64,000 nucleotides of DNA from Rhizobium rhododendri. GTDB lineage: Bacteria; Pseudomonadota; Alphaproteobacteria; Rhizobiales; Rhizobiaceae. The notes beneath the pieces were generated by a model that searched no databases, was not told where the DNA came from, and worked only from the letters and a program-made list of their open reading frames with translations. A program made the translations under genes and the position numbers. Below are positions 1 to 64,000 of the stretch, piece after piece (positions within the stretch are counted from its first letter, which is position 1; each line of letters begins with the position of its first letter). The DNA is taken from assembly GCF_007000325.2 (NCBI RefSeq), contig NZ_CP117268.1, forward strand, positions 186,001 to 250,000. The letters are read 5' to 3'.

Positions 1-184
1 TGCCGACGTGGACCTGATAGAGCCGACCGGTTTCGGTATTATCCTCCACCTGAAGCTGCACGGCCTGCCATTCAAGATCTTCACACTCGATCGCGAAACC
101 ATGTCGATGGGCCCGAAAGTCTCCGTCGCCTTCCCGACCCAGCATCTGCATGTGTTTGACGGCGAAGGAAACAGAGCGACCTGA
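1..184 (+). CDS. Sugar ABC transporter ATP-binding protein, C-terminal fragment
   Basis: The gene begins before the window; only the last 60 codons are present, reading from base 2 to the TGA at 182-184. The visible peptide has the EPTG turn and ends with a QHLHVFD stretch. This is how the TOBE region at the C-terminus of MalK/UgpC-type sugar importer ATPases usually ends. That domain contacts regulators and is not catalytic. No Walker motif is in view, so the assignment rests on the tail alone. The next gene is a second, complete ATPase of the same family on the opposite strand, which suggests two carbohydrate importers meeting tail to tail. Confidence 0.7.
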   Translation, partial: ADVDLIEPTGFGIILHLKLHGLPFKIFTLDRETMSMGPKVSVAFPTQHLHVFDGEGNRAT

Positions 185-230
185 TCGGCTGTTATGCCGG
201 AATCCGAGAAGGCGCTGCTGTGTCAACGAC

Positions 231-1301
231 TTAAAGGGCGATCCCGCTGATGCGATCGAAGACGTAAACCTGGTCAGGGTTGATGTTGACGTTGAGCGCG
301 GCGCCGTAGCTGACAGGGAACTCGCCATCCACAACGGCTGTCATTTGTTGGCCGGCAATCTCGAACAACACATGTGTCTGCGCACCGGTTGGTTCAACAA
401 GCAGGGTCCGACCGCTGAGTGGTGATCCCTTTCCTGCCGGGTTCAAGTTCTCTGGACGCAAGCCGATCGTAACCTCCTGTCCCGACGTGACCCGCCTCTC
501 GGCGGCAATGCGCAGCGCAGTCCCGTCCTTCAGCCGGACAACTGGCTCGCCCGCCAGACCCTCCACCACGCCGTCGAGCACATTCATGGCAGGCGAGCCA
601 ATAAAGCCCGCGACGAACAGGTTGGCGGGGGTTCGGTAAAGTTCCAGGGGCGTGCCGTGCTGCTCTATCCTGCCCTGGTTGAGCACGACGATCCGGTCGG
701 CAAGCGTCATGGCTTCGATCTGGTCATGGGTGACGTAGATGGACGTCGTCTGGACCTTCTGGTGGAGCGTCTTGATCTCGGCACGCATCTGGACACGGAG
801 TTTGGCGTCGAGATTGGACAGGGGCTCGTCGAAGAGGAAGACGGAGGGATTTCGCACGACGGCCCTGCCCATGGCCACCCGCTGGCGCTGGCCTCCGGAG
901 AGCTGGGCCGGTTTCCTCTCAAGAAGCGCGGTCAGATCCAGCATCCGTGCCGCCTCGTTGACGCGCTGGTCGATCACAGTCTTCGGCTGCCCTGACAATT
1001 TGAGATTGAATGCCATGTTCTGCGCCACTGTCATGTGCGGATAGAGCGCGTATGACTGGAACACCATGGCAATGTTGCGCTCGCGGGGCGTCAGCGCGTT
1101 GACGATGTCGCCACCGATCAGCACATCGCCGCCGGTAACCTCCTCCAGCCCGGCGATCATCCTCAGCAATGTCGACTTGCCACAACCGGATGGACCGACC
1201 AGAGCGATGAATTCCCCGTCGCTGATCGAGAGCGAGATGTCATGAATGACATCGAGCGCACCATAGGATTTGCGGAGGTTCTGAAGCTCGACGGATGCCA
1301 T
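231..1301 (-). CDS. Carbohydrate ABC transporter ATP-binding protein (UgpC/MalK family)
   Basis: This is the cytoplasmic ATPase of a CUT1-type carbohydrate importer, 356 residues, a normal length for the family. Walker A GPSGCGKST is at residues 36-44, the Q-loop around 80-84, the LSGGQRQ signature at 134-140, Walker B ending in DEP at 154-160 and the switch histidine near 192. A C-terminal regulatory (TOBE-type) region follows and ends VYVFDR. It is the last gene of a leftward operon after two permeases and a binding protein, so it is the energiser of that system. The substrate cannot be read from this subunit. UgpC- and MsmK-like ATPases are often shared between importers. Confidence 0.93.
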   Translation of the reverse strand: MASVELQNLRKSYGALDVIHDISLSISDGEFIALVGPSGCGKSTLLRMIAGLEEVTGGDVLIGGDIVNALTPRERNIAMVFQSYALYPHMTVAQNMAFNLKLSGQPKTVIDQRVNEAARMLDLTALLERKPAQLSGGQRQRVAMGRAVVRNPSVFLFDEPLSNLDAKLRVQMRAEIKTLHQKVQTTSIYVTHDQIEAMTLADRIVVLNQGRIEQHGTPLELYRTPANLFVAGFIGSPAMNVLDGVVEGLAGEPVVRLKDGTALRIAAERRVTSGQEVTIGLRPENLNPAGKGSPLSGRTLLVEPTGAQTHVLFEIAGQQMTAVVDGEFPVSYGAALNVNINPDQVYVFDRISGIAL

Positions 1302-1326
1302 GCTTTGGATGCTCCAGTTGCGCCTG

Positions 1327-2175
1327 TCAGGACTTCACCGCACCGGCTGTCAGGCCAGCGATGATGTGTTTTTGCGCGAGGAAGAAGACGATGATGGTTG
1401 GCAGGATGGTCAGCGTGATGAAGGCCAGCACCAGCTGCCACTGTGTCCCGAACTCGCCGCGATAGACCATGATCCCGAGTGGCCAGGGATAGATCGATTC
1501 CGAGTTCAGCATGATCAGCGGCAGGATGTAGCTATTCCAGCTGCCGACGAAGGAAATGATGCTGACAGTGGCGATGATCGGTCGCGAAAGCGGAAGGGTG
1601 ATGTACCAGAAGAAGCGCATGTAGCCGCAGCCGTCGACCAGCGCTGCCTGGAACAATTCCTCCGGCAGGTTTTTGAAATAATTCCGCAGGAGCAGGATGC
1701 TCATTCCAAGTCCGAACGCGACCTGCGGCAGAACGACGCCCCAATAGGTATTGAGAAGGCCAAGATCGCGGATGCGGATGAACAGCGGCAGTATGGCTGT
1801 TGCCGCCGGGAACATCAGGCCGATCAGGAAGTAATTCAGCAGAAAATCCGAGCCGAAGAAGCGCACGTGGGCAAAGGTGAAGGCGGCCATCGCCGAGACG
1901 CTGACGGTCAGGAACACCGTCAGCAGGGCGATGATCAGCGAATTCATCATCTGTCGCCAGTAGCGATCGCCAAACAGGATGTCGGTGTAGTTTTCGACAT
2001 GCCATTCCGCTGGCAGGCCGAAAGGATTGACCCTGAGATCGCCGAGCGACTTGAAGCCGCCGAGCGCGGTTGTCAGCAGTGGCACGAGGACGATGGCTGC
2101 GATGATGGTCAGCGACAGGTACAGGTAGGCCCTGGTGCCGGGGCTGACGCGAATGGATGTGGCCATATCAGTCAT
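1327..2175 (-). CDS. Carbohydrate ABC transporter permease (MalG type)
   Basis: Inner-membrane permease of 282 residues with about six hydrophobic segments. The cytoplasmic EAA loop is at about residues 172-185 (EELFQAALVDGCG), where the ATPase docks. Length and loop fit the MalG/UgpE side of CUT1 importers. Its start overlaps the end of the upstream permease by 8 bases, so translation is probably coupled. It is followed closely by the ATPase gene. Substrate specificity is not evident from the sequence. Confidence 0.92.
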   Translation of the reverse strand: MTDMATSIRVSPGTRAYLYLSLTIIAAIVLVPLLTTALGGFKSLGDLRVNPFGLPAEWHVENYTDILFGDRYWRQMMNSLIIALLTVFLTVSVSAMAAFTFAHVRFFGSDFLLNYFLIGLMFPAATAILPLFIRIRDLGLLNTYWGVVLPQVAFGLGMSILLLRNYFKNLPEELFQAALVDGCGYMRFFWYITLPLSRPIIATVSIISFVGSWNSYILPLIMLNSESIYPWPLGIMVYRGEFGTQWQLVLAFITLTILPTIIVFFLAQKHIIAGLTAGAVKS

Positions 2176-3106
2176 TGCGCATAAATATCCGTTTGTAACC
2201 GAAGGCGAGGGTGACGCAGATCACGAACAGCACCACCCCGACGGCGCTGCCGAGGCCGACCTGCATCCTGGTGACGCCGAAATTGAAGAGGAAAGTCACC
2301 ATCGTCTGGGTCGAGTTGAACGGTCCGCCACCGGTCAGCGGCATGATCAGGTCAAACAGTTGCAGCGAGCCGACGATCGCGAAGAAGACGGAAAGACGCA
2401 GTGTGGAGGCAAGCAGGGGTAGCGTAACATAACGGAATTTCTGCCAGCCCGTAGCACCGTCGATCTCGGCAGCTTCCAGAATGCTCTTGTCGAGCGATTG
2501 CAGCCCGGCGATGAACAACATCATGTGAAAGCCGAAATACTTCCAGACGATGACCGCCAGGACGGCGTAGATCGCCAGGTCCTTGTCGGAGAGCACATAG
2601 GGCGTCGCAACGCCGAACAGATGCGCCAGCGACGCGAACAGGCCATAGTCGCCATCGTAGACGAAGCGCCAGATCAGGCCGGCGGCCACCTCGGCGAGCA
2701 CGTAGGGCAGAAAGAAAATCAGCCGGAACATCACCACGCCGGCAATCCTGTTGGCGAGCATCGTCGACAGCCAGATCGCCAACGGAATCTGCACGATGAT
2801 CGAGACGACAATGATCAACGCGTTGTTTTTCAGAGATGTCAGAAAGGCCTGGTTGTTGAACAGGACCTGGAAATTCCGCAGGCCGACAAAATCCGTCGGT
2901 GCGCCGTAGCCACTCCATTTATAGAGGCTGTACCAAGCCGCTTCTCCCATCGGCAGGATGACAAAGATCGTGAAAAGCAGCAGGGCAGGTGGCAGGAAGA
3001 TGAGCAGCACCGGCAGGCGGCCGTGGTTTGCCGAGCTCTTTCGCCGGACAACAGGCTTGGGCCGTGCCGCCGCACTGACGGTCGATGTGACGCTGATATC
3101 AGTCAT
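2168..3106 (-). CDS. Carbohydrate ABC transporter permease (MalF type)
   Basis: Inner-membrane permease of 312 residues. A basic N-terminal stretch rich in Ala, Lys and Arg precedes the first membrane helix at about residues 32-52. The EAA loop at about 209-222 reads ILEAAEIDGATG. This is the MalF/UgpA side of the importer. It lies between the binding-protein gene (72 bases upstream) and the MalG-type permease (8-base overlap), the standard CUT1 order of binding protein, permease, permease, ATPase. Confidence 0.92.
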   Translation of the reverse strand: MTDISVTSTVSAAARPKPVVRRKSSANHGRLPVLLIFLPPALLLFTIFVILPMGEAAWYSLYKWSGYGAPTDFVGLRNFQVLFNNQAFLTSLKNNALIIVVSIIVQIPLAIWLSTMLANRIAGVVMFRLIFFLPYVLAEVAAGLIWRFVYDGDYGLFASLAHLFGVATPYVLSDKDLAIYAVLAVIVWKYFGFHMMLFIAGLQSLDKSILEAAEIDGATGWQKFRYVTLPLLASTLRLSVFFAIVGSLQLFDLIMPLTGGGPFNSTQTMVTFLFNFGVTRMQVGLGSAVGVVLFVICVTLAFGYKRIFMRND

Positions 3107-3178
3107 AGGGATTGCCTGTCTCGAGATTCGAGGTTGCGGCCGGCGGCGGGCAACGCGTGCTGCCGCCGGACACAGGCT

Positions 3179-4492
3179 TCAGAGTTGATCCTGCTCGAAA
3201 GCCTCCTGGATCTGCGCAGCTCCATCCTTCGGCGTCAGCTGGCCGGAGACAATGCCAACGGAAACATCGTTGACTACACGCCCGACGGACGGTCCCAGAT
3301 CCTGGTCGAAGAAGTTCTGGTGCCAGGTGGTATGGGCCAGTTGTTCGGCGGACTGCCTCATCAGCGGATTGGTGACCCCATCCTCGGCGCCGACCGCCAC
3401 GGGAATGATCATACCGGCCTTCGCCATCGCCCGCTGGTTGTCGGCATTGTTGAGATAGGCTAGGAAATCCAGCGCTTCCGGGGGCGCTTTTTTCGACACC
3501 GCCCAGGCATTCAGTCCCCCGAGCGTATCCGTCGCGGCACCAGCACCCCCCGTTACTGCCGGAAACGCAAAGCGACCGATATTGTCGCTGGCGAGGCCTT
3601 TGCCGTCGCCGGCATTGGTGCGCTGGTTGGATTCGGTATTCTCGAAGCCAAGGATCATCGCCGCCTTGCCGTCGGCAAATACGCCGAGGGTCTGCGGCCA
3701 TGTCGCGCCGAGATACCCCGGCTGGAACGGTTCGAGTTTGCCGAGGTCGGCAAGCTGCTCGCCGGCCTTGATGACGGCGGGATCGTTGAAGCCTTCACCC
3801 TGTCCGGTCTTGGCGGCGTCGAACACCTTCTGGCCGCCGTCGCGCATGACGAGGTAGCTCCAGTAGAAGTGGATCGGCCACTTTTCGCCGCCACCCCCGG
3901 CGATCGGCACGATACCGGCAGCCTTGATCTTCTTGACCGCTGCCAGATAGTCTTCCCAACTCTTGATGGCGGTCGCGTCGACGCCGGCTTTGGCGAACAG
4001 CGCCTTGTTGTAATAGAACGAGACCGTGCCGAGCTTGAAGGGTACGGCGCTGATTTTGCCGTCGAAGGTCAGGCCCTCGACGGCAGCAGGATTGAAGCTC
4101 TTCAGCCACGCGCCGTCATTGGCCTTCATTGCAGTGGTCAGATCCAGCAGAGCGCCAGTTGCCATCTGCTGCTTCAGGACGCCGCCACCCCAGCTATAGA
4201 AAAAATCCGGGGCGTCGCTCGATTGCAGCAGCGTCGGCAGCTTGGCCTTGAATGCTTCGTTTTCCAGAAACTGCATCTGGATTTTGACGCCGGGATGCTG
4301 GGTCTCATAGGTATCGGCTATCTTGCGCCAGATGGCGACATAGCCAGGATCAAGCTCAAGGTGCAGCCACTTGACGGTGGTATCGGCCATCGCACTAGCC
4401 GCACCGAGCATCATGGCAAGTCCGGTGGTAGCGACAAGCATAGCTGTCCGCTTACCGCGAAGGGCTTTCGCCCCGACGATCTGAAACATCAT
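3179..4492 (-). CDS. Extracellular sugar-binding protein of ABC importer
   Basis: Periplasmic substrate-binding protein of the family-1 extracellular solute-binding type, about 437 residues. The N-terminus is a Sec signal peptide: basic MMFQIVGAKALRGKR, a hydrophobic core, then a likely cut after ASAMA. The body shows the usual carbohydrate-binding pattern, with aromatic and Gly-rich stretches and the KIADTYETQHPGVKI region. I place the start at the ATG at 4492 (or the next ATG, 4489), because a strong GGAGGAG sits just before it. A reading frame from the TTG at 4504 would include that ribosome site. It is first in its operon and divergent from the ROK regulator. Confidence 0.9.
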   Translation of the reverse strand: MMFQIVGAKALRGKRTAMLVATTGLAMMLGAASAMADTTVKWLHLELDPGYVAIWRKIADTYETQHPGVKIQMQFLENEAFKAKLPTLLQSSDAPDFFYSWGGGVLKQQMATGALLDLTTAMKANDGAWLKSFNPAAVEGLTFDGKISAVPFKLGTVSFYYNKALFAKAGVDATAIKSWEDYLAAVKKIKAAGIVPIAGGGGEKWPIHFYWSYLVMRDGGQKVFDAAKTGQGEGFNDPAVIKAGEQLADLGKLEPFQPGYLGATWPQTLGVFADGKAAMILGFENTESNQRTNAGDGKGLASDNIGRFAFPAVTGGAGAATDTLGGLNAWAVSKKAPPEALDFLAYLNNADNQRAMAKAGMIIPVAVGAEDGVTNPLMRQSAEQLAHTTWHQNFFDQDLGPSVGRVVNDVSVGIVSGQLTPKDGAAQIQEAFEQDQL

Positions 4493-4603
4493 TTCTCCTC
4501 CCAAGGGAATGACAAGTCCTCACCATTTTTCCCTTATGCGGATTAAGTCATCGGAAAATTGCACAGTTGTCAATCGCTAAACTTGTTTTTTAGGCAGCAA
4601 GGC

Positions 4604-4632
4604 TTGACAGTCTTCAACGTGGGGTCTCTATT
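4604..4632 (+). promoter_or_regulatory. Probable sigma-70-like promoter of the ROK regulator gene
   Basis: A perfect TTGACA lies at 4604-4609 and TCTATT at 4627-4632, 17 bases apart. The -10 match is only 4 of 6. Transcription would start near 4639, at the first ATG, which favours the ATG at 4696 as the true start of the regulator. A second TTGACA on the minus strand at 4568-4573 may serve the divergent binding-protein operon. Confidence 0.4.
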
Positions 4633-4695
4633 TAATTCATGATCCGGCCTAAATTCTACGGCGGGATAGTTGGTCCAACAGGTTGCTTTGTCTCA

Positions 4696-5901
4696 ATGAA
4701 AACTGCCGACCCAGAGTTGATGCGGGCGATCAACCGTTTCAGTATCCTTGATACGATCCGGCGCGCGGGGCCAATCGCGCGGATCGAAATCAGCGAACTC
4801 ACGCAATTGTCGACGACGACGGTGTCGGCCATCACGGCAGCCCTGCTGGACGATGGTCTGATCCTAGCTCGACACGAGGGCGATCTTCGCAATCCCGCAG
4901 CGCGAGGTCGCCCGAGGGTGGCGCTGGAGCTCAATCCGGCTGCCGCGCGCGTCGTGGGCGCAAAGATTGCTGCCGATCGGATGATCTTCGTGGTGACTGA
5001 TTTTTGCGGCGAGGTGCTGTCGAGACAGACGATGGCGCTGCGCGTCGATCGGCAGCCGATCAGCGTCATTGCCGACCTTATCGATGACGGGGTCCGTCGT
5101 TGCGTTATCGATGCGGATCTGTCGATCCATGATATCGATCTCGTCTGCCTCGGTTTGCCCGGGCTGATCGAACACCGCACCGGGCATGTCCGCACCAGCC
5201 CGATTTTTCGCGAAACCGGCGTCGATTTCGCCCGGGAAATGTCCGAGCGGCTGGGCATTACCACGATCGTCGAGAGCGATGCCCATGCGATAACTCTGGC
5301 GCATCACTGGTTTGGACACGCCCGCGAGCTCGATGACGTCGTCGTGGTTTCGCTGGAGAAAACTCTTGGTCTCGGCGTCCTGCATGGTGGCCAGCTGTTT
5401 CGTGGCGCTGGCGGTCTTAGTCATAACCTCGGAGATCTCGTCATTGGCATGGGATCGGAAGGGGCCATCCGTCTCTCCAGCCAGGCGGGGGAAAACGCCA
5501 TCTTCGGTGCACATTCGAGTGGCGGACGCTTTGCCGAAGCCGTCCGGCTTGGGCGCGGCATGGCGCACGCGCAAACACTCATTGCTGGCGAGGACAATGG
5601 ACTGATCGTCGCTGCCACCCGCGCCGGCGAGGCCTGCGGCATGGCCGTCGCCAATATCGTCACGTTGTTCGCACCGCCCCGCGTCATCGTCGTCGGATCG
5701 ACACTTGCGCTGGGAGCGCCGTTTCTCGATAGCCTGCGTCATGCCTATGCGGCGGCTATTCCGCCTTCCATCCGGGGCGTCGCCGAACTTGTTTTCGACC
5801 AATCGACCGATGAGACCTGGGCACAGGGAGCAGCGGTCGTGGCACTTCGCGAACTCTACGAATCGCCCTGGAGCACGACAGGGCCCGCGCCGGCGCACTA
5901 A
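4696..5901 (+). CDS. ROK family transcriptional regulator
   Basis: Sugar-responsive repressor of the ROK family, about 401 residues. A winged-helix domain covers roughly residues 10-55 (MRAINRFSILDTIRR, then ISELTQLSTTTVSAI). A sugar-kinase-like fold follows. I chose the start at 4696 because MKTADPELMRAIN is the usual family start and a putative promoter ends near 4639; an in-frame ATG at 4639 is the alternative. Oddly, the zinc-binding Cys cluster of classical ROK proteins (CxCGxxGC) is absent: the region after GGLSHNLGD contains no cysteine. Its position, divergent from the importer and upstream of an oxidoreductase, suggests local control of this sugar locus. Confidence 0.87.
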   Translation: MKTADPELMRAINRFSILDTIRRAGPIARIEISELTQLSTTTVSAITAALLDDGLILARHEGDLRNPAARGRPRVALELNPAAARVVGAKIAADRMIFVVTDFCGEVLSRQTMALRVDRQPISVIADLIDDGVRRCVIDADLSIHDIDLVCLGLPGLIEHRTGHVRTSPIFRETGVDFAREMSERLGITTIVESDAHAITLAHHWFGHARELDDVVVVSLEKTLGLGVLHGGQLFRGAGGLSHNLGDLVIGMGSEGAIRLSSQAGENAIFGAHSSGGRFAEAVRLGRGMAHAQTLIAGEDNGLIVAATRAGEACGMAVANIVTLFAPPRVIVVGSTLALGAPFLDSLRHAYAAAIPPSIRGVAELVFDQSTDETWAQGAAVVALRELYESPWSTTGPAPAH

Positions 5902-5938
5902 CCCACAAAAATTCGAACCGGTCTTGGAGGAGGCAGTT

Positions 5939-7039
5939 ATGGAAAAAGTTGGAATCGGCATTATCGGCTGCGGGAATATATCCGGCGCCTACCTGAAAGC
6001 CATCAGATCGTTCCCCATTCTCGATATCAAAGGCGTGGCGGACCTCAATCGCGACCTGGCGGAGGCAAAGGCTGCGGAATTCGGCCTGAAAGCGGTCGAC
6101 ATCGCAGAGCTTTTCGCCGATCCGGCGGTTGAGATCATCGTCAACCTGACCATCCCGAAGGCCCATGTGGCTGTCGCCCTGCAAGCGCTCGATGCGGGAA
6201 AACACACCTATTCGGAAAAACCGCTCGGCATCAACTTCAATGAGGGCAAACGCCTTGCCAATGCTGCCGCGGCGAAGGGGCTGAGGATCGGTGCTGCGCC
6301 GGACACATTCCTCGGCGGCGGCCACCAGACGGCGCGTGCCATCATCGATGAGGGCGCCATCGGGCAGCCGGTCGGTGGTACCGCGACCTTCATGTGCCCC
6401 GGCCACGAGCGCTGGCATCCAAACCCGGATTTCTATTACGAGGTCGGCGGCGGCCCAATGCTCGATATGGGACCCTATTATATCACCGATCTTGTCAATC
6501 TGCTCGGTCCGGTCTCGCAGGTGGCCGGCTTCGCCACGACCCCGCGCAAGGAGCGCATCATCACCAGCGCGCCGCGCAACGGCCAGCATATCCCCGTTCA
6601 TGTCGCGACCCATGTCGCCGGCGTCATGGCTTTCGCAAATGGCGCCATCGTACAGATCGGCATGAGCTTCGATGTCGCTGGCCACAAACATGTTCCGATC
6701 GAAATCTACGGGACGGAAGGCACGCTTCTCGTGCCCGATCCGAACCACTTCGGCGGATCGGTGGAATATCTGAAGAAGGGCGGCGAGTTCGAGACCCGCG
6801 AGGTTAAAGGACCTTATGCAGACGGCAACTACCGCTCGCTCGGGGTTGCTGACATGGCACATGCCATTCGCTCGAACCGACCGCATCGCGCCAGCGGAAG
6901 CCTGGCGCTGCATGTGCTGGAGGTGATGGAAGCCTTCCAGACCGCGTCCGATACCGGCCGTACGGTCAGCATCGCCACTGAGACCGGGCGTCCCGCTCCC
7001 CTGTCCGAATCCCTTGTGGACGGGCTGATCGGGCAATGA
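5939..7039 (+). CDS. Gfo/Idh/MocA family NAD(P)-dependent oxidoreductase
   Basis: Cytoplasmic dehydrogenase of 366 residues that oxidises or reduces a hydroxyl of a sugar or inositol-like substrate. The Rossmann nucleotide site GIIGCGNISG is at residues 7-16, and the family hallmark EKP is at 93-95. The C-terminal alpha/beta substrate domain contains GGGPMLDMGPYYITD. The start at 5939 is fixed by GGAGGAGG seven bases upstream and by the homologous N-terminus MEKVGIGIIG. It follows the ROK gene and precedes a ThuA-like gene 17 bases downstream. A ThuA/Gfo-Idh pair beside an importer recalls the rhizobial thuAB disaccharide system, but the substrate is not proven. Confidence 0.9.
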   Translation: MEKVGIGIIGCGNISGAYLKAIRSFPILDIKGVADLNRDLAEAKAAEFGLKAVDIAELFADPAVEIIVNLTIPKAHVAVALQALDAGKHTYSEKPLGINFNEGKRLANAAAAKGLRIGAAPDTFLGGGHQTARAIIDEGAIGQPVGGTATFMCPGHERWHPNPDFYYEVGGGPMLDMGPYYITDLVNLLGPVSQVAGFATTPRKERIITSAPRNGQHIPVHVATHVAGVMAFANGAIVQIGMSFDVAGHKHVPIEIYGTEGTLLVPDPNHFGGSVEYLKKGGEFETREVKGPYADGNYRSLGVADMAHAIRSNRPHRASGSLALHVLEVMEAFQTASDTGRTVSIATETGRPAPLSESLVDGLIGQ

Positions 7040-7056
7040 AACAGGAGAACAGTACA

Positions 7057-7698
7057 ATGCGCGAAGCACTTATCGTCTGGGGCGGCTGGAGCGGTCACGA
7101 GCCGCAGGAATGCGCCCATATCGTCCGCGACATTCTCGAAGAGGATGGTTTCAAGGTCTATCTGGAAAACAGCACGGAAGCGTTTGCCGATCCATCCATC
7201 CACGACCTGAGCCTGATCGTGCCGATCGTCACGATGTCGAAGATCGAGAAGGAGGAGGTAAAGAACCTGGCCGCCGCTGTCGAGAGCGGTGTTGGTATCG
7301 CCGGTTATCACGGCGGTGCGGGCGACAGCTTTCGCGATAGCGTCGACTACCAGTTCATCATCGGCGGCCAGTGGGTGGCCCATCCCGGTAACATCATCGA
7401 TTACACCGTCAATATCACCAAGCCGGACGATCCGATCATGGAGGGGATCGAGGACTTTCCTTACACCTCCGAGCAATACTACATGCATGTCGACCCATCG
7501 AACGAGGTGTTGGCAACGACTACCTTTACCGGCGAGCATGCCTACTGGATCAACGGTGTCGTTATGCCGGTCGCCTGGAAACGCCACTATGGCAAAGGCC
7601 GGGTCTTCTATTCGTCGCTCGGGCACCAGGCCAAGGAGTTTTCGGTGTCGCAGATGAGAACGATTTTCCATCGCGGCATGAATTGGGCGGCAAGGTGA
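7057..7698 (+). CDS. ThuA domain-containing protein
   Basis: Protein of 213 residues of the ThuA fold (glutamine-amidotransferase-like), found with sugar importers and Gfo/Idh oxidoreductases in rhizobia. It starts MREALIVWGGWSGHEPQE and keeps the HGGAGDSFRDS and HPGNIIDYTVNI stretches expected for the family. The ATG at 7057 has AGGAG nine bases upstream. An in-frame ATG at 7036 overlaps the previous stop and lacks such a site. The biochemical role of ThuA proteins is poorly defined; a role in keto-sugar turnover with the adjacent oxidoreductase is inference. It is the last gene of the ROK-Gfo/Idh-ThuA unit, followed by a long inverted repeat. Confidence 0.88.
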   Translation: MREALIVWGGWSGHEPQECAHIVRDILEEDGFKVYLENSTEAFADPSIHDLSLIVPIVTMSKIEKEEVKNLAAAVESGVGIAGYHGGAGDSFRDSVDYQFIIGGQWVAHPGNIIDYTVNITKPDDPIMEGIEDFPYTSEQYYMHVDPSNEVLATTTFTGEHAYWINGVVMPVAWKRHYGKGRVFYSSLGHQAKEFSVSQMRTIFHRGMNWAAR

Positions 7699-7716
7699 TT
7701 GGCGGACTGAATGCTG

Positions 7717-7746
7717 CCCTATGGCGCTCGGGCGAGCGCCATAGGG
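7717..7746. terminator. Perfect 14-base inverted repeat between convergent genes
   Basis: CCCTATGGCGCTCG at 7717-7730 is followed after two bases by its exact reverse complement at 7733-7746. In RNA the inner pairs would open to give about a 12 bp stem. Neither side has a clear U-tract, so this may be a transcript end-protector or Rho-aided stop between thuA-like and the MFS gene rather than a classical intrinsic terminator. Confidence 0.5.
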
Positions 7747-7786
7747 AAAGTTGAACAGGGCGCACAGCGCGAATAAGGGAACCGGG

Positions 7787-7817
7787 TTTGACGGTCAATC
7801 TCATCCAATCCGTCAAA
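7787..7817. repeat. Second inverted repeat before the MFS stop codon
   Basis: TTTGACGG at 7787-7794 pairs with CCGTCAAA at 7810-7817. Flanking CCGG/CCGG can extend the stem past a small bulge. It lies just downstream of the fsr-like gene on the minus strand and could end that transcript. No strong U-run follows. Confidence 0.35.
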
Positions 7818-7833
7818 TGCCGGCACTAAACTC

Positions 7834-9057
7834 CTACGCCTGCCTTGCGCGGTGGCGGCGACCTTTGCCTATATCTGGCAGGAAGACGGTGAGAAGCCCT
7901 AGGAGCGGCAGGTAGGAGCAGATGCTATAGACGTAGGCGATGCCCTTGTGGTCGGCGACAATGCCGAGCCCGGCAGCGCCGATCCCGCCGATGCCGAAGG
8001 CAAAGCCGAAAAATAGTCCGGCGATCGTACCCACCCTGCCGGGCACCAGTTCCTGCGCAAAGACGATGATCGCTGAAAATGCCGAGGCGAGGATGACGCC
8101 GATGATGACGGTGAGCACCACCGTGACCTCATAGTTGGCATAGGGGAGTGCGAGGGTGAACGGCAAGGTGCCGAGGATGGAGAACCAGATCACGAACTTG
8201 GTGCCGAACCAATCGACGGCAGGGCCTCCGGCAACGGTGCCGACCGCAACAGCCCCGAGGAACACGAACAGCAGAATCTGCGCATGCTGGACCGACACGC
8301 CAAAGCGGTCGATCATGTAGAAAGTGTAGTAGCTCGACAGACTGCTCATGTAGATGAATTTGGAAAAGACAAGGAATACGAGCACGATAATCGACTTGAC
8401 GATGGTTGCGCGCGGCAGGGCCACGACGGCCGCGACCACCTTTCGCTTGGCGTTGGCAATGCGGTGGCGGGAATACCAGACGCCGACCCGCCACAGGACG
8501 ATCATGCCGAGCAGGGCGACCAGCGAAAACCATGCAACGCTGACCTGTCCGCGCGGCAGGACGATGAAGGCTGCCAGCAGCGGTCCCATGGCCGAGCCAA
8601 AATTTCCGCCGACCTGAAACAGCGATTGCGCCAGCCCGTGACGTCCGCCGGAGGCAAGCCGCGCGACGCGCGAGGATTCGGGGTGGAACACAGCAGAACC
8701 CAGCCCGACCACGCCGGCGCCGACGAGCAGTACCCAGTAGGCATGGGCAAACGCCAGCAGCAGCAGACCGATCAGTGTAAAGCCCATGCCGACCGTCAGC
8801 GAATATGGCAGCGGCCGCTTGTCGGTGTAGATGCCGATGAGCGGCTGCAGCAGCGAGGCCGTTACCTGGAAGACCAGGCCGAGGAAGCCGATCTGGGTGA
8901 AATCGAGCCCGTAGCTATCCTTGATCATCGGATAGAGTGCCGGGATGAGTGACTGCATGGTATCATTGAGCATATGGCAGAAGCTGACCGCCATGATGAT
9001 GCCGAAAACCGTTTCCTCGGCAGTCGGCGGTGCTGTGCTCGCGGTTGTGTCGGTCAT
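7834..9057 (-). CDS. fsr: MFS exporter, fosmidomycin-resistance type
   Basis: Twelve-helix major-facilitator transporter of about 407 residues. The N-terminal pattern SFCHMLNDTMQSLIPALYPM and the loop with FHPESSRVARLASGGRHG are characteristic of the Fsr subfamily. Known members export fosmidomycin and similar compounds; the natural substrate here is unknown. The start at 9057 has GGGAGG just upstream and gives MTDTTAS; a TTG at 9078 would swallow that ribosome site. The gene stands alone, convergent with the ThuA-like gene. A FixK/FNR-like palindrome sits 22 bases upstream of the ATG. Confidence 0.87.
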   Translation of the reverse strand: MTDTTASTAPPTAEETVFGIIMAVSFCHMLNDTMQSLIPALYPMIKDSYGLDFTQIGFLGLVFQVTASLLQPLIGIYTDKRPLPYSLTVGMGFTLIGLLLLAFAHAYWVLLVGAGVVGLGSAVFHPESSRVARLASGGRHGLAQSLFQVGGNFGSAMGPLLAAFIVLPRGQVSVAWFSLVALLGMIVLWRVGVWYSRHRIANAKRKVVAAVVALPRATIVKSIIVLVFLVFSKFIYMSSLSSYYTFYMIDRFGVSVQHAQILLFVFLGAVAVGTVAGGPAVDWFGTKFVIWFSILGTLPFTLALPYANYEVTVVLTVIIGVILASAFSAIIVFAQELVPGRVGTIAGLFFGFAFGIGGIGAAGLGIVADHKGIAYVYSICSYLPLLGLLTVFLPDIGKGRRHRARQA

Positions 9058-9078
9058 GTCAGCCTCCCGTTTGTCCAC

Positions 9079-9092
9079 TTGAGGTTGATCAA
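9079..9092 (-). promoter_or_regulatory. FixK/FNR-like palindrome upstream of fsr
   Basis: TTGATCAACCTCAA on the minus strand matches the FixK/FNR consensus TTGAT-N4-ATCAA at nine of ten positions. Its centre is only about 29 bases from the fsr start codon. That is too close for classical activation, so it would repress or be coincidental. A fixK gene lies about 16 kb away in this window. Confidence 0.3.
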
Positions 9093-9243
9093 GTAGCGCC
9101 GGGTCGGGACTGGCTCAAGCCGGGTTGGGCTTCTATCCGTCGCATCCGCGCAATTCCTGCAAAAGTGCCTGGCGATTTGGTGTCCGGAATGCGTAAAAAC
9201 AAAGGGATAGAGGCTTTCACGTCTCCGTGAAAACAGAATTGCC

Positions 9244-10257
9244 CTAGTATTTCTTTTTGCGACCCGGAACCTTGTTGCCGCGCGGCCCCGTCTGCACCGG
9301 GGTGTTCTGGACATTTTCCTCGGAAAGCTTGCGCCAGCGATCCAGCCGTTCGGCCGAAAGCGTGCCTTCCTTGACCGCCTTCTGGACAGCGCAACCGGGC
9401 TCGTGCGCGTGGGTGCAATCGCGGAACCGGCAGAAGGGTGCCAGATCTGTAATCTCGGCGAACAGCGTTTCGATGCCGAATGAGGCGTCGCTGACATAGA
9501 GCGTCCGCATGCCGGGCGTATCGATCACCCAACCGCCGCCGGCGATAGCGTGCAGCGAGCGAGAAGTGGTGGTGTGACGGCCCTTGGCATCCTGCTCGCG
9601 AATACCGCCGGTCTCCTGGGTCTGCTCGCGATCAGGCCCCGCCAGCGTATTGACGAGGGTCGACTTGCCAACGCCTGAAGAACCAACCAGCGCCACCGTG
9701 CGGCCAGCTCCGCACCACGGTGCCAGTGCACCCACTGCATCCGGAGAGCGGCCGTTGAGCACGACGACGGCGAGATCGCGCTGCAGCGCCTGCGCCTGCT
9801 GCCTGTAGCTTTCGGCGTCGTCGACGGTGTCGGCCTTGGTGAGCAAGATCACCGGCTCGGTGCCCGCCTGGTTGGCAAGCGCCAGGTAGCGCTCGAGCCG
9901 CGAAGGATTGAAGTCGGCATTGCAGGATGTGACGATGAACAGGGTGTCGACATTGGCGGCGGCCAGCTGGTTGTCCTTGCCTTCCGTGCGGCGCTGCAGC
10001 AGCGCCTTGCGGTCCAGGCGGCGGACGACGAGATCGGTCTCGCGTTCCGCTAGCACCCAGTCGCCGACGGCGAACTCGCCGGTATTAGCGTGCGGCCCAA
10101 GAATGAGCTGCTCCGGCCCATGCTCCGATATGCCAGCGAGACGGGTGCGGTGAACGCCGGAAATGCGGCGCGGTTCCAGACCGGCGTCGGCATCCTCGAT
10201 TTGCGATTGGAAAAACTCAGACCAGCCGAGTGCTGCAAGCGATGCTGTATCCGTCAC
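9244..10257 (-). CDS. rsgA: Small ribosomal subunit biogenesis GTPase RsgA
   Basis: Circularly permuted GTPase of 337 residues that checks late 30S subunit assembly. The G motifs run in the permuted order typical of RsgA/YjeQ: G4 TKAD at residues 140-143, then G1 GSSGVGKST at 192-200, then G3 DTPG at 246-249. An OB-fold occupies roughly residues 30-90. The C-terminal zinc site is formed by C276, C281, H283 or H285, and C289 (FCRFRDCTHAHEPGC), and a lysine-rich tail ends GRKKKY. It appears to be a single-gene unit. A short hairpin at 9215-9232 (TTTCACG and its complement) lies just past its stop, without a U-tract. Confidence 0.95.
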   Translation of the reverse strand: MTDTASLAALGWSEFFQSQIEDADAGLEPRRISGVHRTRLAGISEHGPEQLILGPHANTGEFAVGDWVLAERETDLVVRRLDRKALLQRRTEGKDNQLAAANVDTLFIVTSCNADFNPSRLERYLALANQAGTEPVILLTKADTVDDAESYRQQAQALQRDLAVVVLNGRSPDAVGALAPWCGAGRTVALVGSSGVGKSTLVNTLAGPDREQTQETGGIREQDAKGRHTTTSRSLHAIAGGGWVIDTPGMRTLYVSDASFGIETLFAEITDLAPFCRFRDCTHAHEPGCAVQKAVKEGTLSAERLDRWRKLSEENVQNTPVQTGPRGNKVPGRKKKY

Positions 10258-10378
10258 AGGTTGCCCCCGGGGCTTGGCGTTGCATTCATCGGCCAGCTCC
10301 TCTTCGATACGGGCATGGACGCTGATAGCAGACCGGTCGCCGAAAGGGCAATCACTTTGGCGGATGCATTGTCCAGAA

Positions 10379-11041
10379 CTAATCGACGACCGTGACTTGC
10401 GGCCATTGTTTCAGCGCCTGCCTGCCGCCCTCGGTCAGGGCGTAGACGCCTTTTTCCACCCGTTCGAACCAGCCGTAGACGTTGCGCGGCAGGATCGTTC
10501 CTGCCTGCGGTGCTACCAGTTTCATATCCTTCGGGCGAAGAGGCCCGGCCTCGAGCGCTGCAGCGATGGCAAGCGCCTGCTGGCGGTAGGCGGTCATGAC
10601 GGGAATTTTGGTCGAGCCGCCGAGCATGGGATCGCCGCGCCGCCGCTGGTGCTCCCGGACGAGCCGCGAGCGCCGCTTGGAATTGGTTCGAGGCATCGGC
10701 GTTACCGACTGGACGATGACGCTGACCACGCCTGCATCCGAGACGCCCAGCATGCCGAAGCCCAGTCGCCGGCAGAGATCGCGATAGCGACTGTCGGATT
10801 CGCGACCTTTGCCCCTGGCCGAAATACGGGCCGCAATCCACACCTCGTCGCAGACGGACGCCCGGTCGACTGCTTGCAGGACGAGTTCGAGGTTGAACGT
10901 CAGCTTCAGTTCGCAGATGACGACGATGCCGGGGTCGTCGTCGCTGAGCCCCACCATATCGCAGCCGCCGATCTCGCCCTTGACCCGGTAACCGGCACTT
11001 TCCAGAAAGGCCTTCACGGGAAGATAAAGCGTTTTTTCCAA
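10379..11041 (-). CDS. DUF2161 family protein, PD-(D/E)XK nuclease-like
   Basis: Cytoplasmic protein of 220 residues. The N-terminal half resembles a PD-(D/E)XK nuclease core: D28 in GGCDMVGL followed by ELK at 44-46 (VICELKL), preceded by a possible catalytic Glu at 23. The centre is basic (RTNSKRRSRLVREHQRRR), which would suit nucleic-acid contact. The C-terminus looks like a small winged-helix (YGWFERVEKGVYALTEGGRQAL). This matches what is called DUF2161 in alphaproteobacteria, whose function is not established; a nuclease or phosphodiesterase role is inference from fold. It lies alone between rsgA and the antiporter gene. Confidence 0.75.
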   Translation of the reverse strand: MEKTLYLPVKAFLESAGYRVKGEIGGCDMVGLSDDDPGIVVICELKLTFNLELVLQAVDRASVCDEVWIAARISARGKGRESDSRYRDLCRRLGFGMLGVSDAGVVSVIVQSVTPMPRTNSKRRSRLVREHQRRRGDPMLGGSTKIPVMTAYRQQALAIAAALEAGPLRPKDMKLVAPQAGTILPRNVYGWFERVEKGVYALTEGGRQALKQWPQVTVVD

Positions 11042-11138
11042 GCTGGGTCCGACCTAGGTGATTCTGTCTCTCTTCTTTTGCAATGCCGTGGCCGGCTTCG
11101 CAATGCCTGCAGCGCCGATGCCGCCTTGCGAGGTGCTG

Positions 11139-12800
11139 CTAGCTAAGATAGCGCGCTTCGAGCAGATCCAACTCCTGGACCAGTTTCCGGCCAGTCGCGC
11201 TGCCGAGCTCGCGGGCGCGGACCTTGCGGAAAATCTCGCTGCGTTCGGCCCGGACTGCCGCCAGCCGCAACTGCATTTCGATCTTGGCGATCTCGCGCGA
11301 CGTCGAGCCCTCATCTTCGGCACCCGTATGGATTTCCAGCCGCCGCCGATAGAATTCGGTGACCCGCGCTGCGGCCTCGACATAGAGGTCGGTGTCGTCC
11401 TTGCCCTTGGCAAGATTGTGCTGGACCTCCTCGACTTCCTTCATGGCGACCTGCGCCGCAGCGATCCGGGCTGCGTCCTCATCCTCTTCCCGCTTGGTTT
11501 CCTTCGGTAGCTCCAGGTTGCGCAGTAGTGGCGGTAGGAACACGGTGGCGGCGATCAGCGAAAAGACGATGACCCCCATGGCGAGGAATATCGCAAGGTC
11601 GCGTCCCGGAAAAATCGATCCGTCGTTCATGGTCAAGGGCAGGGTCAGCACGCCGGCCAGCGTCAGTGCGCCTCGCACGCCGGCGACGGAAAAGGCCGCG
11701 ACAATGCGCGAACTCGTCGAATCGTGTCGCCGCTTGTCCCGAAGCAGCGTCAGTTGCAGCGACACCCAGACCCAGACGAAACGCAGGCTGGCAAGACTGA
11801 CCGTCAGCGCGAGGACATAGGCCAGCAGCCACCACGGGTTTTCGTGGCCGGTTAGCTTTACCGTCTGGTCGGCGCGCGACAGGATGCCCGGCAGTTGCTC
11901 GCCGAGAAGGACGAAGATGGTGCCGTTCAAGGCAAAGGCGATCATGTCCCACACGGCACTGCGGCGAACGCGGGTGATGGCCATGGCCCGGCCCGAATTC
12001 TCCGCGATGCTCATCGTTACCCCGGCAGAGACAGCCGCGAGGATCCCGGAGCACTTCAGATGCTCCGCCAGCAGATAGGCGGCAAACGGCATAAGCAGGC
12101 TCACCAGGATCTGCGAGCCGCTCTCCTCGCCGTAGCGCTGCGAAAGGCGCGTACTGACCGCGTTGATCGTCCAGGTGACCGCGATGCCGATCACCAGCCC
12201 GCCAATCGCTACCCAGAGAAAATTCAACGTTGCGTCATAGAGCGAAAACGTGCCGGTCAGGGCGGCAGCGATGGCAAAGCGCAGGCAGACGAGGCCGGAT
12301 GCGTCGTTGAGAAGCGATTCGCCCTCGAGGATATGCATCATCCGCGGCGGGATCTTCACGCGCTTGGCAATGGCCGATACGGCAATCGGGTCGGTCGGAG
12401 AAACAACGGCTGCGAGCGCGAAGCAGACGGCCAGTGGCATGGCAGGTATCAGCCAGTGGACAAAAAGTCCGACGCCAAGAACCGTAAAGACGACCAGCCC
12501 GAGCGCCAGTTCAAGAACGATGTTCCGGTCCCGTATCAATTCCTCGCGCGGAATGCGCCATCCGTCGAGAAACAGCAGCGGCGGCAGGAACAGCAGAAAG
12601 AAGATATCCGGTTCCAGCGTGACGCTGAGATTTGCCGACAGGCCGATCGCTGCGCCAAGCACGATCTGGATAAGCGGCAAAGGCAGTGTTATCGGGATAA
12701 CCCGCGACACCAGGCCGCTGACGACGATGGCCAGCAACAAAACGAGGGCTGTGGTGATGACGTCCAAGAGATGCTCGTCCTTCGGTTCTGCACAGTTCAC
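11139..12800 (-). CDS. CPA1 family Na+/H+ antiporter
   Basis: Membrane antiporter of about 550 residues exchanging Na+ (or K+) for protons. There are about 12 hydrophobic segments, and the core has the CPA1 ion-site signatures SPTDPIAVSAI and EGESLLNDASG. A long charged cytoplasmic tail (about residues 420-553) ends with mostly helical sequence. The start is uncertain: a GTG at 12800 gives MNCAEPKDEH, while a TTG at 12767 preceded by AAGGACG would begin right at the first helix. It follows the P-type ATPase gene by 98 bases on the same strand and could share its transcript, but the gap is unlike the overlapping joints of that operon. Confidence 0.88.
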   Translation of the reverse strand: MNCAEPKDEHLLDVITTALVLLLAIVVSGLVSRVIPITLPLPLIQIVLGAAIGLSANLSVTLEPDIFFLLFLPPLLFLDGWRIPREELIRDRNIVLELALGLVVFTVLGVGLFVHWLIPAMPLAVCFALAAVVSPTDPIAVSAIAKRVKIPPRMMHILEGESLLNDASGLVCLRFAIAAALTGTFSLYDATLNFLWVAIGGLVIGIAVTWTINAVSTRLSQRYGEESGSQILVSLLMPFAAYLLAEHLKCSGILAAVSAGVTMSIAENSGRAMAITRVRRSAVWDMIAFALNGTIFVLLGEQLPGILSRADQTVKLTGHENPWWLLAYVLALTVSLASLRFVWVWVSLQLTLLRDKRRHDSTSSRIVAAFSVAGVRGALTLAGVLTLPLTMNDGSIFPGRDLAIFLAMGVIVFSLIAATVFLPPLLRNLELPKETKREEDEDAARIAAAQVAMKEVEEVQHNLAKGKDDTDLYVEAAARVTEFYRRRLEIHTGAEDEGSTSREIAKIEMQLRLAAVRAERSEIFRKVRARELGSATGRKLVQELDLLEARYLS

Positions 12801-12898
12801 GTCGGGACGAACAAAAACAACGAATGTAACTGCATTGCAATTCGCCTGCGCTTAAATTCTGCGACTAATTCATCAGCACCGTGCCGCTGGCCGCGAGA

Positions 12899-14872
12899 TC
12901 AGGCTGCCTCTATGGCCGCCAGCGGCTCGTCGTACCGCATCAGCCGGGCGGCGTTGCCGAGCACCAGCAGGGTGCTGACATTGTGCAGGATGGCCGCCAC
13001 CAGGGCGCCCTCCGTGCCAAGAAGGCCGAGGGCTGCAAGGATGACGATGGTGACGGTCCAGCCAAGGCCGATGACGACATTGGTCTGCAAGGTCTGGCGG
13101 CAAAGGCGGCTGAGGCGGACAGACGTGCCGAGCCTGCGCAGATCACTGCCGATCAGGATGATATCCGCCGAGGCAAGCGCGATGTCCGATCCGCCGACCC
13201 CCATCGCCACGCCGACGACGCCAGCCTTCAGTGCAAGCGAATCGTTGATGCCATCGCCGACGACCATCGGCCGGAAACCGCTGCTGATTTCGCGCGACAC
13301 CCGCATTAGCTTGTCTTCCGGCAGTGCCTGCGCCGCAATATCGGTGATGCCGACTTCGGCTGCCAAGGTGTCTGCCACCGACCGAAGGTCGCCTGTCAGC
13401 AGCAATTGCCGGGCTAGGCCAAGGTCACGCAGATCGGCCATCGCCACGGAGGCCTCCGGCTTGATGCTGTCCGACAGCAGCAGCCAGCAGGTAAAGCGTC
13501 CATCGAGCGACAGGCCGGCTATCGGGCCGTCGTGATCGGGCGGCGGGGGTGCCGCGACCGAAAGTCGGGTAAACAATTCTGCCCGGCCGAGGGCCGCTTC
13601 GCCGCCTTCGGTCATCGCCACGACACCCAGCCCCTGGACCTCGCGCAGGCCGGTCAGTGGTAGGTAGCTCGCCTGCGGCACGAGCGAGGCGAGGGCGCGA
13701 CTGACAGGGTGGCTGCTGGCAGCGCCGAGCGAGGCGGCAAGAGCCAGCAGGGCCGGTCGTTCCGCGTCGCTAACGGCATTCATCTGCTGCAGACGCAGTT
13801 GCCCGTAGGTCAGTGTTCCCGTCTTGTCGATTACCACCGATGTCAGGTCGGCCAGTTCCTCGAGGAAGGCGGAGCCGCGAATGAGGATGCCGTGCCTTGC
13901 CGCCACCGCAATGCCGGCAACGGCCGTGGCCGGAGCGGACAGGACGAGGGCGCAAGGGCAGGCGGCAACCAGCACGGCAAGCATGATCTGGTCGTCATAG
14001 GTGAGGAACCAGGCAAGGGCCGCAATCATCAGCACCAGTGAAAGATACTGGTAGGCATAGCGCTCGAGCAGCCTCGTGATCGGCGGCTTGGCATTTTCGG
14101 CGCGTTGCATCAGGGCGATGACCTTGCCGAGGGTCGACTGCTCGCCGGTGCGCGTCACCTCGAGACGCAGCAATCCATCGAGATTGATTGCGCCGCCGAA
14201 AATGTCCATGCCGAGACTGACTTCGAGAGGCACCGCTTCGCCGGTGATCGGCGCGGTGTCGAGACTGGCCTGGCCCTCGACGACGCGGCCATCCGCCGGA
14301 ACGCGGTCGCCGGCCCTGACTTCCACGATGTCGCCGGGCTTTAGCGACGCATTGTCGATCTCCTCGATGTTGCCATCGGAAGTTACCCGGCGGGCGAGGC
14401 TGCGGGTCAGCTGCGCCAGGGCGTCCATCGCCTCCTTCGATCCGATGACACTTCGCTCCTCCAGCACATGGCCGAAGATCATGATGATCGGCAGCAATGC
14501 TGCGGTCAGAAGGTCGCCCGTGGCCCAGGCGGCGAGCATCGCCAGCGCGATCAGCTGGTCTGTGATGCCGTGCAGGCTTGGATGGCGCAGGCTGTGCCAT
14601 GCCGAACGGATGACAGGCACGGAGACGATGATCGATGCTGCGGCAAACAACAGCTGGCCGATGCCGGCCTCGTCGGGCAGGAGCCATCGCCAGCCGAGGC
14701 CCAGCACCAGCAGCCCGACGGCTACCATGGCCAGCAGCAGCTGGAAACCGGCGCTCTTCTTTTCGTTCGCTGTCAGCAGGCCGGTGCCGAAGACATGGCT
14801 GTGCGCGTGCGAATGCCCGTGGCCGTGATGGGACCCGTGACCATGATGGGAATGTCCGGATGCCTCGCTCAT
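12899..14872 (-). CDS. Heavy-metal translocating P-type ATPase with His-rich N-terminus
   Basis: P1B-type metal pump of 657 residues in the inner membrane. It lacks an HMA metal-binding domain and instead has 11 histidines in the first 26 residues. Catalytic features are all present: TGE at 210-212 (actuator), CPC at 305-307 in the transport helix, DKTGT at 349-353 (phosphorylation site), the HP pair at 388-389, and GDGIND at 539-544. The histidine tail points to Zn, Co, Ni, Cd or Cu, but the metal cannot be decided. Its ATG overlaps the stop of the SPFH gene before it (ATGA), making it the last gene of a four-gene coupled operon. It is not a FixI-type pump by context: no fixNOQPGH genes are near. 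Confidence 0.93.
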   Translation of the reverse strand: MSEASGHSHHGHGSHHGHGHSHAHSHVFGTGLLTANEKKSAGFQLLLAMVAVGLLVLGLGWRWLLPDEAGIGQLLFAAASIIVSVPVIRSAWHSLRHPSLHGITDQLIALAMLAAWATGDLLTAALLPIIMIFGHVLEERSVIGSKEAMDALAQLTRSLARRVTSDGNIEEIDNASLKPGDIVEVRAGDRVPADGRVVEGQASLDTAPITGEAVPLEVSLGMDIFGGAINLDGLLRLEVTRTGEQSTLGKVIALMQRAENAKPPITRLLERYAYQYLSLVLMIAALAWFLTYDDQIMLAVLVAACPCALVLSAPATAVAGIAVAARHGILIRGSAFLEELADLTSVVIDKTGTLTYGQLRLQQMNAVSDAERPALLALAASLGAASSHPVSRALASLVPQASYLPLTGLREVQGLGVVAMTEGGEAALGRAELFTRLSVAAPPPPDHDGPIAGLSLDGRFTCWLLLSDSIKPEASVAMADLRDLGLARQLLLTGDLRSVADTLAAEVGITDIAAQALPEDKLMRVSREISSGFRPMVVGDGINDSLALKAGVVGVAMGVGGSDIALASADIILIGSDLRRLGTSVRLSRLCRQTLQTNVVIGLGWTVTIVILAALGLLGTEGALVAAILHNVSTLLVLGNAARLMRYDEPLAAIEAA

Positions 14873-15909
14873 TTTTCCACTCCCTGCAGAATGAGCCGGG
14901 CATCGCCGCGCGGATCGATGGTGACGACGGAGCCCGCCTGCGACAGGATGGTTGCGATCCTTGCGCGGTAGAGGCGCTGCAGCAGGCCTGGGTCGCTGTT
15001 GCTGCCTTGCGTGGTCGCAAGACCGGTGATCGTGGCTGTGTCGGTGCGGGCCTTGCCGACGCGCTCGGTTGCCTGCGCCTGGGCCAGCTTGACGACGAGA
15101 TCGGCGGCCTGCGCAGCCGCCTGGTTCTGCTTTGCAGCATCGTTACGGGCGGCAGCGATGGCCTGCTCCGCCTGCTGGCTGGTGGTCAGCACGCCGTCGA
15201 AGGCTGCAACGGCTGAAGCTGGCAATGACGACTGGACGTCTGCACGTTCAACCTCGATGCCAAGCCCGAGGCCCTGCGTTGCCAGCGCGCGAAGGCCGTC
15301 GTTGATGCCGATGAGAAGGTCGGCCCGCAGCCGTTCGCGCCTCTCGGCAACCCCGCTGTCGGCGGCGACCAGCTCGGGCCTGGCGACAAGAATGCTGTCG
15401 AGATCGCGGGAGGCGCAGACCATCACCGCGCTGCGTGTCGCAAGCCGGTCCAGCGCCGGTATCACATGAGCGCCCTGCAGGACGTAGGCCACGGGATCGG
15501 TGACGCGATAGAAAACACGGACGTCGAGATGAACGGCGCTGGCATCGGCGGTCAGCAGATAGCCCGATCCGGCCTCCGCATCGCTCTGGAGACCTGTATT
15601 GGAAGTCACGAGGTCGGCTGTCGGTGACCTCAGCAGACCTTCGACCTTGCGCTCAATCACCTGAGCAGCATCGGGTACCAGCAAAACCCGCTCGAAAGGC
15701 TGTGGCCAGGCGAGCGTCAGGCCGGCGTTCTGGACGCGGTTCAAGGCGCCGAAACGCAGAACGACAGCGCGGCTCTGGGGCGGGATCTGGCGGATATTCG
15801 ACATCGCCCAGGAGATCGCGGCCACCAGCATGATGCCGAACATCGCCATGAAGGCGAGCCGCACGGCCTGTATATGCGGCGCCGATTTGCTTTGTCGCAT
15901 GCCGGACAT
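14869..15909 (-). CDS. SPFH/band-7 domain protein (HflC-like), third gene of P-ATPase operon
   Basis: Membrane-anchored SPFH protein of 346 residues. A single N-terminal helix (about residues 16-36) is followed by a band-7 domain that begins with IPPQSRAVVLRFGAL. An Ala/Gln-rich stretch at roughly 235-300 is probably a coiled coil. HflK/HflC proteins form a membrane cage that modulates the FtsH protease. This one is diverged from housekeeping HflC and sits one base after the preceding SPFH gene and overlapping the P-type ATPase start. It therefore probably forms a complex devoted to the pump or to metal stress; that role is inference. Confidence 0.85.
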   Translation of the reverse strand: MSGMRQSKSAPHIQAVRLAFMAMFGIMLVAAISWAMSNIRQIPPQSRAVVLRFGALNRVQNAGLTLAWPQPFERVLLVPDAAQVIERKVEGLLRSPTADLVTSNTGLQSDAEAGSGYLLTADASAVHLDVRVFYRVTDPVAYVLQGAHVIPALDRLATRSAVMVCASRDLDSILVARPELVAADSGVAERRERLRADLLIGINDGLRALATQGLGLGIEVERADVQSSLPASAVAAFDGVLTTSQQAEQAIAAARNDAAKQNQAAAQAADLVVKLAQAQATERVGKARTDTATITGLATTQGSNSDPGLLQRLYRARIATILSQAGSVVTIDPRGDARLILQGVEK

Positions 15910-15910
15910 G

Positions 15911-16930
15911 TTACTGCTTCCCGGGTTCTGGCGAAGGCGGTGTCGGGGCGCGTGGAGCCGAGACCGGCGGTCCGTCTATCAGGGCCCGGAACGGCGCAGC
16001 ATCGGTGCGCAGGATCAGCCGCGTGTTGGCGTTGACGATCGTTGCCAGCGTATCCAGTGATCGGAGCATCTCGTAGAGTTCGGGCGCGGTCTTGTAGGCC
16101 GCCCCGTAAATCTCGGCAGCCTCGACACGGGACCTGGCTTCGATACCGGCGGCCTTGACCGATGCGTCGGCCTGCAGCACCCGCGCGTCCCGTTCGGCTG
16201 CAGAGCGGATTTCCGCTGCCTGTCGCTTGCCAACCGCAGCCCGCTCTGTCGCAATCGTTTCACGCTCGGCGCGCATCCGGTCGACGGTCGCATCCAGCGT
16301 CACCGATGGCAGCGTCAGGCGCTCGATACCGACCTCGACAACGCGGACGCCATAAGTATCAAGCAATGATTGGGCAATCTGGTCCTTCAGCCGCGATTCC
16401 AGAGCCGAAATCTGTAGCTTTGAAGGATCCGGGTTTATCAGCGCCGAGAGGTCGTAGTTGGCAGCCACGGTTTCGAGCGAGGAACCGAGAAACGTGCGGA
16501 TCTGGGCTGCGGCCTGATCGGGCTGGTTTTCCACCGAGCGAACAAAGCGCTTTACGTCTTCCGCATCCGGCGGGACCTGCCAGATCGCGTAGACCTCGGC
16601 AATTACGCGCAACCCGTCCCTGGTGCCTACATCCTGCAGCCCGCTCGACGTGGACTTGGCGCGCAGGTCGACATCGATCGTCGTTTCGAAGGGCAGAGGA
16701 TAACGCAACGCCAAACCCGGCTCGATCAGGACGCGGGTCGGGTTTCCGAAGCGCGTGATGATCGTGGCTGCGCCGGAGCGAACCTGGACAACGCAAGCCG
16801 CAGCGACGACGATCAGCGCCAGTCCGACGGCGAGCACGACCCGATACCACCGGAAGGGCATCGCCTCGCTGCCGTGCTCATGATGGTCGTGGTGGTGATC
16901 GTGATCTTCGTGCTGATGCACATGGGTCAT
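15911..16930 (-). CDS. SPFH/band-7 domain protein with His/Asp-rich N-terminus, second gene of P-ATPase operon
   Basis: SPFH protein of 339 residues. The first 22 residues contain 10 histidines plus several Asp and Glu (MTHVHQHEDHDHHHDHHEHG), a likely metal-binding tail facing the cytoplasm. A membrane helix follows at about 29-48, then a band-7 domain (GAATIITRFGNPTRVLIEPGL) and an Ala/Glu/Arg-rich helical region at about 225-290. A proline-rich tail ends the protein. A histidine tail on an HflK/C-like protein is unusual, and here it mirrors the tail on the P-type ATPase of the same operon. The start overlaps the preceding gene by 4 bases. Confidence 0.87.
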   Translation of the reverse strand: MTHVHQHEDHDHHHDHHEHGSEAMPFRWYRVVLAVGLALIVVAAACVVQVRSGAATIITRFGNPTRVLIEPGLALRYPLPFETTIDVDLRAKSTSSGLQDVGTRDGLRVIAEVYAIWQVPPDAEDVKRFVRSVENQPDQAAAQIRTFLGSSLETVAANYDLSALINPDPSKLQISALESRLKDQIAQSLLDTYGVRVVEVGIERLTLPSVTLDATVDRMRAERETIATERAAVGKRQAAEIRSAAERDARVLQADASVKAAGIEARSRVEAAEIYGAAYKTAPELYEMLRSLDTLATIVNANTRLILRTDAAPFRALIDGPPVSAPRAPTPPSPEPGKQ

Positions 16931-18945
16931 GGCTCGACCTCGTCGTTTCCTGCGGGGGCGCTGGCCTTGGGGGCTGCGTCCGGGTCAATCGGCATCGTCA
17001 TGCTTCTGAGATCGATGGTCGGCGCCATCGCTCCGCCGATGCGATGGTCGAGGATGAGCGCCTTGGCCTGGCCCAGCCCCGCTGTCAGCTGGGTGAAATA
17101 GGCCTCGTCGAGGAACACCTGGCCAACGTTACGGTAAGCGGTCTGCTCGGCCTCGAACCGCAGCCTGGCGACGTCTGCCGCAGCAACGCTTTCACGCGCC
17201 GTGGCTGTTGCCTTGTCGCGCCCGAGGCTGACGATGCGCTGGGCCTCATTGGCCGATTGGGCGGCAAAACCGCGCTCGCGGGCGACCAGCGCCTGCGCTG
17301 TGATTTCGGCGGCCTGGACGGCGTGGTAGGCATTTGCGGCGCCTGCCGGCGGGTGGATGGCTTCGACCACCACCGCCAGCACTTCTATGCCGCTCTGAAG
17401 ACGATCGAGGTCAGTCCGGATGGCAGCGGCAATTTCGTCCGCCATCTCCAGCCGGCCTGAGCCCAGCACATCGTCGAGGGTCCGGACGGCGAAATCATGC
17501 ACCAGCACGCGACTGGCCGTCGCCTCCATCAGCGCCGGGATATCGGCCGTGTGATAGGTGGCGTCGAGGGCTGCCCGGTCGGACAGACCGATGCGGTAGA
17601 CGAAGCGCACGTCCATATTGACGATCTGGAAGCTCTGCTTGCCCTCGGACCGGCTGGCGATAATCTGCGACTTCTCGCTGACATGGGTTCCATCCCACAG
17701 CCTGTTGGCACCGCTCGGTGCGGGTCCCTCGGCATCGGGCGCCGATAAATCGCTGCCGTCGCTGACGAAGGAGGTTGCGAGTTCGTGGACAATGCCGTTT
17801 TCGACAGAGACGGTCCGTCCGAAGGGCCAGGGTAGCCCGACATGCAGGCCGGAATGGATGACCGCGATGGGTCTTCCGAAACGCTCGTAGATGCCGCGCC
17901 CGCTCATCGGCACCGCAGTGACGCCGCTGAGAAGCCAGCCGACGACAGCAATGGCCAGCGCGACGGCGGGGAAAGTCCTGCCGATGAAGGTCAATGCCCA
18001 GATCTGCCGCAGATCGATGCCATGCCGGCTGCGCAATTCCGCCTGCAACGCTGTCAGCGGGCGTGGCGGCCAGCGCAAGATGCCGGCAAATAGGCTCTCG
18101 GCAAGCAATTGCGGCGGCCGTTCATCGCTCTGCGGGCCGAACATCGCAACGACGGCGCGCACGAGAAACTCCAGTCCCACCAGTATCGACAGGAAGGCAA
18201 GCAGGGCCGGCACCTTGACGGCCCAGAGATAGCCGGAGCCCACCAGCAGCAGGGAAAATGCCGAAAGCAACAGTGTGACGATCGGCAGCCGCGCGAGGAG
18301 CATCAGCGATTGGGCTTCGGGCCATTCGTCGGCATCGGCGGCGGCAAAGCCGCGCTCGACCACCAGCAGTCCGAAGGCGAGAACCAGGCAGAGGCCGCTG
18401 ATCGTGTAGGCCATGGGGCCGAGGAAAAACGGCTGGGCGACCCAGGAAAGAGTGTCGAAGGCAACGAGCATCGAAAGAATAGCAAGGGCTGCAAGCGATG
18501 CTGCGCGTGCACCGAGGCGGTGTATGGAGGAGGCGGCGAGCATGGCGATCTTGCCGCTGAGACGCTCGATACGATCCTGCGACGGGCCGTCGCCGGGCTC
18601 TGTCGTGTTCCATGGTCGTAGTAGCAGGCCGCGCAGATGCTGCGACCACGCCGGTGCTGCCAGGCTCGAAAGCCCGGCCTTTCGCCGACGCCAATCGGCC
18701 ACCTCGATGGCGGATCGCAGCCCGGTCGCAAACAGCATCAGGGCTGCGCCGTTACAGCCAAAGAAGGTCGGCCAGATCGATGCGGGGGCAAATGCGCCGG
18801 TTGCCCAACTGGCAATGAGCAAGACGGCCGCAGCGAGCCATACCCGCCCGCCATGCGTCGAGAGGGCACGGGCCTGGATTGCAGCGCGCTGATATCGCGG
18901 GGATGTGTCCGGATTGTTGTCCGGGTTGCCGAAGGACTTGTTCAT
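16927..18945 (-). CDS. Large SPFH/HflK-like protein with polytopic N-terminal domain, first gene of P-ATPase operon
   Basis: Protein of about 672 residues. The N-terminal half carries several hydrophobic segments (at least five, for example VWLAAAVLLIASWATGAFA and RLPIVTLLLSAFSLLLVG). The C-terminal half is a band-7/HflK-like domain (GIYERFGRPIAVIHSGLHVGLPWPF) followed by an Ala/Glu/Arg helical region. Ordinary HflK has a single helix, so this is effectively a polytopic domain fused to HflK. I start it at the ATG at 18945 (MNKSFGNPDNNPD), giving an HflK-like charged N-terminus. The frame stays open 60 codons further upstream, but that extension has no clear ribosome site. It overlaps the next SPFH gene by 4 bases. 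Confidence 0.83.
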   Translation of the reverse strand: MNKSFGNPDNNPDTSPRYQRAAIQARALSTHGGRVWLAAAVLLIASWATGAFAPASIWPTFFGCNGAALMLFATGLRSAIEVADWRRRKAGLSSLAAPAWSQHLRGLLLRPWNTTEPGDGPSQDRIERLSGKIAMLAASSIHRLGARAASLAALAILSMLVAFDTLSWVAQPFFLGPMAYTISGLCLVLAFGLLVVERGFAAADADEWPEAQSLMLLARLPIVTLLLSAFSLLLVGSGYLWAVKVPALLAFLSILVGLEFLVRAVVAMFGPQSDERPPQLLAESLFAGILRWPPRPLTALQAELRSRHGIDLRQIWALTFIGRTFPAVALAIAVVGWLLSGVTAVPMSGRGIYERFGRPIAVIHSGLHVGLPWPFGRTVSVENGIVHELATSFVSDGSDLSAPDAEGPAPSGANRLWDGTHVSEKSQIIASRSEGKQSFQIVNMDVRFVYRIGLSDRAALDATYHTADIPALMEATASRVLVHDFAVRTLDDVLGSGRLEMADEIAAAIRTDLDRLQSGIEVLAVVVEAIHPPAGAANAYHAVQAAEITAQALVARERGFAAQSANEAQRIVSLGRDKATATARESVAAADVARLRFEAEQTAYRNVGQVFLDEAYFTQLTAGLGQAKALILDHRIGGAMAPTIDLRSMTMPIDPDAAPKASAPAGNDEVEP

Positions 18946-19150
18946 CTGCACTGTTCGAGCACGACGCCGCGTGTATCTGAATACATTAGACCGGCAGGAT
19001 GACCCGATCGGCGGCCAGATTATTAGGCGCCTTCCGACCCCGATGCTAGACCCTGTCGCGTGCAGCGCTTCAATTTCGCGGCAGTAAGGTGGGTGCGAAG
19101 CCACATTCCCCCATGGCGGGTGCAAAGGATAAACAGTTCGCCCGACAAAC

Positions 19151-19183
19151 GGGACATGCGCGCGATTTTTGCCCGCATGTCCC
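19151..19183. terminator. Hairpin downstream of the formaldehyde dehydrogenase gene
   Basis: GGGACATGCG at 19151-19160 and CGCATGTCCC at 19174-19183 form a perfect 10 bp stem with a 13-base loop. On the minus strand it begins 12 bases after the dehydrogenase stop and is followed by a short GTTTGT, so it is a plausible though weak terminator. The rest of the 250-base gap to the SPFH operon shows no gene. Confidence 0.45.
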
Positions 19184-19194
19184 TCACATGCCGA

Positions 19195-20379
19195 TCAGGC
19201 GGCAAGCATGCCGTGGGGATCGAGCACGAATTTCTGTGCCGCCCCCTGATCGAAACTCTCGTAGCCCTGCGCTGCTTCTTCCAGCGAAATGATCTTTGCG
19301 TTGACGATATCGGCGATGGGCAGTCGGTCGTGCAGGATCGCCTGCATCAGCTGCCTGTTATACTTGATGACGGGTGTCTGGCCTGTGTGGAAGGACTGCG
19401 CCTTCGCCCAGCCCAGTCCGAACCGCATCGACAGGTTGCCGAGCTTGGCGGCGCTATCGACGGCGCCGGGGTCTTCCGTGACGTAAAGCCCGGGGATGCC
19501 GATGGAGCCTGCAGCGCGGGTGATTTCCATCATCTGGTTAAGGACGATGGCCGGCTGTTCGCCGCCGGCATGCCCGCGCGCTTCGAAACCGACGGCGTCG
19601 ATCGCGCTGTCGACCTCGTTGCTGCCGGTCACCTCGGCGATCATGTCGCCCAGCCTGTCGCTGGCCGACAGATCGATCGGCTCGAAGCCGACCTTGGCGG
19701 CATGCGCCAGCCTCTCCTTGTTGAAATCGCCGATCATCACGACGGCGGCGCCGAGAATACGCGCAGAGGCTGCGGCTGCGAGGCCAACCGGTCCGGCGCC
19801 GGCGACATAGACGGTCGAGCCGACCCCGACGCCCGCCTTGACGGCACCGTGAAATCCGGTCGGCAGAATGTCGGATAACATGGTGAGATCGCGGATCTTG
19901 GCCATGGCCTTGTCACGGTCCGGAAATTTCAGAAGGTTGAAGTCGGCATAGGGGATCGTCACGTAACGGGCCTGCCCGCCGATCCAGCCGCCCATGTCGA
20001 CATAGCCGTAAGCGCCGCCGGCGCGCGCCGGATTGACGGTCAGGCAGACGCCGGTGTCCTGGGCCTTGCAGCACCGGCAGCGACCGCAGGCGACATTGAA
20101 CGGTACCGAGACGATGTCGCCGATCTCGAGCATTTCGACATCGATGCCCTTCTCGATGATCTCGCCGGTGATTTCATGGCCGAGAACCAGGCCAGGCAGG
20201 GCGGTCGTGCGACCGCGTACCATATGCTGGTCGGAGCCGCAGATATTGGTCGAGATGACTTTCAGGATGACGCCGTGCTCGATCCGCCGACCGTTCGGGG
20301 CCTCGAGTTTGGGATCGTCGATATCCCGGACCTCGACCTTGCCGGGGTTCAGATAGACCACGCCTCTGTTCTTGCTCAT
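19195..20379 (-). CDS. fdhA: Glutathione-independent formaldehyde dehydrogenase
   Basis: Zinc- and NAD-dependent medium-chain dehydrogenase of 394 residues. It oxidises formaldehyde to formate without glutathione in the characterised Pseudomonas putida enzyme, which can also dismutate aldehydes. The catalytic zinc site has C47 and the H68-E69 pair. The structural zinc lobe is C98, C101, C103/C104 and C112, and the NAD site reads VAGAGPVGLAA. The sequence follows the family closely from MSKNRGVVYL to the C-terminus. The start at 20379 is set by GGAGATCATC just upstream; a longer open frame to 20592 is not needed. It diverges from ackA, suggesting a role in one-carbon or aldehyde detoxification beside fermentative genes. 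Confidence 0.92.
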   Translation of the reverse strand: MSKNRGVVYLNPGKVEVRDIDDPKLEAPNGRRIEHGVILKVISTNICGSDQHMVRGRTTALPGLVLGHEITGEIIEKGIDVEMLEIGDIVSVPFNVACGRCRCCKAQDTGVCLTVNPARAGGAYGYVDMGGWIGGQARYVTIPYADFNLLKFPDRDKAMAKIRDLTMLSDILPTGFHGAVKAGVGVGSTVYVAGAGPVGLAAAASARILGAAVVMIGDFNKERLAHAAKVGFEPIDLSASDRLGDMIAEVTGSNEVDSAIDAVGFEARGHAGGEQPAIVLNQMMEITRAAGSIGIPGLYVTEDPGAVDSAAKLGNLSMRFGLGWAKAQSFHTGQTPVIKYNRQLMQAILHDRLPIADIVNAKIISLEEAAQGYESFDQGAAQKFVLDPHGMLAA

Positions 20380-20652
20380 GATGATCTCCTCCATTGTTTG
20401 CCTGATCGACTCCTCTCGATGCAGGCAAGTGATCGTAGCGCGATTTTCGTCCGTTGGGTTGCCAATGTTCGAGGTCGCGTGGACATTATTCCATCGAACA
20501 GCGCTCCACGGGTCACCGGCCTGCGACGTCGGGTGTCTCGCACAGGGCAAGGCGCGCAATTTTCCGATATACCGATATGCGCGATCTCTCACCGCGCAGG
20601 CCTTTCATCTGCTACCGTCACGACAGCATCGGCCTTGGGTCGACAATGGAGC

Positions 20653-21843
20653 ATGTCGAACATGGCGTCACCCAGTATTCTCCTCACGTTCAACGCGGGC
20701 TCGTCGTCCGTCAAGATCGGCATTTTCGAGATCGAAGACGCAACCGCCAGGATGATCGGCAAGGCCGTCATCGACCTCAGGGCAAAACCGCTGGTGTTCC
20801 AGGTCAGCCAGGGTCCCGAGCCCTTCGAGGCCGAAATGGAAAGCACGGTGACGGCCGATCTGCACGAAGTCATCGACGAAGCTTTTAAAATCCTGGCCGG
20901 CCATTTCGAGATGGATGCCATGGTTGCCGCCGGCCACCGCGTCGTGCATGGCGGAGACAGGTTCCTCGAAGCCGTCAAGCTCGACGACAGCGTCATCGAT
21001 GCCATCGAGGCATTGACCCCGCTGGCACCGCTGCACCAGCCGGAGGCACTGCGCTTCATCCGCGCTGTCCGGCATCTGCGCCCGGACCTGGCGCAATCGG
21101 CCTCGTTCGACACGGCCTTCCACGGGACGCAGGACGAGCTTGTGCGACGCCTCGCCATTCCGCGCGCGCTGCATGACGAGGGCATCAAGCGTTACGGGTT
21201 CCACGGTCTCTCCTACAAATTCGTGGCCGCGGAACTTTCCCGTCGGGCCGAAAAGTCGGTCGGCAAAACCGTGATCGCCCATCTCGGCAGTGGCGCGAGC
21301 CTCTGCGCGCTGGAAGATGGGGTCAGCCGAGATTGCAGCATGGGCTTTTCCACCCTCGACGGCATTCCCATGGCAACCCGGCCCGGATGGCTGGACGCTG
21401 GTGTCCTGCTGCATCTGATCGGCCAGAAGAAGATGGCCTATGCCGAGGTTGAGGATCTGCTTTATCATCGATCCGGCCTGCTCGGTGTGTCTGGCACCAG
21501 TGCCGATACGCGGGCGCTGCTGGCGGACGACCGGCCGCAGGCAGCCGAGGCCATCGATCTCTTTGCGCTGAGGATCGCCGGCGAGATCGGCAGGATGGCC
21601 TCGACGCTCGGCGGTGTCGATACGCTGGTGTTCACGGCCGGCATCGGCGAGCATCAAGCGGCCATCCGGGGAAAAATCGTCACGCGTCTTGCCTGGCTCG
21701 GAGCGCAGATCGATGCGTCGGCCAATGCCGAGAACGTCTTCGTCATAAGCAAAGCCGAAAGCCGGATCGCAATCCATGTCGTCGCCACCAACGAGGAGCA
21801 GGTGATCGCCGACGAAGCCCTGTCGATTATCGGCCGAATTTGA
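20653..21843 (+). CDS. ackA: Acetate kinase
   Basis: Interconverts acetyl phosphate plus ADP with acetate plus ATP, in the cytoplasm. At 396 residues it has family-normal length. The N-terminal phosphate motif LTFNAGSSSVK, the central HLGSGAS and DGIPMATRPG stretches, and the C-terminal FTAGIGEH loop are all present. The start is either 20653 (MSNMASPS) or 20662; GGAG at 20648-20651 fits the second better by spacing. It lies 128 bases before the phosphoketolase gene on the same strand. The pair makes the acetate branch of the phosphoketolase pathway: acetyl phosphate made by Xfp is turned to acetate with ATP gain. Confidence 0.95.
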   Translation: MSNMASPSILLTFNAGSSSVKIGIFEIEDATARMIGKAVIDLRAKPLVFQVSQGPEPFEAEMESTVTADLHEVIDEAFKILAGHFEMDAMVAAGHRVVHGGDRFLEAVKLDDSVIDAIEALTPLAPLHQPEALRFIRAVRHLRPDLAQSASFDTAFHGTQDELVRRLAIPRALHDEGIKRYGFHGLSYKFVAAELSRRAEKSVGKTVIAHLGSGASLCALEDGVSRDCSMGFSTLDGIPMATRPGWLDAGVLLHLIGQKKMAYAEVEDLLYHRSGLLGVSGTSADTRALLADDRPQAAEAIDLFALRIAGEIGRMASTLGGVDTLVFTAGIGEHQAAIRGKIVTRLAWLGAQIDASANAENVFVISKAESRIAIHVVATNEEQVIADEALSIIGRI

Positions 21844-21971
21844 TCCATGTCAGATTATTGACGTCCGGTTGCGTTAGTATCGCGGACGAAGCCTAGCCGT
21901 GTGGGCCCGGCAGTTGCACCGCTTCGGTCGACATTATCAGGCCATGTGTACAATCGACATGAGGGATCACG

Positions 21972-24344
21972 ATGGACGGGAACACAAAGTCGGTAGCAAT
22001 GCCGCTCAGTGCCGAAGAACTTCACTGCATGGATGCCTGGTGGCGGGCGGCGAACTACCTCAACATCGGTCAGATCTACCTGTCCGCAAATCCCCTGCTG
22101 CGCGAAGAGCTGACCGTAGACCATATCAAGCCGCGGCTGCTCGGCCACTGGGGAACGTCGCCCGGCCTCAACCTGATCTATGTCCACCTCAATCGGCTGA
22201 TCAAGAAATACGATCTGGACACGATCTATATGGCAGGCCCCGGCCATGGGGGCCCTGCCTTGATCGCCAACGTCTGGCTGGAAGGCAGCTATACGGAGTT
22301 CTATCCTGACATTACCCGCGACGAAGCAGGCATGCTGCGGCTCTTCCGGCAGTTCTCGACGCCCGGGGGCGTTCCGAGCCATGTCAGCGTCCCGACGCCC
22401 GGCTCGATCCACGAGGGCGGTGAACTCGGCTATGTGCTGGTGCACGCTTTTGGCGCCGTCATGGACAATCCGGACCTGCTGGTCGCCGCCGTCGTCGGCG
22501 ATGGCGAAGCCGAGACCGGGCCGCTTGCGGGCAGCTGGAAGAGCATCGATTTCATCAATCCCACCCGTGACGGCGCGGTGCTGCCGATCCTGCATCTCAA
22601 CGGCTACAAGATTTCCGGCCCGACGGTCTGGGCCAGGCACAGCGACGAGGACCTGACCAAATTCTTCGAGGGCCAGGGTTACAAGCCCTATTTCGTCGAG
22701 GGCGATGTGCCCGAAAAAGTCCACCAGGCATTTGCGTCGGTGCTCGAAACTGCAGTGCTGGAGATCCGCGAGATCCAGTCGAAGGCACGCAGCGGTGCCT
22801 CGCATGGGCGACCGCAATGGCCGGTGATCGTCTTGCGGACGCCAAAAGGCTGGACGGGACCGAAAGTTGTCGACGGCCTGCAGATCGAAGGCACGTTCCG
22901 CGCCCATCAGGTGCCCGTTTCGGACGTCCTGACCAAGCCGGAGCATCTTCAAATCCTCGATGATTGGCTTCGCAGCTACAAGCCGGAGGAGCTTTTCGAT
23001 GACGCGGGATGCTTCCGCGCGGAATTTGCCCATCTCGCACCTGCCGGCAATCGCCGCATGGGCTCCAACCCCAACGCCAATGGCGGCCTGCTGACGGTGC
23101 CGTTGAAACTACGGGATTTCGAGAACTATCAGTTCAAGTTCGAGGAGCGTGCCCGCCAACGCATCGGCTCTACCAGCGTTCTCGGCAACTATCTGCGCGA
23201 TATCTACGAGGACAACCCGCATAATTTCCGGCTGTTCTGCCCCGATGAGACCAATTCGAACCGGCTCGGCGCCATCTTCGACGTTTCCGACCGATGCCTG
23301 GTCAGCGAGATCCTGCCCGGTGACGATCACGTGTCGCATGATGGGCGGGTGATGGAAGTACTCAGCGAGCACTGCTGCCACGGCTGGCTGGAGGGCTACA
23401 CGCTGACCGGCCGTCACGGCCTGTTTGCGACTTACGAGGCCTTCGCCATGATCGTCGATTCCATGTCGATGCAGCACGGCAAGTGGCTCGAACACGCAAA
23501 GCGGGTGCCATGGCGCGCCGACGTTCCGTCGCTCAATTACTTGCTGACCTCCACCTGCTGGCGCAACGATCATAACGGTTTCAGCCATCAGGGGCCCGGC
23601 TTCATCGATACCGTCATCCACCGCAAGCCGACCGTAGCGCGCGTCTATCTGCCGGCCGATGCCAATTGCCTGCTGTCGGTTGCCGATCATTGCCTCAGAA
23701 GCGTCAACTACCTGAACCTGATCGTCATCGACAAGCAGCCGCAGTTGCAATGGCTGACGATAGACGAAGCCAAGGTCCATTGTGCCAAGGGCGCCAGCGT
23801 CTGGGACATGTACAGCAACCAGCCGGACGAACCGGATGTCGTGCTGGCCTGCGCCGGCGACATCCCGACGCAGGAGACGATAGCCGCTGCCTGGATGCTC
23901 CGGAAGCACGCGCCCGGCCTCAAGGTGCGTGTTGTCAACGTGGTCGACCTGATGCGGCTGTCACCGGCTGACCGCCATCCCCATGGCATGACGGATGCCG
24001 ATTTCACCGACATCTTCACGCAGACGGCGCCGGTCATTTTCACCTTCCACGGCTACCCCGGCGTCATCCACGATCTGCTGCATGGACGTGACGCCCATGA
24101 TCGCTTCCACGTTCGCGGTTATCTCGAGGAGGGAACGACGACGACGCCATTCGACATGGTGGTTCTGAACAGGATCAGCAGGCTGCATCTCTGCCTGGAT
24201 GTCCTGCGCTATGTGCCGGGCGCGCTGATCGAGCATGGAGAAATTGCGACCCTCTGCACCGAGATGCTAAAAGAGCACGATCGCTATATCCGCGCGCACT
24301 TCGACGACCTGCCCGAGATCAAGGATTGGGTCTGGTCGGACTAG
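21972..24344 (+). CDS. xfp: Phosphoketolase (xylulose 5-phosphate/fructose 6-phosphate)
   Basis: Thiamine-diphosphate enzyme of 790 residues that splits xylulose 5-phosphate (and often fructose 6-phosphate) with phosphate. The products are acetyl phosphate and glyceraldehyde 3-phosphate or erythrose 4-phosphate. Family signatures are [13 protein letters not shown] near residue 90, the TPP/Mg2+ motif [15 protein letters not shown] near 178, and [11 protein letters not shown] in the middle domain. The ATG at 21972 has GAGGG upstream. It forms a unit with ackA. Placement next to low-oxygen regulators and a bd oxidase suggests use when respiration is limited, but I found no FixK box in its upstream region. 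Confidence 0.95.
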
Positions 24345-24361
24345 CAATCATCAAGATAATG

Positions 24362-24392
24362 GCAGCGAATGACCGTCGCCCTCATTCGCTGC
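24362..24392. terminator. Hairpin between convergent xfp and the response-regulator gene
   Basis: GCAGCGAATGA at 24362-24372 and TCATTCGCTGC at 24382-24392 form a perfect 11 bp stem with a 9-base loop. The right arm contains the stop codon and last codons of the minus-strand regulator gene. There is no good U-tract, so efficiency is uncertain. Confidence 0.4.
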
Positions 24393-25113
24393 TGTCGTCG
24401 CGGCCGCTGAACACGTAGCCGATGCCCCGCACCGACTTGATAATTTCCGGCTTTTTCGGATCGCGCTCGATCTTCTTGCGCAGACGGGCGATTTGGGCGT
24501 CGATCGTCCGGTCGAAGGCTTCGAGATTGCGGCCCCGGGTCATGTCCATGAGGGCCTGTCGCGTCAGGACCCGTCGGGGGCTTCTCGCCAGAACCGCGAG
24601 CATGTCGAACTCACCCGTCGTCAACTCGATGTTAGCATGGTCGCTCGAGGACAGGACGCGCCGGTCGATGTCCAGTGTAAAGCCGTCGAAACGGATCAGC
24701 TCCCTCACCTCTACCGGGGCTGCCGGCATTGGACGACGGCGGCGCAGGATCGTCCGGACGCGGGCAAGGACTTCCCGCAGGTGAAAGGGTTTTGCGATGT
24801 AATCGTCGGCACCGATCTCCAGTCCGACGATCCGGTCGATGACATCGTCCCGGCCGGTCAGCATGATGATCGGAATGTCGGAGCCGGCCCGGATATCCCG
24901 CGCCAGCGTCAGTCCATCGTCGCCGGGCAGCACGAGGTCGAGAAGTATGGCGTCGAATGCCATCGTCGTCATGGCCCGCTTCATCGATTTGCCGTCATGG
25001 GCAACGGTGACCCCGTAGCCTTCTTCCTCGAAATACCGCTGCAGCATCTGGCAAATTCGCGGGTCGTCATCGACGACAAGGATATGAATTTTCGAAATCA
25101 AATCATCAGGCAT
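24382..25113 (-). CDS. fxkR: OmpR/PhoB-family response regulator, FxkR-like
   Basis: Two-domain response regulator of 243 residues. The receiver domain has acidic residues near 15-17 (VVDDDPR), phospho-acceptor D59 (ILLDLVLPGDDG), and the conserved T and K (MLTGRDD, IAKPFHLRE). A PhoB-type winged helix at about 135-238 ends with ARLRKKIERD and VRGIGYVF. In Rhizobium etli, FxkR is an OmpR-family regulator that links hybrid FixL to fixK by binding a K-box. This gene is divergent from a fixK-like gene with a perfect K-box between them, and a hybrid FixL follows. That context supports the FxkR call more than sequence alone does. Confidence 0.82.
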   Translation of the reverse strand: MPDDLISKIHILVVDDDPRICQMLQRYFEEEGYGVTVAHDGKSMKRAMTTMAFDAILLDLVLPGDDGLTLARDIRAGSDIPIIMLTGRDDVIDRIVGLEIGADDYIAKPFHLREVLARVRTILRRRRPMPAAPVEVRELIRFDGFTLDIDRRVLSSSDHANIELTTGEFDMLAVLARSPRRVLTRQALMDMTRGRNLEAFDRTIDAQIARLRKKIERDPKKPEIIKSVRGIGYVFSGRDDSSE

Positions 25114-25143
25114 GGCGTCGCCGATCGTAAACGCGGGGCGGCT

Positions 25144-25159
25144 GTTACAGTCCGTTACA
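25144..25159 (+). promoter_or_regulatory. K-box (FxkR operator) upstream of fixK
   Basis: The direct repeat GTTACA-N4-GTTACA is seen exactly at 25144-25149 and 25154-25159. This is the arrangement known as the K-box for FxkR-dependent fixK promoters in Rhizobium etli. It lies 31 bases from the fxkR-like start and 87 bases before the fixK start, so it may serve fixK activation and possibly autoregulation. Confidence 0.75.
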
Positions 25160-25246
25160 ATTTGGCACTGTTTATCACAGCGGCATCGTTCCTACGTAAC
25201 GGGCGACGGGTCAATTGCTCTGGTGAAATGAACAGAGGTTTGACCC

Positions 25247-25987
25247 ATGTTTTCGGAAAGTGCTCATCATCTTTCGACCAACGTAGTCCGAATGACGCCG
25301 GGCGGCCCCTCGACACTCTCCTGCGCCTTCCAGTGGCGGCCCCAGGAAATGCTCGATGCCGGCGATGCCCTGTTCTGGGAGGGTGACAAGGCAAGCCACA
25401 TTTTCGAGGTGACCGAGGGTCTGTTTCGGGTCTGCAAGATCATTGCCGATGGCCGTCGCATCATTACCGGCTTTCTCTTCCCCGGCGACATCATCGGCCT
25501 CTCGTTTCGCAATCTCTATCTGTATACGGCAGAGGCCGTGACATCGGCGAGGGTACGCCGCTGCTCGCGGCTCCATTTCCAGCAGGCAATCAACGAGGAC
25601 GCCGGACTGCAGCCGAAGCTGTTTGCGAAGTTGTGCGAAGAAATGGCGGCAGCGCAGGATCACATGGTTCTGCTCGGTCGGAAATCCGCCGAGGAGCGCC
25701 TTTGCAGCTTTTTCCTGATGCTGGCCCGCCGGCACGAGCGCGCTGCAGAGTCCAGAATGACAGTCGACCTGCCCATGAGCCGCCAGGACATAGCCGACTT
25801 CCTGGGCCTGACGATCGAGACCGTTTCGCGCAACATCACCAGACTGACGATAGCAGGCGTCATCAGTCCGGTTGGCAGGCACAGCATTGAAGTGAGGTTG
25901 AACAGGCTTTCCTTGCTTGCGGGAGATTGCGATGCAGACAATAACAACACACCGGATGACAAGAGACGCCAGTTGGCCAATTGCTGA
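25247..25987 (+). CDS. fixK: Crp/Fnr family transcription factor, FixK type
   Basis: Regulator of 246 residues that activates microaerobic genes at TTGAT-N4-ATCAA boxes. A cyclic-nucleotide-binding-like beta roll occupies about residues 30-115, a dimer helix about 118-150, and the DNA-binding helix-turn-helix 176-200 ([20 protein letters not shown]). E191, S194 and R195 stand where FNR/FixK proteins read the TTGAT half-site. The N-terminal cysteine cluster that holds the iron-sulfur cluster in FNR/FnrN is missing, so it should not sense oxygen itself. Oxygen control would come from the hybrid FixL and the FxkR-like regulator beside it. A perfect K-box lies upstream. Confidence 0.88.
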
Positions 25988-27920
25988 CCGTCGGGATAGA
26001 GGCATGATAGACAGTTTCACGGCACATCGCGGTTCCGACGATCTGGGAAAAGGCGAGATCGAGCGCATCCTCGACGGCGCGACCATCATCGTCCACGGAC
26101 TGGATGGGGTCGTTACCCGCTGGACCGGCGGATGCGAGGAGCTATACGGCTGGAAGCGCGAGGAGGCGCTCGGCCGGCTTGTCCATGAACTGCTGGCGAC
26201 GGAATTCGCAGTCCCGGCCGACGAGGTGCAACGTGACCTGCTCGCCAACGGCGTGTGGACCGGCGAAGTCAGGCAGAGGCGCAAGGACGGACAGGTGCTT
26301 CATGTCGCAAGTCGCTGCGTGATCGCCGTGCGGGAGGGCGACGGCACGCGCGTCATTTTCCAGACTAACAACGACGTTACGGCCCTGCGCCATGCGCAGG
26401 GCGAGCTTGCAAGCCGGGAGGTCCATCTCAGCTCCATTCTGGAGACGGTGCCGGAGGCCATGGTGGTCATCGACGACGTCGGGAAGATCACATCTTTCAG
26501 CGCCGCTGCCGAGCGCCTTTTCGGCTATGGAGCAGCAGAGATCTGCGGGCGGAACGTTCGCGACCTCATGCCGCAGCCCGATCGCAACGCCCATGACGGA
26601 TATCTGTCTCACTATATGACCACCGGCGAGCGGCGCATCATCGGCTACGGGCGCGTCGTCACCGGCCAGCGCAAGGACGGAACGCTGTTTCCGATGGAGC
26701 TCTCCGTTGGCGAGGCCATTTCGAACGGCGAGCGGATTTTTACCGGGTTCATCCGCGACCTGACCAGCCGGCACCGGATTGAGGAAGAATTGCGCCAGGC
26801 GCAGAAGATGGAAGCCGTCGGGCAGCTGACAGGCGGCCTTGCCCACGATTTCAACAATCTGCTGACTGTGATCAGCGGCAATCTCGAAATGCTGGAAGCC
26901 AAGCTGCACGACGAGGGGCAGCTGTCGCTGTTGCGCGAGGCGCAGTATGCAGCCGAGGACGGCGCGAAGCTCACGGCGCAACTGCTTGCCTTCGGTCGAA
27001 GGCAGCCGTTGCATCCAAAGCCCGCCGACATCGGCAAGCTGGTCGGCAGCTTTTCCGACCTCTTGCGAAGGACGCTCGGCGAAACCGTCGAACTGCGCAC
27101 CGTCGTCTCCGGGTCTTCCAATCTGGCGCGGGTCGATACATCGCAGCTGCAGAATGCGCTTTTGAACCTGACATTGAACGCCCGGGATGCAATGAGCGAA
27201 GGCGGGCGGCTGACGATCGAGATCAGTCGCGTCCGGCTGGATGTAGACTACGTCACACGCTATCCCCATGTTCGCACAGGCGATTACGTGCTGATCTCGG
27301 TGGCTGACACCGGCGAGGGAATGCCAGAAGATATCCGCAAGCATGCATTCGAGCCGTTTTTCACGACCAAGGCCATGGGTGCGGGGACGGGTCTCGGCCT
27401 CAGCATGGTCTATGGTTTCGCCAAGCAGTCGGGCGGGCATGTCGAGCTTGAAAGTATCGAGGGGTCCGGCACCAATGTTCGGATATTCCTTCCCGTCTTG
27501 CGCTATGCTCAGCCTCCCGAGATGGCCGTCGCGGCCGAGGTCGGCGATGGCCCGCGCGGCAGCGAACTTATCCTGGTCGCCGAAGACGATCCGCGCGTGC
27601 GCCGCATCGTCGTGGCGCGGCTGGAGGAGGCCGGTTACCGGGTTCTGGAGGCTGCAAACGGCCCGGATGCGCTCACCCTGTTCGAAAAGACGCCCGAGAT
27701 CGCACTGATCCTGACCGATATCGCCATGCCGGGTGGCATGACGGGCGACAAGCTGGCGGAGCGCGCGCGCCTGCTGCGGCCCGACGTCAGGATCCTGTTC
27801 ACCTCCGGCTATGCGTCGCCGCAAATCGCCGAGGGCGAAATGTCGAACGACGCCAGCTGGCTGAAGAAGCCCTACACGGCACGCGAACTTGCGGTGCGAC
27901 TGCGGGAATTGCTCGACTGA
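25932..27920 (+). CDS. fixL: Hybrid sensor histidine kinase, heme-PAS FixL type
   Basis: Oxygen-sensing hybrid kinase of about 662 residues. PAS-1 is at roughly 42-155. PAS-2 (about 165-285) resembles the FixL heme domain, with H221 in [10 protein letters not shown] at the position of the proximal heme histidine, followed by [12 protein letters not shown] and GQRKDG. The kinase core has phospho-acceptor H305 (GGLAHDFNN), an N-box near 408-420, and G-boxes ([15 protein letters not shown]). A C-terminal receiver has D596. Hybrid FixL proteins of this layout work with FxkR in Rhizobium etli. The start at 25932 has GGGAG upstream and overlaps fixK by 56 bases; the ATG at 26004, after the fixK stop, is an alternative. 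Confidence 0.87.
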
Positions 27921-28014
27921 TACCGGCGGGGTGCTGGACGGACGTTGTCGGTGCGAATTGACAAAACGTTGACCCCTTTGCGCTAGCCTGCCCGAAACCA
28001 CGCTGGAGCCGGAC

Positions 28015-28569
28015 ATGTCGATGCGCCTTTACCGTTATGCCGTGATGATCGCGTCGCTTGTGTTTCCGGGCCTCGCTGCCGCTGAGACCCAGTGGACGGC
28101 ACAGCTCAACCAGTGGTCCGTCGGCTTCGACGTCGGAACGGATGCGCCTTACTGTCGGCTTCTCTGGGACAGTCACCTCGGCAAGACCGTGGAATTCCGC
28201 GCTAGCCGCGATACGACGCGCTGGCTCGTCTCCAGGGATGGCTGGTCCATCCCCGCAGGAACTAAGACCACCGTCACCATTGTCGATGGCACCCGACGCA
28301 TCGTCGCGCCTGCCGCCTTCTTCGATGCCAGGACGCTGCAGGTCTGGACCAAGGATGGCAAGACCAGCGACGGTCCCATCAGGCGGCTGGTCACCGATGC
28401 GTTTCAGGGCAGGCCCGACGTGCAGCTGACGTTTTCCGGAAATGAGCCGGACTGGACCGTGCCAATGTCGCGCGTGCAGACGCTTTATCCGGAGTTCGTC
28501 CAGTGCATGGGCCGCCTGAGCGGCCAAACCCCTCAGACCGCAGAGACAGCGTCAGCCCAGCCATTCTGA
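28015..28569 (+). CDS. Secreted protein of unknown function
   Basis: I do not recognise this 184-residue protein. It has a clear Sec signal peptide (MRLYRYAVMIASLVFPGLAAAE, likely cut after AAA). The mature part is about 160 residues, probably beta-rich, with alternating polar and hydrophobic residues and two cysteines that could form a disulfide. No catalytic motif is visible. It lies 94 bases after the hybrid FixL gene on the same strand and converges with hemN. Either ATG of the first three codons (MSM) could start it. Codon use looks like its neighbours. Function and link to oxygen regulation are unknown. Confidence 0.7.
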   Translation: MSMRLYRYAVMIASLVFPGLAAAETQWTAQLNQWSVGFDVGTDAPYCRLLWDSHLGKTVEFRASRDTTRWLVSRDGWSIPAGTKTTVTIVDGTRRIVAPAAFFDARTLQVWTKDGKTSDGPIRRLVTDAFQGRPDVQLTFSGNEPDWTVPMSRVQTLYPEFVQCMGRLSGQTPQTAETASAQPF

Positions 28570-28597
28570 CGAGAGACCCGCATGCTGTGCCCGGACC

Positions 28598-29941
28598 TCA
28601 GACTGCAAGACTGAAGCGGCCGGTCGTGTCCCATCGGTGGCGGTCGAAGATCGCTGCCGCGACACGAACGACAGCGCGTCCTGCTGCGGTCATTGCCACA
28701 ACACCCTCCTGCACAACGACCAGTCCGTCGTCGATCATTGGCTGAAGTGCGGTGAATTCGTCCGCGAAATCCTTTCCGCCAGCGACCTTGCCAAGGTCGA
28801 CGCGAAAATTGCACATCAGGGATTCGATGATTTTCGCCCGTACCTGGTCATCGGTGTCCATCAGGCAGCCACGGATGCTGGCCAGCTTTTTCTCTCCCAC
28901 CGTTCGACAATAGCGCGGATTGTCCGCCATGTTCTGGACGTATCCATCCGGAAGCCTCGATATCGCCGAGGCGCCGAAGCCGAGAAGCATCGGGCAGTCG
29001 TCATCGGTATAGCCCTGGAAGTTGCGGTGCAGCCGCTGCCCGTGGGACGCGATGGCAAGGCTGTCATCCGGCCTGGCGAAATGGTCGAGCCCGACTGCCT
29101 CATAGCCATGCCGCAGGAGTTCCGAGAAGACGGTTGCCGCTTGCTCGATGCGCTCGGCCGAAGTGGGGAGGGCGCTGCCGTCTATCTGGCGCTGGTTGGC
29201 CCGGCGGTCCGGCATATGGGCGTAACCATAGCATGCGATGCGATCCGGACGCAGTTCGGCGACTGCCTGACAGGTCTGCGTCAAAGAGGATACCGTCTGC
29301 TTTGGGAGGCCGTAGATAAGGTCGAAATTCAGTCGGTCGATTCCAGCGGTCCGCAGATGGGCGACGGCGGACTGCACGGTTTCGATCGGCTGGATGCGCC
29401 CGATCGCGGCCTGCACCTGCGGGGCGGTGTCCTGGACACCGAGGCTGGCCCTGTTGATGCCCATCGCACGAAGGTCGGCAGCCAGCGCTTGGTCGACATA
29501 GCGTGGGTCGAGTTCGATCGCGTGTTCGCCGGCCTTTTCGAATGTGAAGTGGCTGTGCAGGACGTCCAGCACGGATTTCATGCCGGATGCACCGAGAATG
29601 CTCGGTGTGCCGCCGCCCCAGTGCAACCGGACAACATTGGATCTGCCGCCGAGATGACCGGCGACCGTCTCGATTTCCGTCTCCAGCGCCCGCCTGTAGG
29701 CGTCGATGACATCCTCGCGGCGGGTAAGCTTGGTATGGCAGCCGCAATAGAAACAAAGCTCGCGGCAATAGGGGACGTGCAGGTAGACGGATACTCGTTG
29801 ACCGGCACCCACGCGCCCGAGCCAGCGGGCGTGGTGATCCGGAGTGACGGCCGCTGAAAATTCCGCAGCCGTCGGGTAGGATGTATAGCGCGGCACGGCA
29901 AGGGCTGCATAGCGCCGTACGATATCGTCGCCGCTGCTCAT
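28598..29941 (-). CDS. hemN: Oxygen-independent coproporphyrinogen III oxidase
   Basis: Radical-SAM enzyme of 447 residues that converts coproporphyrinogen III to protoporphyrinogen IX without oxygen, needed for heme under low oxygen. The cluster motif is C59-x3-C63-x2-C66-x-C68 (YCRELCFYCGC). The upstream SYPTAAEF substrate region, the WGGGTPS SAM-binding turn and the GFGASAIS loop are all HemN-like (not the shorter HemW). Its ATG overlaps the cydX stop as ATGA, so it is the last gene of a cydA-cydB-cydX-hemN operon. Heme supply and bd-oxidase synthesis would be produced together, presumably under FixK. Confidence 0.94.
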   Translation of the reverse strand: MSSGDDIVRRYAALAVPRYTSYPTAAEFSAAVTPDHHARWLGRVGAGQRVSVYLHVPYCRELCFYCGCHTKLTRREDVIDAYRRALETEIETVAGHLGGRSNVVRLHWGGGTPSILGASGMKSVLDVLHSHFTFEKAGEHAIELDPRYVDQALAADLRAMGINRASLGVQDTAPQVQAAIGRIQPIETVQSAVAHLRTAGIDRLNFDLIYGLPKQTVSSLTQTCQAVAELRPDRIACYGYAHMPDRRANQRQIDGSALPTSAERIEQAATVFSELLRHGYEAVGLDHFARPDDSLAIASHGQRLHRNFQGYTDDDCPMLLGFGASAISRLPDGYVQNMADNPRYCRTVGEKKLASIRGCLMDTDDQVRAKIIESLMCNFRVDLGKVAGGKDFADEFTALQPMIDDGLVVVQEGVVAMTAAGRAVVRVAAAIFDRHRWDTTGRFSLAV

Positions 29942-30078
29942 TTCCCGTCGCGGTCCCGGTCAGGTTTGGCGGGGACAAGCGCGAGCTGACGATCCTCGCG
30001 CATCTCGAACCACATTGCATTGAGGATCGCGAAGGAACAGGCCAGCCCGACGCCGAGGATCCAGGTGAAATACCACAT
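29938..30078 (-). CDS. cydX: Cytochrome bd oxidase small subunit CydX
   Basis: Tiny membrane protein of 46 residues that stabilises the hemes of cytochrome bd oxidase. It starts MWYFTWILGVGLACSFAILN, one transmembrane helix, then NAMWFEMRED and a charged tail. The WYFTWILG and AxxWxE features are typical CydX/YbgT. AAGGAG lies a few bases before the ATG and its start is 12 bases past the cydB stop. Its stop overlaps the hemN start by 4 bases. Easily missed by annotation because of its size. Confidence 0.9.
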   Translation of the reverse strand: MWYFTWILGVGLACSFAILNAMWFEMREDRQLALVPAKPDRDRDGK

Positions 30079-30090
30079 ATCGTTGTCTCC

Positions 30091-31242
30091 TTAGTAGGCG
30101 TTGGGGTTGCGGCCGAGCGAGGCTGTCGTCACCGTGCCACGCATGACGCGGAAGACGAAGCCCGTGTAGATGAGAATGATCGGCAGGAAGATAATCGTGG
30201 CGATCAGCATGATGAACAGCGTCAGGTGGCTCGACGATGCATCCCAGACCGTCAGGCTGGCTGCCGGATGGATGGAGCTTGGCAGCAGGAAGGGAAAAAG
30301 CGACAGGCCGGCCGTCGAAATGATGCCGACGATGGCGATTGTCGTGCCCAGCAATGCTGTTTTCAAGGCTCCACCGGAAAGGCAGACGAGTGCCAGCAGG
30401 GAGCCGAGGAAGCCAAGGGCGGGGGCCGCAATCATCCAGGGATGAGTGCCGTAGTTGCTGAGCCAGCCGCCCGAGACGAGGACGACCGTCTTCGACAGCG
30501 GATTGGAAGGGCCAAGCGCATCCTGGACGCTGGATACGACATAGCCATCCATACCAATGCCAACCCAGAGACCGCCCATAGCAAACAGCACAATGCTTGC
30601 CAGCGCAGCCGCACGACCATAGAGGCGCGCCCGCTCTGCAACCTGGCCCTCTGTCCTCAGCGTGATGAGCGCTGCGCCATGGGCAACCAGCATGGAGACA
30701 CTAAGCAGGCCAGCGAGCAGCGCGAAGGGACGCAGCAGCCCGAAGAAGTTGCCGGTGTAGCTGGCGCGCAGGGTTCCGTCGAGGTCGAAGGGGACGCCGA
30801 GCAGGACATTGCCTACGGCCACGCCGAAGATCAGCGCCGGCACAAAGCCGCCGATGAACAGAGCCCAGTCCCAGGTTGCCCGCCATGTCGGATCTTTCAT
30901 CTTGCCGCGGAACTTGAAGGCGACCGGACGCAGGATGAGTGCCAGAAGAATAGCGATCATGGCGAGATAGAAGCCGGAGAAGGAGACGGCATAGAGGGCC
31001 GGCCAGGCGGCGAAGATGGCGCCGCCACCCAGCACCAACCAGACCTGGTTGCCTTCCCAGGTCGGGCCGAGAAGGTTGATGACGACGCGCCGCTCTTCGT
31101 CCGTGCGAGCAACGAAGGGGAGCAGGGCGCCGACGCCGAGATCGTTGCCGCCCATGATGGCAAAGCCCATCAACAGGATGCCGAGCAGGGCCCACCAGAT
31201 CATTCGCAGTATTTCATAGTCGAGGGGAATCGTGTTCATCAT
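30091..31242 (-). CDS. cydB: Cytochrome bd ubiquinol oxidase subunit II
   Basis: Integral membrane subunit of 383 residues, eight to nine helices, pairing with CydA in the high-affinity quinol oxidase that reduces oxygen to water. Family stretches are GGNDLGVGALLPFVARTDEERRVVINLLGPTWEGNQVWLV in the first half and the conserved aromatic C-terminal helix. It is preceded by cydA (20 bases) and followed by cydX (12 bases). The length and the WEGNQVWL core indicate a genuine CydB rather than a cyanide-insensitive CioB-only paralogue, although sequence alone cannot fully separate these. Confidence 0.95.
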   Translation of the reverse strand: MMNTIPLDYEILRMIWWALLGILLMGFAIMGGNDLGVGALLPFVARTDEERRVVINLLGPTWEGNQVWLVLGGGAIFAAWPALYAVSFSGFYLAMIAILLALILRPVAFKFRGKMKDPTWRATWDWALFIGGFVPALIFGVAVGNVLLGVPFDLDGTLRASYTGNFFGLLRPFALLAGLLSVSMLVAHGAALITLRTEGQVAERARLYGRAAALASIVLFAMGGLWVGIGMDGYVVSSVQDALGPSNPLSKTVVLVSGGWLSNYGTHPWMIAAPALGFLGSLLALVCLSGGALKTALLGTTIAIVGIISTAGLSLFPFLLPSSIHPAASLTVWDASSSHLTLFIMLIATIIFLPIILIYTGFVFRVMRGTVTTASLGRNPNAY

Positions 31243-31262
31243 CGTTCTCTCTGCGCTTGAGG

Positions 31263-32831
31263 TTAGGCGGCCGCGCTTTTAGGCATCTGAATTGGTTCGG
31301 CGGATCCGTCGAGCATGGCGTAGTCCCCGGGGCCGACCTTGATGGTCTTCAGCATCAGAATGATCATGACGACCAGAAGGGCGGTATAGAGGACCAGGAA
31401 GAAGCCGAGGCTGATCAGCATGTCGATCACGCTGAGACCCGAGGCGGCATAGAATGTCGGCAGCACACCCTCGATAGCCCAGGGCTGACGGCCATATTCC
31501 GCCACCAGCCAGCCGGATTCGATGGCGAGCCACGGGACCGGCATGCTCCAGAGCGCTATCCTGAGCAGCGTCCTGTTGTTTCCAAGCTTGTGGAGGCTGC
31601 TGAGCACAAAAGCGGTGGCGAAGAACACGATCATGTAGAGGCCGAGCGCCACCATGATGCGGAACGTCCAGAACAGCGTGCCGACGTCGGGGATGGTATC
31701 GCGGGCGGCCTGGTCGATCTCATCGGGCGTGGCGTTGACGATGTCCTCGCGGTAGCGTTTGAGCAGCAGGGCATAGCCGAGATCCGGCCAGTTCTTGGCA
31801 AAGGCTGCCCGTGCGGCCTGGTCCTTCGGATCCTTGCGGATCGCGTCGAGATCGGCGGACGCCAGCAGGCCGTTGCGGATACGCTCTTTGGCATGGTCGA
31901 CCAGCGGCAGGATGCCCTGGACTTCGGTATTGAGGCTACGCGTCGTCATGAGCCCCAGCACCCAGGGGATCTTGACCTCGAAGCGGTTGCCGTCCTTGCC
32001 GGGTATCGCGAACAGGGTGAGGCCGGCCGGTGCAGGCTCGGTGTGCCACATCGCCTCGATGGCGGCGATCTTCATCTTCTGGTGTTCTGTGGCGACATAG
32101 CCGCTTTCGTCACCGAGCACGACGACCGATAAGGCCGAGGCGATGCCGAAGCTGGCGGCGACGGCCATGGAGCGCTTGGCAAGGTCGAGGTGGCGGCCGC
32201 GCAGCATGAACCAGGCGCTGACAGCCATGACGAACATGGCCCCCGTGGTATAGCCGGCACTGACGGTATGAACGAATTTTGCCTGTGCCACCGGATTGAA
32301 CAGCACGGCGGCGAAATCGGACACTTCCATGCGCATCGTGTCTGGATTGAAGGTGGAGCCGACCGGGTTCTGCATCCAGCCGTTGGCGATCAGGATCCAC
32401 AGGGCCGAGAAATTGGCGCCGAGCGCGACCAGCCAGGTGACGACCAGATGGCCGGCCTTCGGCAGACGGTCCCAGCCGAAGAAGAAGAGGCCGATAAAGG
32501 TTGCCTCCAGGAAGAAGGCCATCAGCCCCTCGATGGCAAGCGGCGCACCGAAGACGTCGCCGACATAATGGCTGTAATAGCTCCAGTTCATGCCGAACTG
32601 GAACTCCATGACTATGCCTGTCGCGACGCCCATTGCAAAGTTGATGCCGAACAGGGTGCCCCAGAAGAGCGTCATGCGCCGCCAGACTTCACGGCCGGTC
32701 ATCACGTAGACGCTTTCCATGATCGCCATGAGGAAGGACAGTCCCAGCGTCAGCGGGACAAAGAGAAAATGGTAAAGTGCGGTCGCCGCAAATTGCAGGC
32801 GTGCCAAATCCACAACGGTGAAGTCGATCAT
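31263..32831 (-). CDS. cydA: Cytochrome bd ubiquinol oxidase subunit I
   Basis: Heme-bearing subunit of 522 residues. The heme ligands expected from Escherichia coli CydA are present: H21 (ALYHFLFVPLTLG, b595), the histidine in KFVHTVSAGYTTGAMF (b558) and the methionine in FWTFRIMVALG (b558). The periplasmic Q-loop region around residues 250-330 (PGKDGNRFEVKIPWVLGLM) is present, with total length equal to the E. coli long-Q-loop form. First gene of the cydABX-hemN operon. A FixK/FNR box lies 74 bases upstream of its ATG in the divergent promoter region shared with cydDC. Confidence 0.95.
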   Translation of the reverse strand: MIDFTVVDLARLQFAATALYHFLFVPLTLGLSFLMAIMESVYVMTGREVWRRMTLFWGTLFGINFAMGVATGIVMEFQFGMNWSYYSHYVGDVFGAPLAIEGLMAFFLEATFIGLFFFGWDRLPKAGHLVVTWLVALGANFSALWILIANGWMQNPVGSTFNPDTMRMEVSDFAAVLFNPVAQAKFVHTVSAGYTTGAMFVMAVSAWFMLRGRHLDLAKRSMAVAASFGIASALSVVVLGDESGYVATEHQKMKIAAIEAMWHTEPAPAGLTLFAIPGKDGNRFEVKIPWVLGLMTTRSLNTEVQGILPLVDHAKERIRNGLLASADLDAIRKDPKDQAARAAFAKNWPDLGYALLLKRYREDIVNATPDEIDQAARDTIPDVGTLFWTFRIMVALGLYMIVFFATAFVLSSLHKLGNNRTLLRIALWSMPVPWLAIESGWLVAEYGRQPWAIEGVLPTFYAASGLSVIDMLISLGFFLVLYTALLVVMIILMLKTIKVGPGDYAMLDGSAEPIQMPKSAAA

Positions 32832-32904
32832 GCGCGCGTTCCTATCAGTGTGCCGGCCGGATGCCGGGCCTGCAGGTTGCTACGCCCAGCCCCGAGGACA
32901 CGCA

Positions 32905-32918
32905 TTGATTTATGTCAA
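32905..32918. promoter_or_regulatory. FixK/FNR box between cydA and cydD
   Basis: TTGATTTATGTCAA matches TTGAT-N4-ATCAA at nine of ten positions and contains the perfect TTGA-N6-TCAA core. It lies in the 181-base gap between divergent cydA and cydD, 74 bases from one start and 94 from the other, distances compatible with an activator at about -41 for either promoter. Confidence 0.72.
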
Positions 32919-33012
32919 TGCCTCCCCCCGGCGGCTCGGGCACTGACTGTGACAGTGAAAACGGCATGGCCTTCGCAGGATAGAGAGCCTGCTGCGGCGG
33001 TTGAGGGCAGCG

Positions 33013-34764
33013 ATGACGGCAGAACACGGTATCAATCAAAGACAGTGGTTATCCCGGCTTCAGCGGCATGGCGGCAAGGCCATGGTGGTTGCCTGTGCCC
33101 TGCCGATGTTATCCGGGATGCTGCTGGTGGGGCAGGCCCTGCTGCTTTCCGAGATCCTCGGTCGGGTCATCGTGTCGCGGCAGTCTGTCACGGAGGTGCT
33201 TCCGGCTGTCGGCTTGTTCATCGGCATCTTCATCGCGCGGATCGGGCTGGGGCTCGGCGCCGAGAGCGCCGGTATCGTCGCCGCCGAACGTATCAAGCTG
33301 TATCTGCGCCGACTGCTGCATCGCCACATCTTCGATCAGCGGCCGGACTGGATGGCGCTGCGCTCCTCGGGTGCACTCAGTTCCGCAGTCATCGACCAGA
33401 CGGATGCGCTGGATGGCTATTTCGCCCGATTTGTCCCGGCGATGATCCAGGCGGCTGTGCTGCCCATCGTCTTTGCCATGGCCGTCATGCCGGTCGACTG
33501 GATCGTGGCACTGTTGTTCCTGCTGACTGCGCCGCTCATTCCCATCTTCATGGCACTGGTCGGATGGGGCGCGCAGGCAGCCACCGATGCCCAGGCGCAG
33601 GCGATGTCCCGCCTGTCCGGCTTCTTCGCCGACCGTTTGCGCGGTATCGTGACGCTCAAACTGTTCGGCCGGGCCGAGAGTGAGACGACGAAGGTGCTGG
33701 ATGCTAGCCATGACCTGCGGCTGCGGACCTTGCGCGTGCTGCGCATCGCGTTCCTTTCGTCGGCTGTGCTGGAATTCTTTGCGGCGCTCGGCGTCGCAGG
33801 CGTCGCCCTCTATGTCGGCCTCAGCTATCTCGGCTTCGTCCATATCAGGGTGTCGCCTTTTACGCTGCAGGCAGGTTTGTTCTGTCTGCTGATGGCGCCC
33901 GAGGTCTATCAGCCGCTGCGGCTGCTCGCTGCCCACTATCACGACCGGCAATCCGCCAAGGCGGCCATCGTCGAGATCGCCGCGCTGTTTGGCGATCTCC
34001 CGGAAAACGGCGTCGAAACATCCAGCCGGCCGGCCTCGATGCCGCTGACGGGAGGGGCGATCGCTGTTGCCGCTTCCCATCTCGGGCTTGCCACCCCGGA
34101 CGGCGGGCGGCGGCTGCTTGAAAATGCCACCCTGTCCCTTGCTGCCGGCAGCCATGCGGCGCTCCTCGGCGAGAGCGGCATCGGAAAGTCGACGTTACTG
34201 GAAGCCATTGTCGGGCTCAGGGCCTTCGAGGGACGCATCTGTCTTGAAGGACATGAGCTACAGTCTATTGACCCCGCCGGGCTGCGCAATGCGGTGGCCT
34301 TCCTTGGCCAGCGGCCTATGCTGTTTGCGGGGACAATCGCCGATAACATTCGTTTCGGCGCGCGACTGGCAAGCGAAAGCGATCTTTCCCGCGCGGCAGA
34401 ACTCGCGGGCGTCCTTGGATTCACCAACGCCCTGCCCGACGGGCTCAATACGGCAATCGGCGCGGGCGGGCGGGGCGTGTCCGGCGGCGAGGCGCAGCGG
34501 ATCGCTCTGGCAAGGATTTTCCTGCGCGACCCCGGCCTGATTGTTCTCGACGAGCCGACGGCGCATCTCGACCGCGAAACCGAGAGCCGCGTTCTCGATG
34601 CGCTGCAGGTCTTTGCACGCGGTCGAACCCTGCTGGTCGCCACCCATTCGCTCGCCGTGGCCGAGCGCTTCTTCCATGTATTCCGCGTCGCCGGCGGCGA
34701 TATCGTGCCGGTCGTAAAGCCAAGGCCGAAGGTATTGCTCGCGTTTGAGGAGAATGCCGCATGA
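33013..34764 (+). CDS. cydD: ABC exporter half-transporter CydD
   Basis: One half (583 residues) of the CydDC heterodimer, which exports cysteine/glutathione or controls heme loading so that cytochrome bd can assemble. A six-helix membrane domain fills about residues 1-310. The nucleotide domain has Walker A GESGIGKST, the signature SGGEAQRIALARIF and Walker B LIVLDEPTAHLD. I start at the ATG at 33013 (MTAEHGINQRQW), which has TTGAGGG upstream; an in-frame TTG at 33001 is less likely. It is divergent from cydA and its last codons overlap the cydC start. Confidence 0.92.
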   Translation: MTAEHGINQRQWLSRLQRHGGKAMVVACALPMLSGMLLVGQALLLSEILGRVIVSRQSVTEVLPAVGLFIGIFIARIGLGLGAESAGIVAAERIKLYLRRLLHRHIFDQRPDWMALRSSGALSSAVIDQTDALDGYFARFVPAMIQAAVLPIVFAMAVMPVDWIVALLFLLTAPLIPIFMALVGWGAQAATDAQAQAMSRLSGFFADRLRGIVTLKLFGRAESETTKVLDASHDLRLRTLRVLRIAFLSSAVLEFFAALGVAGVALYVGLSYLGFVHIRVSPFTLQAGLFCLLMAPEVYQPLRLLAAHYHDRQSAKAAIVEIAALFGDLPENGVETSSRPASMPLTGGAIAVAASHLGLATPDGGRRLLENATLSLAAGSHAALLGESGIGKSTLLEAIVGLRAFEGRICLEGHELQSIDPAGLRNAVAFLGQRPMLFAGTIADNIRFGARLASESDLSRAAELAGVLGFTNALPDGLNTAIGAGGRGVSGGEAQRIALARIFLRDPGLIVLDEPTAHLDRETESRVLDALQVFARGRTLLVATHSLAVAERFFHVFRVAGGDIVPVVKPRPKVLLAFEENAA

Positions 34765-36494
34765 TAGCCCTCATGTCCTTCCTGCCGCTGTTTCGCACCC
34801 GGGCACTGCGGTTCGGCCTCGCCTTCGGCCTTGGTGCGCTGACGCTCGTTGCCGGCATGGCACTGCTTGGCGTTTCCGGATGGTTCCTGACTGCGGCTGC
34901 CCTGACGACCGCAGCTGCGAGTTTCAACCTGTTCGGGCCGTCGTCGCTGATCCGCGGCTTTTCATTGATCCGCATCGGCGCCCGCTATGGAGAAAAGCTC
35001 GTCGGTCACGATGCAACGCTGTGGCTGCTTGCCGATCTCCGGGGTTGGCTGTTTTCGCGGCTGATACCCCGTATGCCGCTCAAGGACACCGGTATCAGCC
35101 ACGGCGACCTCGTCAGCCGGCTGACGGCCGACATCGATACGCTCGACACGGCGTTTCTGGTGGCCATTGGCCCGATGCTGACGGCGCTGGTGCTCGGGGC
35201 GACGATGAGTGCGATCCTCGGCTGGTACATACCCGCGGGGGCAGTGGTCTATGCGGTGACGCTTGCAACTGCGACCCTGGCGGTGCCCGCCGTCCTCGTT
35301 GGAGCGACGCTGGCGCAGGGGCGGTCCGTGATCGCGGCATCGGCTGCAGTCCGCAGCGCCGCCCTGCAAAGCATGGACGGGCTGGCGGACTTCATCGTCT
35401 TCGACCAGATCGCCATGGCAGAGAAGCAGTTCGACGATGCCGCGAACGCCGTGGGATCGGCGCGGCGGCGTCTCGCGTTACGGGGAAGCATTGCCAGCGC
35501 CATGGTCCAGCTTCTGGCCGGCACGGCGCTGGTCGGCGTGCTGTGGTTCGGCATCCAGAGCTTTCAGCGTGGCGATATCGGCGGCCCGCTGCTGGTCGGT
35601 CTGCTGCTGGCGACGCTTGCAAGCTTCGAGGCGACCGGTGCAATCGTTCGCAGCGTCTCGCGCCTGAGCTCCTCTATTGCTGCGGCCGAACAGATACGGG
35701 CAGTCGCCGACAGCCCGCCTGCGGTGGTTGATCCCGGGCGACCGGTGGCAATGCCGGAAGGCAACGACATCGCCTTCCACGGCGTGCGTTTCGGGCATCA
35801 TGCCGACAGGACGATCCTGGTGGATGTCAGTTTTAAGGTCGCCACAGGGTCCCGCGTCGTGATCCTCGGTGCCAGCGGCTCCGGCAAGTCGACGTTGATG
35901 GCGCTGCTGCTTCGCCTCTTCGATCCGCAGGCTGGCACGATCACACTCGGCGATGTCGATCTTCGTTGGCTGAGGCAGGACGAACTGCATCGGCGCATCG
36001 CGCTTCTGACCCAGGATACGCAAGTCTTCATGGGAAGCCTGCGAGACAATCTGCTGATGGGCGATCCCGGCGCAAGCAGCGAGCGTCTCTGGCACATGCT
36101 CGACGCGGTCCGCCTCGGCGACGTCGTCCGGCGGCTGCCAGACCAGCTGGATGGCTATGTCGGCGAAAAGGGCTGGACACTGTCCGCCGGACAGGCGCGT
36201 CGCCTGTGTCTTGCGCGCGCGCTTCTCTCGAAAGCTCAAATCCTCGTTTTGGACGAACCGACGTCCAATCTCGATCCGGAGACAGAGCGCGCGTTTTTCG
36301 AGGATCTCTGCAATCTGGCGACAGGAAAAACGGTCATCCTTGCCACGCACGCAAAGCCGCCGTCGGGCGTCTTCGACCAGTGCTACGTTATGACGGAGGG
36401 AAAGATGGCGGTATCTGGGGCAACCGCCACAGAGGAGCCGCGAGGGCCAAGTGTTGAGAACGTCCCACTCTGGAGCGTTCCGAAGGACTGTTAA
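34761..36494 (+). CDS. cydC: ABC exporter half-transporter CydC
   Basis: Second half (577 residues) of the CydDC assembly exporter. The membrane domain starts MSFLPLFRTRALRFGLAFGLG and spans about 300 residues. Walker A is GASGSGKST, the signature loop is modified (TLSAGQARRLCLARALL) and Walker B is ILVLDEPTSNLD. The start overlaps the cydD stop (ATGA), so the two halves are translationally coupled in near-equal amounts. About 195 bases after its stop begin before the next gene, with no clear terminator or gene. Confidence 0.92.
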   Translation: MIALMSFLPLFRTRALRFGLAFGLGALTLVAGMALLGVSGWFLTAAALTTAAASFNLFGPSSLIRGFSLIRIGARYGEKLVGHDATLWLLADLRGWLFSRLIPRMPLKDTGISHGDLVSRLTADIDTLDTAFLVAIGPMLTALVLGATMSAILGWYIPAGAVVYAVTLATATLAVPAVLVGATLAQGRSVIAASAAVRSAALQSMDGLADFIVFDQIAMAEKQFDDAANAVGSARRRLALRGSIASAMVQLLAGTALVGVLWFGIQSFQRGDIGGPLLVGLLLATLASFEATGAIVRSVSRLSSSIAAAEQIRAVADSPPAVVDPGRPVAMPEGNDIAFHGVRFGHHADRTILVDVSFKVATGSRVVILGASGSGKSTLMALLLRLFDPQAGTITLGDVDLRWLRQDELHRRIALLTQDTQVFMGSLRDNLLMGDPGASSERLWHMLDAVRLGDVVRRLPDQLDGYVGEKGWTLSAGQARRLCLARALLSKAQILVLDEPTSNLDPETERAFFEDLCNLATGKTVILATHAKPPSGVFDQCYVMTEGKMAVSGATATEEPRGPSVENVPLWSVPKDC

Positions 36495-36688
36495 TGCTGA
36501 GTTCACCATGATCGACTGAAGCGCTCTCAGGTCCATAAGAGAGTGAAACATTAGTAATGCATAACACGTTTACATTGTGACGGATCGATAGCACCCGCTA
36601 TCAGTCCGTTTCAACAGGAAGCGCGCGCTCCTCGACCTAGTCCCGCCAGTGACATCAGTCACGGGCTAAACCAACGAGGATGATAATC

Positions 36689-37453
36689 ATGCAGAATCTC
36701 AGAAAGAGCATTTCGCTTGCCGTTCTTCTATCTGCGGCAACTGTGGTATCCGTACAGGCCCAACAGGGCGGCTCCAACCGCGGAGGCCTTGGCCTGGGCG
36801 GCGGGGTATCACTCGGCGGAGGTCGTGGACTGGGCGTCGGCGTGGGCGCTTCCGTCGGCGGCATTAATGCCGGCGTCGGTGCGAACGTCGGCGGCTCCAC
36901 CGGTGTGAATGCCGGTGTCGGCGCAAATGTAGGCGGTTCCAATGGTGTTAATGCCGGAGCCGGAGCATCGATCGGTGGTGCGCAAGGCGTGAACGCGGGA
37001 GCAACTGCCTCGATTGGTGGGTCAAGCGGTGTCAATGCTGGTGTCGGTGCGTCGGTTGGAGGCGGCAATGGCGTCAGCGCGGGTGTCGGAGCGTCAATTG
37101 GTGGATCCGGCGGCGGCGGCAATGGATCCACTGGCGGCGGCGGCAACGGATCCACCGGCGGCGGCAATGGATCCACCGGCGGCGGCGGCAACGGATCCAC
37201 CGGCGGTGGCAGCACCGGATCCATCGGCGGCGGCAACACCAGCGGGACTGGTCTTGGATCTGGCAACAATGCAGGTGTAGGCTCGGGTCTGGGCGGTCGG
37301 GCGGCAACCCGACGCGCTGCTATCGCGTACCAGGGGATGTCGCCCACTCAGCAGAAGCTCGTCCTCACCCGCTGCAAGACCTTCGGAGCCGGAAATGCCG
37401 ATCCCGGTCTGGCTGCTCTCTGCAAGCTCCTGAAGCAAATCGCCGCGCGCTAG
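36689..37453 (+). CDS. Secreted glycine-rich repeat protein
   Basis: Protein of 254 residues with a Sec signal peptide (cut likely after VQA, residue 24). Residues 68-137 are five tandem 14-residue units of the form GGSxGVNAGVGASV, preceded by imperfect copies. Residues 138-190 are a Gly/Asn/Ser/Thr linker built of GGGGNGST units. The C-terminal 55 residues form a small conserved-looking domain (MSPTQQKLVLTRCKTF, then LAALCKLLKQ) with two cysteines that may pair. The spacing of V/I and A/G suggests a thin beta-solenoid or polyproline-like glycine fold. Function is unknown; surface or matrix roles are guesses. The start at 36689 has GAGG nine bases upstream. A strong terminator follows. Confidence 0.82.
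   Translation: MQNLRKSISLAVLLSAATVVSVQAQQGGSNRGGLGLGGGVSLGGGRGLGVGVGASVGGINAGVGANVGGSTGVNAGVGANVGGSNGVNAGAGASIGGAQGVNAGATASIGGSSGVNAGVGASVGGGNGVSAGVGASIGGSGGGGNGSTGGGGNGSTGGGNGSTGGGGNGSTGGGSTGSIGGGNTSGTGLGSGNNAGVGSGLGGRAATRRAAIAYQGMSPTQQKLVLTRCKTFGAGNADPGLAALCKLLKQIAAR
36890..37099 (+). repeat. Five tandem 42-base coding repeats
   Basis: These encode the five 14-residue units of the glycine-rich protein. Copies differ mainly at third codon positions, so the array is under protein-level constraint rather than newly duplicated. It is followed up to about 37240 by shorter 18-21 base units, each containing GGATCC. Confidence 0.8.
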
Positions 37454-37481
37454 GTCTCCCGAGATTACCAACCTAAAACAC

Positions 37482-37519
37482 GATGGCGCCCTGTGTGAAA
37501 ACATGGCGCCATCTTTTTT
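37482..37519 (+). terminator. Rho-independent terminator after the glycine-rich gene
   Basis: GATGGCGCC at 37482-37490 pairs perfectly with GGCGCCATC at 37505-37513 across a 14-base loop, followed by a run of six T at 37514-37519. This is the best intrinsic terminator in the window. It ends the glycine-rich gene and separates it from the convergent sugar-acid operon. Confidence 0.88.
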
Positions 37520-37571
37520 GCTGGCAGTCGTATCCCGTCACCATCGACCCAGGTGCGGAGGGTTCCGAGCC

Positions 37572-38321
37572 TTATCCCCGCCCTATGAACGGCATGCTCG
37601 AGGCCATGATGGTGATGAACTGGACGTTGGCGGCGAGGCTCATTTTCGCCATATTGAGGACGGTGGCACCCACGGTTGCGACGTCCATGGTGGGTTCGAC
37701 AGCAATCGTGCCATCCGCCTGTGGCACGCCCTTGGCCATGCGCGTCGTCATATCCGTGGCGGCGTTGCCGATATCGATCTGCGAGGCAACGATGTTGTGG
37801 ATGCGCCCGTCGAGGCTGATCGATTTGGTGAGGCCGGTCACAGCGTGCTTGGAGGCCGTATAGGGTGCTGAGCCTGGCCGCGGCGTGTGGGCCGAGATCG
37901 AGCCGTTGTTGATGATGCGTCCGCCCCGTGGCGTCTGGTCGCGCATCATGCGGTAGGCCCGGTTGGCACAGAGAAACATTCCGTTGATGTTGACGGAAAT
38001 GACGGCTTGCCATTGCTCGAACGTCACGTCGCCGAAATTCGTCGTGGGCGCACCCACGCCGGCATTGTTGAACAGCACGTCCAGCCGCCCTGCCTTAGCC
38101 TCCAGTTCGGCAAAGAGCGCGTCGACCGACGCCGGGTCGGTGACATCTGTCGGAACGATCAACGGTATGCCCGCCATGGCCAGAGAGGCTGTTTCTTCCA
38201 GCGGCTCCGCACGGCGACCGGCGAGCGCAACGACGTAGCCATCCCCCAGGAGCGCCAGCGCTACCGCTCTTCCGATGCCTGAACCTGCGCCCGTGACAAC
38301 TGCAACCCGGCCATCCATCAT
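37572..38321 (-). CDS. SDR family NAD(P)-dependent oxidoreductase
   Basis: Short-chain dehydrogenase of 249 residues. The cofactor site TGAGSGIG is at 10-17, NNAG at 85-88, and the catalytic set S143, Y154, K158 (YTASK). The likely substrate is a sugar alcohol or sugar acid, because it is the last gene of an operon that starts with an RbsABC-like importer. It follows the small barrel protein by 40 bases. Specificity cannot be read from the sequence. Confidence 0.88.
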
Positions 38322-38361
38322 GCTTTCATCCTGTAAACGATGCGGTATGTGTCATGTTAGC

Positions 38362-38700
38362 TCAAAGGCTCGCCGGCGCATAATCGTTTGCGGTAAACAG
38401 GTGGTGGTGTACCCGGCCTGTGAACATCTTCAGAAGTTCGCCACTGACCTCGCGGCTTTGGTAGCGGACATCCGAGCGAAGTGCGGCATCAACGGCATCC
38501 ATGTCGGGGTAGCGAACTGCAAGGGCCATTGCATAGACCGGCGCCCCTTCATCGCGATCGAAGCCATCGAGGACGCGAACTTCCTTGGCGCCCGGGAATT
38601 GCGTCCAGAGCGGCACCAGTTTTTCTTTCACGAAGGCACGGAATTCGGCCTCCTTGCCGGCATGGATTTCGCCTTCGAACAAAGCATATCGAACGATCAT
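38362..38700 (-). CDS. Small dimeric alpha-beta barrel protein, EthD-like
   Basis: Protein of 112 residues starting MIVRYALFEGEIHAGKEAEF. The layout, a beta strand, a helix with Phe and Val residues, central strands with VLDG and YAMALAVRYPDMDAV, and a C-terminal VHHHLF strand, resembles ferredoxin-like dimeric barrels such as EthD. No family can be named firmly. It sits between the binding-protein gene and the SDR in the sugar-acid operon, so a role as a mutarotase, isomerase or small catabolic enzyme is possible but unproven. Start at 38700; the frame is open further upstream but overlaps no good ribosome site. Confidence 0.7.
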   Translation of the reverse strand: MIVRYALFEGEIHAGKEAEFRAFVKEKLVPLWTQFPGAKEVRVLDGFDRDEGAPVYAMALAVRYPDMDAVDAALRSDVRYQSREVSGELLKMFTGRVHHHLFTANDYAPASL

Positions 38701-38791
38701 CGACTTTTCCAAATTGGTTGATGTGAGGGCGCGGCTCCGTCTGTGCCCGGAGCGCGGGGCGCAGGCATCGGCCGCGCCCCGCACGGCGACG

Positions 38792-39889
38792 TTATTTGCC
38801 CCAGATTGCCTTGTAGTGATCCCGATAGCCGTTGTCGGGATCGAAGCTGTTCTTCGGGCCTCCGTCGAATTCGACATTGGCTGTCGTGACCACATGCAGC
38901 GGCGAAACATAGCCGGACCATGCGACCCCGGCGAAGGCGCGGTTTAGTTCGTCGACCAGTTGCCATCCCTGCAGGGTGAGCGGCTCGGCCACCGTGACTG
39001 CCTGGTATTGCTTGGCGCGAATGCGCTGGTAGGCGCTTTCCGAGCCGTCGCCGGCGGCGACATTCACCGGCTTGCCGTCTCCCTCGATGCCGGCCGATGC
39101 CAGCGAGGGACCCATGAAGTCGAAATAAAGGTCATTGATCGCCAGCGAATGCGTCCACTTCTCCCCGTATTTCTGCAGCAGCGATGTCGTCAGCTGCGGC
39201 ATGCGTTGCGAGGTTTCGGCGATCGGCGTATCGACATATTCGAGCACGGTGCCGCCGAGGCTCTCGATTTCCTTCTTCATCCGGTCGGCCTTGGCGATGG
39301 CAATCGCATAGGTGCTGTCCGTGAAGATGACGACGCCGGGCTTGCCGCCTGCATCGACGAATGCCCAGTCGGCCGCAGCCTTGGAGACCTCCATGGCGTC
39401 GGTGGTGACATTGGCGAACACGCCGACTTCCGGGACGGGACCGACATTCGATGCCGCATGCCAGGAGACCATCGGAATGCCGGCAGCCTTTGCCTGCTCC
39501 ATCGCCGGCTTCTGCTCGATAGCGTCGAAACCGTCGATGATGATGCCATCCGGCTTCAGCGCCATCGCCTGGCCGAAGGCTGCCGTCCGGCCGCCGATCG
39601 AGCCGGCGCCGTCGAGCGCGGTCACTTTCCAGCCGAGCGATCCTGCCGCCTCCTGGACGCCGTTGACGACGCCGAGAATGCCGCCGTTCTTCATGTCGCC
39701 GGCAAGGATGACGATCGACTTGCCGGCTGCGCCCTTGGGCCCGGTGGTCGGGCCATCCCATGCACTCGCCTTGGATGCATATTTGTCGACGACCGCTTTC
39801 GCATCGGACATAGGGTCGGCAAGCGCCGGCAGGCTGGTCATCAGGGCAAGCGCTGCGACCGTCGCCTGCAACATCGTTCTACGCTTCAT
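38792..39889 (-). CDS. Periplasmic sugar-binding protein (RbsB-like)
   Basis: Substrate-binding protein of the periplasmic-binding-protein-4 family, 365 residues. The signal peptide MKRRTMLQATVAALALMTSLPALA is probably cut before DPMSDAK; the RRTML resembles a weak Tat motif, but Sec export is likelier. The mature part has a pattern like SIVILAGDMKNGG and DGIIIDGFD of the family. The ATG at 39889 has GGAGGA six bases upstream, better than an in-frame GTG at 39895. Third gene of the importer operon after the ATPase and permease. Confidence 0.9.
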   Translation of the reverse strand: MKRRTMLQATVAALALMTSLPALADPMSDAKAVVDKYASKASAWDGPTTGPKGAAGKSIVILAGDMKNGGILGVVNGVQEAAGSLGWKVTALDGAGSIGGRTAAFGQAMALKPDGIIIDGFDAIEQKPAMEQAKAAGIPMVSWHAASNVGPVPEVGVFANVTTDAMEVSKAAADWAFVDAGGKPGVVIFTDSTYAIAIAKADRMKKEIESLGGTVLEYVDTPIAETSQRMPQLTTSLLQKYGEKWTHSLAINDLYFDFMGPSLASAGIEGDGKPVNVAAGDGSESAYQRIRAKQYQAVTVAEPLTLQGWQLVDELNRAFAGVAWSGYVSPLHVVTTANVEFDGGPKNSFDPDNGYRDHYKAIWGK

Positions 39890-39940
39890 GTTCACTCCTC
39901 CATTTTGGTTTTGATGTACCGGTGTTGATCCCGGCGTAGT

Positions 39941-40981
39941 CTACTTGGGCGCGGGCGTGATCCTCCTCACGGCGCCGCGCTTGCGCTGGGCGTAACCGGC
40001 TATGCCGATGGCAATAAGCAGGGTGACCCCGTTGAAGAGCGGCTCGATGAAGAAGGAGCCGCCGAATTGCTGGATGCCGGAAATCCCGACCGCCAGGATG
40101 ATGACGCCGATGAGCGTCCCCCAGACGTTGACGCGTCCGGGCTTGATCGTCGTCGAGCCGAGGAAGGCGCCGACGAGGGCCGGCAGCAGATATTCGAGCC
40201 CGACGCTCGCCTGGCCGATGCGCAGCTTCGAGGCCAGAAGTACGCCGGTGAGCGCCGCCAACAGTCCCGACGTCACGAAGGCACCGATCACGAACTTGCG
40301 CACCGGAATGCCATTGAGGGCTGCGGCCTTCGGGTTGGCACCGATTGCGTAGAGATATCGCCCGACCGGCAGGTATTCGAGCACGACCCACATGCAGATG
40401 GCGATGCCGAGGACGTAAAAGCCAGTGATCGGCAGGCCGAACAGCATCGTTCCGTTCAGTGCATAAAAGCCGTGCGGCAGGACGCCGACAACCTGGCGGC
40501 CGCCGGTGTGCCAAAGCGCCAGCGCGTAGAGGACGGTGCCTGTTCCGAGCGTCGCGATAAAGCTGTCGATCTTGGCGACCTCCACCAGCAGTCCGTTCAG
40601 GAAGCCCGTGATGGTGCCGAGCGCCAGCACGATGAGGACGGCCACTGGCCAGGGAAGGCCGTAGGCGGTCTGCAGACTGATGGCAAGGATGTGCCAGAGC
40701 ACGATGCCGTAACCGACGGTCAGGTCTATGCGGCCCGACGCCATCGGGATCATCGCGGCCAGCGACAGCAGCGCGATGATCGCCTTGTCCGACACGATGG
40801 AGCGAACGTTGAGAAGTGTCGGGAAAGTCGCCGGCAGCAGCAGCGAGAACAGCAGGATCAGCACGACGGTCAGGATTACCAGTCCGTAGACGGGGATAAG
40901 CCGGCCGATCTTCTGGCTGGTCGACAATCCCGCCATTTCGCCCTTAGTCGGCTCCAGCGCGGTTGATTCAATGGATTGCAT
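39941..40981 (-). CDS. Sugar ABC transporter permease (RbsC-like)
   Basis: Inner-membrane permease of 346 residues with about ten helices. The conserved ALNGIPVRKFVIGAFVTSGLLAALTG and GGSFF patterns of the branched RbsC/AraH family are present. A charged N-terminus of about 30 residues precedes the first helix. AGGAGG lies upstream of the ATG, 18 bases after the ATPase stop. It works with the ATPase and binding protein around it; the operator upstream of the operon suggests induction by a sugar acid. Confidence 0.92.
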   Translation of the reverse strand: MQSIESTALEPTKGEMAGLSTSQKIGRLIPVYGLVILTVVLILLFSLLLPATFPTLLNVRSIVSDKAIIALLSLAAMIPMASGRIDLTVGYGIVLWHILAISLQTAYGLPWPVAVLIVLALGTITGFLNGLLVEVAKIDSFIATLGTGTVLYALALWHTGGRQVVGVLPHGFYALNGTMLFGLPITGFYVLGIAICMWVVLEYLPVGRYLYAIGANPKAAALNGIPVRKFVIGAFVTSGLLAALTGVLLASKLRIGQASVGLEYLLPALVGAFLGSTTIKPGRVNVWGTLIGVIILAVGISGIQQFGGSFFIEPLFNGVTLLIAIGIAGYAQRKRGAVRRITPAPK

Positions 40982-40999
40982 GGCTTTCCTCCTGAATGT

Positions 41000-42496
41000 T
41001 CATGCGGCTTCGGACGCGGACGCAGCTGTGATGACCGCTTCCGTCGTCAGCGCATTGCCGGCCAGTTCGCTGACGATCCTGCCGCGCGAAAAGACAAGGG
41101 CTCTGTGGCAGATGTGGGCGATTTCCTCGAAATCGGTGGAAACGACGACGACGGCAAGCCCGGCATCCAGCGCCTGGGTGATAAGGCGGTAGATATCGGC
41201 ACGGGCGCCGACATCGACACCAGCGGTCGGATCCTCGGCAACCAGCAACTTACGCCCGGTCGCCAGCCAGCGGGCGACGACGACCTTCTGCTGATTGCCG
41301 CCGGATAGAGCTTCGACAGGCAAGTCGGGATCGTTGGGTCGCAGGCCGACGGAACGACCGATGGCCGAGGCAAGATCGGCTTCGCGTCGGGGGGAGAGAA
41401 AGGACCGCAATCCCCGGCCGGATGCACCGGGATTGAGGTAGGTGTTTTCGCGCACCGATAACGGCATGGCGACCGATTCCTCCGTCCGGTCGCGGGCGAT
41501 CAGGCCGATTCCGGATGCCATGGCGCTTCGGGGGCTCGACAGGTCGGGTGTCTGGTCATGCAGCAGCACGCTGCCGGCAAAACCCTCGCAGCCAAACAGC
41601 GCGCGGCCGATCAACTCCTGTCCGGCGCCCCGCAATCCCACCAGCCCGAGCAATTCGCCCTCACGGATATCGAAAGAGACCGGGCTGGTGCCGGCGCAGG
41701 CGAGGTCGCGGACCTTGACGATCGCCTTGCCGGCGACGGCCGGCTTTTTGGCAAACAGGTCGTGATTGGCGCGGCCGATGATCATCGTTACGAGCTCGTC
41801 GGGCGTCGTGTCGGCGACAGCCTTCTGGCCGACCATCTTGCCATCTCGAAGGACGGCGACGCGGTCGGCAATGCGGAAAATCTCGTCCAGCCGGTGCGAG
41901 ACGTAGATCATCCCGACGCCGCGCTCCTTGAGGGGCCTGATGGCGTCGAACAGCCGCTCGACCTCGTCTGCCGGCAGGCTTGCCGTGGGTTCGTCGAGCA
42001 CAAGGACGTCGGCTTCGACGGCAAGGGCGCGGGCAATCGCCACGAGGGACTTCTCCGTCCTGCTGAGGGACGAGACCCGGGTCGTCGGATCGAAGTGGCA
42101 GCCCACCAGTTTCAGCGCATCCTCGGCGCGCGCCTGCGTCCGCTTCCAGTCGATCACGCCGCGACGCATGGAGAACCCTTGCGCCAGGCCCATGTTCTCG
42201 CCGACCGTCATCCACTCGATCAAGCCGAGATCCTGGTGGATGAAGGCGACCGGCTGGCGTTGGTTGGGCCGCGACGGACGGTGATGATAGCTTTCGCCAC
42301 GAAAGAGGATGTCGCCGGTATCGGGCTTGTAGATGCCGGCGAGCGTCTTGATCAGCGTCGACTTGCCGGCGCCGTTTTCGCCCAGCAGGGCCAGGATCTC
42401 GCCTTCGCGCAAATCGAAGGAGACGTCACAGAGCGCTTGGGTTCCGCCAAACGTCTTGGTGATCGTCTGGAACTCCAGTAGTTTTTTCGCTTCCAC
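41000..42496 (-). CDS. Sugar ABC transporter ATP-binding protein (RbsA-like, duplicated)
   Basis: ATPase of about 498 residues with two fused nucleotide-binding domains, as in RbsA/MglA. The first domain has a perfect Walker A (GENGAGKST near residue 40) and Walker B (VLVLDEPTASL). The second has the usual degenerate Walker A (GLRGAGQEL) and signature SGGNQQKVVVARWL. GGAGGAGC precedes a GTG at 42496, which I take as the start; a GTG seven codons upstream would include the ribosome site. First gene of the importer operon, with a perfect LacI-type palindrome 38 bases upstream. Confidence 0.92.
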   Translation of the reverse strand: MEAKKLLEFQTITKTFGGTQALCDVSFDLREGEILALLGENGAGKSTLIKTLAGIYKPDTGDILFRGESYHHRPSRPNQRQPVAFIHQDLGLIEWMTVGENMGLAQGFSMRRGVIDWKRTQARAEDALKLVGCHFDPTTRVSSLSRTEKSLVAIARALAVEADVLVLDEPTASLPADEVERLFDAIRPLKERGVGMIYVSHRLDEIFRIADRVAVLRDGKMVGQKAVADTTPDELVTMIIGRANHDLFAKKPAVAGKAIVKVRDLACAGTSPVSFDIREGELLGLVGLRGAGQELIGRALFGCEGFAGSVLLHDQTPDLSSPRSAMASGIGLIARDRTEESVAMPLSVRENTYLNPGASGRGLRSFLSPRREADLASAIGRSVGLRPNDPDLPVEALSGGNQQKVVVARWLATGRKLLVAEDPTAGVDVGARADIYRLITQALDAGLAVVVVSTDFEEIAHICHRALVFSRGRIVSELAGNALTTEAVITAASASEAA

Positions 42497-42533
42497 CGAT
42501 GCTCCTCCCAAAGCCACGCGTATGCAGAGTTTT

Positions 42534-42549
42534 ATGTTATCGATAACAT
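42534..42549. promoter_or_regulatory. LacI-type operator upstream of the RbsABC-like operon
   Basis: ATGTTATCGATAACAT is a perfect 16-base palindrome with the central CG typical of LacI-family operators, repeated exactly upstream of the divergent dehydrogenase genes. A second partial CGATAAC half-site follows at 42550-42556. Confidence 0.85.
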
Positions 42550-42607
42550 CGATAACCGGTCAAGCGAAAATCCGTTCTCGACGGAAAACGTCCTGCGGCG
42601 TGGAAAT

Positions 42608-43504
42608 TTACGGTGCGGCGGAGAAGCCGTCGAGCAGGCGGATCATCTCTGCGGAGTCGCGGCTGCCGAGACCGGCGGCACACAGCAGCCGGTGAATCTC
42701 CACCACAGCGCCCGTCATCGGAAGGGGTGTTTTCGTCTTCAGTGCGAAGGCCTGCAGCGAATCCAGGTCTTTCAACATATTGTCGATCCGCCCGGTCGGC
42801 GAGAAATCCCGCTGGGCAAACTTGCCCATGAATTCCTGCAGAATGCGGCTGTCCGCCCTGCCGCCTGCCAACGCCGCAGGGATTGCCGCCGGATCGACTC
42901 CGCCGGCTTCGGCGAGCTTCACAGCCTCCGCGACGGCCTGGAAAAGCACTGCGCAGAAGAGCTGGTTAATGAGCTTCGTTGTCTGGCCGGCTCCTGATCC
43001 GCCCATCAGCGTATAGTTGGCAGCCAGATGCTGCATGACGACGCGGGCCCGCTCGAAATCGGTCTCGCTGCCGCCCGCCATGATCGTCAGCCGTCCCGAT
43101 AGCGCGCCCGGCACCCCCCCGGACAGCGGGCAGTCCACCCAGCCCATGCCTGTCTCATCTCGCAGTCGGGTTGCTATCGAGGTCGTCTCGGCGGGGTCGA
43201 TGGACGACATGTCGATCACCAGTTTGTCGGCACTGGCGGCAGCAGCCACGCCGTCCTCGCCGAACACGACGGACCGCACGATGTCGGCGTGGTTGAGGCT
43301 GAGAATGCAGAATGCGCTCGTCTCGACGGCGGCCCGGACAGACTTTGCGGGAGTTGCGCCCTTGTCTGCGAGGGCCGCGACTTTATCAGGATTGAGATCG
43401 AAAGCAGATGTCGCATGGCCCGTCTCGAGCAGGCGGGTGGCGATCGCCGTTCCCATGATGCCGGCGCCGATCACTGCAACGCTTGCCCTGTCACTATCCA
43501 TCAT
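42608..43504 (-). CDS. NAD(P)-dependent beta-hydroxyacid dehydrogenase (HIBADH family)
   Basis: Dehydrogenase of 298 residues of the 3-hydroxyisobutyrate / tartronate-semialdehyde reductase family. The cofactor site is IGAGIMGTAIATRL. The substrate motif DCPLSGGVPGALSGRL and the catalytic lysine region GAGQTTKLINQL are present. It follows the gluconate 5-dehydrogenase-like SDR by 49 bases. GGAGGAC precedes two adjacent ATGs, and either may start it. In sugar-acid catabolism such enzymes reduce or oxidise 2- or 3-hydroxy acids; the exact substrate is unknown. Confidence 0.88.
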   Translation of the reverse strand: MMDSDRASVAVIGAGIMGTAIATRLLETGHATSAFDLNPDKVAALADKGATPAKSVRAAVETSAFCILSLNHADIVRSVVFGEDGVAAAASADKLVIDMSSIDPAETTSIATRLRDETGMGWVDCPLSGGVPGALSGRLTIMAGGSETDFERARVVMQHLAANYTLMGGSGAGQTTKLINQLFCAVLFQAVAEAVKLAEAGGVDPAAIPAALAGGRADSRILQEFMGKFAQRDFSPTGRIDNMLKDLDSLQAFALKTKTPLPMTGAVVEIHRLLCAAGLGSRDSAEMIRLLDGFSAAP

Positions 43505-43553
43505 GTCCTCCTTTGCAATCCAACGTCGTTGCCTCTACAGGCGATACCTCACC

Positions 43554-44318
43554 TCAAAGGCAAGTGGTGATGCCGCCATCGACATAGAGCGTGTGGCCGT
43601 TGACGAAGGAAGAGCTTTTGCCGGACAGGAACACGGCAGCGCCGATCAGTTCCTCGACATCGCCCCAGCGTCCGGCCGGCGTGCGCTTTTCGAGCCACGA
43701 TGTGAACTCCGGATTGTCGACCAGCGCCTGGTTCAGCGGTGTCTTGAAGTAGCCGGGGGCAATGGCGTTGATCTGCAGGCCGTGCTTTGCCCAGTCGGCG
43801 CACATCCCTCTCGTCAGGTTGCGCACGGCGCCCTTGGTTGCGGTGTAGGGCGCGATACCGGGCCTTGCCAGCTCGCTCTGGACCGAAGCGATGTTGATGA
43901 TCTTGCCCTCTTTGCGCGCGATCATGCCCTTGGCGACCGCCTGGCCCACGTAGAAGACGCTGGAAATGTTTGTTGCCAGCAAAAGCTCCCACTTGTCGGC
44001 CGGAAACTCTTCCAGTGGCGAGCGAAACTGCATCCCGGCGTTGTTGATGAGGATGTCGATGGCGCCGATGCCAGCCTCGATTTCCGCAACGCCCTGATCC
44101 GTCGCATCCTTTTTGGTGACGTCGAAGACGGATGCATGGGCAACAAAGCCCTTTGCCCTCAGAGTTTCGACGGCGGCAGCCACTGCCGATGAAGTCCGGC
44201 CGTTGATCACCACCTCCGCGCCATAGCTCGCGAGGCCCTCGGCCAGGGCGTATCCGATGCCTTGGCTGGACCCGGTAATCAGCGCGCGCCGGCCGGTCAG
44301 ATCGAACAGGTTCCTCAT
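43554..44318 (-). CDS. idnO: SDR oxidoreductase, gluconate 5-dehydrogenase-like
   Basis: Short-chain dehydrogenase of 254 residues. It begins MRNLFDLTGRRALITGSSQGIG and has NNAG near 92-95 and catalytic S145, Y158, K162 (YTATK). The C-terminus ends VDGGITTCL. These fit gluconate 5-dehydrogenase (IdnO), which interconverts 5-keto-D-gluconate and D-gluconate. An L-idonate 5-dehydrogenase gene lies 1.1 kb away, making the assignment reasonable, but related ketogluconate or rhamnonate SDRs cannot be excluded. Start at 44318 is set by AAGGAGA. It shares an operator with the divergent 2-hydroxyacid dehydrogenase. Confidence 0.82.
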   Translation of the reverse strand: MRNLFDLTGRRALITGSSQGIGYALAEGLASYGAEVVINGRTSSAVAAAVETLRAKGFVAHASVFDVTKKDATDQGVAEIEAGIGAIDILINNAGMQFRSPLEEFPADKWELLLATNISSVFYVGQAVAKGMIARKEGKIINIASVQSELARPGIAPYTATKGAVRNLTRGMCADWAKHGLQINAIAPGYFKTPLNQALVDNPEFTSWLEKRTPAGRWGDVEELIGAAVFLSGKSSSFVNGHTLYVDGGITTCL

Positions 44319-44404
44319 CTCGTCTCCTTCAATTCTTGCGGTCATCTGGAAATGTTTAGCATCGACAGGGCAGAAATCATCCCTTGACATGACCAACCGA
44401 ACTA

Positions 44405-44422
44405 TATGTTATCGATAACATA
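44405..44422. promoter_or_regulatory. LacI-type operator between divergent dehydrogenase genes
   Basis: TATGTTATCGATAACATA is a perfect 18-base palindrome. Its core is identical to the copy upstream of the RbsABC-like operon. It sits between the SDR start (44318) and the 2-hydroxyacid dehydrogenase start (44452), so one repressor can control both directions. Confidence 0.87.
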
Positions 44423-44451
44423 ATCAATCGACAATTCACGGGAGACAAGAC

Positions 44452-45393
44452 ATGCCGAAGGCAGATATCCTGATGACCGGCGTGTATCCGGATTGGGACA
44501 TGACGGCGCTGGAGGAAAATTATGTCGTCCATCGGCTGTGGGAGGCCGAAGACAGGCAGGCCCTGCTGAAGGCTGTCGGCAAGGACATTCGTGCCATCGC
44601 CACCAAGGGCGAGCTTGGCGCCTCCGCCGAACTCATGGCGGCGTTGCCGAACCTCGAGATCGTGTCGTGCTACGGCGTCGGCACCGACGCCATCGATCTT
44701 TCCTATGCCCGCGACCGCGGCATTCGCGTCACCAATACGCCCGATGTTCTCACCGATGACGTCGCCGATATTGCCATTGGATTGCTGCTGGCCGCAGCCA
44801 GGCGCATCGCGCAAGCAGATGTGTTCGTGCGCGCCGGAGACTGGCGCAACGGCGCGATGCCTTTGGTGACGCGGGTGTCGGGCAAGAAGCTCGGTCTCGT
44901 CGGCATGGGGCGCATCGGCCAGGCCATCGCCCGGCGCGGCGCGGCCTTCGGCTGCGATATCGCATACTTTTCCCGCAACCAACGCCCGGACGTTGCCTTC
45001 GCGTTCGAACCGGACCTGATCGCGCTGGCGAAATGGGCCGATTTCCTGGTGGTCATCGTTCCCGGTGGGGAGGCTACCCGAAATCTGGTCGATGGCGCGG
45101 TGCTGGCAGCCCTCGGAGCTCAAGGGATACTTGTTAATGTCTCAAGGGGTTCCACCGTCGATGAGGCGGCCTTGATTGCTGCCTTGCAGGAAAAAACCAT
45201 CCAGGCCGCGGGCCTCGATGTGTTCTGGAACGAGCCCAACATCGACGCGCGTTTCATGACGCTCGACAATATCGTCCTGCATCCGCATCATGGGTCCGGG
45301 ACGGTGGAAACGCGGCAGGCGATGGGCCAACTCGTTCGCGACAATCTCGCGGCGCATTTCTCCGGCGCAACACTGCTCACCCCGGTTGTTTGA
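44452..45393 (+). CDS. D-isomer-specific 2-hydroxyacid dehydrogenase
   Basis: Dehydrogenase of 313 residues of the glyoxylate/hydroxypyruvate reductase type. The NAD(P) site reads LVGMGRIGQAIA. The catalytic Arg is in NVSRGSTVDE, the Glu in WNEPN, and the His in HPHHGSGT. GGAGA lies upstream of the ATG. It leads a two-gene unit with idnD and lies next to the operator. Likely substrates are 2-ketogluconate, hydroxypyruvate or a related keto acid; the family does not allow a firm choice. Confidence 0.88.
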   Translation: MPKADILMTGVYPDWDMTALEENYVVHRLWEAEDRQALLKAVGKDIRAIATKGELGASAELMAALPNLEIVSCYGVGTDAIDLSYARDRGIRVTNTPDVLTDDVADIAIGLLLAAARRIAQADVFVRAGDWRNGAMPLVTRVSGKKLGLVGMGRIGQAIARRGAAFGCDIAYFSRNQRPDVAFAFEPDLIALAKWADFLVVIVPGGEATRNLVDGAVLAALGAQGILVNVSRGSTVDEAALIAALQEKTIQAAGLDVFWNEPNIDARFMTLDNIVLHPHHGSGTVETRQAMGQLVRDNLAAHFSGATLLTPVV

Positions 45394-45421
45394 GGCCTAC
45401 TCCATTGTTTGAGGTAAGACG

Positions 45422-46453
45422 ATGAAAGCACTTGTCATTCACGCCGCCAAGGATCTTCGGATCGAGGAAGTACAGGCGGGATTGCCGGGGCCGGGACAGG
45501 TGGGCATTGCCATTCAGGCCGGCGGCATCTGTGGTTCCGACCTGCACTATTACAATCACGGTGGCTTCGGCACCGTGCGGCTGCGCGAACCGATGATCCT
45601 CGGGCATGAGATTGCCGGCACCATCAACGCCATCGGCGAAGGAGTGACTGGCCTCTCTGTCGGCGACCGCGTCGCCGTTTCGCCCAGCAGACCTTGCAAT
45701 CATTGCCGGTATTGCCTCAAGGGGCAGCAGAACCAATGCCTCAACATGCAGTTCTACGGCAGCGCGATGCCGATGCCGCATATCCAGGGCGGCTTTCGCC
45801 AGCAACTGGTGGCGGAAGGCTGGCAGTGCCACAAGGTCAAGGACGGCGTTTCCATCGAGGAAGCGGCCTTCGCCGAACCGTTCGCGGTCGTCCTGCATGC
45901 GGTCAACCGCGCAGGCTCGCTGCTCGGCAAGCGGGTGCTGGTGACCGGCTGCGGACCGATCGGCGCGCTCGCAATCATTGCGGCACGGGCACACGGCGCC
46001 CGCGAAATCGTCGTCACCGATGTCGTCGACAATGTTCTCAATCTGGCGCGGACCATCGGTGCTGACCGGACGATCAATGTCGCTTCCAACCCGCAAGATC
46101 TGTCCGCCTATGGTGCCGACAAGGGTTATTTCGATGTGATGTTCGAAGCGTCCGGCAATGAACGGGCGGTCAGGGCGGGGCTGGAGGCGTTGGCGCCGCG
46201 CGCCGTGCTGGTTCAGCTCGGCCTCGGCGGCGACATCTCGCTGCCACAGAACATGATCGTCGCCAAGGAAATCGAGATACGCGGGACCTTCCGGTTCCAC
46301 GAGGAGTTCGCTCTGGCGGTCGATCTGATCAACAGCGGGCGCGTCGATCTGAAGCCGCTGCTGACGGCGGTTTTCCCGATCGAGGATGCGGTGGCAGCCT
46401 TCGAGGCGGCGAACGATCGAAGCAAGGCCATGAAGGTGCAGATCGCCTTCTAG
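45422..46453 (+). CDS. idnD: L-idonate 5-dehydrogenase
   Basis: Zinc-dependent medium-chain dehydrogenase of 343 residues. It oxidises L-idonate to 5-keto-D-gluconate in characterised relatives. Catalytic zinc ligands are C37 and H62-E63; the structural zinc lobe is C92, C95, C98 and C106. The NAD region is TGCGPIGALAI. The N-terminal GSDLHYYNHGGFG and the PMPHIQGGFRQ stretch are IdnD-like. It follows the 2-hydroxyacid dehydrogenase by 28 bases and faces a LacI regulator. Other polyol dehydrogenases share the fold, so the substrate is a family-based call. Confidence 0.85.
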   Translation: MKALVIHAAKDLRIEEVQAGLPGPGQVGIAIQAGGICGSDLHYYNHGGFGTVRLREPMILGHEIAGTINAIGEGVTGLSVGDRVAVSPSRPCNHCRYCLKGQQNQCLNMQFYGSAMPMPHIQGGFRQQLVAEGWQCHKVKDGVSIEEAAFAEPFAVVLHAVNRAGSLLGKRVLVTGCGPIGALAIIAARAHGAREIVVTDVVDNVLNLARTIGADRTINVASNPQDLSAYGADKGYFDVMFEASGNERAVRAGLEALAPRAVLVQLGLGGDISLPQNMIVAKEIEIRGTFRFHEEFALAVDLINSGRVDLKPLLTAVFPIEDAVAAFEAANDRSKAMKVQIAF

Positions 46454-46460
46454 ATTTGCC

Positions 46461-47510
46461 TCAGGCGCTTTCGCGCAACACGACGCGGCAGCTGGTGAGA
46501 GTGATCTCGTCGCCCTTCGGCTCTCCGCCCTGGATGGCTTCGAGCAGCTTTGCCGCCGCCTGGCTGCCGATGCCATAGCAATCGGCATTGATCGTTGTGA
46601 TGCGCGGGTGGCAGATCGACGAGATCTCGTAGTCACCGAAGCCGGCGATGGCAATGTCTTCCGGTACGCGCATGCCGCGGCGCTGGCATTCCATCATCGC
46701 ACCGAAGGCCGACAGGTCGGAAACGCACAGTACGACTTCCGTGTCGGGCCAGCTTTCGAGCATGCTGACGATGGCCTGCGCGCCCTGCTGCATGGTGATC
46801 GGCGGGACGCCGAAGGAGATGACGCGGCCAGGTCCTAGCCCGAGTTCCTCGACCGTCTTCAGGAATCCGCTGCGCCGCTGGCTGCCGCGCGTGTCGCGCG
46901 CCGTGGTGCCGCCGATATAGCCGAACTTGCGGTAACCCTTGTCGGCGAGCGCGCGCACAAGCATCGACATGGCCTCGCCATTCGAGAAACCGACGACATG
47001 GCCGAGCGGCTTCTCCGGGATTTCCCAGGTCTCGACAACCGGGATATTGGCATTTTCCAGCATGCGCCTCGCGCGCATCGTGTGCGATCCACCGGTCAGG
47101 ATGATGCCTTCCGGGCGCCGGCGCAGCATCGCCTCGATAAGCTTTTCTTCCTTGTCCGCCGCGTAGTCGGTGTAGCCGAGAAGCAGCTGCAGGCCGGTAT
47201 TTTCGAGCGCGTCGGTGATGCCCCGCGCGGTGTCGGAAAAGTTGGAATTGTTGATCGATGGCACCAGCGCCGCAATGAAGCCGGTGCGCCGGGACGACAG
47301 GCTGCCGGCCGACTGGTCAAGCACGTAGCCGAGTGCATCGACGGCATCCATGATCCGCTTGCGCGTTTCCTCCGAGACGCTGGCATCCTGCCGAAAAGCC
47401 CGCGAGACTGTCATCGCGGATACGCCGACATATTTGGCGACCTCGGCCATCGTCAGCTTCTGGATGTCTCGCGGCGCGCCGTTCGGCCTGCCCCCGGCTG
47501 GTTTTTTCAC
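46461..47510 (-). CDS. LacI family transcriptional regulator (IdnR/GntR-like)
   Basis: Repressor of about 349 residues. The helix-turn-helix is near residues 18-40 (LTMAEVAKYVGVSAMTVSRAF), then a hinge and a periplasmic-binding-protein-like effector domain (IAGFGDYEISSICHPRITTI). I take the GTG at 47510 as the start (KKPAGGRPNG), with GGGGA upstream; a longer frame to 47588 overlaps a possible operator. It is convergent with idnD. Perfect TGTTATCGATAACA palindromes lie at neighbouring promoters and resemble gluconate/idonate repressor sites, so this is probably their regulator. A degenerate copy upstream of its own gene suggests autoregulation. Confidence 0.87.
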   Translation of the reverse strand: MKKPAGGRPNGAPRDIQKLTMAEVAKYVGVSAMTVSRAFRQDASVSEETRKRIMDAVDALGYVLDQSAGSLSSRRTGFIAALVPSINNSNFSDTARGITDALENTGLQLLLGYTDYAADKEEKLIEAMLRRRPEGIILTGGSHTMRARRMLENANIPVVETWEIPEKPLGHVVGFSNGEAMSMLVRALADKGYRKFGYIGGTTARDTRGSQRRSGFLKTVEELGLGPGRVISFGVPPITMQQGAQAIVSMLESWPDTEVVLCVSDLSAFGAMMECQRRGMRVPEDIAIAGFGDYEISSICHPRITTINADCYGIGSQAAAKLLEAIQGGEPKGDEITLTSCRVVLRESA

Positions 47511-47573
47511 TGTGTCCCCATACGTATCGGTTGCCCCAAACACCGCGCGGCTTCGAGCAAGGTTCAACAATAA

Positions 47574-47587
47574 AGTTATCGCTACCA
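47574..47587. promoter_or_regulatory. Possible degenerate LacI operator upstream of its own gene
   Basis: AGTTATCGCTACCA matches 11 of 14 positions of TGTTATCGATAACA and lies 64 bases upstream of the assumed GTG start. Weak on its own; supported only by position. Confidence 0.35.
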
Positions 47588-47720
47588 TCGCACAATCGCA
47601 AAGTTGCGCACTCTCGCGCTGCGCGCATTGCCAAAAGGGCTATCTCTGAGGGTCTTGTGTTATCTGTCTCAAACTAATTTGACGCCAACAACGTCAGGGT
47701 CTTGGCTGAACGGGAGAAAA

Positions 47721-47734
47721 TGATATCGATAACC
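47721..47734. promoter_or_regulatory. Probable LacI operator upstream of the SMP-30 gene
   Basis: TGATATCGATAACC matches 12 of 14 positions of the TGTTATCGATAACA palindrome. It lies 22 bases upstream of the SMP-30 start, inside the probable promoter, so the lactonase gene is likely in the same regulon. Confidence 0.6.
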
Positions 47735-47755
47735 GAAATGCAGATGGAGTTGACG

Positions 47756-48679
47756 ATGTTTGGTGAAATCGAAGGCAGCGGCTTTGAAGTTATCGATCCT
47801 CAATTCGAGGCCTGCTTTGTCGGCCATGCGCGGGTCGAGCGGCTCTGGACAGGAGGCCGCTGGCTGGAGGGGCCTGCCTGGTTTGCCCCCGGACGTTACC
47901 TGGTGTTCTCCGACATTCCGAACAATCGGATGATGCGCTACGATGAAGCCAGCGGTCAGACCTCCGTATTTCGGTCGCCATCGAACAATTCCAACGGCAA
48001 TACCGTCGACAACGAAGGTCGGCTCGTGACCTGCGAGCATCTGACGCGACGGGTCACCCGGACGGATTTCGACGGCAAGATTACTGTCATCGCCGATCAG
48101 GTCGACGGCAAGCGTCTGAATTCTCCGAACGATGTGACCGTGAAGTCGGATGGCACGATCTGGTTCACCGATCCGACCTACGGCATCCTGACCGATTACG
48201 AAGGTGATTATGGCGAGGAGGAGATCGGCGGTTGCCATGTCTATTGCCATGATCCGCAGACCGGAACGCGTCGTGTCGCCGCCGATTTCGTCAAGCCGAA
48301 CGGGCTGGCATTCTCGCCGGACGAATCCATTCTCTACGTTTCCGACACCGGCGTTTCGCATCTCAGCGGCGGACCGCGTCATATCCGTAAACTTGCCGTA
48401 TCCGCCGATGGCAGGCTCGAAAATATCGGCGTCTTTGCAGAGTGCACGTCAGGTCTGTTCGACGGCTTCAGGGTCGATCGCAGGGGCCGTATCTGGGCCA
48501 GTGCGAGTGACGGCGTTCACGTCTACGATTCCGACGGCAACCTGATCGGCAAGGTCCGGATCCCCGAAGGCGTGTCCAACCTCACCTTCGGCGGTCCGAA
48601 AGGCAATCGGCTGTTCATCACCGGAACAACATCGCTATACGCGGTCTACGTGACGGCGAACGGAGTGAAACTGGGCTGA
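47756..48679 (+). CDS. SMP-30/gluconolactonase family protein
   Basis: Calcium- or zinc-dependent beta-propeller hydrolase of 307 residues. In this family it opens aldonolactones such as gluconolactone. Markers are the metal Glu in RWLEGPAWF, the metal Asn in RLNSPNDVTVKSDGTIWFTDPTYG, and SPDESILYVSDT. The ATG at 47756 has GGAG seven bases upstream and gives the usual MFGEIEGSGFEV start; an open frame from 47702 would run through the operator. It fits the sugar-acid regulon as the step making free acid from lactone. Confidence 0.88.
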   Translation: MFGEIEGSGFEVIDPQFEACFVGHARVERLWTGGRWLEGPAWFAPGRYLVFSDIPNNRMMRYDEASGQTSVFRSPSNNSNGNTVDNEGRLVTCEHLTRRVTRTDFDGKITVIADQVDGKRLNSPNDVTVKSDGTIWFTDPTYGILTDYEGDYGEEEIGGCHVYCHDPQTGTRRVAADFVKPNGLAFSPDESILYVSDTGVSHLSGGPRHIRKLAVSADGRLENIGVFAECTSGLFDGFRVDRRGRIWASASDGVHVYDSDGNLIGKVRIPEGVSNLTFGGPKGNRLFITGTTSLYAVYVTANGVKLG

Positions 48680-48696
48680 CGCAAGGCCTGCCATCG

Positions 48697-49209
48697 TCAG
48701 GCGCCGAGATGGTGGTAGGCACGCTTGTAGTAGACCAGCGCCTTTTCCGCAGCGCTTTCGCGGATAGCCTTTACCGAGCAGAACAGCACCCGGTGGGTGC
48801 CGACATCGACCATGTCGGTGAGCACGCATTCGAACGATACCATGGCATCCTCCAGCACCGGAGCGCCCGTAACCCCATAGTGCCAGTTGGCTGCGGCAAA
48901 GCGCTGTTCGACGGGGGTCTTGCCGCCAAACAGGCCTGAAAGCCCTTCGTGCCCGGCGGTCAGGACATTGACGCAGAGCGCCTTGTTGCCCATGACCGCA
49001 TTGAATACCGACGCCGTCCGGTTGAGACAGATGAGCAAGGTGGCGGGGCTGTCGGTGACGCTGCAGACAGCGGTCGCTGCAAAGCCTGCCTTGCCGGCCG
49101 GACCATCCGTCGTGATGATGTTCACGGCCGCGCCCATCTTCGCCATTGCGTCGCGAAAGACCTGCGGGCTTACGTCTTCAATGGTTTCGATCTGGGTCGT
49201 GGCGTCCAT
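48697..49209 (-). CDS. rutF: Flavin reductase, RutF-like
   Basis: NAD(P)H:FMN reductase of 170 residues with the split-barrel flavin-reductase fold. The run [19 protein letters not shown], then [18 protein letters not shown] and [13 protein letters not shown], is characteristic of RutF. RutF supplies reduced FMN to the pyrimidine monooxygenase RutA. A RutA-like gene lies 8 kb away under a shared operator, so the two are likely partners. It is the last gene of the leftward importer-amidase operon, an unusual place since rut genes are normally one operon. Confidence 0.88.
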
Positions 49210-49262
49210 CGGTATGATCCTTCATGGGGTGTCCGCCCGTTCCGGCGGGTTGCATGTTTTGC

Positions 49263-50681
49263 TCAGGCGGCCGGCCGCGCAAGCGATGGGTCGGTGAAGG
49301 CCGTCAGGCCAACTGCTCGTTCGAGCCTCAGGGCGACGCTGGCGGCCAGATCCTCGCGCCATGGACGCGCGACGATCTGCAGCGCAATGGGTAGCCCGCC
49401 AGCGGACATCGAAACCGGCACGGTGACCACCGGCAGGCCGAGATAGCTGAACGGTCTCGTGAACGCGGTCATCGCGCTGACGACAGCGTTCATCGTCGGG
49501 CTCGTCCCGACGTCAACCTCGCTGGACAGCGGTGGAATGAACGGCATTGTCGGCGCAATCAGGACATCGATGCCGGCAAAGGTTGTCTCGAGAAACTCTC
49601 TCAGCATCACCGACCTCATCTGCAGGGCACGCAGATAGATCGGCGCCGGGATCGCCAGCGACTGCGAAAGTCGCATGCGGATCTGCGGGCCGTAATCTTC
49701 CGGACGCTCGCGCATCCAGTCGAAATGCACCGTACCCGCTTCTGCCATGGCCACTGCATTGGCGAGTTCAGCGATGGCGGAGAGATCGGGCAGGGGTGCA
49801 GCAGCGATGCCGGCTACATCTGGCGACAAAGCCCTGATTGCCGTCTCCATCCCGCCTGCAACGTCGCTTTCCAGTCCGTCGGCAAACGGACCGCCGGCAA
49901 TTCCGATCCGCAGCGATGACAGGTCGGAAAGCAGCGCACCGGGCTTGTCTGCATCCATGCAGGTCGTGTCGTGTCCGTCCGGGCCGGCGATCAGCTGCAA
50001 CAGCAGGTAGGCGTCTGCGACGGAGCGCGCCAGAGGGCCGACGCAATCCTGCGAGAATGACAGCGGCATCGCCCCATGACGGCTGACGCGTCCCTGTGTC
50101 GGCTTGATCCCGACCGTGCCACAACAGGCGGCCGGCAGACGGATGGAGCCGCCCGTGTCTGAGCCGAGAGCCGCCAGCACCACCCCGCCGCCAACGGCAG
50201 ATCCGGACCCGGAGGAAGAGCCGCCGGTGATCCGCGCAGCATCGATCGGGTTCAGCGCCCTGCCGTGGTGAAAATTGTGCCCCGTCGGTCCCATGGCGAA
50301 TTCGCTCATGTTGAGCCGGCCGATGGAGAGCGCACCCGCTGCTTGCAGACGCTGCATGACTGTGGACGTCGAGGTCGCCACATGACCCTTGCGGATCTTC
50401 GAGCCGCAACCGGTCACGAAGCCGGCGCGGTCATACATATCCTTGTGGGCGAGTGGCACACCATGCAGCGGCCCTACCGTCCGGCCGGCGGCAAGCGCAA
50501 CATCGGCGGCACGGGCTGCCTCGAGCACGGGGCCTTCCTCGATCTCGATAAAGGCGTTCAGCCGCTCGTGGCTGGACTTTGCGCGGGCGAGTGCGGCGGT
50601 TGTCATCTCGACGGAAGTAATCCGGCCGGCGAGGATCGCCTCCGCAGCCTCCTTGAGCGTGGTCGGGTTATCGAGGCTCAT
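49263..50681 (-). CDS. Amidase-signature family hydrolase (AtzE/GatA-like)
   Basis: Hydrolase of 472 residues cleaving an amide or carboxy-urea bond. The full Ser-Ser-Lys triad is visible: K80 (LAHKDMY), cis-Ser S155/S156 (GGSSSGSG) and nucleophile S179 (SDTGGSIR). Its start overlaps the stop of a 67-codon gene (ATGA). That layout recalls AtzE, whose activity needs the small partner AtzG, but the small protein here is not clearly AtzG. It sits in the operon of the RbsABC-like importer and rutF. Substrate unknown; one of three amidases in the locus. Confidence 0.87.
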   Translation of the reverse strand: MSLDNPTTLKEAAEAILAGRITSVEMTTAALARAKSSHERLNAFIEIEEGPVLEAARAADVALAAGRTVGPLHGVPLAHKDMYDRAGFVTGCGSKIRKGHVATSTSTVMQRLQAAGALSIGRLNMSEFAMGPTGHNFHHGRALNPIDAARITGGSSSGSGSAVGGGVVLAALGSDTGGSIRLPAACCGTVGIKPTQGRVSRHGAMPLSFSQDCVGPLARSVADAYLLLQLIAGPDGHDTTCMDADKPGALLSDLSSLRIGIAGGPFADGLESDVAGGMETAIRALSPDVAGIAAAPLPDLSAIAELANAVAMAEAGTVHFDWMRERPEDYGPQIRMRLSQSLAIPAPIYLRALQMRSVMLREFLETTFAGIDVLIAPTMPFIPPLSSEVDVGTSPTMNAVVSAMTAFTRPFSYLGLPVVTVPVSMSAGGLPIALQIVARPWREDLAASVALRLERAVGLTAFTDPSLARPAA

Positions 50682-50881
50682 CGTCCGGCCTCAACGCGCA
50701 AGACAGCTTCGAAATGGGCTGGTTCGGTGTTGAACAACGCGCCTGCCTTATCGGTAAGTGGCTTGGCGATGCTGGTCTTGTCGCGCATGGCTTCACCGGC
50801 CATGGCCACAAGCTCCGCCTCGTCGGCCGGGCGATCCCAATAGGTCTCGGCAAGGGCAGCCACGATCTTCATCAGGTCCAT
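50678..50881 (-). CDS. Small protein coupled to the amidase, unknown family
   Basis: A 67-residue protein starting MDLMKIVAALAETYWDRPADEAELV and ending in VLRVEAGR. It is predicted mostly helical, acidic in the first half, without signal peptide or cysteines. Its ATG shares one base with the permease stop, and its stop overlaps the amidase start by 4 bases, so it is translated in step with both. Size and position match the GatC-like partner AtzG of carboxybiuret hydrolase, yet I see no convincing sequence likeness. A much longer open frame reads through here from 51910, but only this segment is outside other genes. Confidence 0.68.
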   Translation of the reverse strand: MDLMKIVAALAETYWDRPADEAELVAMAGEAMRDKTSIAKPLTDKAGALFNTEPAHFEAVLRVEAGR

Positions 50882-51891
50882 CAGCTGAAATCCTGTGGCT
50901 GGCGATTGCGCACGAGCTGGCTGAGCGACACGGCGATGACCAGGGCGCCTCCGTAGAACAGGTTCTGCACATAGGCATCCGCCCCGAGCATGGTCAGGCC
51001 GGTGATGCCGGTCACGAGGAAATAAACGCTGATCACCGCGCCGAAGGCATTGAAGCGGCCGGGCGAGATTGTCGTTGCGCCGAGGAATGCTGCGGCGAAC
51101 GCCGGAAGCAGAAGGTTGAGGCCGGACAGCGGATCGGCTGATCCCGTCATGCCGGCATAGAGCATGCCGGCAAAGGCGGAGATCAGCCCGGAGAGCACGA
51201 AGGAGGTGGCGCGCACCCTGTCGACATTGATGCCGTTCAGCCGGGACACTTCGCGCCCGCGGCCGACGAACAGCAGCTTGCGGCCGGCAATGGTGAATTC
51301 CAGCGCGTACCAAAGGATGACGGCGAGGATCAGGGCATAGAAGAAGGCGAGGGGAATGCCGAACAGCCGGTTGATGATGACCCATTTGACCAGGCCCATG
51401 GAGACGCCTGATATCGTCTGCGAATTGCTGACCCAGAGGATCAGCCCGTTCACGAACGTACCGACACCGAGCGTGACGATCAGCGAATGGATGCGGAAAT
51501 AGAGGACGAAGAATGCATTGACCGCGCCGATGACGATACCGCTCACCAGCGCGATGACGATCACGGGGACGATCGGCCAGCCGAATTTGACGTTGAGCAC
51601 GGCGATCAGCATGGTGCTCATCGTCAGGGTCGAGGCCCCAGACAGGTCGAAATCGCCCGATGTCAGCGGAATGATGATGGCAAGCGTCAGCACCACGAGC
51701 ACGGCCTGTGAGCCGAACAGGGTGGAGAAGCTTCGCCAGCTCAGGAACGAATCCGGCATCAGCGTTCCGAAAATCACGATGAGCAGCAACCATGCGCCCA
51801 CAAGGGCGAAGCGCTCGCCCTCGGTTTTTATCGTGAAGCGGCTCCTTGCCGGCATCGAGGTCTTGGTCGTCGGCATATCCAGCGTCGTCAT
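50881..51891 (-). CDS. ABC transporter permease (RbsC-like)
   Basis: Inner-membrane permease of 336 residues with about nine to ten helices. The RLNGINVDRVRATSFVLSGLISAFAG motif of the RbsC/branched-type family is present. Its ATG overlaps the ATPase stop by 4 bases. With the ATPase and binding protein it forms a dedicated importer for whatever compound this locus degrades. RbsABC-type systems take sugars but also autoinducers and nucleoside-like molecules, so substrate class is open. Confidence 0.9.
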   Translation of the reverse strand: MTTLDMPTTKTSMPARSRFTIKTEGERFALVGAWLLLIVIFGTLMPDSFLSWRSFSTLFGSQAVLVVLTLAIIIPLTSGDFDLSGASTLTMSTMLIAVLNVKFGWPIVPVIVIALVSGIVIGAVNAFFVLYFRIHSLIVTLGVGTFVNGLILWVSNSQTISGVSMGLVKWVIINRLFGIPLAFFYALILAVILWYALEFTIAGRKLLFVGRGREVSRLNGINVDRVRATSFVLSGLISAFAGMLYAGMTGSADPLSGLNLLLPAFAAAFLGATTISPGRFNAFGAVISVYFLVTGITGLTMLGADAYVQNLFYGGALVIAVSLSQLVRNRQPQDFS

Positions 51892-53435
51892 TCTGCGGCC
51901 TCCGCGTCATGGCTGTGGAAACAGGCTTCGGTGATTGCCTTGCGGCTGATCTCGGCGCCCTTGAGTTCGATCACCGGGCGACCGCGCGAAAAGACGATGA
52001 TGCGGTCGCAGATCTGTTCGAGTTGTTCATTGTCGGTCGAGGCGCAAAGTATCGCCGTGCCATCCGCCGCCGCCCGGTCCAGCGCCCTGAAAATCTGCTG
52101 GCGAGCGCCGAAATCGACGCCCTGCGTCGGTTCGTCGAGCATCAGAAGCTTCGGCTTAGTCTGCAGCCATTTGGCCAGCAGCACCTTTTGCTGATTACCT
52201 CCGGACAGCGAGCCGAGCGGGAGATGCGGATTGGCTGGCCTGACGTCGTAACTCTGGACGAGCGCTGCCGCTGCACGCGTCATTCCGGGACGATCGAGTC
52301 CGTAAGGCCTGGTGAGGCCATCCAGCATGGGGAGCGTGATATTGTCGGTCACCGGCAGTGTGCCGATGCCGGCAGCACCCAGGCGATCTCCGGGCAGGAA
52401 GGCGATGCCCAGCTTCTGCGCAGCAAGCGGCGTCACCGCGCTGACCTTCGCCGATTTGCCCCCGATGGTGATTTCACCGCTGCCCCGTCTCGCACCATAG
52501 AGCAGGTAGGGGAGGGCTGCAAAGCCGGAGCCGATCAGGCCAGTCACACCCAGCGTCTCGCCCTCCCGGATCTCGAAATCGAAAGGTGCGCTGGTGCCAT
52601 TGGAAATACCGCGCACGCTGACCGCCACCGGCACGCCTGTCCTGGCCATGCGCTTCTTTTCGAACGCGTCGATCCGCGAGCCGACGATGGTGTCGAGGAT
52701 AGACTGCCGCTGTGATGTACGGGTATCGAGGATATCGACCAGCTCTCCGTCGCGCAGCACCGCGACACGGTCGGTGATATCTCGGACCTCGTCGATATCA
52801 TGCGTGACGATGACGACGGAGGCGCCGGTCTTGACGATGGAGCGGATCAGCGCAAAAAGTCGCAGCACGTCGTCGGCCGGCAGGAATGGCGTCGGTTCGT
52901 CGAGGACCAGGATGCCTTCGCCGCCATAGCCGGCATCGGACGCCCTGAGGTCCTCGAACGCACGGATGATGGCGACAAAGGCCCGCTCCACCGGCGCAAG
53001 GTTCGCCACCGTCTGGAACGGATCGATCGACAGGTCGAATTCGGAAAACAGCCTGGAGATGGCGGCTGCTTCCTTCTTCCAGTTGACGAACCAAGGCGTC
53101 TTCTGGCCAAGCGCTGTGACCCGCATATTCTCGAGCACCGTCAGGGATGGCACGAGACCGAGGTGCTGGTGGACGAAAGCTACTCCTCGCTTCTTGATCG
53201 CCATCGGATCGAGCGGCAGAGACATTTTCTGCCCCCAGAGGATGACCTCGCTGCCCTCTTCCGGCTGGTGAAAGCCGGCCAGCACCTTGATCATGGTGGA
53301 TTTGCCGGAGCCGTTCTGGCCGAGAAGGCCGAATACCTCGCCCCGCCGTATCGACAGCGAAACACCCTTGAGCGCATAGTAGCTGCCGAAGCGCATACTG
53401 ATGTTGTTCATGGTGAGGACGGCATTTTCGACCAT
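51888..53435 (-). CDS. ABC transporter ATP-binding protein (RbsA-like, duplicated)
   Basis: ATPase of 515 residues with two nucleotide domains. The first has Walker A GQNGSGKST and Walker B ILVLDEPTPFL. The second keeps SGGNQQKVLLAKWLQ and LLMLDEPTQGVD, but its Walker A is degenerate (GLIGSGFAA), as in RbsA. It follows the binding-protein gene by 28 bases and overlaps the permease. The energiser of the importer in the RutA-type locus. Confidence 0.91.
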   Translation of the reverse strand: MVENAVLTMNNISMRFGSYYALKGVSLSIRRGEVFGLLGQNGSGKSTMIKVLAGFHQPEEGSEVILWGQKMSLPLDPMAIKKRGVAFVHQHLGLVPSLTVLENMRVTALGQKTPWFVNWKKEAAAISRLFSEFDLSIDPFQTVANLAPVERAFVAIIRAFEDLRASDAGYGGEGILVLDEPTPFLPADDVLRLFALIRSIVKTGASVVIVTHDIDEVRDITDRVAVLRDGELVDILDTRTSQRQSILDTIVGSRIDAFEKKRMARTGVPVAVSVRGISNGTSAPFDFEIREGETLGVTGLIGSGFAALPYLLYGARRGSGEITIGGKSAKVSAVTPLAAQKLGIAFLPGDRLGAAGIGTLPVTDNITLPMLDGLTRPYGLDRPGMTRAAAALVQSYDVRPANPHLPLGSLSGGNQQKVLLAKWLQTKPKLLMLDEPTQGVDFGARQQIFRALDRAAADGTAILCASTDNEQLEQICDRIIVFSRGRPVIELKGAEISRKAITEACFHSHDAEAAE

Positions 53436-53463
53436 GAGGCGCTCCTGCTGCGTTCGCGTTGAC

Positions 53464-54564
53464 CTACTTCATCATCCAGAGTTTGCGGAAGCCGTCGAGG
53501 TGGGCGTCGCCATAGCCGTCGTTGAAATTGGCAGGTGTGCCGGCGGTCTGGATATTGGTGTCGTCGAAGACCAGCAGCGGCACGTTGAGCTTGGCGACTT
53601 CAGGCTCGCCGCACAGCATCCGCATGATGTTGTCGATCGCCGCATAGCCGGCCCAGCCGAGGCTTTCGCCAACATCCATCTGCACCTGGCCTCCGCGCAC
53701 CATGTCGAGAACGAATGGCGTGCCATTGAAACTGGCAAGCTTGACGCTGCCTTCTGAGCCGGTGATGCGGAGCGCCGGGATGACGAACTGCGACATGGAG
53801 TCGTAGATCGGCAGGATGTAGTTGATCGAGGGATCGGCCAGCAGAGCGGATTGCGTGCCCGACTGGATCTTCGTTGCCCATTCGGAAACGGGCACGTCCA
53901 GATGCTTCATCTTGCAGCTCGGGCAAAGCGTTTTGAGTTCATCCTGGATCGACTTGACGAAGGGGATCGAGGGGAGGACGTCGGACGAGCCGATGATCAG
54001 TACATTTGGTTTACCTTCGGTCTGGACATAGGCCCAGGCTGCCAGCAGCTTGCCGGCGCCGCTAAAGTCGATCTTGCCGGAATAGTCGACGGTGTCGATT
54101 GCCGGCTGGGTCACGTCGTAGAAATGCGTCGTCGATATCTTCAGGCCGGCGGCGCGCGCTTCGCCCAGTTGCGGACCGAGAACTTGCGGGTTCAGGCCGC
54201 CCGCCAGGTCGAGAGCGTCATATTTCTGGCTGATCGCCTGCGAGATACCCTGCACCCACTGGTCGATCTTCAACTGGTTGTCCCAGGTGGTGTAGGTGAA
54301 GCCCACTTCGGCTGCAGCCGATGCCATTGCTTTCTGCAATTCGACATTGAACGGGATGGTCATCGAGATCGGGATCGACAAAACCTTCTTGCCGGCCATG
54401 CACTGCTTGGCGTTGAAGGGTTCGCCCGGGGGCGTGAATACCGGCATGGCGCGGTGCTGCGTGATGATCGCCTTGGCATCCTCCATGGGGTCGGCCATCG
54501 CGGTTGTGGACAGGCCGGCGAAGGCGGAGACCGCCAGCATTGTACTCACGAAAAGCAGGCGCAT
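53464..54564 (-). CDS. Periplasmic substrate-binding protein of ABC importer
   Basis: Binding protein of about 366 residues of the periplasmic-binding-protein-4 family. The Sec signal MRLLFVSTMLAVSAFAGLSTTAMA is cut before DPMEDAK. Mature features are KKVLSIPISMTIPFNVELQKAM and DALDLAGGLNPQVLG. The CPSC pair (residues near 225) could form a disulfide. The ATG at 54564 is about nine bases after GAGGGGA; an upstream ATG at 54573 is too close to it. First gene of the leftward operon, with a GTAC palindrome 77 bases upstream of the start. Confidence 0.89.
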   Translation of the reverse strand: MRLLFVSTMLAVSAFAGLSTTAMADPMEDAKAIITQHRAMPVFTPPGEPFNAKQCMAGKKVLSIPISMTIPFNVELQKAMASAAAEVGFTYTTWDNQLKIDQWVQGISQAISQKYDALDLAGGLNPQVLGPQLGEARAAGLKISTTHFYDVTQPAIDTVDYSGKIDFSGAGKLLAAWAYVQTEGKPNVLIIGSSDVLPSIPFVKSIQDELKTLCPSCKMKHLDVPVSEWATKIQSGTQSALLADPSINYILPIYDSMSQFVIPALRITGSEGSVKLASFNGTPFVLDMVRGGQVQMDVGESLGWAGYAAIDNIMRMLCGEPEVAKLNVPLLVFDDTNIQTAGTPANFNDGYGDAHLDGFRKLWMMK

Positions 54565-54640
54565 GATCAACATTCCCCTCTGTGATCCCGGTCTGCCCGG
54601 GGTCCTACAACGTAGCTTTCGATCAGCTATCTAAACTTAA

Positions 54641-54654
54641 AGTACGTACATACT
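54641..54654. promoter_or_regulatory. GTAC-centred palindrome upstream of the ABC importer operon
   Basis: AGTACGTACATACT is a near-palindrome centred on GTAC. Similar 14-mers precede the rutA-like operon and the MFS/gntR pair. It is probably the operator of the local GntR regulator. A weaker relative occurs near 54826. Confidence 0.65.
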
Positions 54655-54855
54655 CAAGGAAACGTCAACCGGATTTTGCCTATTTTTTTGCACTGCACAT
54701 TTATACGGCGATTGCTAAAAACCATATCAGATAGGCGCTTGAATCGTGTTCAATTGCACATCGGAGCCAATCGTCAGCCTATAGCGAGCGCCTGCAGCAA
54801 GCGGCGCCGCACGCATGCGTCATCAGTATGTCAGTACATATGGACGATTTTCAGG

Positions 54856-56076
54856 TCAGTGGCTTGAGCGATGGGCTCGCCATGCGATGATCATGCCGCC
54901 GAAACCGAACAGGGAAAAGACCATGAAGCTCGCACCATAGTGGCCGGTCAAAGCATAAAGACTGGCAAAGGACGACGGACCGACGATGACCCCGATGAAG
55001 GTGTAGACCAGAACGCCCCCGGTGATCGCGCCGACTCTGCCTTCCGGAGCATTGTGGGCCACCTCTGCGAGCAGCACGCCGTTCCATCCAATCGTCACGC
55101 CGCCCATGCAGACGAAAAGAGCGACCTGCGCGACCGGTGGCAGGCCGGGCAGCCAGTAGAGCAAGGCATAGCCGGCGCCGCCGAGCAGGCCAAGCAGTGA
55201 CAGGGTGATGAAGCCGCCGCCGATGCGATCGGCGACCACGCCCCAGAAGATGCGACCGAAGGCGCCAGCGAACTGCATGGCCGCAGCAACGGACCCTGCG
55301 GCGAGCAAGGACCAGCCGGCGTCGTGCACAAGCGTAACCACGGCGAAGGCGGAAACCGACAGTTGCATGGCGGAATAGGCAAAGCCCAGGCCGCTCAGCG
55401 TCAGCAGACGCGGGTTGCGCCAGATCGTCGATTGTTCCTCGATCAACCCGCGCAACAGGGATCGGCGCCTGCTGACTACGACGGGTTCGGCCGCATGCGT
55501 CATCGCCAGCAACCCCATCGTCAACAGCGGTGCGGCCGCCCCGATCAGCAGTGCGATATTCCAGTCGACATAGCGGGAGAGATAGGGGAAGGCGAAGCTT
55601 GCGAGGATGCCGCCCAGCGGGACGCCGGATTGCTTCAGCGAAAATACGATGTTCCGCTTGTTCTGCGGGGTGACTCGGCTCAGCATTTCGGAAGATGCAG
55701 GATTGTTCAGGCCGTAGCCGATGCCGATAAAAAGCGACGCAATGACGATCAGTGGAATACTGGCGGTGGCAATGCCGGCAAAACCGATCACGCAGCAGAC
55801 AAGTGCAGCCTGTTCAATTCGGATCGGCCCGAAGCGCTGGACCAGCGTGCCGGCGATTGCAGAGGAGAACATGCCAGAGGCATAGATCAGGCTGATCTGA
55901 TAGCCGATCCAGTAGGCGCCGATATCGAGATCTGCTGCCACCGTCGGCGCAATGGCCGTGAGTGCAAGGACGCTCGCGGTCGCCACGATCTGGATCAGCG
56001 TTGCCGCCACAAGGGTTTGCATCAGCGAAGAAGCTCGGCGCGTTTGCGTGGCCTCTCCGGCAATCAGGTCCGACAT
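54856..56076 (-). CDS. MFS transporter
   Basis: Twelve-helix major-facilitator protein of about 406 residues. The loop between helices 2 and 3 has VQRFGPIRIEQ and the mid-section has NPASSEMLSRVTPQNKRNIVFSLKQSG, a cyanate/CynX-like or general metabolite MFS pattern. I start at the ATG at 56076 (MSDLIAGEA), with GAG five bases upstream, rather than an in-frame TTG at 56085. It is divergent from the GntR gene with a palindrome between them. It may import a second substrate or export a product of the locus; direction cannot be told. Confidence 0.86.
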   Translation of the reverse strand: MSDLIAGEATQTRRASSLMQTLVAATLIQIVATASVLALTAIAPTVAADLDIGAYWIGYQISLIYASGMFSSAIAGTLVQRFGPIRIEQAALVCCVIGFAGIATASIPLIVIASLFIGIGYGLNNPASSEMLSRVTPQNKRNIVFSLKQSGVPLGGILASFAFPYLSRYVDWNIALLIGAAAPLLTMGLLAMTHAAEPVVVSRRRSLLRGLIEEQSTIWRNPRLLTLSGLGFAYSAMQLSVSAFAVVTLVHDAGWSLLAAGSVAAAMQFAGAFGRIFWGVVADRIGGGFITLSLLGLLGGAGYALLYWLPGLPPVAQVALFVCMGGVTIGWNGVLLAEVAHNAPEGRVGAITGGVLVYTFIGVIVGPSSFASLYALTGHYGASFMVFSLFGFGGMIIAWRAHRSSH

Positions 56077-56107
56077 GCGTCTCAATATCCTGGGAAATTA
56101 TAGCTGG

Positions 56108-56121
56108 GATATGTACGTACT
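56108..56121. promoter_or_regulatory. GTAC-centred palindrome between the MFS and gntR genes
   Basis: GATATGTACGTACT matches the reverse complement of the 54641 site at 12 of 14 bases. It is 32 bases upstream of the MFS start and about 143 upstream of the gntR start, so it could repress both. Confidence 0.6.
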
Positions 56122-56263
56122 AATAGATTTGCTTTGCTGGCACAAGCGGGTCAGGATGCGTTTGCGGACATGCTGAAATTCGATTGCCTTTCGCCGGGAA
56201 AGACGATTGAAACCTTTACAACGGAGATGTGCCGGTGATTTTAGCTGGCAAGGGGTGGGGTGC

Positions 56264-57022
56264 TTGGATCAGAAAAGCAATCATTGGAAGCCGGAGCTGG
56301 ATACGGCGCCGCTCTATCTGCAGGTCGCCCATCACCTGGAGTCTCGCATCAGCAATGGCGACTACCCGGTCGGCACCCTTTTGCCGACAGAGAACGAGAT
56401 TGCCGCAGCGCTGGGCGTCAGTCGCCAGACCGTGCGTCAGGCAATCGGGACCCTGCGCAACAAGGGGCGTCTTTCGGCGCGCAAGGGGGTAGGCACCCGT
56501 GTTGAGGCCGGCTTCGATCCGGAACGCAAACGCTTCATCGCCCACTCGCGCTCCGAACTTTTCGAAATCGCCGCCGAGACCGAATTTGTAATCGACACGA
56601 AGGAGGAGGTCTCGGCGCAGGGTAAACTTGCGATCGAGCTGGGTTGCCGTCCTGGCCGAAAGTTCTTCCACATGGCCGGTATCCGTTATCCCGGCAATCG
56701 AAGCAGGCCGTTTTCGTGGAACGAGGTCTACGTCGATTCCAGGCTTGCTGGCGCCGTGAAGGACATCACGGTCGCGAGAAGTGCTATTTTTCACTATATC
56801 GAACAGTTTACCGGCGAAAAAATCCAGGAAATCCAGCAGGAAATCAAGCCTATCGCGCTCGATGAGGTGATTGCCGGCAAGCTTGGCGTCAGCACGGGCG
56901 ATCTCGCGCTCGTCGTCACGCGCCGCTACTACGGCTCCGGTCGCCGCCTGCTGGAATATGCTTTCCAGGTTCTGCCGGCAGAGCGCTTTACCTTCACCAC
57001 GACACTGCGCGCCGAGAGCTGA
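56264..57022 (+). CDS. GntR family regulator with UTRA ligand domain (HutC subfamily)
   Basis: Regulator of about 252 residues. A winged helix-turn-helix occupies about residues 12-80 (PTENEIAAALGVSRQTVRQAI). A UTRA effector domain follows and ends with a conserved VVTRRYYGSGRRLLEY. The start is uncertain: a TTG at 56264 with AAGGGG upstream gives a normal length, while the frame is open back to a TTG at 56207. It is central in the locus and divergent from the MFS gene. GTAC palindromes at three promoters are the probable targets, and the inducer is probably the pathway substrate or an intermediate. Confidence 0.86.
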   Translation: MDQKSNHWKPELDTAPLYLQVAHHLESRISNGDYPVGTLLPTENEIAAALGVSRQTVRQAIGTLRNKGRLSARKGVGTRVEAGFDPERKRFIAHSRSELFEIAAETEFVIDTKEEVSAQGKLAIELGCRPGRKFFHMAGIRYPGNRSRPFSWNEVYVDSRLAGAVKDITVARSAIFHYIEQFTGEKIQEIQQEIKPIALDEVIAGKLGVSTGDLALVVTRRYYGSGRRLLEYAFQVLPAERFTFTTTLRAES

Positions 57023-57244
57023 GGCTGACAGCCGCGTGAATGGTTCCCGCCTTTGCCGGCGCCATGATTCGTCTGCCCATTCCGCCTGTAATTGCCTTTC
57101 TGATTGGCTTTTTGCCTCGTCATTCGCCGTTTGAATAATTTCCCGGCGCCAAACTTCTGCGTGCAAATCAGCCGTTTGATTAATAAATAGGCGCGCCTAA
57201 AGATGCGTCATTTTTGGCTTTACAGGCCCGAAAAATTTTGCATT

Positions 57245-57258
57245 AGTTCGTACATACT
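57245..57258. promoter_or_regulatory. GTAC-centred palindrome upstream of the rutA-like operon
   Basis: AGTTCGTACATACT differs from the 54641 site by one base and lies 34 bases upstream of the rutA-like ATG. The matching pair on both flanking operons is the best evidence for a shared regulator. Confidence 0.65.
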
Positions 57259-57292
57259 GCCTTGCATGTCCATCAGATAAAAGGGGAACCAC

Positions 57293-58375
57293 ATGGATAT
57301 CGGTGTTTTCATTCCCATCGGAAACAATGGCTGGCTGATCTCCACTACCTCGCCGCAGTACATGCCGAGCTTCGAGCTCAACAAGCAGATCGTCCAGAAA
57401 GCAGAGGGATACGGGCTCGAGTTTGCTCTCTCGATGATCAAGCTGAGAGGCTTCGGCGGCAAGGCCGAGTTCTGGGACTACAATCTTGAGAGCTTCACGC
57501 TTATGGCCAGCCTGGCGGCTGTCACCAAGCGCATCAAGCTGTTTGCCTCGACGGCCGTGCTGACTCTGCCGCCGGCCATTGTCGCGCGCATGGCGACGAC
57601 GATCGACAGCGTGGCGCCCGGCCGTTTCGGGGTCAATATCGTGTCGGGCTGGCAGATGGCGGAATATGACCAGATGGGCATGTGGCCGGGAAATGACTAT
57701 TTCGGCTACCGCTACGATTATTCGACCGAATACGTCCACATCATGAAAGAGCTCTGGGCCAAGGGCGAATGCTCCTTCGAAGGCAAGCACTTCACCATGA
57801 AGGATTGCATGATGAAGCCGATGCCGGCGAACAAGATCGAGATCGTGGCAGCAGGTCAGAGTCCGCGCGGCATGGAATTCGCGGCAGAGTACGCCGATTA
57901 CAACTTCGTCATGGGCTCGGGCATCAACACGCCGACCGCCTATGCGCCGAACAACGCCAAGCTGGTTGAAGCGGCTGCCAAGACCGGCCGCGATGTCGGC
58001 GCCTACGTGCTGTTCATGGTGATCGCCGAAGAGACCGACGAACTGGCAAAGGCAAAGTGGGAGAGCTACCGCGAAGGGGCCGATGTCGACGCCCTCGCGT
58101 GGATGGCGGACCAGGGCAGCAAGGATGCAACTGCCGACAGCAACTCGACCGCCAAGCACATCAACCTGCCGGAAGGTGCTGTCAATTTCAACATGGGCAC
58201 CCTGGTAGGCTCTTATGCCAGCGTCGCCCGGATGCTGGAGGAGGCCGGCAGCGTTCCCGGTACAAAGGGCATCATGCTGACCTTCGACGACTTCCTGGTC
58301 GGTCTCGACAAGTTTGGGGAGCGCATCCAGCCGTTGATGGCGTCGCGCATGCCGAGCCAGATGGCGGCCGAATAA
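57293..58375 (+). CDS. rutA: RutA-like FMN-dependent pyrimidine/amide monooxygenase
   Basis: Luciferase-like flavin monooxygenase of 360 residues. The family signature runs almost unbroken: [56 protein letters not shown] and the C-terminal [16 protein letters not shown]. RutA uses reduced FMN and oxygen, by way of a flavin-N5-oxide, to open the uracil ring at its amide. Close relatives in this family also attack other heterocycles, so the substrate may differ here. GGGGA precedes the ATG. It leads a coupled operon with two amidases and an isochorismatase-fold enzyme; its likely reductase RutF is at the far end of the leftward operon. Confidence 0.88.
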
Positions 58376-58376
58376 G

Positions 58377-59933
58377 GTGCATCGCCTTCTGCCAGATGCC
58401 GGGGCCGCAGCACCGCTTGTCGGCCCCCGCGACCTCCTGGATCCACTGACGCTGGTCGACCCCGGCGTCGCAGATCGCACCTACGCCCGTTTGGCACCCT
58501 CAGGCGAGCCGTTCCCAAGCCCTGATGTCGAGCCCGCGATCGAAGATTTGCCAATAAGGACCGCCGGCGTGGACGCGCTTCTTTCCGCGTATGCCGGTGG
58601 GAGACTGTTGCCTTCGCACGCCCTGCGCTCGCTTATCAGTGCGTCGCGATCCTGCACCGCAGGTGGCGAGGCTATCCTTCGCTTCGTGCCGCAGGCTGAA
58701 AAGGCCGCCTGTGAAAGCGACGAGCGTTGGCGCAATGGAACGGTGCGGCCGCTGGAGGGCATTCCGTTCGGCGTCAAGGACATCATCGATGTCGCCGATA
58801 CGATCACCACATCCGGCTCCCATTTTACCGGCGATCGCGTCGCGCCGGCCGATGCCGATGTCGTGGCCGACTTGCGTGCCGCCGGCGCCATTCCCTTTGC
58901 CATGACTGCGACCACCGAGTTTGCCACCGGTTCACCGCACAACCCGCGCTTCGGTACGGTGCGCAATCCGTGGGATCAAAGCCGCTGGACGGGTGGATCG
59001 TCGACGGGATCCGCTGCAGCACTGGCCGCGCAGCTGATGCCGCTTGCGCTCGGCACGGACACCGGTGGATCAATCCGGGTCCCATCCTGCTGGTGTGGCA
59101 CGACGGGCCTGAAGCCGAGCCGGGACCGCGTGTCCCGAAAAGGTGTCGCGCCCCTGTCCTGGACACTCGACCATGTCGGTCCGATGGCCCGCTCGGCAAG
59201 GGACATCGCCCGTGTATTGTCTTTCATGACCGCCCAGCGGGAGCCATCCTTGGCTGCGCAATGTGCTGCCATTCTGGCGGGCGAGACTTTAGAGGGTCTT
59301 CGCATCGGCGTGCCCGTCAACTGGTTCACGGATGTGGTTGACGACGCCGTTCTCGCCAATTGGGAGGCTGCGCTGAAGACGATGGAGAGGCTTGGATGCA
59401 TCTGCATTCCGCTCCCTGCCATCGATATCGCCCCTTGGCATGAGGCCGGCTGGGTCATCCTCCAAAGTGAATTGGCAACGCTGCATTCTCCCCGTCTCGA
59501 TCGTGTGGAGATGTTCGACGCGGGCCTTGTTCACAGGCTGAAGAACGGCCTCACCTATTCCGCGGTCGATTACGGGCGTGCGCTCCAGATGCGCGCCGAG
59601 GCACAAAGCGGCTTCCTCGACGCCATGGCCGACGTCGATCTGGTCGTTACGCCCGGCATCGGTGGCGAGGCTGGCGTGCTCGATGGGCTGACCGTCGATG
59701 TGAACGGGATCTCGCATACCTTCCAGTCGATGATTTCGCGAAACACGATGATTTTCGACGTCACCGGCCTGCCGGCCCTGATGCTGCCATCCGGCCTCGG
59801 TCGCACCGGTCTGCCGACCGGTATACAGATCGTCGGCAGGCCCCAGGCCGATGCGATGTGCCTTTCCCTTGGGGCCGCTTTTCAGCGCGCGACCGAGTTC
59901 CACGACATGATGCCGCCGGGACTGGCGATATGA
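58377..59933 (+). CDS. Amidase-signature family hydrolase, long form
   Basis: Hydrolase of 518 residues. About 100 residues precede the usual amidase core, longer than the other two amidases here. The triad is complete: K134 (FGVKDII), cis-Ser S208/S209 (GGSSTGSAAA), nucleophile S232 (TDTGGSIR). It begins with GTG one base after the rutA stop, with a weak ribosome site, so it depends on coupling. It overlaps the next amidase by 4 bases. The substrate is inferred to be an amide or carbamoyl intermediate made by the monooxygenase. Confidence 0.85.
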   Translation: MHRLLPDAGAAAPLVGPRDLLDPLTLVDPGVADRTYARLAPSGEPFPSPDVEPAIEDLPIRTAGVDALLSAYAGGRLLPSHALRSLISASRSCTAGGEAILRFVPQAEKAACESDERWRNGTVRPLEGIPFGVKDIIDVADTITTSGSHFTGDRVAPADADVVADLRAAGAIPFAMTATTEFATGSPHNPRFGTVRNPWDQSRWTGGSSTGSAAALAAQLMPLALGTDTGGSIRVPSCWCGTTGLKPSRDRVSRKGVAPLSWTLDHVGPMARSARDIARVLSFMTAQREPSLAAQCAAILAGETLEGLRIGVPVNWFTDVVDDAVLANWEAALKTMERLGCICIPLPAIDIAPWHEAGWVILQSELATLHSPRLDRVEMFDAGLVHRLKNGLTYSAVDYGRALQMRAEAQSGFLDAMADVDLVVTPGIGGEAGVLDGLTVDVNGISHTFQSMISRNTMIFDVTGLPALMLPSGLGRTGLPTGIQIVGRPQADAMCLSLGAAFQRATEFHDMMPPGLAI

Positions 59934-61294
59934 GCGCTGAAACGCCGTCTGTGCCCCTGCCGAACCAGCTGACTGCCACGGATTTGCTGGCGATGCTGGC
60001 CGATGACAAGTTGAGCGCTAGCGATGTGGTGGAAGCGTGCCTTGAGCGCATCCGCCTGCGGGATGGCGATGTGCAGGCCTGGCTCGCCGTCAATCCGCAG
60101 GCACTGGCCGAGGCCGCCCGTCTGGATGCCTTGCCGAGGGAAAAGCGTGGCCGGCTGCATGGCCTGCCGATTGCTGTCAAGGATGTGTTCGACACCCACG
60201 ACCTGCCGACGACCTACAACTCGCCGCTTTATGGTGGTTTCCAGCCTGCGGCGGATGCTGCGGCCGTCGATCTGCTGCGCGCGGAAGGTGCAATCGTGCT
60301 CGGCAAGACCGACACGACGGAATTTGCCGCCGCCGGGCAGGATGCCAAAACCGGCAATCCGTACGATCTCGCACGCACCTCCGGCGGTTCGTCTGCCGGT
60401 TCTGCGGCAGCCGTCGCCGACTTCCACGTGCCGTTGGCGCTTGCCACGCAGACCGGCGGCTCGACCATTCGCCCGGCTTCCTTCTGCGGCGTCTACGCCT
60501 TCAAGCCGAGCTACGGTCGTGTCAGCCGGGAGGGTGTGAGGCTCTATTCCATCAGCTTTGACACTGTGGGCTGGTATGGCCGTTCGGTTGCGGACCTCGC
60601 ATTGCTGGCGAATGTCTTCGGTCTGGACGAACCTCTCGGGCCGGAAAGTCGCCCGGATGCGTTGAGGATGGCCGTGACCACCGGCCCCTACCATGACCGC
60701 CTGCAGGACAAAAGCCTGCGGGCAATGACATCGGCCGCCGACAGCCTGCGACAGGCCGGTCATCAGGTCCATGAGCTCGAACTTCCGCCGGCCTTCGAAG
60801 CGCTCGATCGCTATCACCGGGTCATTCTGCATCGCGAAGGCCAGGCGGCGTTTCGCAATCTTGCCCGTCGACATGGCGCCGCCCTGCATGACGATTTCCA
60901 CCACCGGGTGGAAAATCGCGATGGAACGACGCTTGCCGAACTGAGAGACGCCTATGACGGCATGGGGCTGGCGCGGATCGCGTTCGACGAGATCGCAGCC
61001 AACTACGATGTGGTGATCGCGCCGAGCGCTGCCGGGTTTGCACCCGTCGGCCGCAAACCCGGCGATCCCGTGTTCAATGCCTCGTGGACGCTGCTCGGCG
61101 TGCCCTGCGTGAATATTCCAGTGCCGCCGCCGGCATCTCCCGGCGGGCTGTCGCTGCCGATCGGGGTGACAGTGATCGCGCCGCGTTTTGCCGACAGCCA
61201 TCTTCTCGCCCATGCCGACCGGATTGCCGCAGTCCTGAGTCCGAAAGCCCCTGTCGTCGAGACCGTCCATGAATTTCGAGGGAGCCGTCCGTGA
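59930..61294 (+). CDS. Amidase-signature family hydrolase
   Basis: Hydrolase of 454 residues, standard amidase length. The triad is K84 (AVKDVFD), cis-Ser S154/S155 (GGSSAGSAA) and S178 (QTGGSTIR). ATG overlaps the previous stop (ATGA), and its own stop overlaps the next gene (GTGA). Two tandem, clearly distinct amidases suggest two different amide steps, or two subunits, in the same pathway. Confidence 0.87.
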   Translation: MSAETPSVPLPNQLTATDLLAMLADDKLSASDVVEACLERIRLRDGDVQAWLAVNPQALAEAARLDALPREKRGRLHGLPIAVKDVFDTHDLPTTYNSPLYGGFQPAADAAAVDLLRAEGAIVLGKTDTTEFAAAGQDAKTGNPYDLARTSGGSSAGSAAAVADFHVPLALATQTGGSTIRPASFCGVYAFKPSYGRVSREGVRLYSISFDTVGWYGRSVADLALLANVFGLDEPLGPESRPDALRMAVTTGPYHDRLQDKSLRAMTSAADSLRQAGHQVHELELPPAFEALDRYHRVILHREGQAAFRNLARRHGAALHDDFHHRVENRDGTTLAELRDAYDGMGLARIAFDEIAANYDVVIAPSAAGFAPVGRKPGDPVFNASWTLLGVPCVNIPVPPPASPGGLSLPIGVTVIAPRFADSHLLAHADRIAAVLSPKAPVVETVHEFRGSRP

Positions 61295-61920
61295 GCGAAG
61301 CCGACCTGCGTGCGAACTATGCCAAAGCCTATGACAACCGCATCGGCTTCGGCAGGAAGCCTGCCCTGGTGCTGGTCGATTTCGTCCAGGCCTATTTCGA
61401 GCCTGACAGCCCGCTATTCGCAGGTGTCGATGCGGCGCTGGAAAGTGCCCTGCGCATCCGTGCCGCAGCGCATGAGAAGAACCTTCCCGTCATCCTGACC
61501 GGCGTCGTCCTGCATTCGAGCGGTCTGGATGGCGGCCGGTTTTTCCAGAAGGCCAAGCCGCTGGCGAGCTTTACCGCAGGCAACCCTCTCGGCGCCTGGC
61601 CGAAGGGGCTTGAGCCACGGGCTGACGAGTTTGTTGTGACGAAGCAGTATCCGAGCGCGTTCTTCGGCACGTCTCTGGCGCCGATGCTGACCGCGATGGG
61701 GGTCGACAACGTCATCCTCACCGGGCTGACCACCAGCGGCTGCGTGCGCGCTTCCTGCGTGGATGCCATGTCGCATGGCTTCATCACGACGGTGGTGCGC
61801 GACGCCTGTGGCGACCGTCATCCGGCTCCGCACGAGGCCAATCTTTTCGATATGAACGCAAAATATGCCGACGTCGTCTCCGAGGCGGAGATCCTGGCGT
61901 TTATCGATGGCCTCGACTAA
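61291..61920 (+). CDS. Isochorismatase-fold cysteine amidohydrolase
   Basis: Hydrolase of 209 residues. The Asp-Lys-Cys triad of the family is visible: D30 (LVDFVQAYF), K118 (VTKQYPSAF), C151 (TTSGCVRASCVDAM). The TSGCVRA context is closer to N-carbamoylsarcosine or maleamate amidohydrolases than to RutB (ureidoacrylate hydrolase), whose signature differs. GTG start coupled to the preceding amidase. It probably releases ammonia or carbamate from a late pathway intermediate. Last gene of the operon; converges with ltnD without a visible terminator. Confidence 0.87.
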   Translation: MSEADLRANYAKAYDNRIGFGRKPALVLVDFVQAYFEPDSPLFAGVDAALESALRIRAAAHEKNLPVILTGVVLHSSGLDGGRFFQKAKPLASFTAGNPLGAWPKGLEPRADEFVVTKQYPSAFFGTSLAPMLTAMGVDNVILTGLTTSGCVRASCVDAMSHGFITTVVRDACGDRHPAPHEANLFDMNAKYADVVSEAEILAFIDGLD

Positions 61921-61982
61921 CCCCGTCGTCGCCAGCAAGTGCCCGGCGACCACACGGCCGCCGAAGCATTGTCATTTCAGGC

Positions 61983-62876
61983 TTAGCTGGCGCCGTTTGC
62001 CTTGGCTATGAAGTCGGTGAGGTGCGGAACGTAGTCTTCTGCTCCGGCACCGCCATTCGCCATCGCCACGGCGAATGAGTTCTTCACCGCGCTCGACATT
62101 GTGGTGGTGACTGTCGCCGCATTTGCCATCGATTCCACGTAGCGCATGTCTTTGTAGGCATTGCTGAGGGTGAACTTGTGGGCTTCGCGGTTGCCTTCCA
62201 GAGCATAGCCCATGAAAGTCTGATAGAAGCCGCAATCCATGCGTCCGCCGCGGATCACCTGGTCGAATGTTTCTATGGAGATGCCAACTTTTTTCGACAG
62301 CGCCAGGGCCTCGGAATAGAGCGCGGCATAGCCGAGCGAGATGAAATTGTTCAGGAGCTTCATCCGATGGCCGTCGGCGACGCCGCCGATGTGGACGATC
62401 TTGCCCGCCCATGTCGAGATCACCGGCTTGATGCGCTCAAAAACCGCCGCATCGGCGCCGACCATGCAATCGAGAGTACCCGCCCACGCTTCTTTCGGCG
62501 TGCGGCTCAAGGGGGCGTCGGCGTAGAGAACGCCGATCTCGGCCATCTCTGCGGCCAGCGTCTGTGTCACCGTGGGCTCGCCGGTCGAGCAATCGACGAT
62601 AACGGTCCCTGCGGCAAGGCCCGGTTTCATGGCCGCGACGGCAGCGGCAACTTCCGGCGAGCCGGTCAGGCAAAGAAAGACGATGGTGGAGTGACGGGCC
62701 AGTTCATCGAGAGACTTTGCCTCGGTGGCTCCCCTTGAAACCAGATCGTCGACCGGCACCCGGTTTCGATGGGCGACGACCTGCAGCGCGTAGCCCTTTT
62801 CAACGATATTCTTTGCCATGCCATGGCCCATCAGCCCGGTGCCGACAAACCCGATGGTCTCAGTGGTATTGCTCAT
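61983..62876 (-). CDS. ltnD: L-threonate dehydrogenase (HIBADH family)
   Basis: NAD-dependent beta-hydroxyacid dehydrogenase of 297 residues. The cofactor site is VGTGLMGHGMAKNI, the substrate loop DAPLSRTPKEAWAGTL and the catalytic lysine region DGHRMKLLNNFI. Alone it would be a generic HIBADH protein. Next to otnC and otnK, however, it fits LtnD or DtnD, which oxidise L-threonate or D-erythronate to the 2-keto acid later phosphorylated by OtnK. Third gene of that operon. Confidence 0.85.
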   Translation of the reverse strand: MSNTTETIGFVGTGLMGHGMAKNIVEKGYALQVVAHRNRVPVDDLVSRGATEAKSLDELARHSTIVFLCLTGSPEVAAAVAAMKPGLAAGTVIVDCSTGEPTVTQTLAAEMAEIGVLYADAPLSRTPKEAWAGTLDCMVGADAAVFERIKPVISTWAGKIVHIGGVADGHRMKLLNNFISLGYAALYSEALALSKKVGISIETFDQVIRGGRMDCGFYQTFMGYALEGNREAHKFTLSNAYKDMRYVESMANAATVTTTMSSAVKNSFAVAMANGGAGAEDYVPHLTDFIAKANGAS

Positions 62877-62909
62877 TTTACTCTCTCCCTGAACGTAAAT
62901 GGTCGGCGA

Positions 62910-63551
62910 TCATGACAAATTGAATTTGCTGCGCAGCTCGTCTATCTGCTGCGGCGTCAGCGCGCGCAACACGTGGTTTTGCAGCATCAGGAACAGCTTG
63001 GCTGTTTCCTCAAGCTCCTCGGTGGCATACTGGGCGTTGGCAAGCGAAGTTCCGGCGACGACAGGACCGTGATTTGCCAGAAGCACCGCGTGATGCTTGC
63101 CGGCCAGCGCCTTTACGGCGTGCGCCAATTCCGGATCTCCCGGCGCGAAATAGGGCACCAGCGGCAAGCGGCCGATGCGCATCACATAATATGCCGTCAG
63201 CGCTGGAAGCACATCGTTGGGATCGACGTCGGCAAGGATGCTGACGGCTGTGGCATGGCTCGAATGCAGGTGGACGACGGCTGCCGCTTCTGACCGTTCA
63301 TCATACATTGAAAAATGCAAGAAGGCCTCCTTGGTCGGCTTGTCTCCCGACAAGAGCTGGCCGGATGCGTCGAAATGTGAAAGCCGATCTGGCTCGAGGT
63401 TTCCCAGCGAGGCGTTCGTCGGCGTCATCAACCATCCGCCATCGGCAAGGCGCACCGAGATGTTTCCGCTTGAGCCGGCTGTCAGGCCGCGATTGAACAG
63501 CGAGGCGCCGACGCGGCAGATTTCGTCGCGCGCTTTGTTGATCTCACGCAT
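62910..63551 (-). CDS. otnC: 3-oxo-tetronate 4-phosphate decarboxylase
   Basis: Class II aldolase/adducin-fold protein of 213 residues. The substrate loop AGSSGNISVRL and metal histidines in HLHSSHAT and LANHGPV are present. OtnC decarboxylates 3-oxo-tetronate 4-phosphate to dihydroxyacetone phosphate. Its start overlaps the otnK stop by 8 bases and ltnD follows by 33 bases, the standard set for four-carbon acid sugars. Confidence 0.88.
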   Translation of the reverse strand: MREINKARDEICRVGASLFNRGLTAGSSGNISVRLADGGWLMTPTNASLGNLEPDRLSHFDASGQLLSGDKPTKEAFLHFSMYDERSEAAAVVHLHSSHATAVSILADVDPNDVLPALTAYYVMRIGRLPLVPYFAPGDPELAHAVKALAGKHHAVLLANHGPVVAGTSLANAQYATEELEETAKLFLMLQNHVLRALTPQQIDELRSKFNLS

Positions 63552-64000
63552 TCCCGTGCTCCGCTCGTAACAGATGCCAAGCCTTCAGAAAGAAATCCTC
63601 GGCACCGAAGTTTCCCGATTTCAGCGCCAATGCCAAGTCCGGGCCGTTGATGCTGCGGGTCCAGGGGACGCCGGGATCGATCTCCGGCCCGATCTCGAGC
63701 ATCGCCACCTGCAGCCCAGCAACGATAGCACCGGATGTTTCGCCACCGGCAACCAGAAACTTCGTAAATCCTCTGTTCTTCAAATGGTTTGCGACTTCGG
63801 CCAGCGTCGTTTCGACCAATGCGCCGGACTGGTGCCTGCCCATCGATGCCTGAATGTCTGCAAGGGCGGCCGGATCTGCGCTCGAATAGATAAGCACCGG
63901 CGCAGAGCTGTCCTGCGCAAGAGCCCAGTCTGCTATCTCCGAAGCCGTCTGCCTCCCGTCCGAAATTGCGTTTACATCGAGCGCTAGCGTCGGCATGCCG
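63544..64000 (-). CDS. otnK: 3-oxo-tetronate kinase, C-terminal part
   Basis: The gene runs past the window end; only about the last 152 codons are here. The visible part has the DUF1537 C-terminal nucleotide-domain features FLVAGGETSGAIVAGL and DPGVPWTRS, followed by LKSGNFGAEDFF. OtnK phosphorylates 3-oxo-tetronate before OtnC acts. It is first of the otnK-otnC-ltnD set; any regulator or transporter lies beyond the window. Confidence 0.86.
   Translation of the reverse strand, partial: GMPTLALDVNAISDGRQTASEIADWALAQDSSAPVLIYSSADPAALADIQASMGRHQSGALVETTLAEVANHLKNRGFTKFLVAGGETSGAIVAGLQVAMLEIGPEIDPGVPWTRSINGPDLALALKSGNFGAEDFFLKAWHLLRAEHGNA

Follow-up and report, generated by a model that had tools for sequence, protein, structure and literature searches.

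A conserved RutA-type monooxygenase and amidase cluster of soil and plant bacteria that looks like an undescribed pathway for nitrogen-ring breakdown

Organization of the locus

RutA is a model enzyme for flavin-N5-peroxide amide cleavage. What does such an enzyme serve in a locus in which no rutB, rutC or rutD is seen, as the first-pass annotation had already remarked? The locus (48697-61920) lies in the window, the whole stretch of 64,000 nucleotides of Rhizobium rhododendri DNA that was analysed. It holds a RutA-type monooxygenase (RutA2), a RutF-like reductase (RutF2), three amidases, an isochorismatase-fold hydrolase, an ABC importer, an MFS protein and a GntR regulator, all of which that annotation had named and all of which are confirmed as open frames at the positions it gave. 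Its gene list was incomplete in one respect, having missed an open frame of 67 codons (50678-50881) described below. Together with its relatives, the cluster looks like an undescribed pathway for the breakdown of a nitrogen ring in soil and plant bacteria.

RutA2 belongs to a separate clade with a retained oxygen pocket

RutA2 (57293-58375, plus strand) passes the RutA equivalog model TIGR03612 with 622.5 bits (cut-off 498.3; the first type of RutA in Rhizobiaceae reaches 691.6-714.1 bits), and shares 64% identity with its E. coli counterpart. The oxygen pocket of RutA is formed by L65, T105, N134, V136 and F224 (PMC7662398). The aligned residues of RutA2 are L65, S105, N134, V136, W139 and F224 in E. 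coli numbering, so the pocket is retained bar the conservative T105S substitution. Position 105 is a serine in every aligned row of the RutA2 clade shown, and the T105S variant of the E. coli enzyme keeps about 80% of its activity (PMC7662398). RutF2 (48697-49209, minus strand) falls narrowly under the equivalog cut-off of TIGR03615 (243.8 versus 254.75 bits).

The RutA tree, from which RutA-like tblastn segments covering 300 residues or fewer were omitted, places RutA2 by sequence in a separate RutA clade. An amidase-signature (AS) amidase lies near 33 of the 37 members of this clade and rutB near none of them (0/37); in the sister clade rutB is nearby in 24 of 31 rows and an AS amidase in 0/31. 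The linkage to an AS amidase extends to Palleronia, Thioclava and Novosphingobium. Members of the clade do not all have the same transporter, nor do all carry amidase 3 and the isochorismatase-fold gene, and TRAP systems, a TonB-dependent receptor or a peptide ABC transporter were noted by eye near some of them. Given these differences in transport, not all members may use one and the same substrate. Two apparent RutA fusion proteins (open frames of 892 and 907 amino acids in genomes G280 and G358) were rejected, since a normal RutA start follows upstream sequence that looks non-homologous by eye.

Hydrolases of the locus

All three amidases are matched by AS-family models (Pfam for amidases 1 and 2, NCBIfam for the full set) and contain the lysine and serine motifs of the family. 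Amidase 1 (49263-50681, minus strand; PF01425, 344.7 bits) is AtzE-like and misses the AtzE cut-offs (PRK09201, 363.9 versus 461; TIGR02715, 354 versus 425.75). Amidase 2 (58377-59933, plus strand; PF01425, 296.5 bits) is AtzE-related, with scores lower than those of amidase 1 on both models. The best match of each in the PDB is 6c62, 'Biuret hydrolase'. Amidase 3 (59930-61294, plus strand) probably starts at the in-frame ATG at 59930 rather than at the GTG at 59858. Its nearest solved relative is malonamidase E2, and the alignment with 1obl shows that it shares the catalytic serine context TGGSxIRPA, the arginine of which presumably binds the substrate carboxylate.

The 67-residue protein (50678-50881, minus strand) is encoded between the permease and amidase 1 and overlaps the start of the latter. 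This is the position of AtzG or GatC, which makes it a candidate accessory subunit. Substitutions are biased to third codon positions in all five pairs compared (5/5), and homologs lie 5' of amidase 1 in relatives; the alignment of these proteins (A1) omits a wrongly framed open frame from L131, an unalignable one from L127 and near-identical copies. Searches with the protein found nothing significant in Pfam, among PDB sequences or by fold, and the predicted model is helical and of low confidence (mean pLDDT 62.5). Homology to AtzG, sought by sequence and by fold, is unsupported, and an hhalign comparison with small proteins encoded ahead of related amidases likewise gave no support.

The isochorismatase-fold hydrolase (61291-61920, plus strand) falls far short of the RutB model, with 40.9 bits against a cut-off of 377.95. 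Its best PDB match is 26st, an N-carbamoylsarcosine amidohydrolase (E 1.5e-39), followed by 3ot4, annotated as 'putative isochorismatase' (2.3e-37), which we take to be a NicF-type enzyme. Asp30, Lys118 and Cys151 are invariant in nine aligned rows, and by this triad and its closest relatives the enzyme is classed by sequence as an N-carbamoylsarcosine/maleamate amidohydrolase type. It is 47% identical to a paralog of the same genome, located by eye in a nic-like cluster (L108), and 52% identical to an enzyme of Azospirillum ramasamyi (L190).

Conservation of the locus and rut genes elsewhere

The grouping of these genes rests on their retention in other genomes, for which 17 stretches around RutA2-type genes of other Rhizobiaceae were taken. 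The substrate-binding protein, MFS transporter, GntR regulator, RutA and amidase 2 are retained in 16 of the 17, and RutF and amidase 1 in 15; amidase 3 is optional in relatives (8/17 by a strict count). The locus is thus a conserved unit, which settles in its favour the doubt, raised with the original proposal, that its synteny might not be kept. The flanking regions 47702-48679 (SMP-30-like by eye) and 61983-64000 (LtnD/OtnC/OtnK-like by eye) were excluded from the unit, the latter because high-identity LtnD and OtnC occur in L017 only among 80 loci.

Two accessory genes appear in some relatives. A gene for a RutE-type malonic semialdehyde reductase adjoins the locus in L036, L037/L145, L146 and the Palleronia locus L128, and is missing from 15 of the 17 stretches. 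A methylisocitrate-lyase-like gene precedes the isochorismatase-fold gene in 4/17 stretches and in at least ten RutA-bearing loci. The same pair occurs in RutA-free islands with FAD monooxygenase and maleate-isomerase-like genes.

The genome of the window contains one RutA over the cut-off. No RutB over the cut-off was found genome-wide (best 108.7 bits versus 377.95; 125.2 bits at best when four whole proteins were scanned) among 12 isochorismatase places, and genome-wide searches for RutC, RutD and RutE likewise gave no family member over the cut-off. A rutBCD set elsewhere in the genome, a possible objection to a separate route, was therefore not encountered. Little follows from the lack of rutC and rutD, since E. 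coli requires neither (PMC8113886). A reductive pyrimidine route is present, with PreA (746 bits), a D-hydantoinase/dihydropyrimidinase (604.5 bits) within 8 kb of it, and a carbamoylase-like open frame recognized by eye.

Among the 18 genomes of Rhizobiaceae with RutA2, ten also hold a rutA with rutB, C and D, which implies that the two kinds of RutA are probably not redundant. This coexistence, the separate clade and the joint retention of the genes bear out the earlier proposal of a route distinct from standard Rut. The RutA2-clade members that were scored pass the NCBI RutA equivalog, or are annotated rutA in their records; given the different gene set and the coexistence with rutABCD, such annotations may mislead.

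Transport and regulation

The importer consists of a permease (BPD_transp_2, which we read as CUT2 type; 50881-51891), an ATPase with two ABC domains (51888-53435) and a periplasmic substrate-binding protein (Peripla_BP_4; 53464-54573), all on the minus strand, as is the MFS transporter (54856-56085; PF07690, 107.5 bits). The PDB relatives of the substrate-binding protein are too weak to assign a ligand. Homologs of the importer adjoin HyuAB-like genes in Hoeflea.

The GntR/UTRA regulator (56207-57022, plus strand; PF00392, PF07702) lies amid three copies of an unstranded, operator-like palindrome. The copy 5' of the ABC/amidase 1/RutF operon, AGTACGTACATACT (54641-54654), has no mismatch, that in the MFS-GntR intergenic region (56108-56121) has two, and that 5' of RutA (57245-57258) has one. 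At up to three mismatches the palindrome is found in the three intergenic regions in 25/27, 26/27 and 27/27 unique loci, versus 3/540, 1/540 and 10/540 resampled control sequences. In a genome scan at two mismatches it is no better than its reversed control (7 versus 17 matches per strand), so that only sites with zero or one mismatch are called locus-specific. The common palindrome ties both halves of the split locus together, and we infer that GntR controls the regulon, with AGTAYGTACRTACT as its predicted target.

Proposed pathway and alternatives

From the sequences, the locus may well import and degrade a cyclic amide, most likely a substituted uracil-type ring, as a single GntR regulon, a reading to which we give an even chance. 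The ABC system and/or the MFS protein would import the compound, a substituted pyrimidine-2,4-dione, and RutF2 would supply reduced FMN to RutA2. With O2, RutA2 would cleave the amide bond of the ring that corresponds to N3-C4 of uracil and, like RutA, leave a carboxylate with a ureide or half-amide. The role of RutB would be filled by other hydrolase families acting on small carboxylated ureides or amides, namely the AtzE-like amidase 1 together with the 67-residue protein, amidase 2, the malonamidase-like amidase 3, and the carbamoylsarcosine/maleamate-type enzyme; ammonia and CO2 would be set free. Such compounds are also the substrates of the nearest relatives of these hydrolases. In some relatives, a RutE-type reductase would take over a malonic-semialdehyde-type product. 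The substrate class, the order of steps and the role of each hydrolase are predicted in this scheme, which agrees with the original suggestion that a ring amide is opened oxidatively before several amidases act. Against it stand four hydrolases, more than a uracil ring requires, the lack of RutE in this genome and in 15 of the 17 stretches, and the scores of amidase 1 and RutF2 below their cut-offs.

A product at the level of uracil is suggested by the identity to RutA, the retained pocket and the RutE-type gene in four relatives. These features disfavor the hydantoin, barbiturate and diketopiperazine substrates listed earlier. A barbiturate route (ureidomalonate to malonamate, then malonamidase) was attractive because amidase 3 is nearest to malonamidase E2 and ureidomalonate is shaped like 1-carboxybiuret; it was downgraded because the RutE-type gene fits the oxidation level of uracil. 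Uracil or thymine itself, with non-homologous hydrolases in place of RutB and an ABC importer doing the work of RutG, would share this evidence and agree with the lack of a second RutA over the cut-off in this genome. Three or four hydrolases, however, would be left without explanation; ten genomes keep both systems, and the reductive route is present here. We regard this explanation as improbable.

Somewhat less improbable, though still unlikely, is the opening of a non-pyrimidine cyclic imide or pyridine-derived ring amide of the maleimide, glutarimide or hydroxypyridinone type, in which RutA2 would yield a Z half-amide such as maleamate for the isochorismatase-fold enzyme and the amidases, and the lyase of some strains would handle a branched malate-type acid. 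This lyase is not obviously needed for a uracil-type product, and its pairing with the hydrolase in RutA-free islands, the resemblance of that hydrolase to the nic-like paralog and to the enzyme from the 2,5-dihydroxypyridine dioxygenase cluster, and the importer homologs beside HyuAB-like genes all point this way. Such kinship with maleamate (pyridine) and HyuAB-type clusters is what stands of the pyridine amide once proposed, which is unsupported as listed. The closeness of RutA2 to the uracil enzyme, its pocket, the four relatives with RutE-type reductase and the suitability of ureides for AtzE-type amidases argue against it. That RutA and the amidases are mere neighbors serving unrelated compounds would agree with the variable gene content of the clade; it is very hard to reconcile with the gene order and overlaps in Rhizobiaceae, the shared palindrome and the amidase linkage in three further genera.

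In its most specific form, the substituted uracil-type reading would be a second use of RutA flavin-N5 chemistry, an undescribed aerobic route that degrades a modified pyrimidine occurring in nature (an N1- or C5-substituted uracil) or a cyclic ureide related to it, parallel to canonical rut in the same cells and with AtzE-/malonamidase-type amidases replacing RutB; we hold this tentatively, at somewhat below even chances. The RutA2 clade would offer a tractable new substrate for flavin-N5 amide cleavage. The locus also shows AtzE-type amidases in a natural context, their role apart from triazine degradation being an open question according to PMC6219798; a modified pyrimidine as substrate would give them a natural AtzE-like role beyond triazines.

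Comparison with known systems

With rutABCDEFG of E. coli the locus shares RutA, a RutF-like reductase, the putative logic of opening an amide by oxidation before further amides are hydrolysed and, in some relatives, the RutE-type gene. It differs in a genome that lacks RutB, RutC and RutD over the cut-off, in AS amidases and a carbamoylsarcosine/maleamate-type enzyme in their stead, in ABC and MFS transport, in a GntR regulator and in its RutA clade. The nic-type maleamate clusters (L190 and, by eye, L108) have an isochorismatase-fold amidohydrolase 47-52% identical to that of the locus, but contain 2,5-dihydroxypyridine dioxygenase, Asp/Glu racemase-type and alpha/beta hydrolase genes; unlike the locus, the L190 cluster has no annotated RutA or amidase. 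The cyanuric acid operon atzDGEHF of Pseudomonas sp. ADP likewise places an AtzE-like amidase after a small protein, but amidase 1 of the locus misses the AtzE cut-off. In that operon AtzD opens the ring by hydrolysis (PMC6219798), and no AtzD-type gene is found among the annotated genes of the locus. In Bordetella and Achromobacter (Burkholderiales), atzG-atzE clusters of unknown function are reported that also hold genes for a monooxygenase, AtzH and an FMN reductase (PMC6219798). The locus goes beyond such an arrangement by two further AS amidases, an isochorismatase-fold enzyme and both ABC and MFS transporters.

Gene content of the locus and of the genome

Gene calls and family-model scans of the window bore out the gene list of the first-pass annotation for positions 48697–61920: a RutA, a RutF-like reductase, three amidase-signature (AS) amidases, an isochorismatase-fold hydrolase, an ABC importer, an MFS protein and a GntR regulator. 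RutA scores 622.5 bits on TIGR03612, above the cut-off of 498.3, and RutF, with 243.8 bits on TIGR03615, lies below its cut-off of 254.75. The isochorismatase-fold enzyme, whose nearest named record (100% identity, 209 residues) is on chromosome 2 of Rhizobium sp. L51/94, stays far under the cut-offs of the RutB (40.9 vs 377.95 bits) and BiuH (41.9 vs 370 bits) models. Beyond that list, a 67-residue ORF on the minus strand (50678–50881) overlaps the start of amidase 1, and is taken for a gene because substitutions between five pairs of relatives fall mostly at third codon positions (14/17/35, 17/17/42, 10/2/26, 10/7/17 and 1/3/10 at positions 1/2/3). Beside the locus, 61983–64000 holds LtnD/OtnC/OtnK-like genes of a threonate-type acid sugar pathway (by eye), with no conservation alongside the locus among 80 loci.

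Profile searches of the whole 5.96-Mb, four-contig genome revealed one RutA above the cut-off, the runner-up among 13 matches reaching 131.6 bits. No RutB above 377.95 bits was found genome-wide (nine matches, best 108.7) or among four candidates scanned as whole proteins (best 125.2), and the best genome-wide scores for RutC (69 vs 169.1), RutD (73.1 vs 238.5) and the RutE family (27.2 vs 152) are also under their cut-offs. The lack of RutC and RutD is uninformative by itself, because E. coli requires neither, both being dispensable according to the available text of PMC8113886. A reductive pyrimidine route is represented by a PreA-type gene (746.2 bits, C1:2183458) and a D-hydantoinase/dihydropyrimidinase gene (604.5 bits, C1:2191044; one of three places in the genome above that cut-off), with carbamoylase-like and TetR-like ORFs between them (by eye); the strain, therefore, need not rely on RutA for uracil.

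Two regions of contig C2 were also recorded. One (L107, 1498000–1512000) carries a BiuH above the cut-off (424.2 vs 370 bits) adjoining a second BiuH-like gene (237.4 bits), together with a 602-residue AS-type amidase, a nitrilase-like ORF and ABC genes (by eye), and is a probable biuret/allophanate locus of this genome. The other (L108, 856000–875000), called by eye and by likeness to the annotated Azospirillum ramasamyi locus L190, is a nic-like cluster of FAD monooxygenase, alpha/beta hydrolase, maleate-isomerase-like, isochorismatase-fold and dioxygenase-like genes, whose isochorismatase-fold protein is 47% identical to that of the window.

Conservation and RutA clades

A search of 394 Rhizobiaceae genomes (E limit 1e-100) placed RutA above the cut-off in 33 genomes, at 44 places. 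The first type occupies 25 places (691.6–714.1 bits), and the second, that of the window, 19 including the window's own (548.5–632.6 bits; 18 of them at 616.4–632.6). Ten genomes carry both types, 15 the first only and eight the second only. All 16 first-type stretches fetched, which include those of the ten double genomes, have rutB, rutC and rutD homologs. The 18 second-type places outside the window make up 17 stretches, in which a strict count by identity and half-length found the ATPase, SBP, MFS, GntR, RutA and amidase 2 genes in 16 each, RutF, amidase 1 and permease in 15, the isochorismatase-fold gene in 14, the small ORF in 13, amidase 3 in eight, a lyase in four and RutE in two. The consistent outlier, L130, has two divergent RutA genes adjoining a peptide-type ABC system (by eye); L143 is interrupted by a contig end. 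In one further genome part of the locus has been lost naturally, transposase-like ORFs replacing RutF, amidase 1, the small ORF and the permease (L135, 1–7000; by eye).

A tree of the 74 RutA-like rows that remained of 86 once identical ones were removed (midpoint root for display) resolves clades of 37 rows (support 96/88) and 31 rows (97/88), leaving six rows, most on long branches, outside both. Within 9 kb, the 37-row clade, which we name RutA2, has an AS amidase (tblastn match spanning half of the query at E 1e-12 or better) in 33 of 37 rows and rutB (at least 50% identity to E. coli) in none; the corresponding figures for the 31-row clade are 0/31 and 24/31. The four RutA2 rows lacking an amidase are L116; L091, where the fetched stretch ends close to RutA; a single RutA from L130; and L040, which neighbors only an isochorismatase-fold gene and a TRAP-like transporter. 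Of 80 loci found via the isochorismatase-fold gene, 25 contain a RutA of any kind, at least 82% identical to that of the window in 23, and amidase 2 accompanies 22 of these 23. Because 25 tree rows come from loci found in this way, their link to that gene is selected; the amidase linkage and the absence of rutB were under no direct selection in the sampling. The alphaproteobacterial genome G095 (L116, L117, L119) has four RutA-type genes above the cut-off (572.6–621.2 bits), none with rutB or an AS amidase within 9 kb.

RutA2 rows retain the oxygen-pocket residues L65, N134, V136, W139 and F224, and replace T105 by serine, a residue that some non-RutA2 rows share. The available text of PMC7662398 reports that T105S retains ~80% of RutA activity, whereas activity was lost in the other T105, N134 and V136 variants. 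Given the preserved pocket and this tolerated substitution, RutA2 very likely works by the same chemistry as RutA. Position 226, adjoining F224, is Phe in most rutB-linked rows and Met, Leu, Thr or Asn in RutA2.

Hydrolases and pathway product

Amidases 1 and 2 have 6c62 ('Biuret hydrolase'), which we take to be AtzE, as their nearest PDB entry, and AtzE as their nearest family models. Amidase 3 is closest to malonamidase E2, with which it shares a TGGSxIRPA motif, and the isochorismatase-fold enzyme to an N-carbamoylsarcosine amidohydrolase; a 52%-identical relative of the latter lies in an annotated 2,5-dihydroxypyridine cluster. These enzyme families, malonamidase and carbamoylsarcosine amidohydrolase included, act on small carboxylate-bearing amides or ureides. 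Since these families accept compounds of the kind that RutA-type enzymes produce, the amidases and the isochorismatase-fold enzyme are inferred to take the place of RutB, freeing nitrogen. The available texts give 1-carboxybiuret as the substrate of AtzE (PMC6219798) and maleamate as that of NicF (PMC5806882).

Related arrangements occur beyond Rhizobiaceae. That of Palleronia sp. LCG004 (L128) resembles the window locus, with genes for a Rid-family protein, an isochorismatase-fold enzyme, a malonic semialdehyde reductase, an amidase, a 53-residue ORF, ABC, MFS and GntR, followed by RutA and two amidases. Thioclava (L127) has a flavin reductase, two amidases, a 59-residue ORF, GntR and RutA, and Novosphingobium (L126) amidase 1-like, RutA, MFS and amidase 3-like genes. 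Near RutA2 in L127 (3548–4123), a DHBP-synthase-like gene (67.1 bits on RibB, under the cut-off of 177.45) adjoins a flavin reductase and a racemase-family gene, possibly for flavin supply or in a new role. A RutE-type gene borders the locus in L145/L037, L036, L146 and L128 (303.7 bits in L145, 299.2 in L128; cut-off 152), which we read as a sign that the product, like that of uracil, has the oxidation level of malonic semialdehyde.

Counter to a uracil-type product, some gene neighborhoods in the relatives would also suit a cyclic imide or a pyridine-derived substrate. In several of them, the isochorismatase-fold gene is preceded by one that resembles methylisocitrate lyase (PrpB model, 273.4 and 275.9 bits, under the cut-off of 354.4), and the same pair recurs without RutA in islands of FAD monooxygenase, maleate-isomerase-like, deacetylase-fold, MBL and dehydrogenase genes (by eye except deacetylase-fold). 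In Agrobacterium rosae (L082, ~400–16700) the RutA2 locus has an island of this kind as its direct neighbor; the island comprises FAD monooxygenase, maleate-isomerase-like, deacetylase-fold, ALDH, SDR, MBL, lyase and isochorismatase-fold genes, and the RutA2 side reads amidase 2-RutA2-GntR-MFS-SBP. Homologs of the window importer, at 49, 49 and 59% identity and comprising an SBP, an ATPase and a permease, directly adjoin HyuA/HyuB-like genes in Hoeflea alexandrii (L068, 13672–20541).

A candidate operator that may join the locus halves in one regulon

The window has the palindrome AGTAYGTACRTACT at 54641 (no mismatch), 56108 (two), 57245 (one) and, weakly, at 54825 (three); these four sites compare with 0.74 expected, and 1 of 100 shuffles reached four. 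Among 27 unique related loci, a site with at most three mismatches is present in 25 MFS-GntR, 26 GntR-RutA and 27 SBP-MFS intervals, against 3, 1 and 10 of 540 first-order resampled sequences, respectively. As the pattern was drawn from the same, mutually related loci, these counts indicate conservation, not binding. Genome-wide, the only two sites with zero or one mismatch are both in this locus; at two mismatches the reversed control outnumbers the pattern.

Comparison with described clusters

The listed portion of the matching literature titles and abstracts contained no description of the RutA2-amidase locus, a weak negative because most subscription journals lay outside coverage. The available text of PMC6219798 describes atzG-atzE clusters of Bordetella and Achromobacter that also contain genes for a regulator, a monooxygenase and an FMN reductase along with atzH, and gives the function of the genes as unknown. 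Within the literature covered, this description comes nearest to the locus.
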